64,000 nt of DNA from Tubulanus polymorphus (lineage: Eukaryota; Nemertea; Palaeonemertea; Tubulaniformes; Tubulanidae): the NCBI RefSeq assembly GCF_964204645.1, contig NC_134036.1, positions 1,302,001 through 1,366,000 of the forward strand, in the 5' to 3' direction. Below are positions 1 through 64,000 of the stretch, one piece after another; the first letter of the stretch is position 1, and every line of letters starts with the position of its first letter. A model generated the notes under the pieces. That model was not told the origin of the DNA. It made no database searches and saw only the letters and a program-made list of their open reading frames with translations. The position numbers and the translations under genes were made by a program.

Positions 1-461
1 GACTGGTTTTAAGTTTTCTTAATGATTAAGATAAAGTTTATAGAACTTATAATATAGTTTCACTTAAACATTGGTCTTTAAATCTAAGCATCTGTAGATG
101 TGGACAAACATATTAATGGACGTTAAATTCTTAATTGGAATTTTTCCTGCTGACACTATTTTATCATCCCTATTCAAATAGTCGTCTAGACACGTTTTCG
201 TGTCGGCGTGAGCCTCGGTTTGATTTCTCGTCGAACGAGATACCTGATTTTTGATCGGTTAAAAATCCACGAATCGTCACGAATCGAAGGACATTTCATT
301 ATCTAAAAGCCATTATATACTTTCTGATGTGGACCTTAATCAATCTGCGTCCCGGGCATAAACACGACACGTTGTTAAAATGGATTTAATATATCGCTGA
401 AATGTCATTAAACTGTCTTGATATTGAAAAAAATATTCCCAAATGTTTTTCACTAATAGAT

Positions 462-555
462 TTCAACGATTCAGTAAAATTGTGATTAGTTACTGATGAC
501 GACCTTCTCGTTCTCAATAACTTCAACGATTCAGTAAAATTACGATTAGTTAAAG
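462..555. repeat. Short direct repeat (two copies)
   Basis: A segment of about 35 bp beginning TTCAACGATTCAGTAAAATT occurs at about 462-497 and again at about 520-555, separated by about 25 bp. Nothing suggests a function. Confidence 0.6.
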
Positions 556-959
556 GGGATTGTATTCTAACGTCTTCCTCCCAAGGCTGATTCTTGACCA
601 CATGAAATAGTCCATAGATATGTTTGCCGATTGTACGTCATTGGCAAACTGCCCGAGGCGGCTGCAGTCCTAATGCACGTCACCTGGACCAAAAACATAC
701 CCGATATCGAGCCGTGGCTGTTAAAAGACTTAACAAGTCACATTCGGAAAAAAGAATCCATTTTCTATCCGTCTAACAAACCGTAGATAGTAATGGATTG
801 AGGAAGGGGCGGTTGCGAATAAAGTCGAATCCAGCGCAACAGTGAGATCCGTTGAGGTGACATTGTGTGTGATAAGGTCAGTTTCGAGTGCCTCGAGGGA
901 AAATAGAATACCAGCCTTTAGATACCGCCAGGTGGCCATTATTTATTTACGTGATATTT

Positions 960-1420
960 CAGATTTTAGAATGATATCTAATTGAATTTCGAATTTTCGG
1001 TTATTTTAGATTAAGTCTAATTGACAGATTTGTGGCCATTTTGAATTTCATGATTTATCGTATGCTTTTTAAGTTACATAGGTTCCTAACTTGTTTTATT
1101 ATTACTGGCGTAAAGTCTAAATGACTATTTTGCGGCCGTATTGCAATTCATGTTATTTTAGATTTTAGAATGATACCTTAGCAAAGTCTATATGACTGCT
1201 TTGCGGCTGTATTGAATTTCGTGTTATTACGTATGCTATATTTTAAGTAACATGACATTTCAATGGTATCCTGTGTTGTAGAAATTAGACACGCCTAATT
1301 GCGTTTATATAACGTGATAAACAACGCAATATTTTGTCTTTCGACGCGGTGTCATTGGGTGTCACTTTAATAAAGCATAAGTGACTGCTTTGCGGCCGTA
1401 TTGAATTTCGAAACTATTAT
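960..1420. repeat. Degenerate tandem repeat, about 90-120 bp unit
   Basis: Several diverged copies share the order 'AAGTCTAAATGACT...TTTGCGGCCGTATTGAATTTC...TTATTTTAGATT'. Copies are recognisable near 1000, 1110, 1180 and 1370, and the phrase 'ctgctttgcggctatatt' returns near 7980. It is non-coding. Confidence 0.5.
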
Positions 1421-1779
1421 ATATCTAGTCTCGGATTTTCCATTTTTTTTCATAGAAATTTGAGTCTAAAAAGGCTAGAATTACTTTGGGATCTTATTCG
1501 TTTCTCTGTTTTCATCCCGCTTCACTTTCATGACACTTCGTAATATTTATGTCATCATGCGTTGGCGGCCATATTGAGTTTCGATGATATATATTCTTAA
1601 TTTCTAAACGATTTTGGGAGAGAGCACGCGGTCGAGATTTTCTGAGAAAAACGTCAGAACTATTTATTTTCATTATAGAAATACTTTTTTACCTAAATTT
1701 TCACTTCATAAGATATGATCAATGCTCAATCATTGATAACGCCTAGCGGCGGAAGAGTAAGATGGTATTCACGGGATTA

Positions 1780-1980
1780 ATAAATCACGCCATCTTGTGG
1801 ATGAGTTAACATTCTTTAGTTAAATAAATGAAGATTGATCACGCCATCTAGTGGCGAAATAGTTAATATTTTCGAGGTAATTAAATTAAGATAAATCACG
1901 TCATCTAGTGGTGAAATAGTTTATATTTTTGAGATAGATGAATCACGCCATCTAGCGGTGGAAAAAGTGGTAATGGAGGT
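1780..1980. repeat. Four-copy short tandem repeat with CTCF-like cores
   Basis: Four units of roughly 45-65 bp each begin with a version of 'ATCACGCCATCTAGTGGCG' and continue into 'AAATAGTTAATATTTT'. On the minus strand the second copy reads CCACTAGATGGC, which fits the CTCF core consensus (CCASYAGRKGGC). The other three copies differ from it at one position each. The repeat itself is plain in the sequence; CTCF binding is inference. Confidence 0.6.
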
Positions 1981-3479
1981 TATCAACTCGTGGCGGGTAT
2001 GAATTGAGATTTTCGAAAGTAGTTTCGCTATATTCTCATTTCTCCATATTGTCTTCTGCCCGAAACGTCTGTTATCTGTCGTCTGGCTCTCGCTACGGGC
2101 GCCAAATGGAATCTAGTTAACGCTAATTCGCGGATAACGGAATTCGGTTAACGCTAATTCGAGGAGAATGGATTCGTTACTGTTATTGATATTGGCAATA
2201 AAACGGAGATCCATCTCGAACGATTAGCGTCGCTTTACTCCGGTGGTAGTCGACGGTATATCTGCGCGTAAGTAAGTTATAAAATCTAACCAGAGATAGA
2301 TGAGGAGGGTGGTACACGGTTTGTCGTTCTGCGGTGAGAGAGAGGGGGGAGCGGGAGAAGAGGTACTTAAAAGCACTTTTCTCGGTAACGTATTAAATAG
2401 GTGTTGTAGAGATGAAAAGAAGTAAATTAAGGATGTGCGGCTCTTTCAGCTGTTAGTGAAATAAATACCCCTTACGTATCGGCGGTTCCATTTAAAACGC
2501 GCCCACTTTGAAACTTGGCGCGCAATATTCTTTCTTTCTTGCTAAAGTGTATTTATAGACATTTCGATATCGACTACACGTACTGCGAGCTGTTAGCTGT
2601 TTGTCGCCGATATAACCGTCAATTCTGAACTATCGATTTTCTGATAAATGAACGAACAGTCGGCTTTATACATGTTGTCTAAGTGTTCGAAAGATAGAGG
2701 TTTCAGTCTCAAAGGACCCGGAATTTTGGCTGAGGGGGTCCTGTGCCCATAGATTTAGGGTTCCAGGCTGCCAAGGTTGACCTAAAATTTTAATAGTAAT
2801 GGCGAAGTATTTTATTTTTTTTTGACGAATATGATTTGAATAGTCGCTTTTTATACAAGTTCCGTGTTTATACATGTTCCATATACGGTTTTATACAATT
2901 TGACTTCGACCATATCGAAATTAATCTAGTTTCCGCAATTTATCCACGAAATCTGTCAAATATTTTGCCCCCGTCGATTATTCAGTTATATCGTCTAAGG
3001 ATTAGAAAGTGTGAAGGGATCAAAGGATTTTGGGGTTTCTGGCTGCACAGGTTGATGTTTTTTATTCGTATATACATTTCCAATAAAAAAAGGCTTTTAC
3101 GATCGGTGACATTTTTACTTCTCAAATTCGCGCGATCGATATTCGTGCTCTTTTTAGTGGACTGGACTTCAAACAGTAGAAAAGTATCTTATCTGTAAAT
3201 CAATTTTCAACCCCAGACATTCTGATCGAACGTCAACGCTATATTTATTCACTGTTAGTAGTTGCTCTTTAATTTACGTCGTTGCCTAGCGCGTACAACA
3301 GAACTTTTAACTTTCGATGTATCTACGCGTAGCGTTATCATCTCCTTTCATCTTTTAGTCGTTGTTGCGTTGTCTTTTTTTTCTGGTGGTACCGTAAAAG
3401 TTGTCGTGGTTGCTAAAGCTCCGCCCTACGCGTTTGTCGAAGCGGGAAGATCGATTAGTTCAGGTATCGCTCGATATAG

Positions 3480-3850
3480 CTTTAAAAATTTAGGCTTAAA
3501 CGAAATTGATACCTTGTGCTCGTTTCTGCTGAGCTTAAATGTTGACCCGGTCGACAACCTATCTACCCTGTTAAATTACATTACTTTCTTTTGAATCATG
3601 ATCGCACTGACAATAAGAGACCCGGCAGTTATAGAAATGAACAAAATTACAAATGTTATTGCAAAAGTGCCAAAGTGACCCCGGCCGTATAGGAGAAGAA
3701 ACAAGGTATCATTTTATTTTAGCCTAAAATCCAAGTGAAAATTATAGAAATGAACTGATACCAAGTTTTATGGTAGTTTACAAAAATGACCCCCGGCCGG
3801 ACAGGAGAAACAAGGTATCGTTTTATTTTCTGACTCTTCCTAACTGAGAG
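3480..3850. repeat. Dispersed repeat, copy A
   Basis: This stretch is similar to 7310-7690. Shared blocks include a purine-rich lead, 'CTATCTACCCTG', 'TCATGATC', 'AGTTATAGAAATGAAC', and 'GAAACAAGGTATCATTTTAT' followed by 'TAGCCTAA'. The two copies have different internal indels. No coding capacity or terminal structure is visible, so it is an unclassified interspersed repeat. Confidence 0.55.
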
Positions 3851-4862
3851 TTCTATTCACGAAGCTAAAACTCTTCATTCGGACGACTGTCATTGAGTGT
3901 AACATCTCGTCTGCTGCTGTCGTCTGTATAAAATCCAGTCATCCGCGAGAGAGTCAAAGTCGAGATATTTCAATAATGATATTCATACTTATCGCGTCAA
4001 TGGGAGAAATATCTGAGATTTTTGGAGAAATATCTGAGATTTTGTCGTGCAGATTTGAGAGGGTGATACATGTCGTAAGTGGTATATCGAATATCGGGTA
4101 TCGAATGACGATACTCTTCAACGAATGATGAAGATAATCTTGCCTCGTCATTTCGACAAGGAGGTGCTGCCATCTGTGAGTTGGTACTCTAACCACTATC
4201 TAGGGACTTTGCTAGCTAAAAGAAGGGAATCATTAAAAAGAGTAAACAAACTAATAATTCGGAAAAAGTCAGGGAAACTTGTTGAGATTGCTAGATTAAG
4301 CATAAAACAAAACAGTTTCTGTCTATGTTTTATGTATTTGACTGTGTTAATTGACCGAATTCTTAGCAGATCAAGTCAGGGAAACAAACAACGTGCATGT
4401 CAGGGAATAGTCAGGGGGCAAAGGTATTCAAATAAAGAGTGGCTACCCTGTCATAGGAATGGGTGGGAATGGATATTTTATGAAGGTTGTTGAAATTCTC
4501 GTCGCTGTTGATGAGTCGTAATTTCAGCTCATTTTCCGAATTTTCAAACTGCTAGGAAAAAACCGTTACTGACGAGTTAACCGTCGTAAAACGGCTCGTT
4601 ATAGCGTGTCGTAAAACGGCACTGCAGTTTCCGGAATAGAGAGATTATACACCGGTACTGTTGATAGAGAGCAGGCTGATTGGTGCGTGAAGTCTTCTTT
4701 AACACTCTTGAAGGGCACACGACATCTTTGTCACCTAGTAACCAAAAAGAACGTTCGACATTGTTGAAAATTTGAATATTTAAATGTTTCATAGATTTTC
4801 TACAGAGGAGAAGACGTATTTTCAGTGGAAAGGCTACTGAACTAAATGCAAAATGTGAAAAA

Positions 4863-4934
4863 GGCACCGCCCGGATTTGAACCGGGGATCTCCTGTTTAC
4901 TAGACAGGCGCTTTAACCGCTAAGCCACGGCGCC
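4863..4934 (-). tRNA. tRNA-Thr (anticodon AGT)
   Basis: The minus strand gives a complete 72-nt cloverleaf. The 7-bp acceptor stem starts GGCGCCG and ends CGGTGCC, with one G-U pair. The D arm carries a Pol III A box (TGGCTTAGCGG). The anticodon stem CCTGT/ACAGG holds loop CTAGTAA, so the anticodon is AGT (Thr). The T arm carries the B box GGTTCAAATCC. There is no intron and CCA is not encoded. A TTTTT Pol III terminator follows at once (complement of 4858-4862), which supports a functional gene rather than a tRNA-derived repeat. Confidence 0.93.
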
Positions 4935-5936
4935 GCTTAGTGGTCACTTGAGCTCGGACAGTGTCCAGGTCAGTTCTTCTGGTGGTGGCGTGTTCGGTTC
5001 AGTGACCAGAGCGTGACCAGTGGGAGTGAAGTTAGTGACTAGAACAGCCGCCAACAATTGAGGAACAAGTATAGAACCTTGGTTAACTCCCTCCCCTCGC
5101 TAAGCCATCTGAGTAAGGAAAGCAGCGGATAGGTTAGTATGTCCTCCCGGCAGCGGAGGGAGCATTAGGATAATTCCCAAACATCTTGTTTATATAATAG
5201 AAGTGTAGATCTCCAAGAACATATTTCACTTTCGGCGAATTAGACTTGAATTCACGATAGCGATGTGGTCTATTATGATCTTTAATTCTTAATGAACCTT
5301 AAAATCTATTCAAAACTTTTTCTTTTCAACGTTATTTTCGACTTTTTCATCTTTAAACCGGAATTAACTTTCTGTTATTCCATTCGCACAGAACAACGAC
5401 GATTCTATTCCGCTGTTTTCTCCGCGTGTCGTTTCTTTTGTTTCGCCTTCTTTTCGAAATTGCTTGTTCGCGTTTTGATCGACCGTCCGGGGAATTGCCG
5501 CCGATTGCCGCCTCGATAAAAAACAACAACATCCGATACAACGAGAATTGAGTTTCACAAGTGTTTTGTTTGACGCGCAGAGACGACAACAATACCAGCA
5601 GTTTTGTCCGTATCATAGGCGACAGATTCGAATCACTATTCATGTATATATATGTATATATCAGGTTTAATACTACGGGGAAATCAGACGATGAAACCGG
5701 CGTGTAGTAACAAACGTTTTACGGATTAAATGTCGATGCGATTGCCGAACAGTAAAGGGTTTATTCTCGGATTAATCTACTCCGCGCGTTTCTTAAATCG
5801 TCGTCGTGGTTATCTCGTGTGTTTTAAGTCAATTTGAAACAATTGCATCGATACAACGCCATCTTCAGGCCAAATAAGAAACTAAATCTGAAAAATGCTC
5901 CTAAACTTCTAAGATTTTTTTACATCTGTATTTTTT
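4935..5936. other. Intergenic or intronic stretch, nothing recognised
   Basis: There are no supported exons. Open frames on both strands near 5290-5640 overlap each other and show no family resemblance or splice context. The stretch may be intron of the gene whose exons begin at 5937. Confidence 0.4.
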
Positions 5937-8197
5937 TCTAGCTGCCTACATTCCTACTGCAGAAGGCCGACTAGACCAGGTGTCCCAGGCTCGAATCTCC
6001 GACGATTTGAAGAAACTTTTGTGCTACATAAAAGACCTGTCAGAAGAGGAATGCGCTGAAGGTGAGAGAGAACGGAAAAATTAAAAAAAACAAAACAAAA
6101 ACAAAAGCTTTTGATACAATTTGAAAAATCAAGAGCCCTAACATAGACCCCTGGGAAATGATGTTTGCATCGAGGTTTCCCCTTATGATATTGTGGGATT
6201 GATTCGATAATGGCTGTTTCCATTGATACCCTTATGACATCATCACATCGATGAGTTGACATTTCTAAAGATGCCTGCCTCTATAATTCCCCCTATGACA
6301 TCATCAAATTGCTTACGAATTCGATGAATGCGGAGTTCCTGAATTTTGATCAACTCGTCGATTTTCGCGCGTATTCCCAGACACGTCCACCGGACTCGGG
6401 GGTAATGACTCATTCACATTCAGCACAGCTCGTACAGGCCACGGTTACATCCGGGTATCTCTGCGGTCTAGCGACGACATTCGCAGACGAGAAATTACAA
6501 ATTAGAAATTTTCCCGTCGCATTTTTTTATTTACGTCTAATTTTATGAATAAATGAATAAAACGTGATAAATATTCATGCGATTCTGCTTCCGGTTGATG
6601 TGTGACTTCCGGTCCGTTGACGCGAGAATATGACGTCACGTATAAACAAATAGTACGCGTGGAATAACATCGCGGTTCATCGGTCCGTGTAATGTATTCT
6701 TCCGCCGAGTTTGACGTCTGATATTTCTGTCAATCGCGTGGATCTTCGTCGTCGATAACGATCGTAATTGTTGCGTAAGCGACAACGGCGCGCACGTGAC
6801 TCGTCATTTATTCACTGTGTGACGTTATTTAGACTCGGGTCGGATGATTGACAGCCCCCGAGCGAATGGGGGTGGTTCCAGATGACGGTTCTCCTAGTTT
6901 CGTCTGCGGCGCATGATAAACGAATCGGGCGACGAAAATTGGTTTGAAATGTCGTGTGTCACGTGACGCATCGTCGTCCGCTTCTTTCTGTTAATAGAAC
7001 AGACCCGGGAACCCGTCGCCTTTTACGTGTCGTATTTGACAACTTTGAAAAACAATTTAGCGAAAGCATAGAACTACCGTTTCTTTTATATACGTGGACA
7101 ATTAACGAAAGTTCAGGTTCGGGTTAATTGAATTTTCAGTATTTTGTAAAAATGGAATCTTTTTTTCCTAATTTGTATTTATATTTATTCATAATTCCAG
7201 ATTCTGCTATACAACGCGTTTTATCCAAACTTCACGAAGAGGAAAAACAAAAGTAAGTTTTTGGTAAAGCTTTTCGAGTAACAAAAATGTTTTTTTGTAG
7301 AAAGGGAATTTTTAAGCCGAAAAGAATTGTTACCTTGTTACTCATTTCCGCTGGGCTTAAAAGTTGGCATGACCGGTCGCCTATCTATCTACCCTGTACA
7401 TTACAGTGTACTTATAAACACTACTCTAATGTCTATTTCGATTGCGATGTCTTTAGGCTAAAAGAAATCGATACATTGTTTCTCATTTCTGCTGAGTTTA
7501 TAAGTTATCTACCCTGAACATTAATTTAAAAAAAAAATCATGATCAAACCAACAAATAACAGATCCAGCAGTTATAGAAATGAACTGTGACTACAAGTTT
7601 AATTGCTGTTTACAAAAATGACCCGGTTGATTATTGAGAAACAAGGTATCATTTTATTTAGCCTAATTTTCAATTGAATCGTAAAATCGTATTTCTTACT
7701 AAACACAAGATATCAGATTTCTGTGTAAATTCCTCCCCCTTCTCAGAAACATAATCAATGTAACACACGCAGTTTTGTAATTCGAGAAGTTTCTGTTTCT
7801 CGTAAACCGAACATTTTTTGTTTCTACGAAATTTAATACGTGTTTGTTCGATGAAGGCTGAAAGATGACTCTATGTATTTACTACACAGATAAACAGCAT
7901 TGCAGAAATGCGTGTTTTTATTTCTTGAGTTTCTGTTGCAAAATCGTAATTCGTGCTGTTTTGAGAATGAGCATATCGCTGCTTTGCGGCTATATTTAAA
8001 ATCTTAATTTTTATTTTTTTTATGTACGATTCTAATTTTACTCCTCTCATATAATTCGATTATATATTACTTAAAGAATTAGAATGATATTTATTTTTCA
8101 TTGTTCTCCCTCTAGCGAGGATATGGCTAACTATCGCGAAATGCTAGAAAAACGCGGTCGCCAAGGAAGCAGTTCCTTCTACTCGGAATGGAAATAG
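5937..8197 (+). CDS. Unrecognised small protein, last three exons (5' end not found)
   Basis: Three exons join in frame. The first, about 5941-6060, follows a TTTTTTTCTAG acceptor and encodes AYIPTAEGRLDQVSQARI and on to KDLSEEECAEG. The second, about 7201-7252, encodes DSAIQRVLSKLHEEEKQ. The third, about 8117-8197, encodes NEDMANYREMLEKRGRQG and ends SSFYSEWK before TAG. The borders are standard and the phases agree. AATAAA stands at 8361-8366. The peptide is charged and helical, with a short coiled-coil look. I do not recognise the family. The N-terminal exons must lie upstream, possibly outside the window. Confidence 0.6.
6175..6310. repeat. Repeat with TATGACATCATC blocks, copy 1
   Basis: Blocks of 'CCCCTATGACATCATCA' type recur here and at 8435-8660, joined by similar text (ATAATGGCTG/AAGATGGTTG and 'tctataaattcccc'). 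This copy lies in the first intron of the unrecognised gene; the second lies after its poly(A) signal. The block contains a CRE/AP-1-like TGACATCA, but a regulatory role is only a guess. Confidence 0.45.
7310..7690. repeat. Dispersed repeat, copy B
   Basis: This is the second copy of the element at 3480-3850, within the second intron of the unrecognised gene. It contains an internal duplication: the segment 'AAAGAAATCGATAC...CTACCCTG' appears twice, at about 7320 and 7460. Confidence 0.55.
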
Positions 8198-8360
8198 CTC
8201 TCGTCGTAGTCTCGTCAACGGGATTCCACGAGAACTTGATGACGTCATGAGTTCCCGTCTGCGCGAGTCGATGATGACGATGGCGTCACTTGCATCCAAT
8301 CGTGAGAAACGGATACCAGGTGGCGCAGTTTCTGTTAAAGAATTTGACTTTGAAATAACG

Positions 8361-8366
8361 AATAAA
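8361..8366 (+). promoter_or_regulatory. Polyadenylation signal AATAAA
   Basis: A canonical hexamer lies about 165 bp after the stop of the small unrecognised gene, on the same strand. It is the likely 3' end signal. Confidence 0.5.
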
Positions 8367-8434
8367 CATAGACTATTTATTTCTTCGTGAGACTTTGTTG
8401 TCGATTTGTATTTTTGGTCACCAAAACCTTCCCC

Positions 8435-8660
8435 CTATGACGCCATCGAGGTTTAGGGTCCATTTAGAAAAGATTGCCGAATCCTTAATTCTCTCAATTA
8501 CGTAATCTAGATAACTTCAGAAAAGCTGGCTGCCTCCAAAAATGACGTGACCTAATTGATTAGTGTGGTGATAAGTTCGACTAAGATGGTTGCTTTTATA
8601 AATCCCCCTATGACATCATCAAATACAAGTGGTGATAAGCCGTAGAAAGATGACATCACG
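8435..8660. repeat. Repeat with TATGACATCATC blocks, copy 2
   Basis: Related to 6175-6310. It contains 'CCCCCTATGACGCCATC' at about 8431 and 'CCCCCTATGACATCATCAAA' at about 8603. The rest of 8370-9220 holds no gene that I can support. Confidence 0.45.
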
Positions 8661-9221
8661 ATATACAAGTTGGATTCCAGTAAAACAGCAACTATATGTC
8701 TATTCGAGGCCGAGTGTATAAACAAGCGCTGATTCAATCAGATATCATGAAGCTTATCGCGACTAGCACCTAAAATTCCCTAGTTCAGCAAGATAAGGGG
8801 CGGCCACGACTGACCCCGCATCCCCGAATCAGTGGACTACAAAAACCAGATAACAATGTAAAATCTCTTGAGTTTGGTTACACGCTCATCCTTAGACCAG
8901 TGTCCGGGTGTCATCTCTCGGGAGGTACTGGATTTAGCTTTGCAAGATATTCCAACATCCTTGAGTTCCATCAAAACTAAGTAACTCAGAAAAAGACTTA
9001 ATTCACATACAAGGACTGAATTAATATTTCTATTCTATCAGAATTACAGGCACTACATAATTAGCTAGTTATGTTTAATTGGGATTACATGATATAGTTT
9101 AGCATTTATTCAGATACGATTACATAGAATTTTATTCAGTATTTACACGATTTCTTATATTCTGAACAATTTTGGTGACCATTGGTCCCCTAATGGTGCA
9201 ACCGGTTACGAAGTTATTAAT

Positions 9222-9222
9222 A

Positions 9223-9260
<38 letters not shown>

Positions 9261-9303
9261 ATTATTATTATTATAATAATAATAATATATTATTATTATT
9301 ATT
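9222..9303. repeat. (ATT)n microsatellite
   Basis: An imperfect trinucleotide tract of about 80 bp, interrupted by a few AATAAT blocks. Confidence 0.9.
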
Positions 9304-9624
9304 TTGTTTATGTGCGAACTGCGTGGCTATACCTCAGTGGAGCCTTTGTTACGGCGAACTTCACGTGACCACAAAATGTGTCCGTTATAACCGATAGTTC
9401 CGTTATATCCAATATGAAATTAATCAAATTTCTTATTTTGGATAAAATTCTATATTTGTTGTATCCGAGGTCGTTAAAACGAGGTTCCGTTGTATAAATC
9501 TGCAGGACGAACGTATTGTCGTTAACCCTGACCATGGACGTACCACGCCCCGACTGTAGTTCATATAACGAAAAACCCATTCGCATCAGTACTTATCATT
9601 TTGGATCATCATTTAGATGCATCA

Positions 9625-11136
9625 TTAGTCGCCTTGAATTTTATGTTTTTTTTTAATGATGTTGTTGATAGAACATATTTTCTCGCTCTTATTCTCACTA
9701 CCGGAGACCTGCTTCCAATGATCTCCGAATACATACACCTGATCATTGGTCACACAAATTCTGCGTGGTTCATGTATATCACTCGCATTGAAACCGGGCA
9801 CTGGTTTCGGTTCACCTATAAACCCTTCGTCGTTACATCTCACCAGTAAAATATAGCTCTTGTACACCTTATGCTGACCGCGGTAATCGCCTATTTCTTG
9901 TCTAAGTAAAATCAATAAGTTAGAGTTGTCTATTACAGCTATATCTAGTACATACTGGGGCGGATGATTTTGTTCGCAAGTATCTAGTTTAAGAAGTAAA
10001 CTGTCTTTAATCTGATGTGTTTCCAGACAAAACATGTGAATTCTACGTGAATCCTGTGAAACTAGAAACATCTTCTTTGGATCGTTTACTGCTAACACAT
10101 CATCACTAGTATCGAGACCACTTACAGTGTATTTCCTCCCAGTCTTATCTATGATATCGCCGTCACTTGGTTGCGTCTTTAAAGGATATGTAACGATGTT
10201 TTGCTTTTGTTTTAGATAAATCGTGTTATTAGCTACATATATTAGTTCTAATTCGCTGTCAATTTTGTCGCTAACACATTCACGTTTAGCAATATCAGTG
10301 TATACTATAAGACGGAAAGTACGCTCTCCGCTCGGTCTATATACATAACCTGTCGTCTGATCACAGAATAATCCATATCCTTTTAAAGTAGCTAATTGTT
10401 TAAAAACTTCAGGAAATAAGGAGGGGTTTTCTCTTTGAGTACAGGTTCTTAAACATTCTCCTGAATTATAAAAAAACAATCCGCTTGGAAGGTCTACTTG
10501 TTTAAAATCTTTATAATTATCAGTATAGTAGATGTATGATTGGTCTGCAATGATAATCCTGGTTGTTTTTGCACCTGCTGGTTTGTATGCTGTTATCATA
10601 GTCGGATCCAAACCTTGAGGCACGATGCACCAACCGATATGATTAAATGATAATTCATAATCGGTTGATATCCCTTCATTGGACCCTCCTTGACGCGGGG
10701 CTGCACCTCCAACAGCTCCCTCTGGGCTCGGTAACGATACCGCAGACTCTTGCGAATCAGCTGCAATGATGAATTCTACCTTGTTCGACAACAGTTTGTT
10801 TGTCATTGTCAACAGGTTGTCGCACATACCAGACAATAAATTCTCAATCAGTGAACTCATTTTCTCGCATGTTTTAGTTTTATCCGTAAACAACCGACAC
10901 TCTTTCATCAGTTCATCGAACTGCTTTTTCGTATGTTCATCGTCATTTTTATATCGTTGAATATCGTTAACGATACGCGTCCTGTATGCGTTAAGTTCAG
11001 TCTCAAACCTAACCTTCAATTCCGCACATTTTTCATCGATTCTGTTCACGTAACTGGTCCACTGATTTCGACTGAGCTCGAAGTCGTTGTTGAAGTTGGT
11101 CGCAATGTTCTCGATACGTTCCTGAAGCGCTTCCAT
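9625..11136 (-). CDS. TRIM-like coiled-coil / beta-propeller protein lacking RING and B-box
   Basis: An intronless frame of 503 aa read from the first ATG (11134-11136). The open frame continues about 19 codons upstream but has no ATG there. Residues 1-110 are strongly helical and charged (MEALQERIENIATNFNN and on) and resemble the coiled coil after the B-boxes of TRIM proteins. A Pro/Gly-rich linker (PSPEGAVGGAAPRQGG) follows. The last 330 residues are rich in beta strands with recurring 'IYYTDN', 'IYLKQKQ' and 'VYVFGDH' blades, like the NHL or other propellers at the end of TRIM2/3/56/71-type proteins. No RING or B-box zinc ligands are visible in or just upstream of the frame, so it is either a truncated relative or lacks ligase activity. 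The family assignment is by architecture only. Confidence 0.7.
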   Translation of the reverse strand: MEALQERIENIATNFNNDFELSRNQWTSYVNRIDEKCAELKVRFETELNAYRTRIVNDIQRYKNDDEHTKKQFDELMKECRLFTDKTKTCEKMSSLIENLLSGMCDNLLTMTNKLLSNKVEFIIAADSQESAVSLPSPEGAVGGAAPRQGGSNEGISTDYELSFNHIGWCIVPQGLDPTMITAYKPAGAKTTRIIIADQSYIYYTDNYKDFKQVDLPSGLFFYNSGECLRTCTQRENPSLFPEVFKQLATLKGYGLFCDQTTGYVYRPSGERTFRLIVYTDIAKRECVSDKIDSELELIYVANNTIYLKQKQNIVTYPLKTQPSDGDIIDKTGRKYTVSGLDTSDDVLAVNDPKKMFLVSQDSRRIHMFCLETHQIKDSLLLKLDTCEQNHPPQYVLDIAVIDNSNLLILLRQEIGDYRGQHKVYKSYILLVRCNDEGFIGEPKPVPGFNASDIHEPRRICVTNDQVYVFGDHWKQVSGSENKSEKICSINNIIKKKHKIQGD

Positions 11137-11701
11137 TTTCACACACTTGACACACCCCGTTAGCAAGCGACAAGACTGACGCAATAGACTCAATGTTGAC
11201 AGTTTGTTTACAACTGGTTGTTGTGCAACAACTTGTATAAATCATTTTGCAAAAACAGGTTTCAGGAATTCATTTGTATTTCTTTATCTCGTTATGATGT
11301 GGCTTGAAAATGTTATTGGGTCATAACTGCGTAAGTAAGTTAGGTATTCAAGATATAATATATTCTATAGCCAACCTAACAACAAAATATCGGTCTAAGT
11401 TTCTTTTAAGTTCTACATATACAGATATATAGTAAAACATCTCCGACATACCGCCATAGTTTCCATATCGCCAAAATCGTTCCGTTTCATTTGAGCAACT
11501 GGCCCCTGGTTGTCGATAATCCGTGAAGACCTAGCCCTTGTGGATATTAAGTTGACGCCAAGCGAAACTTTAACTTTCCTGGAGGAACTTACTGTTGACC
11601 GTAATAATTGGAGGTGCCTTGTACATCACATCGTGACGCAGCGGCGTTGGTGATATCATAGATAAAGAAGAAGAATCTCACGATATTTCAAAGTGGACCT
11701 A

Positions 11702-11832
11702 GGGCCAGTTCCACAGTCGTGACTTTAGTCCAAAAATGGCTCTAATCTTAAGACTGGTCTTAAGTTTGGCTATAGAACTAAGTTGGTCTTAGACAGGTCT
11801 TAAGTCTAAGCCATGACTGTGCAACCGGTCCC
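11702..11832. mobile_element. MITE with long terminal inverted repeats (family 1)
   Basis: The left end GGGCCAGTTCCACAGTCGTG is mirrored by the right end, whose complement reads GGGACCGGTTGCACAGTCAT. The interior continues the palindrome with TCTTAAGAC-type blocks. It is about 131 bp with no coding capacity. The paralogous locus near 49,820 lacks it. A related copy sits in the Ig receptor pseudogene at 28155-28294. Confidence 0.8.
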
Positions 11833-11847
11833 TGATCTTGTTCAGGA

Positions 11848-11955
11848 TCCAGTTCCACAGTCATGAGTAAGAGTTAATTCTGAGTTAAAATTAGTTCATT
11901 TTCAATGAGTTAACTCTGAGTCAAATCTTAACTCACAACTGTGGAACTGGGTCCA
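11848..11955. mobile_element. MITE with long terminal inverted repeats (family 2)
   Basis: A palindromic element from GGATCCAGTTCCACAGTCAT to a right end reading ACTGTGGAACTGGGTCC. It encloses GAGTTAA blocks on both arms. It lies 15 bp from the previous MITE and is absent at the paralogous locus near 49,830. Close relatives are at 62596-62750. Confidence 0.8.
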
Positions 11956-12500
11956 GTGTAATAACTCTGAAGATCGAATTTAGCTCTCATAGTTACCTCC
12001 TGGATCGCAAACTCTCAAAATCTGATATTTCAACAAATATATTTTGATAACTCTTTTTACATGTTGATTTCTAGTTTAATTACACGTGCAAAATATCAAT
12101 AAATTCTTGCGATATCAATTTAACACTTGATGTAAAGTAAATAATTCTTCTAAACTCTTGCGTTATTTTAACTCAGCTTAAAATAATATTGTTTCATTAA
12201 AATAAATCATGTCTCTGACATTTTTGATTTAATCATATTCCATTTTAAATTTCACTTTGTCCATTGACAATAATGTTTTCTCGTCTAAAATGATAATAGA
12301 TCCATCTTATCCGATAACAATAAGTTCTGTCTCGTACCGCTTTGTTACCTTAAATTTAATCATATCGCGTATTGTCCATCGATAATCGCCACAGTTTCGA
12401 TATCGGAAACATCATGGGCTGAATGAAAATTGAACCATTGTATTTCGTAAAATTAGAATACAATGACAGTTGACACAACCCGCTGTAGAACTTATGAATC

Positions 12501-13442
12501 ATGAATTCAACGCGGGATTATCAAATTAGGCAAGTGAATTACCTGACGTTGGTGAATAAGTCTGCGAGCTACCGAACGTTTTCGATCGTGTTTCTGACGC
12601 TGTTGTTCATATTGGGAACTTTCGGAAACGCGGCTACGTTCCTCATAATGATAAGTCGTAGATTCCGCGGTTTATCGTACGCTAACTATCTGATCGTTTT
12701 GTCGCTTAGTGATTTCCTGTTTTGTTTTAACCTAACGGCCCTGCCTGTTGCGCGGATCGCGCTTTGGCGTCTAGGCAACGGCAGGGTTTTGACAAATTCG
12801 CTGATCGGTTGTAAAATTTACGCATATTTCAGTAGTTTCGTAGTCTGCAACAGTTCGTGGTTTATAGTAACGATAACTCTAGAACGTTTGGCAGTTGTGC
12901 TCTTCCCGATTACAGCTCGTTTGATATGTACACCGAGATTTGCGCGATGCGTTATCGTCTGCATTCTAGCCGTCAACGGGATTTTATCGTACTTTTCCCC
13001 TTTGATGAATTCGTCTTTCGCAGACGATATCGGCTGTTACTATATAATCACCTCCCGACACGCTACCCTCTTTATTGTGTTATTGATTTACTTGTACATC
13101 ATACCGTTGATTATGATTATAACGTCAAATGCTGTCATTATTGTACGGTTGCTATTCACAAAATCTGTGATAACTTTGTCCGATTGTCAGAAAACTGCGA
13201 AATCAAAACGTACAACAATAATGCTCGTTACCGTTTCGTTAGCGTTCGCGACGTTTACGCTTCCCGATTCGATTATTGCGTTTATTCCGTGGATACCTTT
13301 AAAATTCAAAAACTTTCTATTTGATTTGTTCAGCAATTTCCAAATTTGTAATTACGCGATAAATTTTTACATATATATTTTTCTGGGACGAGAAATTCGC
13401 GAATATTTCTGCGCTAAAATTTGTTGCGTGGGCAAAAACTAA
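12501..13442 (+). CDS. Rhodopsin-family (class A) G-protein-coupled receptor, orphan
   Basis: A single exon encodes 313 aa with seven hydrophobic segments. N-terminal NST and NKS are possible glycosylation sites. TM1 contains GTFGNAATF (the conserved GN) and TM2 contains LSLSDF (conserved D). A Cys before TM3 (GCKIYAYF) and another in extracellular loop 2 (DDIGCYYI) would form the usual disulfide. The TM3 motif is ERL instead of DRY. TM7 reads NYAINFYIYIFLG, so the NPxxY motif is NFxxY, with Phe replacing Pro. The C tail is very short and ends in Cys residues that could be palmitoylated. The overall look is of a peptide or FMRFamide-like orphan receptor. The ligand cannot be inferred. Confidence 0.88.
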   Translation: MNSTRDYQIRQVNYLTLVNKSASYRTFSIVFLTLLFILGTFGNAATFLIMISRRFRGLSYANYLIVLSLSDFLFCFNLTALPVARIALWRLGNGRVLTNSLIGCKIYAYFSSFVVCNSSWFIVTITLERLAVVLFPITARLICTPRFARCVIVCILAVNGILSYFSPLMNSSFADDIGCYYIITSRHATLFIVLLIYLYIIPLIMIITSNAVIIVRLLFTKSVITLSDCQKTAKSKRTTIMLVTVSLAFATFTLPDSIIAFIPWIPLKFKNFLFDLFSNFQICNYAINFYIYIFLGREIREYFCAKICCVGKN

Positions 13443-15092
13443 AAAGTTAGGATCGCAATCAGGCGCCGGGCCGTTTTGAGAACTGATTCAGACGCCAATT
13501 TTGATAAGAACCTCACATCCCAAAAGGGCACTTTGATGTGGCCAAAAAGGTAATAAGTATTCTCCCGCACTATAGGCACCAATTTTTCAAAAGACAAAAT
13601 AAAAAAGGGAACACTCAAACATTTAGATGGTTTTGTAAACAAGTCTCACACGTTTCATTGGATCCACCTCTGAGGTTTAGGGGGTTATCAAAATTGGGAC
13701 ACAAAATTGGGTCAACAAAATAATGCTCATTTGGCTATAAAACTATATATCAAGACACAAACCAAACACTGAAAAAACTAGTACAAAATTTACATCGACT
13801 GCGTTCAAACCGGATTTCATTCATGTTTAACTAGAATACGGACCTCGTTAAAGTCTGTTCCGTCTCTTCTGTTATAAGTCTTATCGCGTTTATCTGTCCA
13901 ACAAGAGTATGGGCGCCATTTAAAAAAAAATTGCCCTGCACTTAGACTTTATGTTTTGTCTGATATCGATTCGATTCATTGTATATACTCCAGAATTCTG
14001 ATTAAGAAATGGTCACAAATATTTGAATTCTGGCCTTTTTTGAATAAGTTTATATATCGATGCATTATCCGCCTGTATTGTTGTATCATTTTGATCGTTT
14101 GAATGAATATATTATCGATCGGTTATTGTTAGGCGTTTCTAATAAAATCTAGTGCAAGATGGCGTCATGTACCGAAATCGACGACCCCATATATATTGTT
14201 ACGTGTCTACGCAAAACTAGGGCAGGGTGGCTTCATTATATGAGTTTATATCAGTCGGCCAGGATGTGGTATGGACAGTGTCATTCTGTCTGTCTGTATG
14301 TCTGTCTGTCTGTCGTTTTACGACGAATGTTTCGACAGTTGGAGACTGTCATTGCTGACATTGTTAGACTGTCATTGTCGGATTATAGGCAGAAAAAGGA
14401 GACATTTATTTTTTGATTTGGAGAATGAAAATAATGGATACAATTCACTCAGTATTCTCAACGCGGAAGTTTTCAAGAGACGTGGTTAGTGACGCCAGCA
14501 TCCGTTAGATGTCGGCTCGGTAATAGCATCCGACAAAATTCAAGTAAAGTAAACTTAAAGAAGGTAAGAACAGTCTATAAGAGATGATAGAAGTGTTTAT
14601 TTCCGATATTGGAAAAATTATTTCCAATACATATCAGAATTTGGAGGCTTGAAGCTCTCTTAGATGAATTGAGGGGTTTTCCAATGTTGGTTAGATAAGA
14701 TAAAGATATGAACTATTTCTTGGGCATCTATGAATGAACTATTGCTCTTCTCTTAATTTCGTTAGATATTCCATCGACGAATACTCACCTTATCTGAAAA
14801 AATATTAGAAGTAATAGTTATTTCATTGGTAAAATCGACTTCTACGGCTGTTTCTTGACATCGTAAAAAACTGTAACAATAATGTTTATCTATCTTAGGG
14901 GTTGACAAAGGAGGGGGAGGTGTCAACTTATCAATTTGTGGCCTTTTTCTTAGCTCCCCAAACACGATTGGTTTTTAGATCTTTCGTAAATTTTACATCC
15001 GTTTTAAAACAGTCAATTGGCAAAAACAAAGGTTTGATATTTTCAGATTATTAACCTTAACTGTGATCTGTTTTCAGAAAATATTCAGTCGT
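13443..15092. other. Intergenic region; promoter-like duplicate near 14.1 kb
   Basis: No gene is supported. About 14060-14560 is similar to 49185-49530 (shared 'TTATCCGCCT', 'TATCGATCGGTTATTGT', 'CAAGATGGCG' and 'AGCATCCG' blocks), so it is one half of a duplicated locus. CAAGATGGCG is a YY1-type initiator motif in animals. A (TCTG)n tract lies at 14285-14313. The short frames here lack conserved features. Confidence 0.4.
14285..14313. repeat. (TCTG)n microsatellite
   Basis: A short TCTG/TGTC tract of about 29 bp inside the duplicated segment. Confidence 0.75.
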
Positions 15093-16728
15093 GAATATAT
15101 TTGAGCTTGAAATTTATAAGGAACCGCAAAATTTCATGGGACCCCTATATGATAAACATACTTAACGTTTATTTGTAATAAAAGATTTTTACATGGCAAT
15201 GTAAATACGTTATTCAATGGATTATGTTTTGAGTATTTGCTGTCTCACCATCTATCTGCTTTCAAGAGGCCATTTCAATCTGGAATGAGCATAATCTAAA
15301 ACCTCAGGAGAATATTTCCTAAAAACGCTAGCTTGTGGTGATCAGGAAGAAATTGAGCTGGAAAGCTAAAAAAATAAGAATTTTGGGACTTGTTTCTTGG
15401 CTTCCCGGATTTTTCTTTTTCGCCAAGAGCAAAGAATTGCTTGAAATTTGTGTCATGCTTCGCAGAGTCCCCAGAGTTTTCTGGTCATTTGAATATATTT
15501 GAGCTTGAAATTTATAAGTGACCTCAAAATTTCATAGGACCCCCATATGATAAACATACTTAACGTTTATTTGTAATAAAAGATTTTTACATGGCAATGT
15601 CAATAAGTTATTCAATGGATTATGATTGATTATGTTTCGACTGAGCATTTGCTGCCTCGCCATCTATTATCTCAGCATCTGCTTTCAAGAGGCCGTTTCA
15701 ATCTGGAATGAGCATAATCTAAAACCTTAGGAGAATATTTCCAAAAAACGCAAGCTTGAGGTGATCAGGAAGAAATTGAGCTGGTAAGCTAAAAAGAAGA
15801 ATTTTGGGACTTGTTTCTTGGCTTCCCGGAATTTTCTTTTTTGCCAAGAGCAAAGAATTGCTTGAAATTTGTGTCATGCTTCGCAGAGTCCCCAGAGTTT
15901 TCTGGTCATTTGAATATATTTCAGCTTGAAATTAATAAGGGACATCAAGATTTCATGGGACTCCTACATAATAAACATACTTAACGTTTATTTGTAATAA
16001 AAGATTTTTACATGGCAATGTCAATACGTTATTCAATGGATTATGTTTGTCATCTTCTGATGAGTATTTGCTGTCTCAGCATCTATCTGCTTTCAAGAGG
16101 CCGTTTCAATCTGGAATGAGCATAATCTAAAACCTTAGGAGAATATTTCCAAAAAACGCAAGCTTGAGGTGATCAGGAAGAAATTGAGCTGGTAAGCTAA
16201 AAATAAGAATTTTGGGACTTGTTTCTTGGCTTCCCGGATTTTTCTTTTTCGCCAAGAGCAAAGAATTGCTTGAAATTTGTGTCATGCTTCGCAGAGTCCC
16301 CAGAGTTTTCTGGTCATTTGAATATATTTGAGCTTGAAATTTATAAGGGACATCAAGATTTCATGGGACCCCTATATGATAAGCATACTTAACGTTTATT
16401 TGTAATAAAAGATTTTTGCATGGCAATGTCAATACGTTATTCAATGGATTATGTTTGTCATCTTCTGATGAGTTTTGCTGTCTCGGCATCTATCTGCTTT
16501 CAAGAGGCCGTTTCAATCTGGAATGAGCATAATCTAAAGCCTTAGGAGAATATTTCCAGAAAAACGCTAGCTTGTGGTGATCAGGAAGAAATTGAGCTGG
16601 AAAGCTAAAAATAAGAATTTTGGGACTTGTTTCTTGGCTTCCCGGATTTTTCTTTTTCGCCAAGAGCAAAGAATTGCTTGAACTTTGTGTCATGCTTCGC
16701 AGAGCCCCCAGAGTTTTCTGGTCATTTT
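15093..16728. repeat. Four-copy tandem satellite, about 400-420 bp per unit
   Basis: Units begin with GAATATATTTGAGCTTGAAA at 15093, 15491, 15912 and 16320, giving periods of 398, 421, 408 and 408 bp. Each carries 'CTTAACGTTTATTTGTAATA', 'GAGGCCGTTTCAATCTGGAA' and ends 'CCCAGAGTTTTCTGGTCATT'. Copies are highly similar and differ mainly by small indels. Frames inside it on either strand are shadows of the repeat. It lies directly before the receptor array. Confidence 0.95.
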
Positions 16729-16879
16729 AAAAACCAAGCTAACAGCTTAAGCTTAAGTAAAAACTATCAAAACGAATACGTGTATGATTGCACGTTCTTC
16801 CAGATACACGAAAGGCAAACCAATTTGCCTGTGGCAAATTATTATTTACACGTCTTTTGTAGTATGTATCTGTTTATCT

Positions 16880-17248
16880 TAATTACTATTTCGTGTGATA
16901 CGGGGAATAATCTATGGCTTGTCTCATTTGACACGAAAGGGGTGTCCTGTCTATCGTGCTAAGGATTTAAGTGGAGTTAATCCGTTAACATTAGGAATTG
17001 AAACTGTGTATTTTTTCGTTTTGACAATTTGTTCTTTTTGCTTTTCAAAGATTTGTTTTTCTTTTTTCATTCATAAAACCTACAGATCACTATGACCCTT
17101 GATGTTCTGTTTTGGCCTTCTTCCTACCTCCCTTAGATCAAAATAAACTAGCAACTCGGAACTTTGAGAGTTTAAACTTCCTTGATTTATTCGAAGGAAG
17201 TTCATCACATGAATAGTGATATCATCACACGCCCTTTAAACGAGCAAA
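16880..17248 (+). promoter_or_regulatory. Conserved 5' flank of RPTP gene 1
   Basis: The segment from 'GTGTGATACGGGGAATAATC' to the start codon has counterparts upstream of gene 2 (about 29795-30164), gene 3 (about 42865-43224) and gene 4 (about 50615-50973). Shared parts are 'GTCTCATTT.ACACGAAAGGG', a T-rich stretch ending in 'CAAAGAT.TGTTTT', and the inverted repeat at 17174-17202. I see no clear TATA box or initiator. It is the likely promoter and 5' UTR. Confidence 0.6.
17174..17202. promoter_or_regulatory. Inverted ETS-like pair, gene 1
   Basis: AAACTTCCTT and its mirror AAGGAAGTT enclose a short AT-rich spacer, 47 bp upstream of the gene 1 start codon. The same arrangement is found before all four receptor genes. 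Each arm is an ETS-type core (AGGAAGT). Binding is inference; the conserved inverted repeat is seen directly. Confidence 0.55.
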
Positions 17249-20200
17249 ATGTACCATGAAAGAAACATCTTTCGTTTTTTGCTCTTGTTCATTCTATGTT
17301 TATTCATCAGAAACACATCGGGTGAGTTTAATCAAAATCCACTGGTTCCAGAGTTGTTAAAATGTAGAAATTATTAATCTGCTATGATGACAAACCCTAA
17401 AGGCAAGCCCAGAAAGGTGCCATCAGGATCTAAGCCAATCGTTGTTGCGGGTGGAAAGCTCAGAGAAGAACTACAGAAAGAAACTATGTCACTGTCACGA
17501 TTCAAACTATCAATTGTCGGGGTTGGAGAGCTCGGAGAAGAACAATATTTGGATGTTTCAAATAATCTTGTTTTTTATTTTGTCATTTCAGCAAAATGTT
17601 TTGGGAAGAGTTGTATTGGTTGGGAGTGTCATTGCAGTACGCCCCAAAATAAATGTCCAATAAGGGACCCAGAAAGCGCTTTAACATGTCAAACTCCTGG
17701 TACCTGTGAGTCTGCATTTTGGACTGGACCAGCTTGTCAAATCGGTAAGTTTCCTGTATTAACTGTTTCTGCTCCAGTAAAACGAGGTCAAATATCACTG
17801 AACCTCGGATTTATCTCAGATTAACGGATTAACTCAATATTTCGTGCGAAACGGCTCTCATTGAAATGCCCATATAAGGGAAAACGGAAATAGATCCAGG
17901 AATTGCCGTGACTAAAGGTGACACTAATCCGTATACGGATTAACGTCACTAATCCATAAGCGGGAAAAAATCTATTAGTAAAAATATCATAGATTTATGA
18001 AATATCTGGGAACTGTCGACGAACTGAGATCAACTCTAATTATTTCATCGAGTAAAGAAAAAAAAATGTTAGTTTTGTTTAATTCTAGTTGAAATTGTGA
18101 AATAACTTTGAATCAATTTGTGTTTGTTCGTTTTGAAAATTCGTGAAATAATTTAAATCTTCTATTCACAAAATGTGTTTTGTAGGAAACGTGGCTCGTG
18201 GTAAAACAGTTACAATGTCATCCACTCACTCACCCGCTATTAAATGTACAGATGGTCAGACGGTAACAAGTGGTGGTCGTGAAATATGTCACACTAATTT
18301 GGATCAAGACGCCTGGATTAGAATTGATCTCGGAACTCAATACGTGGTACATGAAGTTACACTTTGGGATAGAACAGACGCGACGAGCTGCGACCAGCCG
18401 TGGAGTGAGTACATATTATCATTTTTGATATCATTTATTATTTAGAAACCCTACAGACACCACTGAGGTCACATTTATACTCAACTTTATCAAAAGTAAA
18501 TCAACCAAGGAATATAACTTTGAACTCGAAAAGATTTTTTGAGAATATAGTTTAATCAACCGATTTTCAGACTGTAAATTTGGAATTTACTTTTTCAGTC
18601 GAAAACAATTGGTTTTTACATCTGATGCAATCACGAAATTCTTCCTTGAACTTTCCTCTATTTTATGCTCGATTTCTTTATTTCAAAAATGTACGTATAA
18701 TTCATTTTGAAGGTTCTCTATTTTTTTCTTTTCTCAGAAAAACGCGCGCGCAACCTGGAGATTCGAGTCGGAAATAACCCGAGTATTTTTACATCTAACC
18801 AGAAATGTGCTTACCATGGCCCCGCTCTCTGCGGAACACATAAAACATTAGCATGCAGCCCAGGTCCTATAGTTGGTCGATACGTCACCGTTCAACACAA
18901 GAACATTAGTAAGGCAGAGTATCTCAACCTGGCAGAAATAGAAGTTATCGGGTTCAAATATATCGGTTAGTTTTGCGATTGGAACTGAGAGAGTATGAAC
19001 AAGATTATCAATTTAGAAAGGAATATTCAGTGAATTTTTAATGAGAATTTACCTAACAAATTTGAACGAATAAGTTGTATTTTTGAAATAAGAACTCCTT
19101 TTTACGTGTCACGTGTAACCGTTATTTCTGTTCAACGAATATTAGTTTTTTGTATCACCATTAGATTTCTGTTTTAAATTTCTGTTTAGCACCCGGTGAT
19201 TGTAGTAAGGGATCGAACTCATTTGGATGTATGATTGAATGTAGATGTAACAACAATAGTGAAAGTTGTGACTATTTGAGTGGTATCTGTCAATCTGGCT
19301 GTTCACAGAATTACATCGGAAAGTGGTGCGAGTCAGGTATATTACACTGAATCATAGATTCCTGGGAATCTCACTCCTTATTCCCTGAATATATTAACCA
19401 ATATGAATCGGAAAAGATACCAATTGAAAATGACCGAAAGTAAAGGATCCTTACCCTTCATTTTATTTGATTTACCTGCAATCAACATCGATTTATTTTT
19501 TAGAATTGAAGTTGTTTTCGAATTTGACAAAATCTGCGCTGACAGATAACAGTGTTAATGTCAGTTGGACAGCTTACTCGGGTTCTGTAGTAGATTCAGG
19601 ACGTGGTACTGTCAGCGTTCAGTATCAAGTCGTTTATCGTAAGATATCAGAAAACACTTGGACTAATCAGGAATCTGCAGGAGTCCTTACACATCACACA
19701 ATTACTGGTTTAACTCCTAATACCGAGTATAAGATAGCTGTTAGTCTACAGAAATTAGTTAACAGTCAACTTATATCAACTGCGAGTCAAACTAGTCCAA
19801 TACTAAATATACAGACTTTGTGTGCAGGTAAAAACCCTTCATTCTTATAAACTCTTAAATCACCAATTCAAACACAGAATTGTGTTAAACATGTTTGTTT
19901 TACTGTAGTTCTATTAAACAGTGCTAAAGATGTTCGTGTGGTGCTGCCGTCACCAAGAAGATGTCGATTCGTATTTTATAAGTAATTTGTCTGTCGTGTC
20001 ATTTCAGTACCAGGACCTCCCGCTTCTCTTGACTTCTCATTCACAAAAGATACATTGAAAACTACATTGACATGGACCGCACCAAACAGTCCAAATTGTG
20101 ACTTCATCAATTATCGGGTAGGAATTAACTGGTCCTGATCGGTAGAGGGCACCACCTGCGCTATACTGTAACGTGTCCCTATCTGTTTTCAGCTCACGTG

Positions 20201-23200
20201 TGAACCCATCAGTACAACTTCCACAACACCTTTAACAGACATAAAAACAATCAACAAACCTAAAATCAAAGGCTCCATCACAACTTTAGACATAACGACG
20301 TCACTGATACCTTTTACTCAATACAACTGTTCAATTTTTGCTTTGAATAGTATAGGCGGAGGCTCGCCTGCCAGTGTTAGCTTTTGGACAGGTTTGTAAT
20401 TTGAACACAACGACCTCAAGTTTCCACTGATGTCACTTGTCAAAATTGTCACTTACTGATATTTCAGGTGAAATAACAATTCCCCTACTGGTTGTCAAGA
20501 AAGCAGCGGTAACAGACACGACTGTTACACTTCAAATAACGCGTGTTAACACTGGTAACATCACGTAAGTGTCCTCTTATTTTCATCTATAAATACCGCA
20601 TGATCTTATAAAACAATTTTTATCTGATTTGCAGCGGTTACGAGGTGATCGTGAAGAAACACAATGGACCAATCAGCCGTCGCCGTAAGCTTACAGTCAA
20701 CCAATCACAGTACGTCTCGTACGAAGAAGCTAAACAGCGAGGATTATCAGTTTATATTACTGCAGTTCTACCACCGGAAGTGCCCTCTGAGTTTATAGTT
20801 GGTGATACGCGTAACTATAGTGGTTACTTTAATGCTCCTCTAGAAACTGGGAAATCCTACAGTTTTATTTTAGGAATCATTGAGAATTATAACGGAGTGA
20901 GTTCATCTTGTCTATCAATACAAATTGTAGTTTACAATTTAAAAGCCTCAAGCCTTCTCTTCTCATTGTCTAGCAAACGTTTTGGCATTATCCCCCAATA
21001 GAACAGCAAGAGCGAATCATTGTTAAAGCACCGTGGAGTATTGCATGGATGATAATAGGTGGCGTTGGAGCAGCTCTTCTCACACTCTTATTGATGGCTG
21101 TTGTGCAAGTAATAGTAAGGAGGTACGAGTGAATAGTGGTGACCTCTATAATATTTCATCAGTTGACGATCGCCCCCTATTCACCAAACCCCCTCATTCA
21201 GTTACCCAACACTAATGGACACCTAAACTTTTTCAAATTTTGCAGACGCGGTGGGTGCAAAACTCGACAAACGTCGAACAATGCAGATGTATCCATGGAG
21301 AATATTCCACCTTCCAATGAAAGTATTGGTAAAGCTTTGGAAAGACTGAAGAGTGTCCCGGGGGAAGAAAATGCGAATCAGGAACATACAGCTCATGTAA
21401 ATTCTTCAAGAGCCGTAGAGGAAACTTACTTGAATCGTTCTCAATCATCAACAGAAGGAAATACAACTCATGCAAATTCTTCAAGGGAAGTAGAGGAAAC
21501 TTACTTGAATCGTTCTCAATCATCAACAGAAGGAAATACAACTCACGCAAATTCTTCAAGAGAAGTGGAGGGAACTTACTTGAATCGTTCTCAATCATCA
21601 ACAGAAGGAAATACAACTCACGCAAATTCTTCAAGAGAAGTGGAGGCAACTTACTTGAATCGTTCTCAATCATCAACAGAGGGAAATACAACTCACGCAA
21701 ATTCTTCAAGGGAGTTAGAGGCAACTTACGTGAATTGTTCTAAATCATCAAGAGCAGGAAATACAACTCACGCAAATTTTTCAAGGGAAGTAGAGGGAAC
21801 TTACTTGAATGGTTCTCAATCATCAACAGAAGGAAATACAACTCACGCAAATTCTTCAAGAGAAGTGGAGGCAACTTACTTGAATCGTTCTCAATCATCA
21901 ACAGAAGGAAATACAACTCACGCAAATTCTTCAAGAGAAGTAGAGGCAACTTACGTGAATTGTTCTAAATCATCAAGAGCAGGAAATACAACTCACGCAA
22001 ATTCTTCAAGGGAAGTAGAGGGAACTTACTTGAATGGTTCTCAATCATCAAAAGAGGGAAATACAACCCATGCAAATTCTTCAAGAGAAGTAGAGGCAAC
22101 TTACTTGAATCGTTCTAAATCATCAAGAGCAGGAAATACAGCTCATACAAATTTTTCAAGGGAAGTAAAAGTAACTTATTTTAATCGTTCTAAATCATCA
22201 AAAGAAGCAAAAACAGCTCATACAAATTCTTCAAGGGAAGTAAAGGCAACTTACTTGAATCGTTCTAAATCATCAAGAGCAGGAAATACAACTCATGCAA
22301 ATTCTTCAAGGGAAGTAAAGGCAACTTACTTGAATCGTTCTAAATCATCACGAGAAGGAAATACAATTTATGCAAATTCTTCAAGAGACGTGGAGGCAAC
22401 TTACGTGAATTGTTCTAAATCATCAAGAGAGGGAAATACAGTTTATGCAAATTCTGCATTATCAAGAGGTTTGTCTGGTGAATCTTGTAGATTTTGAGAA
22501 GTTGAAACCTAATTTGTTTTATGATTTTTCTCCATTCCATATAGAAAGCTCCGGGTATATCAATATCTATGAAGATGGAAATGCAGTAGATGAATCGCAA
22601 GATGATGAGGATCATCACTTCGCTTCTAAAGGTGCTACTATGATTTGTGACCTGTTGGGAGACACTTTGATTAAGACCTCTGATAATTGGAAGAATATGA
22701 ATAAAGAATTTCAGGTAGAATCGCCGTGAGGTTGGGACTGCGCGTTGGTAAGACATGTGTTTATGTTCTGGATCTATTTTGTCTTTAGGGTGTTCTCAAG
22801 TTGAGACGTGGATTGAGCGAGTGCGCTGGGAAAGTGGAAAATGTTGAGAAAAACAGCTTTCCAAACATGTTGGCCTGTAGGTATTGCCAGCTCATGACGT
22901 TGACATCAGTTTTGTTATTTAAATGAACTGCATTGTGATATAACTGTATTACTTTATGTCATTCCACTGAGTTAATGTTGTGTTGTCTTTCTAGATGATT
23001 CGACTAGAGTTGTTCTGGAACAAACCGGTGAAGAACCAACATCAGATTACATCAATGCCAACTATATTTGGGTGATAAATCAATCCCTCTCTGCTCTTGA
23101 AAATGTTGCCACGTCCTCCTATTGTATATAAACAGAAATTCTTGTTTTCTTTTTCAGGGACTAACTGGTCATGTGATATGCATTGCTTGCCAGGGTAAGT

Positions 23201-25840
23201 CTTAATAACTTTCCAATAATCTATAATATGCTACTTTGGCGCTCATGGAAGTTGCTCTTTCAGCTCCATTGCCATCTACATTCAATGACCATTGGCGGAT
23301 GATTTGGCAAGAGAAATGTCCGGCTATTATTGTACTCACAGATCTGACTGAAGGACAAGACAAAGATAAGAAGGTATGTCAATACTAGCAGAGGTGGTCC
23401 TGTGTACACAGTCAAAAAGTATAAAAGTGTCTTTTCATATTCCAATTGCAGGTGAAGTGTCATTCATATTGGCCAACAAAACTGAACACGAAAGGTCGAT
23501 ATGGAGATATAACAGTAAAAGTTGCAAAGAAAATGGAAAAACACACTGAGCCTCCGGCAGTGGTTCATTTCCTATCGATTAAAAAGGTGATGATCAACCC
23601 TCTTGTTTTACCATTAGTGACCTAATTGTTGGTATTCATGTTACTGTTGCTATCTCTATAAGTTTGGTTCCGATATCGATTTTGACAACATGCTGTCGAG
23701 GCTCTGTTTTGATACCTTGCATCACATCAGTATTATCTATAACCTGCCTCTCTCTCGATGAGTAACGCTGGATTTACTTTATAGCGTGGCCACAAACAAG
23801 CACATAAACTATTACTGTTCCAATATCGAGGATGGCCGGATCATGGTGTACCGTTCCCGGCTTTATCTGTTGTTCGTATGCAACAGTTCATCAAACAGCG
23901 TCTTACCGACCCGGATCAGGGACTTGTGCTGGTTCATGGCAGGTAAATTAATTCGAAAATCTTCCAGTCCTTTACTGCTAAGGAGACGTGTAGAAATGTT
24001 ATGGCTTGTTTTGTGTTCCCAGTGCTGGTGCTGGAAGGACAGGTTGTTATATCGCAACGGAGCAGCTTCTTGAAAAAGCTAAGAAAGATGGACTCGTTAA
24101 CGTATTCGACATGTTTAGGAAACTCCGTCAACAAAGACCAGAAATGATCCAAAATATGGTAAACCTTAATGTGGCAAATGTCTCTCATTTCACGCTTCCA
24201 AAATCCAAAACTTCTCAAACATGTTGTTTTATTAATATTCCCTGCAGAAACAGTACATTCTCGTGCACCAGATTCTACTGGAGGAACTGGTACTGGGACC
24301 AGTGGCATACCCGACCAGGAGTTTCAGAGAATCATACGAGGAAAGAAAGGCAACGCGCCCTGTATCTAGAAACGTGTCCGACAAAATAGAGGAACAATTT
24401 CTTGTACGTATTAAGTTCGTCCAAAATGAGACGAAGGTTTCGATCCTGGAACAAAAATCTGGATGGTAGCAGTGAACCATTGACCAAGTTAAACTAGAGA
24501 CTAAATCGTTCCTCCTTATGGGTCCTAATTGTTTCATCTTGGTTTGGTTTTGAGGGAAACAATTTTTTCACTGAGCTTCTATTAATACAGGTGTTGAAGG
24601 CATCGGCTCCGATTCAGGACGAGGAATCACTAGCAGTGGCCAAACTACTCAACAATGTTTACAAGTCTCGATACGAAGACATCCTTCCCGAGGCACAGTA
24701 TCAACCGCAACTCTCACATAAAGGGTTCATTAATGCTTCATTTGTGCACGTGAGTTTGATTATGATTTCATAGCTATCCGTAGAATATCCGGGCAGATCC
24801 GGTGGAGGGACATTATGACTCGATATTCTTCTGTCGAGATAAGATGTAAGAATCTGACTGATGTAAATACTTTCTTTTTTACAGACGATCACAGATGACA
24901 ACGTGTCTATAACCACACAAAGTCCAATGCCAAACACAATTACTGACTTCTGGCAAATGATCTTTGACTATAACTGTGAAATTATTGTGATGATGCATCA
25001 AGAATATCCACAAGATCCGGTAAGGCTTACTCCTATTCTAGGACTGCCTTATCTAGATGTCTCCTAAAATACATCTTCTGATTTTAGACATATGCAAGCT
25101 ACTGGCCTGCAGCTGGAAGCATCAAATGCAGTCCTTTTACAATCACTGTGGAGGAAGTTTCATTACTCTGTAAGACCATCGTTCGTCGGGATTTGACCAT
25201 CCAAAAACAGAATGTATGTTGAGTTTAATATTCTCGATAGCACCTTTTCAAAGATAGGTGGCTGTATTTTTCGGAATTTCCTTCGACATTGCTATTTACT
25301 ATGACCTGATCAGATCAATTGTATTTCTTTGATTTCACAGGAATCGCATCTGATTCGTCAGATCCAGTTTTTAGGATGGCCTGAGGATGAGTCAGTTCCT
25401 GATTTACAATATCTATTCGAGTTTGTGAAGTTAGTTACAAGAGAACACGTCACCAGTCCTATTGTTGTACATTGCATGTTCGTATCTTAGCAACATCAGT
25501 CAATTATTTAAAACAACATTACACATTTTAACGATTATGCAAATTTTGAAGGGACAGCACAACGAGAACAGGGCTATTTTGTGCGGCATTTGAACTGATC
25601 TCCAAGGCGCCATCTAGCGAAAAAATCGACATTTATCACTGTATACAAAAACTACGAATGACTCGACCTCAATTCATTCCAAATTTGGTAAGAAATTTAT
25701 CGATTTCGTAGTAGTTTTTACAAGAAATTGCATGGATGTATTTTTCTTTTTTTTTTTATTTATAGGAACAATACAAGTTACTGCATGAACTGGTGATATT
25801 GTATTTACAAGGACACGACACTTATGTGAACCTTAGTTAG
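17249..25840 (+). CDS. RPTP gene 1: receptor-type pseudophosphatase with 14 YxN repeats
   Basis: Twenty-seven exons keep frame and predict 1672 aa: 17249-17321, 17592-17744, 18186-18404, 18738-18965, 19190-19336, 19504-19827, 20008-20117, 20193-20391, 20468-20564, 20635-20896, 20974-21122, 21246-22468, 22545-22714, 22789-22876, 22995-23071, 23158-23194, 23264-23373, 23452-23586, 23785-23942, 24023-24158, 24248-24403, 24591-24749, 24885-25019, 25088-25213, 25341-25477, 25552-25687, 25766-25840. Order: signal peptide (1-24), EGF-like (25-75), fucolectin-like FTP (76-224), EGF-like (225-273), three FN3 (274-604), membrane helix (about 622-650), juxtamembrane repeats (700-1061), D1 (about 1118-1417), D2 (1418-1672). 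D1 keeps WPD (D1286) but has [10 protein letters not shown], with Gly1319 for the catalytic Cys, and KNSF for the usual KNRY. D2 has WPE and HCMDSTTRTG (Cys1602, Arg1608). The tail ends TYVNLS. Exon borders are by eye against three paralogues. Confidence 0.88.
18186..18965 (+). other. Gene 1 fucolectin-like (F5/8-type) domain, two exons
   Basis: Exons 18186-18404 and 18738-18965 encode [12 protein letters not shown], then [28 protein letters not shown], and LEIRVGN to RYVTVQHKN and LAEIEVIGF. This is the jelly-roll pattern of the FTP/F-type lectin family. The family's fucose site uses a His and an RxDx4(R/K) motif; here RTD is present but the later basic residue is Asp. Sugar binding may therefore be lost or changed, which is inference. 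Confidence 0.75.
19908..19985 (+). pseudogene. Fossil FN3 exon in gene 1 intron
   Basis: 'ATTAAACAGTGCTAAAGATG' followed by TTCGTGTGGTG matches the start of the FN3 exon at 33030-33127 (gene 2) and 53918-54015 (gene 4). The rest of the exon and its partner are gone. The remnant lies before the next FN3 exon and is skipped without loss of frame. Confidence 0.7.
21382..22468 (+). repeat. 14.5-unit 75-bp coding repeat with a YxN motif in each unit
   Basis: A 75-bp unit (25 aa) is repeated from 21382, 21457 and so on every 75 bp, ending with a partial unit from 22432. A typical unit reads [20 protein letters not shown] then SKSSR or QSSTE. All 14 full units keep T-Y-[L/V/F]-N, although neighbouring positions vary (E/G/A/V before TY, R/C/G after N). 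pY-x-N is the core ligand of the Grb2 SH2 domain. The array lies just after the membrane helix on the cytoplasmic side. Gene 2 has one such unit; genes 3 and 4 have none with this motif. Confidence 0.95.
22789..24403 (+). other. Gene 1 PTP domain D1 (catalytic Cys replaced)
   Basis: Eight exons encode the fold from [18 protein letters not shown] through [35 protein letters not shown], the signature [10 protein letters not shown] (split between 23942 and 24023) and [14 protein letters not shown]. Gly is encoded by GGC where TGC (Cys) is expected, a one-base difference. WPD and the Arg remain. Confidence 0.9.
24591..25840 (+). other. Gene 1 PTP domain D2
   Basis: Six exons encode the second PTP fold: [64 protein letters not shown] and [13 protein letters not shown]. 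The CX5R core is kept, but the P-loop glycines are gone and WPD is WPE, as in many receptor D2 domains. It ends with TYVNLS. Confidence 0.88.
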
Positions 25841-25914
25841 AATTATGATCGGAAAAGATGAGCAAAGGAAAAAATTTTAGTGAATTTGAGAAACGGCGCC
25901 TGAAATACTTCTTT

Positions 25915-26150
25915 ACATCTGAAATGCTTCTCTGGGAAGCCAGGTCGTGGGCTCGAACCCCGTACATTGCCGTAGTGTCCTCGGGCAAGACACTCGGTGT
26001 TACTTCTCCCCAGGGAGAGATGACTGATACATGTTTATTAGAGTATAAAATTGGCCGGGGTAATAATACCGAAAAATGTAAAGCGCTCTGAGCGGCCTGG
26101 CTGGATTTAGCGCTATATAAGACACATATTATTATTATCATTATTTACAC
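25915..26150 (+). mobile_element. tRNA-derived SINE-like element with L2-type tail
   Basis: A B-box-like GGGCTCGAACCCC (about 25948) is followed by 'TCCTCGGGCAAGACACT', then 'GTAAAGCGCTCTGAGCGG' and 'TTAGCGCTATATAAG', ending in (ATT)n. This order (tRNA-like head, body, L2/CR1-like AGCGCTATATAA tail, short repeat) is that of animal SINEs. The A box is not clear, so the copy may be 5'-truncated. It sits 75 bp after the gene 1 stop codon. Confidence 0.65.
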
Positions 26151-26309
26151 CTCCAGCTCAAGTATGAAATATGGAAAAGTAGTCCAATGGCCTTTTTACC
26201 TGATGTATCAATACGCACAATGCTGACCGAAGATCTTAACATTCCCGATATACCGGCATTCCCGACATTCCGGCACACCTGATATACCGGCAATTTTGTT
26301 GTTGATTTT

Positions 26310-27276
26310 ACGATTACTTTTTTGTTAATGAATATTTATATTCATATATTAATATTAGAATATAATAATCTTTATTTACATTGAAATTATAATTTTTTAT
26401 GATGTTATAATTTCAATGTGAATAAAGATTATTATATTAGATATTTATCATTAGAAATAGATTATAATATAAAGATGATTTATGTAATTCTCATTCTTAA
26501 TTAGATATTCTTAATTAATCTCTTCACTCATATTTGTAATCACCGCGTTCACATCGTGTATCATCCACTTCCTTCCCTTACTGTTATCCACCTATCCACC
26601 TAATATACATATACACTAGTAAAAGCGAAAACTCGTAATTTCTAGTATAAAATCAAGATAACTACTGACAGTAAGTTACCGTAAAATAATTCACAATGAC
26701 AATACAATTGTATTGTGATCATCAATTCAGTCACTCTTAATTAATTATCTTTAATTAATCTAATTACTCATAATTTTCATCCGGTAAAGTTTCTACAATA
26801 CATATATTACACTAGTAGCTGAAACTCGTAATTTCTAGTATAAAATCAAGTTAACTACTGACAGTTAGTTGTTACCTGTCGTCACGTTTATTGATTATAC
26901 TCACAGTCCTTATATGAATATAACTGATTATTTTAATTTCATAATGAACTCGAATATTGTACATAATCTAGGATGAAATATGTAGATTTTACTGATTTGA
27001 ATTTGATGTTTATTTTTGCACTTAATGTTTTTATTTTGTCTTGTTTTACAAAAGAAGATTCATTTCCGGAAATACATTCGGTGCTTTCTGTTTTATTTTG
27101 TTTTGTTCTTGGTTTTTTTTACAAAAGGAAAGTCTTTCATGAACTCATAGATTTACTTTAGAAATAGTTAACCAAAAATACTTCTTTTTCTGATGTTGAA
27201 CAAAATATACGATAAGCCATTTTTGAATTTTCAACAATATGATTCATATGATAAACATTGGTAACAATGAATTTAG
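26310..27276. repeat. Conserved 3' flank block after RPTP gene 1
   Basis: This non-coding block returns after gene 2 (41655-42630) and after gene 4 (63055-63816). Shared marks include 'TCACATCGTGTATCATCCAC', 'CACCTAATATACATATACAC', two copies of 'CTCGTAATTTCTAGT', and 'GAACTCGAATATTGTACATA'. It shows that the duplicated unit extends beyond the coding exons. No exon is visible in it. Confidence 0.85.
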
Positions 27277-29706
27277 TTTATTAGGAAAGGAGTCTTCTTT
27301 TGTGGTTGGATCAACACAAAATAATCACGGAGATTATAAAAAAGTCTGTAATAAGTGTTCTGTGTAAGTAACATTTGATTTTTCACTTACCTTAAAGACG
27401 AATTTGTTTCCATAGACACGTGTCTGTAGTGTCTATTCAAATTCAAGGAAACAGCAAACATTTCTTACAAAGCAAATCTCTTTTCAGTTCCACCCGAATT
27501 CATTGTGCTGACTGAATTTCCAAAAGGTCAAGTTGTCCAAGGCACATCAAAAACTCTGACATGTAAAACTGACTCTAGTAATCCGGAGTTGTCAATTGTC
27601 TGGGCGTACAGATATGGGGTATCAACGGACAAATGTTTCACCCAACCCAGCAATCAATCATAAACCTGGACCTCACAGTGGACGGATATCTACTAGTAGT
27701 TTGGTAGTTACAACCGATGGATAAAAATGGAAGGCAATACAGATGTACTGCTTATCAGAATGGTGTGTCTTTTCATGTGGTCACCAACTCCACGACACTG
27801 TCAGTATTGTGTAAGTGACGTTTATAACACCTTAAACAACATCATTTTTCTTTTCTATTTTATCGAACTTTTTTTCTATATATAGGTTATATTATATTTC
27901 TAAAATATTCTTTCCCGTAAAATGAAAAGTAGATGTTTCATATTCTATAGATTCGGCTGATTTTGTTTCGCTGACTCCAGTAAACTCTGTCGTAAGAGAA
28001 GTCGGTTCAATTCGGTTTAACTGTGCAGCAACTGGTGGAAATCCTGATAGTTTCACTTTCGTATGGCAATTCTCAACTGTTTCGGGTTTTCTGGAAATCA
28101 ATCGGATCCACGAATGATTATTTAGCCCTAGATATTGTATCAAGAACTGATTCTGGGGCTGGTTGCATAGTCATGGCTTAGACTTAAGACTAGTCTAAGA
28201 CCAACTTAGTTCTATAGCCAATCTAACAATTTAAGACCGGTCTTATGATTTAAGACCATTTTTGGACTTAAGTCATGACTATGCAACTGGCCCCAGGACA
28301 ATATAGATGTAATGCGACCAATACAGGAGGTTCTACTTTCAGTAATATCGCTTCCTGTCGATGTTCAATGTAAGTAACCAGCCAATAAAGAGTTTTCCAG
28401 TTTCTAGGCACCATTATCCTGTACCCATTTATAAGGACTTTCAGATTATGGATGAATACAGTTTTTAGAATGATTCTGATAATGTGACCAAAATCTTTTT
28501 CATTTTTCACAGATGCACCAACGCTCTCAGAGAAACTGAAACCTGTAGCCGCAAAAATAGGGGAAAGCGTTATATTTATGATAGGCTACTATGCAAATCC
28601 GCAAGCGACGAGTTTAAACTGCATCGAGTTCATATACAGAACTAATTGGTTCAGATCAGATATAATGTGCTGGGAAGTTACTATCGAATCAGTCCAGGCG
28701 TCTGATCATGGATCTCATTCGTGTCAACTGAAGAATTCGATCGGTAGCCTGGATATTATTACATTGGATATCCTTAAAACTGGTAATTACTGTTCCGAAT
28801 ATTCACATCGCTAATATTCCCCATTAATATCCACTTGCGGCTAACTAACGGCTGTGCAATACAAAAACAAAAAAAATGGCGAAAGTTTGTGTTTTGTAAG
28901 ATGCTCAGCTAAATGAAGAAATCCCACACTTCGAATTTAAAATTATGCGATCAAATGTATATTATGAAACCACAACGTTGACTGACAGCCATCATCAGGT
29001 GGAATGCTCAGCTATTCGTTGAAACTAATGACCTATCCGCGAACCGATCTTTGTACTTCTACTGATTTAGATATTGAAATTTCGCGTTTCAAACTCAATT
29101 TCTTCATTCAGTCGATGACAATGCGTGGACCGTCACGTCTTTAGTCCCGCTGATAATTGCTGGAGTGGTTCTTGGTAGCATTGCGTTCATTCTGATCGTA
29201 ATATTTCTGCTCGTATATCTGATAAAACAACTCGAAAACAGAGGAAACAAATCACGTCGAATGTAAGTTTTTATGGAATCATTTTGTTGTTGTCGTCCCT
29301 TTAATTGTTTCGCACCAAATGCCACCTTCTTTTTAAATGACAGAAAACTTATCAATAACAGATCACTAATACATAACTCATCAATTACAGATTAGTTTGA
29401 TTTGGTTCGAATCCCATTAGTCCTTCAAACCGACTATTTCGGTACCGTCTATTCAAAAGGTATTTGCTGAACCCAGAATTTTGAAGAATTGAAAAAATCG
29501 AGTTAAAATCGTCACTCTTTTATTTCAGTAAAACTAAAGATTTAACGACAGGTAAAAATTATTCATATAGAAATATGAATTTATTTTCTAGACTTCTAAA
29601 TATTGAATGTTATTATTTTGACAATTTCATCATTTTTAAACGTATTTTTATTATTACAGTTTATCGAAACAATGACCCGGATTCACGTATTTATACAAGG
29701 AAGTAA
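27277..29706 (+). pseudogene. Ig-superfamily transmembrane receptor, decayed
   Basis: Blocks in order: a short Ig-like exon (27277-27363, HGDYKKVCNKC); an Ig exon (27488-27810, VPPEFIVLTEFPKG, TLTCKTD, SIVWAY) with a stop at about 27661 and a later shift into GRQYRCTAYQNG; a second Ig exon (27951-28369, SADFVSLTPVNSV, IRFNCAATGGNPD) broken by a frameshift and by a MITE placed between DSG and QYRCNATNTGG; an intact third Ig exon (28513-28782, APTLSEKLKPVAA); a membrane exon (29112-29262, VPLIIAGVVLGSIAF); and short cytoplasmic exons 29529-29551 and 29660-29706 ending IYTRK. The last four exons share consistent phases, so the 3' half decayed last or is still used. It is not part of the RPTP frame. 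Confidence 0.72.
28155..28294. mobile_element. MITE inserted in an Ig exon
   Basis: A 140-bp palindromic element whose left end GGGGCTGGTTGCATAGTCAT matches the complement of its right end (GGGGCCAGTTGCATAGTCAT). Internal blocks 'TTAAGACTAGTCTAAGACC' and 'TTAAGACCGGTCTTATG' pair. It interrupts the D-S-G-x-Y-x-C stretch of the Ig fold and is of the same family as 11702-11832. Confidence 0.85.
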
Positions 29707-30164
29707 TGATAGGAAAAAATGATCCATGATTTTAATGATTTTAATTGGTGATTAATTAGCTTTGTGGTCACCCTATTCAGCTGATGCCTATTTTGTCTGA
29801 TACGGGGAAAACCAATGGTTTGTCTCATTTTACACGAAAGGGGTGTCATGTCTATCGTGCTAAGGATTTAAGTGGAGTTAATCCGTTAACACTATGAATT
29901 AAACTGTTTTTTTTCATATTTTGATAATTTGTTCTTTTTACTTATCAAAGATTTTTTCTTTTATTTATTTTTTTCCTACTCAGGTAACGGTGACCCTTGA
30001 TGTTCTGTTCTGGCCTCCTTCCTAACCTCCCCCTCAGAGCAAAATAAACTAGCAAATCTGAAATTTGTTTAAACTTCCTTTAAAATGATTTATTTGAAAA
30101 TCAAAAGGAAGTTAATTGCATAGATATGTGAGCGATATCATACTGTGTCATTCAGATAAACAAA
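29707..30164 (+). promoter_or_regulatory. Conserved 5' flank of RPTP gene 2
   Basis: From about 29795 this matches the flank of gene 1 ('GATACGGGGAAAACCAATGG', 'GTCTCATTTTACACGAAAGG', 'GTGCTAAGGATTTAAGTGGA'). It contains the inverted ETS-like pair. The 90 bp after the Ig pseudogene hold nothing recognisable. Confidence 0.6.
30071..30113. promoter_or_regulatory. Inverted ETS-like pair, gene 2
   Basis: AAACTTCCTTT and AAAAGGAAGTT with a 22-bp AT-rich spacer, ending about 52 bp before the start codon. Confidence 0.55.
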
Positions 30165-41377
<11,213 letters not shown>

Positions 41378-43224
41378 AATTATGATTCGAAATGCTGAAG
41401 AAAAGCAAACAATCAGAAAAGGGAATCTGAGTAAAGGCACCTGAACTGCTACTTTACACCTGGCATTAACCGAGTGATGGCGCCACTAGCTCGAACACGA
41501 GGCAACGAAATTCACTTACTAGTTTAATCATGTATCTTTTTAAATTGTTTTATTCAAAATATTGCTCGAACTCTTGGACATAAAGATTAACGTACTTTTC
41601 GTATTGAGGAACCTTAGGTCTACTCCAGAAACTGTCCGGTTTTATTGTGTTTATGTTTACGATTACTTTTTTGTTCATGAATTATATTCATATATAATTT
41701 ATATATCAGCTATCTAATTATGTATCTATAAAACTGAGTGTTGTATTACGTTATAATTTCAATGTAAATAAATATATATTCAGATATTTCTCAATAGAAA
41801 TAGATTTCAATATAAAGATGATTTATGTAATTATCACTGTTAATTAGATATTCTTAGTTAATCTAAAAACTCATATTTGTAATCACCGCGTTCACATCGT
41901 GTATCATCCACTTCCTTCCCTCACTGTTATCCACCTATCCACCTAATATACATATACACTAGTAAAAGCGAAAACTCGTAATTTCTAGTGTAAAATAAAG
42001 ATAACTACTGACAGTAAGTTACCGTAAAATAATTCATTATGACAATGTAATTGTACTGTGATTATCAATTCAGTCACTCTTTATTAATTATCTTTAATTA
42101 ATCTAATTACTCATAATTTTCATCCGGTAAAGTTTCTACTATACATGTTATAATATATCTGCCGATATAGTATTTTTTTGTTGAAACTTTCGAGCCATGC
42201 ATATAGTCTATCATATTACATGTATATCTGTTTTTATATCAGTGCTTGTTTATCAGATGTTAATGATTATTATTATTTCTCTTTCTCACTTTGTTATATG
42301 TATGTAGAAATGTCAGTTACAAACAGTGCAATTGTTTATACTGAATAAATATTTGAATTTGAATTGTATTACACTAGTAGCTAAAGCTCGTAATTTCTAG
42401 TATAAAATCAAGTTAACTACTGACAGTTAGTTGTTACCTGTTGTCACGTTTATTGATTATACACCCAGTCCTTATATAAATATAACTGATTATTTCAATT
42501 TCACAATGAACTCGAATATTGTACATAATCTAGAATAAAATATATAGATTTCACTGATTTGATTGTGTTTGTTTTTGTGTTTTCTGTTTTGTTTTTGTCT
42601 TGTTTTACGATTGAAGATTCTGGGCTCCTTCAGGTTTTATATCTTATTTGTCATGAAAATAAACAACTTTCTGCTGCCCTGCGACTCGATCACACCTATA
42701 GGGGGCAGAGGGGGTTTATTTGAAGCCTTGGGTGACAACACGATTTTTAATTCAATGTGTATTCATAGACGTGTAATCGAATAATACACACGATTCCTTT
42801 AAACGATGTGTTGCAAAGAAATCTAGTTTTACGTCTCTGACTTTTTCTTTAAGACAAGCTGTTTGTTATACGGGTAAAACCAAAGCTCGTTCCATTTTAC
42901 ATTAAAGGGTGTCCAGTCTATAGTTTTTAGTAAGACTATACATAATTAAACTATCCATTTTTTGTTTGGTGATTATTTGTTCGTTTAACTTTTCAAACAC
43001 TTGTTTTCTTCTTTCGTTCGTAACTCACCTGAAGGTAACTGATCCTTGCTGTTCTCTTCTGACCTCCTTCCTACCTCTACCCCCCTTAGAATGAAAACAT
43101 TCTAGTTATTCTCAACATTATACTTAGAACTTCCTTTATAACGATTTTGTTCAAAGATTCAAAGGAAGTTTATCGCATGAATATAAATAATTGAGTGATA
43201 TATTGCGTCATTCAGAAAAACAAA
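41378..43224. other. Intergenic: 3' flank of gene 2 and 5' flank of gene 3
   Basis: 41655-42630 repeats the 3' flank block of gene 1, with an insertion of about 220 bp at 42145-42365 that ends 'TGAATAAATATTTGAATTTG'. From about 42865 the receptor 5' flank begins, more diverged here ('GTTATACGGGTAAAACCAAA', 'CATTTTACATTAAAGGGTG'). The Ig receptor remnant seen after genes 1 and 4 is absent. No exon is visible. Confidence 0.7.
43136..43170. promoter_or_regulatory. Inverted ETS-like pair, gene 3
   Basis: GAACTTCCTTT and AAAGGAAGTT with an AT-rich spacer, about 55 bp before the start codon. It is kept although the gene body is damaged. Confidence 0.5.
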
Positions 43225-46200
43225 ATGTATCGTGAAAGAAACATCTTTCGTTTTCTGCTGTTGTTGATTCTGTGTTTATTCATCACAAACACATCAGGTG
43301 AGTTAATCAATAATAATTCATTGGTTCCAGAGCTGTTGAAAACGTGGAAATTATAGATTTGACGATTTCAAACCTTAAAGTAGACCTCAGAAAGATGCGA
43401 CAAGGAAAAGTCTGTCACTGTCAGGATTCAAACTATCAATTGTCGGGGGTGGAGAGCTCAGGATGGAGCGACATTTGGAGAAGGGCATTTTAGGATAGGC
43501 AAAAAATGTTGTTTCTGTGTTTGTTATTTCAGCGAAATGTTTTGGGAAGAGTTGTACCGGTTGGTTGTGTCATTGCAGTAATACAGCTTTGAATGTGTGT
43601 CCAATCAAGGGTCAGAATATAGATGGCGCTTTAACGTGTCCAAATCATAACACTGCATGCGAGTCTACAATAAAAATTCCATATCTTTGACTTTATAATG
43701 CGACGTGAGTTATTGCAGATTCAAACTATAGCTATGTCACAAATATTTGCAGGTTGTGGCTCTAGGTAAAAAGGGTTGGGGACCACGGAGTGAAATTGTT
43801 TACTTTTTGGCGCAAGTCGGAAGTAAGTTAAGGCCTTTTTTTAATTAGTTGGAGCACGAATTTTTAAAGGAAGATTTTGGAAGGGTGAAGAAAAAAAAAA
43901 TTTAAAAAAATTTGGTATTTTATATAACAATGGAAGGGTGAGTGGGAAAAAAAGAAAATAAAAAAATCATTTTTCATTGCTATCTTATATACTAATGTGG
44001 AAGGAGAAACAATAAAATAAAAAAAAATTTATTAGCGGTGAGGTTGTTGACAGAACTCACTACTCGTCTGTCGTTCTCGCGATGCAACTTTCTCACGATT
44101 ACTTGGAAACAGAAAGTTTCCTCGACGGCGGTGGCGTTGGCGTGACCGGCCATTTTGTTGCCATACTAACAGCAGCACGAAACCGTCAAATTATTCAATT
44201 CAAATTCAAATCAAGTTCATTTTCATGAATAAGATGTCCGATGAGAGACAGAAAAAACAAAATTTGAATTTTTTTCATACAGAAATTGAATTTTAGGATG
44301 GAAGGCGGTCAAAACAAATATGAATAATTAATTATTTTACAAAATGTGCGAATTTATGTGGAAGGGCGACGGAGATAGAAATTAAAAAAAGGAATTTCCC
44401 AATTACCAAAATGACCCGAATATCGGCGGCGGATCCTTGCTCCAACTAATTTAAAGAAAAGGCCTAAGCAGTATCGTTGGAAATTTCAAATTCAAGGGAT
44501 CGTAAGTTAAAATCTATCTGTGGTGTTTATTTCAGTACCAGGACCTCCCGCTTCTCTCGACTTCTCATTCACAAAGGATACATTGAAAACAACATTGACA
44601 TGGATAGCACCAAACAGTCCAAATGGTGACATCATTAATTATCGGGTAGGAATTCTCTTGTCCAGACCTGTAGAGGGCACCACCTGTTCTATACTGTAAC
44701 ATATCTCCTATCTGTTTTCAGCTCACGTGTGAACCCATCAGTACAACTTCCACTACACCTTTATCAGACATAAAAACAATCAACAAACCTAAAGTCATAG
44801 GCTCCATCACAACTTTAGACATAACGACGTCACTGATACATTTTACTCAATACAACTGTTCAATGTATGCCTCAACTAGTAAAGGTGAAGGCTCACCTGC
44901 TTATGTATAATCCACGACCTCTAAAAACCAACGCAAATATCTTATCATTTGATAATCGTCCGATGCCCCCTAGTCACAGAAATACCCACTCACCGAGTTA
45001 CCCACAATTTCGACGCCTTTCTTTTCTTTTGCAGACGCGGTGGGTTCAAAACTAAAGAAGCATCGAACAATGAAGTATCCATGGAGAATATTTCACCTTC
45101 CGATAAAAGTATTGGTAAACCTTTGGCAAGATTGAAGGGTATCCAAAAACAGGAACATACAGCTTATATAAATTCTACATTTTCAAGAGGTTTGTCTATT
45201 GAAGCTTTTAGATTTTGGAAGTTGAAGCCTAAAAATGTTTTTTAACACCAAAGATTCTTCTCCACGTAGAAAGCTCCGTGTATTGCAATATCTATGATGA
45301 TCCGGAAACGCAAGATGGCGAGGATCATCACTACGAAATCGCTTCTAAAGGCGCTACTATGATTTGTGACCTGTTGGGAGACACCTTGATGAAAACCTCT
45401 GATGGATGGATGAATATGAATGAAGAATTTCAGGTAGAATTGTAGGGAGGTTGGGACTGCGCGTTGGTAAGGTTTACATTTTGGAACTCTTTTATCTGTA
45501 GAGTGTGTTCTCAAGTCCAGACGTGGATTGAGCGAGTGCGCTGAGAAAGGAGAAAATGCTGAGAAAAACAGGTTTCAAAACATATTTGCCTGTAAGTATT
45601 ACCTGTTCATCATGTTGATATACCTCATTTTATACCTGTATCTTGCCAGGTCATCGATCTTATTTATTTAGTGAAACATCTCTATTGTCGTATTATTGAC
45701 TTTTAAGTGTGGTGTTGCTTTTTTCTAGATGATTCGACTAGAGTTGTTCTGGAACAAACCGGTGAAGATCCAACATCAGATTACATCAATGCCAATTACA
45801 TTCGGGTAAGGAATCAATCCGCCTCTGCTCTTGAGAAGTTTTTGTCCTGTGCTTATAATCAATGTTGTTGTAGATGATATGGATATTCCATTTTCAGGAA
45901 ATGAAAAAATTAATTTCAGAGCTTGCCAGGGTCAGTTTTGTTACCTTTCTCATAATCATTTACAAAGTCAATTCAACTTTCTATTCAACTTTCTGATAAT
46001 GGATTTTTTTCATCGCATTTTGATCCTCATGTTGTCATTTCAGCTCCATTGTCATCTACAATCAGTGACCATTGGCGGATGATTTGGCAAGAGAAATGTC
46101 CGGTTATTATTGTACTCACTGATCCTACTGAAGGACAAGGCAAAGATAAGAAGGTTTCAAAGCAACTACTGAGTAAACATAAGTTTTTGAAAATTTTAAC

Positions 46201-48646
46201 TTTTGATATTCCAATTGCAGGTGAAGTGTCATCTATATTGGCCAACAAAACTGGATGCAACAGGTCGATATGGAGATATTACAGTGACAGTTGCAGAGAA
46301 AATGGAAAAACACATTGAGCCTCCGGCAGTGGTTCATTTCCTATCGATTACAAAGGTAATGATCATACTCTTGTTTTACCATGGCACCTAGTGACCTATA
46401 TAAGTGCTGTTATCTGTAATTTCAAACGACTTCATACGTGTAGACATCGATATGACAACATTTTATGATGAGGTTCTGTTTCGATGTTACATTATATCAC
46501 ATAAGCAATATCTATAACCAGTCTCTATTGATGAGTAACGTTGGATTTAATTTATAGCGTGGCCACAAACAAGCACATAATCTAATAGTTTGTCACTATC
46601 GAGGATGGCCGGATCATGGTGTACCGTTCCCGGCTTCATCTGTTGTTCGTATGCAACAGTTCATCAAACAGCGTCTTACTGACCCGGATCAGGGACTTGT
46701 GCTGATTCATGGCAGGTAAATTAATTCGAAATCTTCCGGTCCTTTACCGTTAGGGAGACGTGTAGAAATGTTACGGCTAGTTTTGTGTTCTCAGTGCTGG
46801 TGCTGGAAGGACAGGTTGTTATATCGCAACGGAGCAGCTTCTTGAAAAAGCTAAGAAAGATGGACTCGTTAACGTATTCGACATGTTTAGGAAATTACGA
46901 CAACAAAGACCAGAAATGATCCAAGATATGGTAAATCTTAATAAAGTTACTGCCTCTCATTTCACGCTTCCAAAATGGATAACTTCAACGTGTTCCTTTA
47001 TTACTATCTACTTTAGAAACAGTACATTCTCGTGCACCAGATTCTACTGGAGGAACTGGTACTGGGACCGGTGGCATACCCGACCACGAGTTTCAGAGAA
47101 TCATACGAGGAAAGAAAGGCAACGCGTTCTGTATCTAGAAACGTATCTGACAAAATACAGGAACAACTACTAGTACGTTTTAAGATCGGCCAAAATGAGA
47201 TGAAGGTTTCGAAGCCTGAGTACATACATTAAGATTGCAGCAATGAATTCACTGACCAAGTTAAACTAGAGACCAAATAGTTTCTCCTTGATTTTGAGGA
47301 GACATTTTTTAAAAAGTTTTTCCAAAGAGCTGTTTTCCAATCCAGGTTCTGAAGGCATCAACTCCGATTCAGGACGAGGAATCACTAGCAGTGGCCAAAC
47401 TACTCAACAATGTTAACAAGTCTCGATACAAAGACATCCTTCCTGAGGCACAGTATCAACCGCAACTCTCGCATAAAGGGTTCATTAATGCTTCATTTGT
47501 GCACGTGAGTTTGATTCTGATTTAATAGCTATCCGTGGAATATCTGGGCAGGTAGAGAATGAGGCATTAGCCTAGATATTCTTCATTTGAGATCCTGATA
47601 ACTCATGAAAATCTAATCGTAACTTTCCTTTTAACAGACGATCACAAATGCTGACGTTTTTATAGCTACACAAAGTCCACTACAAAATACAATTTTTGAT
47701 TTCTGGCAAATGATCTTTGACTATAACTGTGAACTTATTGTGATGATGCATCAAGAATATCCACAAGATCCGGTAAGGCTACTCCTAGTCTAGCACTGCC
47801 TAGTATAGATATCTTCTAAAAGTATGACGGTCTGGTTCGCGGAGATCCTTGTTCAGAATATATCTTCTAATTTCAGACATATGCAGACTATTGGCCTGCA
47901 GCTGGAAGTATCGAATTCGGTCCTTTTACAGTCACTGTGGAGGAGGTATCATTATGCTGTAAGACCATCGTTCGTCGGGATTTGATCCTCCAAAAACAGA
48001 ATGTATGTTGAGTTATTTCGGTAGCTACTGTTCAGAGAAATATGGCTGCATTTTTCGGAATTTCTTTCGACGTTGCTATTTACAATAACCTGATCAGATC
48101 AATTGTATTTCTTCGATCTCACAGGAATCACATCAGATTCGTCAGATCCAGTTTTTAGGATGGCCTGAGGATGAGTCAGTTCCTGATGTACATAATCTAT
48201 TCGAGTTTGTGAAGTTAGCTAAAAGTGAACGCGTCACCAGTCCCATTGTTGTGCATTGCATGTTCGTATCTTAGCAACGTCAGTCAATTATTCAAAACAC
48301 CATCACATATTTATCGATTATGCAAATTTTACAGGGACAGCACAACGAGAACGGGACTGTTTTGTGCGGCATTTGAACTGATCACCAAGGCGCCATCTAG
48401 CGAACAAATCGACATTTATCACTGTATACAAAAACTACGAATGACTCGACCTCAATTCATTCCAAATTTGGTAAGAAATTAATCGATTTTCTTTGTATTT
48501 TCACGAGTAATTTTATTGATGTATTTTTCTTGTTTTCGTATTCATAGGAACAGTACAAGTTTCTACACGATCTGGTGATATTCTATTTACAAGGATTCGA
48601 CACTTATGTGAACGTACATGTCGTTAATGGCACCAGCACAGATTGA
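43225..48646 (+). pseudogene. RPTP gene 3: deleted, probably a pseudogene
   Basis: Exon 1 (43225-43297, signal peptide) and the EGF exon (from 43533) are present, but the EGF frame stops at 43688-43690 (TGA) where the text jumps into an FN3 region. FTP, second EGF and first FN3 exons are missing. Remaining blocks: 43753-43822, 44536-44645, and 44722-44910 (ends GSPAYV-stop, fused to the intron after the membrane exon, so the membrane helix is lost), then 45035-45189, 45270-45433, D1 exons 45504-45591, 45729-45805, a ruined exon near 45898-45930, 46044-46153, 46221-46355, 46558-46715, 46795-46930, 47017-47172, and D2 exons 47346-47504, 47638-47772, 47877-48002, 48125-48261, 48335-48470, 48548-48646. 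The PTP exons are otherwise open. D1 has [10 protein letters not shown]; the tail is TYVNVHVVNGTSTD. Confidence 0.8.
43829..44467. mobile_element. PIF/Harbinger-like non-autonomous DNA element (633 bp)
   Basis: Terminal inverted repeats of about 27 bp (left starts GGCCTTTTTTTAATTAGTTG, the complement of the right starts GGCCTTTTCTTTAAATTAGT) are flanked by TAA on both sides (43829-43831 and 44465-44467). A 3-bp TWA duplication is typical of the PIF/Harbinger group. The interior is A-rich and has no open transposase frame. It is inserted 6 bp after the splice donor of the FN3 exon at 43753-43822. Confidence 0.8.
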
Positions 48647-49457
48647 GTACAGATGTACTACTAAGAAAATTGTCCGAGCGAGGCCACGACCCGGCATCAT
48701 CTCTAACCAAAAATCGAAATCGACATTACTCCACAAACTGCAGTTTTATCATACGTTTTAGAATATGTGATATTTGATTTTTCAATCTATAGAAAAAAAG
48801 TTCCGGCATTTAAACCTTTACATTTCCTTTATTGTAAAATCTCAAAATAACTTTTACCATGTTAGAAAATTTGTGATACCTTATTATATAGTATAGACAG
48901 CTTAAAAACATGAAAAACATGAATTGACATGTATGAACGGCTTGTGAAATACAGTTCAAACTTTCTTTTTTCAAATTGAGAATTTTACCTAAATTTTTCT
49001 CTTGAGATATCGATTTATCTTTTATATCCAACAAATTTACAATACAGACCGAAGTTTGAGAATGGGGTCTTAAATATGTGAATTCCGTCTTTGTTGGTGG
49101 TTATACGCTACAAGTTGCCCCAGTGAGATAGTGTATGTAATGTAGACAATGTCGCGAGTAATGTATCTATTTATCATAGCTACATTATCCGCCTCTATTG
49201 TTGTCTTATTTCGGTCGTTCGAATGTTTGAATGAATATATCGATCGGTTATTGTAAGGTGTTAGATAAATTCTAGGACAAGATGGCGGCACGTACCAAAA
49301 GCCTATAACCAGTTGGTACGAGGAGACCGTCTGCTGTCAGAGTCTGGTGTCTGGCGTTAAGGACAGTCGGTGTTAGAGAGACGAAACATTTCTTTAATTT
49401 GGAGAATGAAAATAGTTTCCTGTTTTATAAACTTTATGAATACAATTCAGTACATAC

Positions 49458-49679
49458 ATGCGGTTAGTGACGCCGTTGTCGCCTCAGCATCCGACAGAAT
49501 TCAGGAGTAAATTTAAAGAAGGTAACAATAATTTATCAGATTTTTTTACCAATATAAGTAGTAAGAATTTTGAGGCTTGGGAGCTATTTACTACCAGGTG
49601 TTACCAAAATAAGGAAAACGTTATGAGAATGATAGAAAAATTCGTAAAAGATTTTTGTACTGATGTAAGAAAATGTTAA
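49458..49679 (+). CDS. Small hypothetical ORF (73 aa)
   Basis: Begins MRLVTPLSPQHPTEF and ends KDFCTDVRKC, with TAA then AATAAAA. It is helical and charged in its second half (NKENVMRMIEKFVKD). It follows a YY1-like 'CAAGATGGCGGCACG' at 49277. The related segment near 14.5 kb has no matching open frame past 'AAAGAAGGTAA', which could be a splice donor. I do not recognise it; it may be a remnant. Confidence 0.25.
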   Translation: MRLVTPLSPQHPTEFRSKFKEGNNNLSDFFTNISSKNFEAWELFTTRCYQNKENVMRMIEKFVKDFCTDVRKC

Positions 49680-49970
49680 AATAAAACGCATACTGCAATA
49701 TCGAATCTGTCTACTTCGAAAATATATTGTAAATTGTTATATTGTATGATTTCAATTTTGATATTTACGAACATTTCAATCTATTCATTTTAGTTCGTGA
49801 TATTTCAAAGTGAACCTGATTTTGACTGTAATAAGTCTAGAGGTCGAATTTTTCTCTTAAAAGTTACCTCCTGGACTACAATCTCAAATCTGCATTACAT
49901 AACTCATTTTTGAATGGTTATTTCAAATTAAATCAAATTAAGAAATATATGAATTAATTCTTGTGATACA

Positions 49971-50086
49971 GGGCCCGGTTTTATAAGCTGGTATTACCTT
50001 TAACCCGGGGGTTAGGACTAACTCAATTAAAAATTAATTAAGTTAGTCCCCAGGTTAAAGGTAACACTAGTCTATAAAACCGGTCC
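49971..50086. mobile_element. Complete MITE (family 3), 116 bp
   Basis: Arms of about 40 bp: left GGGCCCGGTTTTATAAGCTG, complement of right GGACCGGTTTTATAGACTAG, both continuing into TTACCTTTAACC. The centre is TTAATTAA-like. It is the full form of the half copies at 33166 and 54054. Confidence 0.85.
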
Positions 50087-50879
50087 GAGAAGACTTAGTT
50101 ATTTGCATGCCAATGAAGAATCGTTTCATCGTTATTAGAGAAAAAGATGGCTGCCATCACGATTTACATTAACCACACATCCGCTATGAGTGATTATTTG
50201 ATGATTGGTGCAGGGGTTTAAATGCAATCATTTAGGGATTAATGGGACGATTCTATTCTACATGTTAAGAACGATCTGATTCGAAAATAAAGATGGCTGC
50301 TATACGACTTATCCAGCTTTATCCACGATAGGAGACATTTCTGAGGATAGTTTAAATGCAGAAGACGGATTTAGGAAGAAGTGAATCATGACTGCTTGAT
50401 CATTTAGTATTTTAGAAATAGTCTTTTATTTACACGTCTCTCCACGATTTATTATTTGATGCTGGTACATGGAGGTTTAACGCTGGGGGTCCTTGGTCAT
50501 TTAGGAAGTAATGATTCATGATTTTAATTGATAATCAAATAGCATTTTTAGAAATAATCTAGTTGTATATTTACACGTCTTTTGTAGTGTATATCTATTC
50601 AGCTGATGCCTGTTTTGTGTGATATGGGAAAAATTAATGGTTTGTCTCATTTTACACGAAAGGGGCGTCCAGTCTATCGTGCTAAGGCAAGAACACAATG
50701 AATTAAACTGTTTTTTTGTCTTGTTTTGATATTTTTTTCTTTTTTCTTTTCAAAGATATGTTTTCATCTATCGTTCATAAAACACCTACTTGTAACTCTG
50801 AGACCCGCGACGTTTTGTTCTGGCCCCCCCCCCCGCTCATAACAGAATAAACTAGCAATCCTGAAATTTGAAATTTTAA

Positions 50880-50920
50880 ACTTCCTCTAAAATGATTTAT
50901 TTGAAAATTCAAAGGAAGTT
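50880..50920. promoter_or_regulatory. Inverted ETS-like pair, gene 4
   Basis: AAACTTCCTC and AAAGGAAGTT with an AT-rich spacer, about 54 bp before the start codon. Confidence 0.55.
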
Positions 50921-50973
50921 TATCACATGATTATAAGTGAGTGATATCATCACTCGCCCTTCAAACGAGCAAA

Positions 50974-53900
50974 ATGTATCGTGAAAGAAACATCTTTCGT
51001 TTTTCGCTGTTGTTGATTCTTTGTTTATTCATCATAAACACATCAGGTGAGTTAATCAATACTCATTGGTGTTTCGGAGCTGTTAAACTCTGTCACTGTC
51101 AGGATTCAAACTATCAATTGTCGGGGGTGGAGAGCTCAGAGAAGAACTACAGAAAGAAACTCTGTCGCTGTCAGGATTCAAACTATCAATTGTCGGGGGT
51201 GGAGAGCTCAGAGAAGAACTACAGAAAGAAACTCTGTCACTGTCAGGATTCAAACTATCAATTGTCGGGGGTGGAGAGCTCAGAGGAGAACAGCATTTGG
51301 ATGTTTCAAATAATCTTGTTTCTATCATTTCAGCAAAATGTTTTGGGAAGAGTTGTACTGGTTGGGAGTGTCATTGCAGTAATACAGCCGTGGACAAATG
51401 TCCCACAGAAGGTCAGAATATAGATGGCGCTTTAAAGTGTCCAAATCCTAACACTGCATGTGAGTCTACAGTAAAAACTCCATATCCCTGGACACCACCA
51501 GGATGGACCGGACCAGCTTGTCAAATTGGTAAGTTTTCCGTATCAACTGTTTCTCTTCCAGTAAACCGGGGTCAGGTCAAATATCACTGAACCTCGGATT
51601 TATCTCAGATTCAACCCCACTAATTCGTCACGTGAATTGGCTTTCATTGAAACGCCCATATAAGGGGAAAACAGATATAGAATCCACTATTGACTAAAAT
51701 GTCTGGGAACTGCAGCTGTCACTCAACAGACTGAGATCAACAAAATATTCTTCGCGTAAACAAAAATAATGGTTCATAGAAATGAAACATTTATTTGGAT
51801 TATTTTAAGATCGGTTTGATGTAGTTGAGTTGATTCTACACGTTTTGTAGGAAACGTGGCTCGTGGTAAAACAGTTACAACGTCATCCCCTTTTGCGTTG
51901 TATCCCGGTAGTAAATGTACAGATGGTCAGACGGTAAGTGGAATGTGTCACACTTTAGCGGATCAAGACGCCTGGATTAGAATTGATCTCGGAACTCAAT
52001 ATGTGGTACATGAAGTTGAACTTTGGGATAGAACAGACGCGGCTGATTGCGACGCTGAGTGGAGTGAGTACAAATTATTATTGTTTATTGTGTCATTGAT
52101 TATTTCGGTCAAATCTGATAGAAAATGAGGATGAAAAACTAGAAAAGACTTGTCAGATATGAATCCTGTTTTGACGAGCGAGAGACTTTTAAAATCGACC
52201 AATTTAGGAACCAAAAGTATCCTGAATTCCGTTCCACGTTTGGCTCGAGATAAATTGATACAGTTTTAACTCAAGAACAAAATTTCTAAAATTTTCACTC
52301 TTTCTTCCATTTCATTGTATATTATAACTGTGGAACTTTGGGTCATTATCATCCGTGAAAACAGTCAAAATACGTTGTTGGAAGATTTTGAATCGAAAAC
52401 AATGAATTTATCCTACTTCTTTTTTTTCTCTATAATTCTTGTCCACTTCTTTTTCTATAGAATTTGAATAGAATTATTTTGCATCCAAAGCAATCGACGA
52501 AGTTCTTCCATCAACTCCTTGGGTTTCATTATATTATTGACAGTTTTTACGAACATAATCTGAGATATTTCGCAGCTTTAGAATTTTCTTTGCAAATAAG
52601 TCCATCCGTTTTCAAACGAACTCGAAAAGAATTGTTCAGCAATCGATGAAATTCTCAACTTCCCTAAATTCCATGCATTATTTTCTGTTTTCACGGAATT
52701 GACTGCGACATTTCGAAACTTTTCGATATTTCGAAATTTCTTTTCTCAGAAAAACGCGCGCGCAACCTGGAGGTTCGAGTTGGAAATGAATATGGCAATG
52801 ATACACGCATTTCTACATCTAACCAGAAATGTGCTTACCAGGGCCCCCCTCTTTGCGGTACCCATAAAACATTAGCATGCAGCCCGGGTCCTATAGTTGG
52901 ACGATACGTCACCGTTCAACACAAGAACCTCGGTAAAGCAGAGTATCTCGCACTGGCAGAAATAGAAGTTATTGGGTTCAAATATATCGGTAAGTTTTGC
53001 ACAACTATATATGTAAAATTCAGAAATATAGAAGTATGAAAATAAAATGGATTTAGAAATTGTTAAAACTTGATTGTTCAAAAATATTCAGTGACTTGTA
53101 ATAAGAACTAAAAGGGATACCTTAAAAAATCTCAACAATTTTGTATTTTTGAAATGAAAATTATATCAAGTATCACCTTTTCTTCGTATCACCTTTAAAT
53201 GTTTGTTTAGCGCCCGGTGATTGTAGTAAGGGATCGAACTCATTTGGATGTATGATTGAATGTTATCCATGTTACAACAGTGAAAGTTGTAACTATTTGA
53301 GTGGTATCTGTGAATCTGGCTGTTCACAGAATTACATCGGAAAGTGGTGCGAGTCAGGTATGTTACATTGAATCATAGATTCCTTGGAATCTCATTCCTA
53401 GCTGTTCCTTAAATGTAGTTAGGGTGAATCGAAAGTGACCGAAAGTAGAATGCAACTTCATTATAAATTACATTTCATCTTGTTTGATTCATGTAAAATT
53501 AACATTAATTTCTTTTTTTCAGAATTTAAGTTATTTTCTCAATTAACAAAATCTTCGCTGACAGATAACAGTGTAAGAGTCGGTTGGACAGCTTACTCGG
53601 GTTCTGTAGTAGATTCAGGACGTGGTACTGTCAGCGTTCAGTATCAAGTCGTTTATCGTAAAATATCAGAAAACACTTGGACTAATCAGGAAACTGCAGG
53701 AGTCCTTACACATCGCACAATTACTGGTTTAACTCCTAATACCGAGTATAAGATAGCTGTTAGACTACAGAAATTAGTGAACAGTAAACTTATATCAACT
53801 GTGAGTCTGACTAGTCCAATACTAACTATATGTCCAGGTAAAAACCCCTCATTCTAATAAACTCTTAATCATCAATTCAAACACAGAATTGTGTTAAACA

Positions 53901-54501
53901 TGTTTGTTTTACTGTAGATCCATTAATCGGTCCTAAAGATGTTCGTGTGGTGTCCACAGCGGTTGAGAACAGTAACACGTGGCCCCAGACAACCAATCTG
54001 ATACTTACATGGACCGTAAGTGTGCCTCAACCAGAATTACATAAATTCACCTGGGCCCGGTTTTATAGACTATAAGTGTTACCTTCAACCCGGGGCTAAC
54101 TTAATTTATTTTCTTACTTTATTAACTAATTCACCTGATGTTCATTTATATCTATATGACAAGGGAAGAAAATGTGACCTTCCCTTTCAGTGACACATGA
54201 TAAAAACATGTAGTGAATTATAATTATGTTGCAGGCTTTAACTGCTGCAGAGTTACAGTGTGACGTCACTAAAGCTGTTTATCAAGTCGAGTATAAACAA
54301 CTGAACCGACAAACATGGACCACAACAGTGGCGCAACCTACCGGCCACACACTAACAGGACTAGAACCATATACTGATTATGAAGTTAGAGTTGGTGTAA
54401 AGAATGACGTCACTCAGAAATTCATTTACACCAAACCTAAAAGTTACAAAACGTCGACTGCAGGTAACTTGAAAATGAAACAAGATGCGATATATATATA
54501 T

Positions 54502-54544
<43 letters not shown>

Positions 54545-54570
54545 ATATATATATATAATGCATTATACAT

Positions 54571-54619
<49 letters not shown>

Positions 54620-57600
54620 ATGTACACACTTATTTCGATGCTTTTACAATCACTTCAGCTCCGGGACCTGTGACGTCGCTCACGCTTTCCCAACAAACCG
54701 ACATCGGCTTCTGGGTCAAGTGGTCAATTGCACCTGATGAACACAATGGAATGATCACTAAATACAGATTGTGGTACAAACTTCTCAGATATAAAACTTG
54801 TCCGACTGCAGCTCGCGGAGGTGATCCTAAGGAAGTTTCACTTTCAAATATTGCTGTAGAACATGTATTCACTGGGTTAAAGCCTTATGCGGAATATGAA
54901 ATCACGGTCTCGGCCGAAACCTCGGCTGGTGGCTTAGATCTAAACAAGAGGACAGTTACCGGTGCAACTCTTCAGTCTGGTTAGTTGTTAGATTTACAAC
55001 GATAAACCAAACACATCAAACATTTCGTTGTAACCAATAAATCTTTCCCTCAATGTTACAGAACCAACTGGTAAACCTGGCGTGGCTGATGTCACTGTTG
55101 AGACTATTCAAGATAGCTCTGTTAGAACAGACACTTATATCGATGCTACTTTCAAGGATTTGGCGTGTGAAAACCAAAATGGACCATTCAAACATTTCAA
55201 ATATAAGTTACTGGAGAAAGATTCGATGAATCTTGTGAAAGATGGAACGACACCGAATAAACTGTTCAGAATAGATAAACTGGTTCCGTTTACAGAGTAT
55301 GAACTGACGTATAACTGGGTGAACAGTAAAGGTTCCAGTGAAGAATCTCCAAGTAAAATATTCACAACTGACGAAGCTGGTGAGTTTTGTTTTCATTTTG
55401 TCTTCCGTAGTTAAACCTTGAAAACATCATTGGATCAAGATGAGTTTATACATTTCAGTTCCAGGTGTACCGATCCCTGAAGCTCGATCAGCTACTCCAA
55501 ACAGTATCATATTCGCGTGGAGTTCTCCTGTTCCTCCGTTAGCAAGAATTATCAAATATAATTTCATGTGTGGCAACGCTACTAAAAATAATTCTGATCA
55601 AATTCAGGAATTTATAAGGGAGGATGTTGAACCAACTGTGCTTACAAAAACAGTGACTGGACTTACACAAAACAAATGGTATGGTTGCCAGGTAGGTGTG
55701 AATTTATAAATAATGTCATTATTGCGACTTCACTAATTGCAGATCCAAACTAATTTGTCACAAAGGTTGTGGCTCATTTTCAGCAATAATGGATTGAAAT
55801 TAAACAGATTTAATACACATTCATAGGTAATGGCACAAGGTAAAAAGGGTTGGGGAAAATGGAGCAACATTGCTTACTTTTTGGCGCAGGTCGGAAGTAA
55901 GTAAACAATATGTTGGAAATGGCAATTCACACGATCGTATTATTGAATTTTTTTGAATAAACCCTCATTCCAATAAACTCTTAATCATCAATTCAAACAC
56001 AGAATTGTGTTAAACATGTTTGTTTTACTGTAGTTCCATTAAACAGTGCTAAAAATGCTATTAGGTTGTCGTCATCAAGTAGATGTCAATTCGTATTTCA
56101 TAAGTCATTTGTCTGTCGTGTCATTTCAGTACCAGGACCTCCCGCTTCTCTCGACTTCTCATCTACAAGGGATACATTCCAAACAACATTGACATGGACA
56201 CCCCCAAACAGTCCAAATGGTGACATCATTAATTATCGGGTAGGAATTCTCTTATTCTGACCAGTAGAGGGCACCACCAGCTCTATACTGTAACATGTCT
56301 CCTATCTGTTTTTAGCTCACGTGTGAACCCATCAGTACAACTTCCACAAAACCTTTATCAGACATAAAAACAATCAACAAACCTAAAATCGAGGCTTTCA
56401 TCAATGGATCCATCACAACTTTAGACATAACGACGTCACTGATACATTTTACTCAATACAACTGTTCAATTTATGCCTCAACTAGTAAGGGCGAAGGCTC
56501 GCCTGCCAGTGTAAGCTTCTGGACAACGGGTAAGTCGTTAACATGCATTAAAACACAACAAACTCAAGTATCAATTTATGTCATGTATCACCAGTTCAAA
56601 TAACTGATATTTCAGGTAAAATAACAATTCCTCAACTTGTTGTCAAGAAAGCAGCGGTAACAGACACGACTGTTACACTTCAAATAACACGTGTTAACAC
56701 TGGTAACATTACGTAAGTGTCCTCGTTACATTTATCCATAAATAACGCGTGGTTTTATTAAACTGGATTTTTCTCTGATTTTCAGCGGTTACGAGGTGAT
56801 CGTGAAGAAACACGATGGACCAATCAACAGTCGCCGGAAGCGTGCAGTCAACCAATCACAGTACGTCTCGTACGGAGAAGCTAAACAGCGAGGATTATCA
56901 GTTTATATTACTGCAGTTCTACCACCGGAAGTGCCCTCTGAGTTTATAGTTGGTGATACGCGTAACTATAGTGGTTACTTTAATGCTCCTCTAGAAACTG
57001 GGAAATCCTACAGTTTTATTTTAGGAATCATCGAAAATTATAACGGGGTGAGTTTATCTTGTGTTTCAATACAAATAGTTTTCAGTTTTGAAATGATTTT
57101 CAATCAATTCTTTCTATTTATTTCCTAGGAACTGTTTCGGCATTATCCACCAATAGAACAACAAGAGAGAATCACTGTTAAAAAACTGTCTAGTAATGCA
57201 TGGATAATAGGTGGCGTTGTTGCAGCTGTTCTAATAGTGTTATTGGTGGCTGTTGTTCTATTTGTAGTTTGGAGGTAGGAGCGAATAGTGGCGACCTCTA
57301 TAATTGAATGCAAATATCCTATCATTTGACAATCGGCAAAATTCCATTGATTCCATCTCATTCAGTTACCCACAATATGGACGCCTCAGTCTAGTCCCAG
57401 CGGGCTATTGCATTCACTTTTACTCCGTCGTCCGTCCGTCCGTCCGTCCGTCCGTAGAAGGAATCCAGTTATTTTGGGAAGTTTTGAAGACGCTACGATG
57501 TAATGTCTTGATATTTGGGTTACACATGTATCTATTCTAGACACATCTTCAGCCCAAAAAGTGGCCCTGTCAGAATCAAGATGGCTGACTGGCAGCCTTT

Positions 57601-60600
57601 GAACTTTTTGAGGCAAATTTTGAAGACGCTTTGATCAATTACCTTGATCCTTCGAATATATTTGAATCCTCCAAGGGCTCATCAGCATAAGAAAAATTGG
57701 GTCGATCGGACTCGAGATGGCCGTCCTATGACCTTTTTAGTGGCCAAAAATGTCAATTTTGGCCAGAATTCGGAGTCCTGTAGCTTCCTGCTGGTTTGCC
57801 ATTTCTCATTGCAATTTGTGATGGGTATTCATTGAAAAGGGATGTTTTATACTAGAGACAGGTATTTTTGATCAGCCAATTATGACGGCCATCTTGGTGT
57901 CATCAGTTCTTCCACATTATATTGATACCTAAGCATATTTTGTTACCACAATCAATTAGAAAGTTGTAGCCCATAAAGTGTTCTATGATGTCGGTGAGTT
58001 TAAAGGTCATTGGTTTTTGTATATGGCCACCAGGGGGCGTTGAACAATAGATTGATATTTCAATATTATATTTGTACCTATGCATATTTTGATACCACAA
58101 TCAATTGCAAAGTTGTAGCTCATGACATCGTCTATGATTGTGGTGAGTTTTAAGGACATTAGTTATTCTATATGGTCACCAGGGGGCGTTGAATAGTAGA
58201 AGAACTTAGTATTTCCTTATTATATTGGTACCTAGGTATATTTTGTTACCATGATCAATTGCAAAGTTGTAGTTCATGACATCTATGATTGTGGTGAGTT
58301 TCAAGGTCATTGGTTTTTGTACATGGTCACCAGGAGGCGTTAAATATTGAAATTGTTAGATTGTTGAGCATTTGAAACCACTTCCCAAGTGGGCATGGTG
58401 TCCTAGTTTCACATCGTTCGAAACTGACAAACATCGAACAATGCCCCCTATTCACAGCCCCTCGCCGAGTTACCCAACAATATGGTCTTTACTTAAGCAG
58501 ACGCGGTGGGTTCAAAACTAAAGAAACTTCGAGCAATGAAGTAGGCATGGAGATTGTTTCACCTTCCGATAAAAGTATTGGAAAACCTTTGGCAAGATTG
58601 AAGGGTAACCCAAGACGAGAAAATACAGCTCATGCGAATTCTACATTATCAATAGGTTTGTTTAATGAAGCTTTTATATTTGAAGCCCAATGTTTTAACA
58701 CTATAATGACTCATGACTCTCTCCATATAGAAAGCTGCGCGTATTACAGTATCTATGACGATCCGAACACAGTATATGATACGCAAGATGGCGAGGATCA
58801 TCATTACGACATATCTTCTAAAGGCGCTACTATTATTTGTGACCTTTTGGGAGAGACCTTAATGAAGACCTCTGATGAGTGGAAGAATATGAATGAAGAA
58901 TTTCAGGTAGAATTGTAGGGAGGTTTGGACTGCGCGTTGGTAAGGTTTACATTTTGGATCTCTTTTTTTCCGTAGAGTGTTCTCAAATTTAGACGAGGAT
59001 TGAGCGACTGCGCTGAGAAAGTGGAGAATCTTGCAAAAAATAGGTTTCCAGACATATTGGCCTGTAGGTATTACCTGGTGATCATATAGACACATGAGTT
59101 CTGTCGTAACAACAATCATTTTGACACAAGCTTTTACACATTAACAGGAGTCGCCTTGAAATTAGTGATACATAGTATAATTTATTACCTATATGTTGAC
59201 ATAAGTTCCATCATTTACAAGATCCGCCTTCTTCAACATCTCTATTAATCTTTTTGTCATTTAAATGATTAGAACTGCTTTGTGACATCATTTTGTGTTG
59301 TTTTTCTAGATGATTCGACTAGAGTTGTTCTGGAACAAATCGGCGAAGATCCAACATCAGATTACATCAATGCCAATTACATTTGGGTAAGGAATCAATC
59401 CTTCTGTTCTTGAGAAGTTTTTGTCTCGTGCTTATAATGTTGTCATAGTTGATGTGAATATTTCATTTTCAGGGATTGACTGGTCATGTAATATGCATTG
59501 CATGCCAGGGTAAGTCTTCTTAACATTCCAATAATCTGTTCCGATGTTATTTTGGCGCTCATGTAAGTCGGTATTTCATTTTACTTGCCCTTTCAGCTCC
59601 ATTGCCATCTACAATCAATGACCATTGGCGGATGATTTGGCAAGAGAAATGCCCGGCTATCATTGTACTCACCGACCTGACTGAAGGACATGGCAAAGAT
59701 AAGAAGGTTGCAAAAAAATTTTTTCGAAAAAGGCTTTCAGATGCTGCTGATTAAACAAGGAGAATTATGAAAAATGTGTCTTTTCATATTCCAATTGCAG
59801 GTGAAATGTTACTTATATTGGCCAACAAAACTGGACACAAAAAGTCGATATGGAGATATAACAGTGACAGTTGCAAAGAAAATGGAAAAACACACTGAGC
59901 CTCCGGCAGTGGTTCATTTCCTATCGATTACAAAGGTAATGATCATACTCTTGTTTTACCATGGCACCTAGTGTGACCTATATAAGTGCTGATATATGTG
60001 ATTTCAAAACGACTTCACTCGAGACATACGTGTAGACATCGATATGACAACATTTTATGATGAGGTTTTGTTTCGATGTAACATTGTTTGACATCAGTAT
60101 TGTCTATGACCAGTCTCTCCCGATGAGTAACTTGAGATTTATTTCATAGCGTGGCCACAAACAAGCACATTATCTACTAGTGTTTCACTATCGAGGATGG
60201 CCGGATCATGGTGTACCGTTCCCGGCTTCATCTGTTGTTCGTATGCAACAGTTCATCAAACAGCGTCTTACTGACCCGGATCAGGGACTTGTGCTGATTC
60301 ATGGCAGGTAAATTAATTCGAAAATCTTCCAGTCCTTTACCGTTAAGGAGACGTGTAGAAATGTTATTGTTTGTGTTGTGTTCTCAGTGCTGGTGCTGGA
60401 AGGACAGGTTGTTATATCGCAACGGAGCAGCTTCTTGAAAAAGCTAAGAAAGATGGACTCGTTAACGTATTCGACATGTTTAGGAAATTACGACAACAAA
60501 GACCAGGAATGATCCAAAATATGGTAAACCTGTAGTAACTGTCTCTCATTTCACGCTTCCAAAATCCAAAACTTCTCCAACATGTTGTTTGACTATCTAC

Positions 60601-62180
60601 TTTAGAAACAGTACATTCTCGTGCACCAGATTCTACTGGAGGAACTGGTACTGGGACCGGTGGCGTTCCCGACCACGAGTTTCAGAGAATCATACGAGGA
60701 AAAAAAAGCAACGCGTCCTGTATCTAGAAACGTGTCTGATAAAATAGAGGAACAATTTCTAGTACGTATTAAGATCGGCCAAAACTAGACGAAGGGTTCG
60801 ATCCTGGCACAAAGTTAGGATGGCAACAATAAAATCAATGACCAAATCGTGTTTCCAAATAGTTTCTCCTTGTTTTTGAGGAAACAATTTTTTCAATGAG
60901 ATTCTATTAATACAGGTATTGAAGGCATCGACTCCGATTCAGGATGAGGAATCACTAGCAGTGGCCAAACTACTCAACAATGTTTACAAGTCCCGATACA
61001 AAGACATCCTTCCCGAGGCACAGTATCAACCGCAACTGTCACATAAAGGGTTCATTAATGCTTCATTTGTGCACGTGAGTTTGATTCTGATTTAATAGCC
61101 ATCCGTAGAATATCCGGGCAGTTTTAGCAGATAGATAATGATAGATTAAAAAAAGATAGATCGATAATTTGCGAAAATCTAATAAGAAGACTTACCTTTT
61201 TACAGACGATCACAGATGCATACCTGTTTATAGCTACACAAAGTCCTCTACAAAAGACAATTAATGATTTCTGGCAAATGATCTTTAAATATAACTGTGA
61301 ACTTATCGTAATGATGCATCAAGAATATCCACAAGATCCGGTAAGGCTTATTCTTAAGTGCAGTACTACCTTATCTTGATATCTCATAAAATACATTTTC
61401 TGATTTCAGACATATGCAAGCTATTGGCCTGGAGTTGGAAGTATCAAATTCGGTCCTTTTACGATCACTGTGGAGGAAGTTTCATTGCCCTGTAAGACCA
61501 TCGTTCGTCGGGATTTGATCCTCCAAAAACAGAATGTATGTTGACTTTTTTTTCGGTAGCTACTTTTCAGAGAAAGATGGCTGCATTTTTCTAAATTTCC
61601 TTTGGCATTGCTATTTACTATGACCTTATTGTTTCTGTAAACGGTATATGTTATATTTCACTACAGGAATCGCGTCGGATTCGTCAGATCCAGTTTTTAG
61701 GATGGCCTGAGGATGAGTCAGTTCCTGATTTACAATATCTATTCGAGTTTGTGAATTTAGTTACAAGAGAACACGTCACAAGTCCTATCGTTGTACACTG
61801 CATGTTCGTATCTTAGCAACAACAGTCAATTATTCAGAAAACATATTCTATAACAATATCACAATATAAAAAGATTATGCAAATTTTACAGGGACAGCAC
61901 AACGAGAGCAGGGCTATTTTGTGCGGCATTTGAATTGATCTCCAAGGCGCCATCTAGTGAACAAATCGACGTTTATCACTGCATACAAAAACTACGAATG
62001 ACTCGACCTCAATTCATTCCAAATTTGGTATGAAATTAATTTCGAAATGTTCTAAAAAAGAAGTGATAGTGTCAATCATTGATAAATCTTTTTTCGTTAT
62101 TATAGGAACAATACAAGTTGCTGCATGACCTTGTGATATTCATCTTCCACGGATTCGACACTTATATGACCCTTAATTAG
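50974..62180 (+). CDS. RPTP gene 4: receptor pseudophosphatase with seven FN3 domains
   Basis: Thirty-three exons keep frame and predict 1758 aa: 50974-51046, 51334-51528, 51851-52063, 52750-52989, 53211-53357, 53523-53837, 53918-54015, 54235-54463, 54659-54979, 55062-55379, 55459-55691, 55827-55896, 56130-56239, 56316-56529, 56616-56712, 56786-57047, 57129-57274, 58501-58655, 58731-58906, 58976-59063, 59310-59386, 59473-59509, 59597-59706, 59801-59935, 60150-60307, 60388-60523, 60606-60761, 60916-61074, 61206-61340, 61410-61535, 61667-61803, 61892-62027, 62106-62180. Order: signal peptide, EGF (25-89), FTP (90-240), EGF (241-289), seven FN3 (290-1045), membrane helix, short juxtamembrane region, D1 (1205-1503), D2 (1504-1758). 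D1 has WPDHGVP and [10 protein letters not shown] (Gly1405); D2 has HCMDSTTRTG (Cys1688). The tail is TYMTLN, so the YVN of genes 1 and 2 is lost. AATAAA lies at 62418. Confidence 0.87.
51085..51300. repeat. 72-bp minisatellite, three units, in intron 1 of gene 4
   Basis: Units start with AAACTCTGTC at 51085, 51157 and 51229 (period 72). Each contains 'CAGGATTCAAACTATCAATT' and 'GTGGAGAGCTCAGAG'. Genes 1 and 3 have about one unit in the same intron (near 17455-17545 and 43405-43470); gene 2 has none. The unit is open in one frame, but it lies between a good donor (51047) and acceptor. Confidence 0.9.
54490..54620. repeat. Imperfect (TA)n microsatellite in gene 4
   Basis: A TA-rich tract interrupted by TAAT and 'GCATTATACATT', at the position that corresponds to the pure TA run of gene 2, right after the second FN3 domain. 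Frames through it are artefacts. Confidence 0.93.
54659..55896 (+). other. Three FN3 domains found only in gene 4
   Basis: Exons 54659-54979 (APGPVTSLTLSQQTD to GLKPYAEYEITVSAETSAGG), 55062-55379 (EPTGKPGVADVTVE to FTEYELTYNWVNS), and 55459-55691 with 55827-55896 (VPGVPIPEARSATPNS to VMAQGKKGWGKWSN). Each has the FN3 start (PG/P), core Trp or Tyr and the YxxxV strand. Phases fit their neighbours. The last exon survives in gene 3 (43753-43822), so the block existed before genes 3 and 4 separated. Confidence 0.82.
57390..58406 (-). mobile_element. Helentron/'pearl'-like non-autonomous element in gene 4 intron
   Basis: An insertion of about 1 kb absent from the same intron of genes 1-3. It carries a (CCGT)n microsatellite (57426-57456), single-copy text, three core repeats of about 150 bp (about 57915-58345) and a right end with hairpin CCACTTCCCAAGTGG (58378-58392) followed 10 nt later by CTAG before a T. 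Core repeats beside an ACGG-type microsatellite are the plan of mollusc pearl elements, and hairpin plus CTAG is a Helitron-type 3' terminus. No Rep/Helicase is encoded. The left border (TC at 57390) and the strand are uncertain. Confidence 0.6.
57915..58345. repeat. Three core repeats of about 150 bp with GTCACCAGGGGGCG
   Basis: Units align at 'TTACCACAATCAATT' (57943, 58092, 58246) and 'AAAGTTGTAG', and each ends with CACCAGGGGGCGTTGAA or CACCAGGAGGCGTTAAA. These lie at about 58027, 58177 and 58329. Confidence 0.85.
58410..58500 (+). pseudogene. Fossil juxtamembrane exon in gene 4 intron
   Basis: 'GAAACTGACAAACATCGAAC' followed by AATG matches the start of the juxtamembrane exon of genes 1 and 2 ('AAACATCGAACAATGCAG'). 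It is followed by a second copy of the upstream intron ('CGCCGAGTTACCCAACAATA') and then by the real exon at 58501. This is a partial duplication of the exon and its 5' intron. Confidence 0.6.
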
Positions 62181-62417
62181 AATTACTACTCGTAAAGAAG
62201 AATTGATGAAGAACAAACATTCTGGTTGTTTTGAAAACGGTACCTAAACTAATTAATACTTAACACTTGAGATCCGGAACTAAAGAGGTCGCATTAACTT
62301 AAGGGTGGCGCCACTAGCTAGAATTCACTATATTATTCTATATTTTACGTTATGTTATACAATTGTAAATACTTCTTGATGTCCCTCTGTATACCTCTCG
62401 TTGAGGTGATGAGTGTA

Positions 62418-62423
62418 AATAAA
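62418..62423 (+). promoter_or_regulatory. Polyadenylation signal AATAAA of gene 4
   Basis: A canonical hexamer 238 bp after the stop codon. Confidence 0.45.
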
Positions 62424-62475
62424 TTTCAATTTCATTTCAATTTCATTTCAATTTCAATTTCAATTCATTTCATTA
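62424..62475. repeat. (ATTTCA)n short tandem repeat
   Basis: About eight imperfect units of ATTTCA / ATTTCAA directly after the AATAAA. Confidence 0.85.
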
Positions 62476-62595
62476 TACTAATTACTAGCAACTGGTCGTT
62501 CGCATTTCCTTTGTTTTAGTTTTTCTTTTGTTTTATACAATATACAAACGGATTTCTTGTATATAAAAATTAACGTACCTTTATACGTAAGACCC

Positions 62596-62750
62596 TAGGA
62601 CCCAGTTCCACAGTTGTGAGTTAGAGTTAACTCTGAACTCAGGATCCAGTTCCACAGTTGTGAGTTAGAGTTAACTCTGAGTTAAAGTTAGTTCATTTTC
62701 AATGTTTTTAACCCAGGGTCAAACTCAGAACTGTGGAACTGGACCTAGGT
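62596..62750. mobile_element. MITE family 2, one copy with a duplicated left arm
   Basis: 'GACCCAGTTCCACAGTTGTG' with GAGTTAACTCTGA is followed by a second left arm 'GGATCCAGTTCCACAGTTGT' at about 62642, and the right arm ends 'CTGTGGAACTGGACC'. It is either a nested copy or a slippage product. Same family as 11848-11955. Confidence 0.75.
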
Positions 62751-63054
62751 CTATAAACCCACAAACTGTGGTTTCATTGTGTACATATGTTGTAAGATGC
62801 GTGATACTTTATGATGTACATATAGACAGCTTAAAAGAGAGACAGCTTATAGACATCAACATTATATAGACATGAATCGACAGCTTTTAGTTTAGGCTTT
62901 GAAATAAACTTCGTACATTATAATCAGAACTTTCTCAACGAAAATATCTTCCAATATAAAGAAGACTTGTTTTATAGTATTTTTTCACCTCGATATTAAA
63001 TTTCCTGGTTTTGTTTTTATTTTCTTGTTTAACGTAATCCGTATTATGTTATTT

Positions 63055-63816
63055 ACTGTTTAGTAATTACCCTGGTCACATCGTGTATCATCCACTTCCT
63101 TCCCTCACTGTTATCCACCTATCCACCTAATATACATATACACTAGTAAAAGCGAAAACTCGTAATTTCTAGTATAAAATCAAGATAACTACTGGCAGGA
63201 AGTTACCGTAAAATAATTCATAATGACAATGTAATTGTACTGTGATTATCAATTCAGTCACTCTTAATTAATTATCTTTAATTAATCTAATTACTCATAA
63301 TTTTCATCCGGTAAAGTTTCTACTGTATTACACTAGTAGCGAAAACTCGTTATTTCTAGTATAAAATCAAGTTAACTACTCACAGTAAGTTGTTACCTGT
63401 CGTCACGTTTATTGATTATACTCACAGTCCTTATATGAATATAACTGTTAAATTTTAATTTCATAATGAACTCGAATATTGTACATAATCTAGGATAAAA
63501 TATGTAGATTTTACTGATTTGAATTTGATGTTTATTTTTGCACTTAATGTTTTTATTTTTGTCTTGTTTAACAAAAGAAAATTCATTTCCGGAAATACAT
63601 TCGGTGCTTTCTGTTTTATTTTGTTTTGTTTGTTTTATTTTGTTTTGTTCTTGGTTTTTTTACAAAAGGAAAGTCTTTCATGAACTCATAGATTTACTTT
63701 AGAAATAGTTAACCAAAAATACTTCTTTTTCTGAAGTTGAACAAAAGACACGATAAGCCATCTTTGAAATTTCAACAATATGATTTATATGATAAACATT
63801 GGTAACAATGAATTTA
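63055..63816. repeat. Conserved 3' flank block after RPTP gene 4
   Basis: Third copy of the block seen at 26310-27276 and 41655-42630. It starts inside the block ('CACATCGTGTATCATCCAC') and continues to 'ACATTGGTAACAATGAATTT'. It is closer to the gene 1 copy than to the gene 2 copy, since it also keeps the 'AAATACATTCGGTGCTTTCT' part. Confidence 0.85.
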
Positions 63817-63880
63817 GTTTATTAGGAATGGAGTCTTCTTTTGTGGTTGGATCAACACAAAATAATCACGTAGATTATAA
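63817..63880 (+). pseudogene. Fragment of second Ig receptor copy
   Basis: 'TTTATTAGGAATGGAGTCTT' and the following text match 27277-27345, the first Ig block after gene 1. Homology stops at about 63880 ('GATTATAAAGCACGTAATG'), so only the first part is present in the window. Confidence 0.6.
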
Positions 63881-64000
63881 AGCACGTAATGACTTACGAT
63901 TCCGGGGGTCAGTTGGTTAGAGTTAATCAGGGGATAGTTAACATATCTTTGACCAACTTTTGAGCATTTGTGGCTCATTACATGCTTTAGAATATTGTGG

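Follow-up and report, generated by a model that had tools for sequence, protein, structure and literature searches.

The receptor-type protein tyrosine phosphatase (PTP) gene LOC141914037 (gene A) of the nemertean Tubulanus polymorphus was found to carry, in the exon that follows its transmembrane (TM) helix, fourteen tandem units of 25 residues with TYxN in each; the best reading of this segment is an expanded, putative multivalent phosphotyrosine docking array on a receptor pseudophosphatase (probability about one half). The window, i.e., the whole stretch of DNA analysed, was 64,000 nt long (GCF_964204645.1, NC_134036.1, positions 1,302,001–1,366,000, forward strand); it also holds paralogues B, C and D of gene A, and the positions given are those of the window.

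Table 1: Features of gene A and of its paralogues in the window.
Feature	Position	Strand	Remarks
Gene A, receptor-type PTP	17249..25840	+	27 exons; predicted model of 1682 aa
Exon 1, signal-peptide-like N terminus	17249..17321	+	absent from NCBI isoform X2
Exons 3–10, ectodomain	18186..20926	+	F5/8-C-like galactose-binding, Cys-rich, fn3, Fn3_PTPRU-like
Exon 11, TM helix	20974..21122	+	RRR at exon 11/12 junction
Exon 12, juxtamembrane exon with array	21246..22468	+	1223 nt; phase 2 in, phase 1 out
14 tandem 25-residue units, TY[LVF]N in each	21376..22425	+	unit starts 21376 + 75k, k = 0–13
Partial 15th unit	22426..22467	+	VYAN
Exon 13, extra juxtamembrane motif	22545..22714	+	GYINIYED
Exons 14–21, PTP domain D1	22789..24403	+	WPD loop present; P-loop Gly for catalytic Cys
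Exons 22–27, PTP domain D2 and C-terminal tail	24591..25840	+	HCMDSTTRTG, WPE; tail TYVNLS
Paralogue B, TM to stop	37669..41377	+	one array unit; D1 Gly; tail TYVNLS
Paralogue C, juxtamembrane to stop	45035..48646	+	no full unit (TAYINSTFSR half); D1 Gly
Paralogue D, TM to stop	57129..62180	+	no full unit (TAHANSTLSI half); D1 Gly; tail TYMTLN

The array was delimited by TRF at 21380–22455 (75-bp unit, 14.3 copies, 90% matches, 0% indels); TRF, translation, the exon 12 model and NCBI protein P0001 agreed on the 14 full in-frame units described in the initial annotation, the middle residue of TYxN being L in 10, V in 3 and F in 1. No stop codon or indel was seen across the 14 units. A further YxN, IYAN, lies in unit 13; together with VYAN of the partial unit and the exon 13 motif, YxN accounts for 17 of the 18 juxtamembrane Tyr residues of gene A, a multi-site arrangement of 17 predicted cytoplasmic motifs near the membrane.

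Gene A was modelled with GT-AG introns throughout and matched P0001 (isoform X2, a predicted database protein of 1587 aa) at 100% over the region searched; the isoform has its start inside exon 3 and splices exon 10 from an earlier donor, and its array residues are identical with those of our model. N termini resembling that encoded by exon 1 were present in P0002, P0006 and P0008. The layout is that of a tandem-domain receptor PTP: fn3, Fn3_PTPRU, one TM helix and two PF00102 stretches. The best hydrophobic 21-mer was P0001 546–566, followed by RRR; since exon 12 lies between this helix and the two PTP domains, the domain order supports a cytoplasmic array, in agreement with the side of the membrane first proposed for it. 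Joining of exon 11 to exon 13 gave a stop codon, i.e., skipping of exon 12 shifts the frame, and a skippable cassette exon was thereby ruled out; a chance open frame or pseudogene was ruled out by the 27 exons joined by GT-AG introns, by the exon order kept in B and D, and by the NCBI protein with the full array.

Full units numbered 14 in A, one in B and none in C and D, and the sharp difference between neighbouring paralogues that had been noted at the outset was reproduced. C and D keep just the second half of the unit, TA-Y/H-xNS. The first half was found in four of P0002–P0010 (the nine nearest listed receptors), with YxN in each, and gene A has both forms; the TAxxNS site of the same nine proteins holds Tyr in one and S, N, H, D or F in the other eight. 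Units 3 and 6 are identical and block 3–5 differs from block 6–8 by 2.2%; the units are recent duplicates that arose by block duplication, and the gene A juxtamembrane segment is one ancestral YxN unit expanded by tandem and block duplication. The TM, juxtamembrane and PTP exons follow in matching order in B and D. Exon projection over window 42700–49000 located neither a TM exon nor exon 16 for paralogue C, and the tail is altered (TYVNVHVVNGTSTD); this paralogue is possibly a degenerate or soluble copy.

Ten of the 25 columns are invariant across the units (T5, N9, S11, R12, T17, Y18, N20, S22, S24, S25), compared with 5.0–5.8 expected (P 0.002–0.010, uniform-rate model); this excess of change-free columns indicates that some constraint acts on the units. 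The constraint is uneven along the unit, and Y18 and N20 are just two of the ten columns held. TYxN was retained in 14 of 14 units across about 37–40 inferred amino-acid changes; the probability that Y18 and N20 would both stay unchanged in amino acid was about 0.02–0.04 under a uniform-rate model that ignores gene conversion and the post hoc choice of the motif. The initial annotation had stated that Y and N are conserved while their flanks vary: the invariance of both residues was confirmed, but eight other columns are equally invariant and, because of these, Y and N are not singled out by conservation. Its further step, in which this conservation was taken as a sign of selection on Y and N, is not supported in that form, as the units are recent block duplicates and omega between them was 0.74 (pooled) or 0.76–0.86 (parsimony). 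Between genes A–D, omega was 0.82–1.31 for exon 12, 0.30–0.65 for exon 13, 0.19–0.51 for D1 (6 pairs) and 0.22–0.44 for D2, calculated without most array units of A and without exon 16 of C; the exon 12 value, which thus refers to sequence outside most of the array, marks the exon as loosely constrained.

These values bear on the main rival explanation, a tolerated coding minisatellite, which is a real possibility, though one with the odds against it: the 75-bp unit would have spread in a loose linker by slippage or unequal exchange with array length nearly neutral, YxN would have come along passively, and the array would serve at most as a spacer between the membrane and D1. The head-to-tail, near-identical units with block duplications (seen in a single assembly) are those of a coding minisatellite, and the 2.2% difference between blocks, the identity of units 3 and 6, the inter-unit omega of 0.74–0.86 and the near-neutral flanks in exon 12 all fit it, as do the occurrence of the array in only one (P0001) of the 16 listed Tubulanus paralogues, the further tandem arrays in the window and a different juxtamembrane repeat in P0013 and P0014. 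It is opposed by the ten change-free columns (under the same uniform-rate model), by the 14 units free of stops and indels, and by YxN at 17 of the 18 juxtamembrane Tyr.

For the docking array, a precedent was found within the family. The C terminus of gene A is TYVNLS, a PTPRA-like tail, and 14 of the 16 listed Tubulanus paralogues have YxN within their final 12 residues (P0007 and P0009 end in TYMTLN). In the 210 non-Tubulanus proteins listed, YxN was found in the last 25 residues of 40 and in the last 7 residues of 29, one of which (P0219) has an EYLN that looks like helix and not like a tail; C-terminal YxN carriers outside Tubulanus include Lineus, Owenia, Lingula, Branchiostoma and Ptychodera proteins, with the tail FDTYANFK in Owenia and Ptychodera. 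Among the matches of the first, vertebrate-rich listing, just 1 of 104 non-Tubulanus proteins has a C-terminal YxN. PTPRA has one such tail site. It is likewise an RPTP with a cytoplasmic YxN (Tyr789/798, yANFK), and gene A and 13 of the 15 other listed Tubulanus paralogues end in YxN; gene A differs in its 17 further juxtamembrane YxN motifs and in its Cys-less D1. Passages of the cited papers name SRC and GRB2 as partners of the human PTPRA tail yANFK (PMC3694890) and describe binding of Grb2 by Tyr789 (PMC7959691, PMC11048185). As the Tubulanus C-terminal YxN resembles this Grb2/Src docking site, docking has a precedent in the family.

The array itself was compared with 226 proteins among the matches listed (union of two listings with many near-duplicates; 16 Tubulanus, 210 others). 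Among the matches listed, juxtamembrane YxN was most numerous in P0001 (17), followed by P0183 (4), the juxtamembrane counts excluding 30 of the 226 proteins without a D1 anchor; within any 150 residues, P0001 has 8 YxN and the others at most 4 (all 226 listed). None of the other 225 listed proteins has an array as dense, in keeping with the opening claim that no other RPTP with such an array was known. The nine nearest listed receptors have 0–2 juxtamembrane YxN; this low number counts against the docking reading, as do the loose constraint on exon 12, the want of Tyr at the TAxxNS site in eight of these nine, the single C-terminal YxN among the 104 proteins of the first listing and the outcome of the array search given below. 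Of juxtamembrane Tyr residues, 16/52 stand in YxN in the 15 listed Tubulanus proteins besides P0001 vs 63/711 in the 104 other RPTPs of the first listing, which favours it, the rows of this comparison being related and not independent. The search of related genomes for comparable YxN arrays, proposed with the initial annotation, was carried out: 7990 candidates were scored and only P0001 was returned, by a procedure that relies on shared 5-residue words and could therefore miss diverged arrays. Among the papers listed in a literature search mostly outside subscription journals, none on such a receptor was found; one on the evolution of R3 RPTPs was listed (PMC5336234).

The D1 P-loop has HG instead of HC in genes A–D and in P0001–P0010 and does not conform to HCX5R; the Gly codon of gene A is GGC, close to the end of exon 19. 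P0005 has HGRAGAGRTG and the other nine of P0001–P0010 share another HG form. Cys-to-Gly in D1 is thus common to 10 of the 16 listed Tubulanus paralogues; Cys is kept in P0011, P0012, P0018 and P0020. The ten Gly-D1 proteins form one clade beside P0011/P0012 (FastTree, read without support values), and most simply the D1 Cys would have been lost once; P0008 lies on a contig of another length class than the remaining nine (11548486). Among the 210 non-Tubulanus proteins listed, the P-loop had Cys in 198, Gly in none and no match in 12; this tally takes the first P-loop pattern match, which may be that of D2 where D1 is altered, and the pattern matched nowhere in 2 Tubulanus proteins. Loss of the catalytic residue, together with the low D1 omega over the 6 pairs, places gene A among predicted receptor pseudophosphatases and suggests that the Gly-bearing D1 is kept under purifying selection. 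D2 retains HCMDSTTR(T/A)G or a close form, with WPE (WSE in P0010) and no P-loop glycines, and would be weak or inactive; as it retains HCX5R, loss of all phosphatase activity remains a prediction.

STYX is a soluble protein of the dual-specificity type, unlike a receptor that bears classical PTP domains in tandem. Like gene A D1, it has Gly in place of the active-site Cys, and it is described as inactive in a passage of PMC8269279. Gene A resembles PTPRU in its Fn3_PTPRU-like membrane-near domain, its tandem PTP domains and its predicted inactive D1; it differs in that PTPRU retains HCX5R and gene A D1 has Gly for Cys. We know of no such array in PTPRU. According to parts of the cited texts, the membrane-proximal domain of tandem RPTPs is generally the active one, and PTPRU is proposed to sequester substrates (PMC7959691); PTPRU keeps HCX5R and is credited with activity in some reports (PMC8269279). 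In a more distant lineage, P0013 and P0014, the D1 P-loop is HCSSGCGWTG, with Trp at the Arg position; these proteins were also seen to carry 3 and 2 copies, respectively, of a juxtamembrane repeat of roughly 108 residues with LYETVV/LYETVE and KNRYRNIV-like motifs.

Read as a docking array, gene A would encode a single-pass tandem-PTP receptor whose D1 is without the catalytic Cys. A Src-type kinase would phosphorylate the TY[LV]N tyrosines, probably helped by upstream acidic residues; YxN-selective SH2 adaptors of the Grb2 kind might then bind many sites at once, and the clustered receptor could gather adaptor and Sos-type partners. D1 should not hydrolyse phosphotyrosine and so would not erase array sites in cis; it may bind and shield phosphotyrosines. 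With D1 inert toward the sites and adaptors gathered, the receptor would serve to organise its partners rather than to dephosphorylate. The multivalent phosphotyrosine scaffold first proposed is supported in part, by the cytoplasmic position, the unskippable exon, the YxN precedent in the family and the want of a comparable array among the listed proteins, but not by the argument from Y/N conservation: the docking reading has gained the precedent and a pseudophosphatase setting, and it can no longer appeal to Y and N as residues set apart by conservation.

LAT and FRS2 have several pYxN sites, few and non-repeated, and p130Cas is a soluble adaptor with 15 YxxP motifs in non-identical context. 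The product of gene A is not a LAT or FRS2 protein and may, by analogy, work like them: all are membrane-tethered chains with several YxN sites (the phosphosites of gene A being putative), and gene A differs in that its tandem units, 14 in number and nearly identical, belong to a receptor phosphatase. With the p130Cas substrate domain it shares a long run of repeated tyrosines, SH2-docking in p130Cas and putatively so in the array. Formation of condensates by LAT, Grb2 and Sos1 is reported in PMC6624021.

An evolutionary extension of the docking reading is put forward tentatively and is, as a whole, rather doubtful: the D1 nucleophile would have been lost in the ancestor of the ten-protein clade and a juxtamembrane YxN unit of one member then amplified to reach 17 sites, as a membrane-tethered nucleator of Grb2-type assemblies, of tunable length and no longer erasable by its own D1. 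The altered D1 and the juxtamembrane repeat of P0013/P0014 suggest that the acquisition of juxtamembrane Tyr repeats may go together with a D1 that no longer catalyses; the other nine Gly-D1 paralogues, which have no array, count against such a link. Should the array prove to be a docking scaffold, closely related paralogues that have 0, 1, 2 or 17 juxtamembrane YxN on one receptor frame would form a natural valency experiment, in which it is directly testable how the number of sites affects condensation or the recruitment of adaptors; the lineage would then be one of RPTPs moving from enzyme to scaffold, with the single PTPRA tail site extended to an array.

It is very unlikely that the array serves serine/threonine signalling or another reader instead of a Grb2-type SH2 adaptor: S + T make up 32.6% of residues, there are 20 [ST]xx[DE] sites, and S11, S22, S24 and S25 match Y and N in invariance; the family precedent, on the other hand, favours phosphotyrosine with Asn at +2. 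A β-solenoid stalk that lifts D1 off the membrane, with structural tyrosines, is judged very improbable. AlphaFold2 (single sequence) predicted a β-solenoid for exon 12 alone (mean pLDDT 69.9), with strands in every unit and a mean pLDDT of about 64–85 per 10-residue block over most of the array; V/I/L/M/F/W, on the other hand, make up only 9.4%, charge and hydropathy fall on the disordered side, no PDB entry matched at E ≤ 0.001 (the best had E 0.37), and no Pfam family was found at E ≤ 0.01. At these thresholds a known folded domain in exon 12 was rejected. AlphaFold2 solenoids for near-perfect repeats are a known artefact, and the exon 12 model is probably one; if real, the solenoid could bury or fix the array tyrosines. 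Scarcely credible is an extracellular, N-glycosylated array with N-x-S/T as the conserved element, for which the 38 sequons in 350 residues and the x-S after the Asn of every TYxN would speak, and which was ruled out by the position of the TM helix (RRR on the array side), by the PTP domains downstream, and by the same TM–juxtamembrane–PTP exon order in paralogues B and D.

Several further features of the window were recorded. Directly upstream of gene A, a 408-bp tandem repeat (four copies, 92% matches) spans 15092–16727. A fragment akin to ectodomain parts of A, B and D lies at 29900–33650 and is followed by a 234-bp (AT)n stretch at 33683–33916. A 72-bp tandem repeat (2.9 copies at 97%) at 51085–51291 falls within an open reading frame close to where gene D begins, and a related stretch is found near 17434 in gene A. 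A tRNA-Thr (AGT) was located at 4862–4934 on the minus strand by Rfam and ARAGORN.
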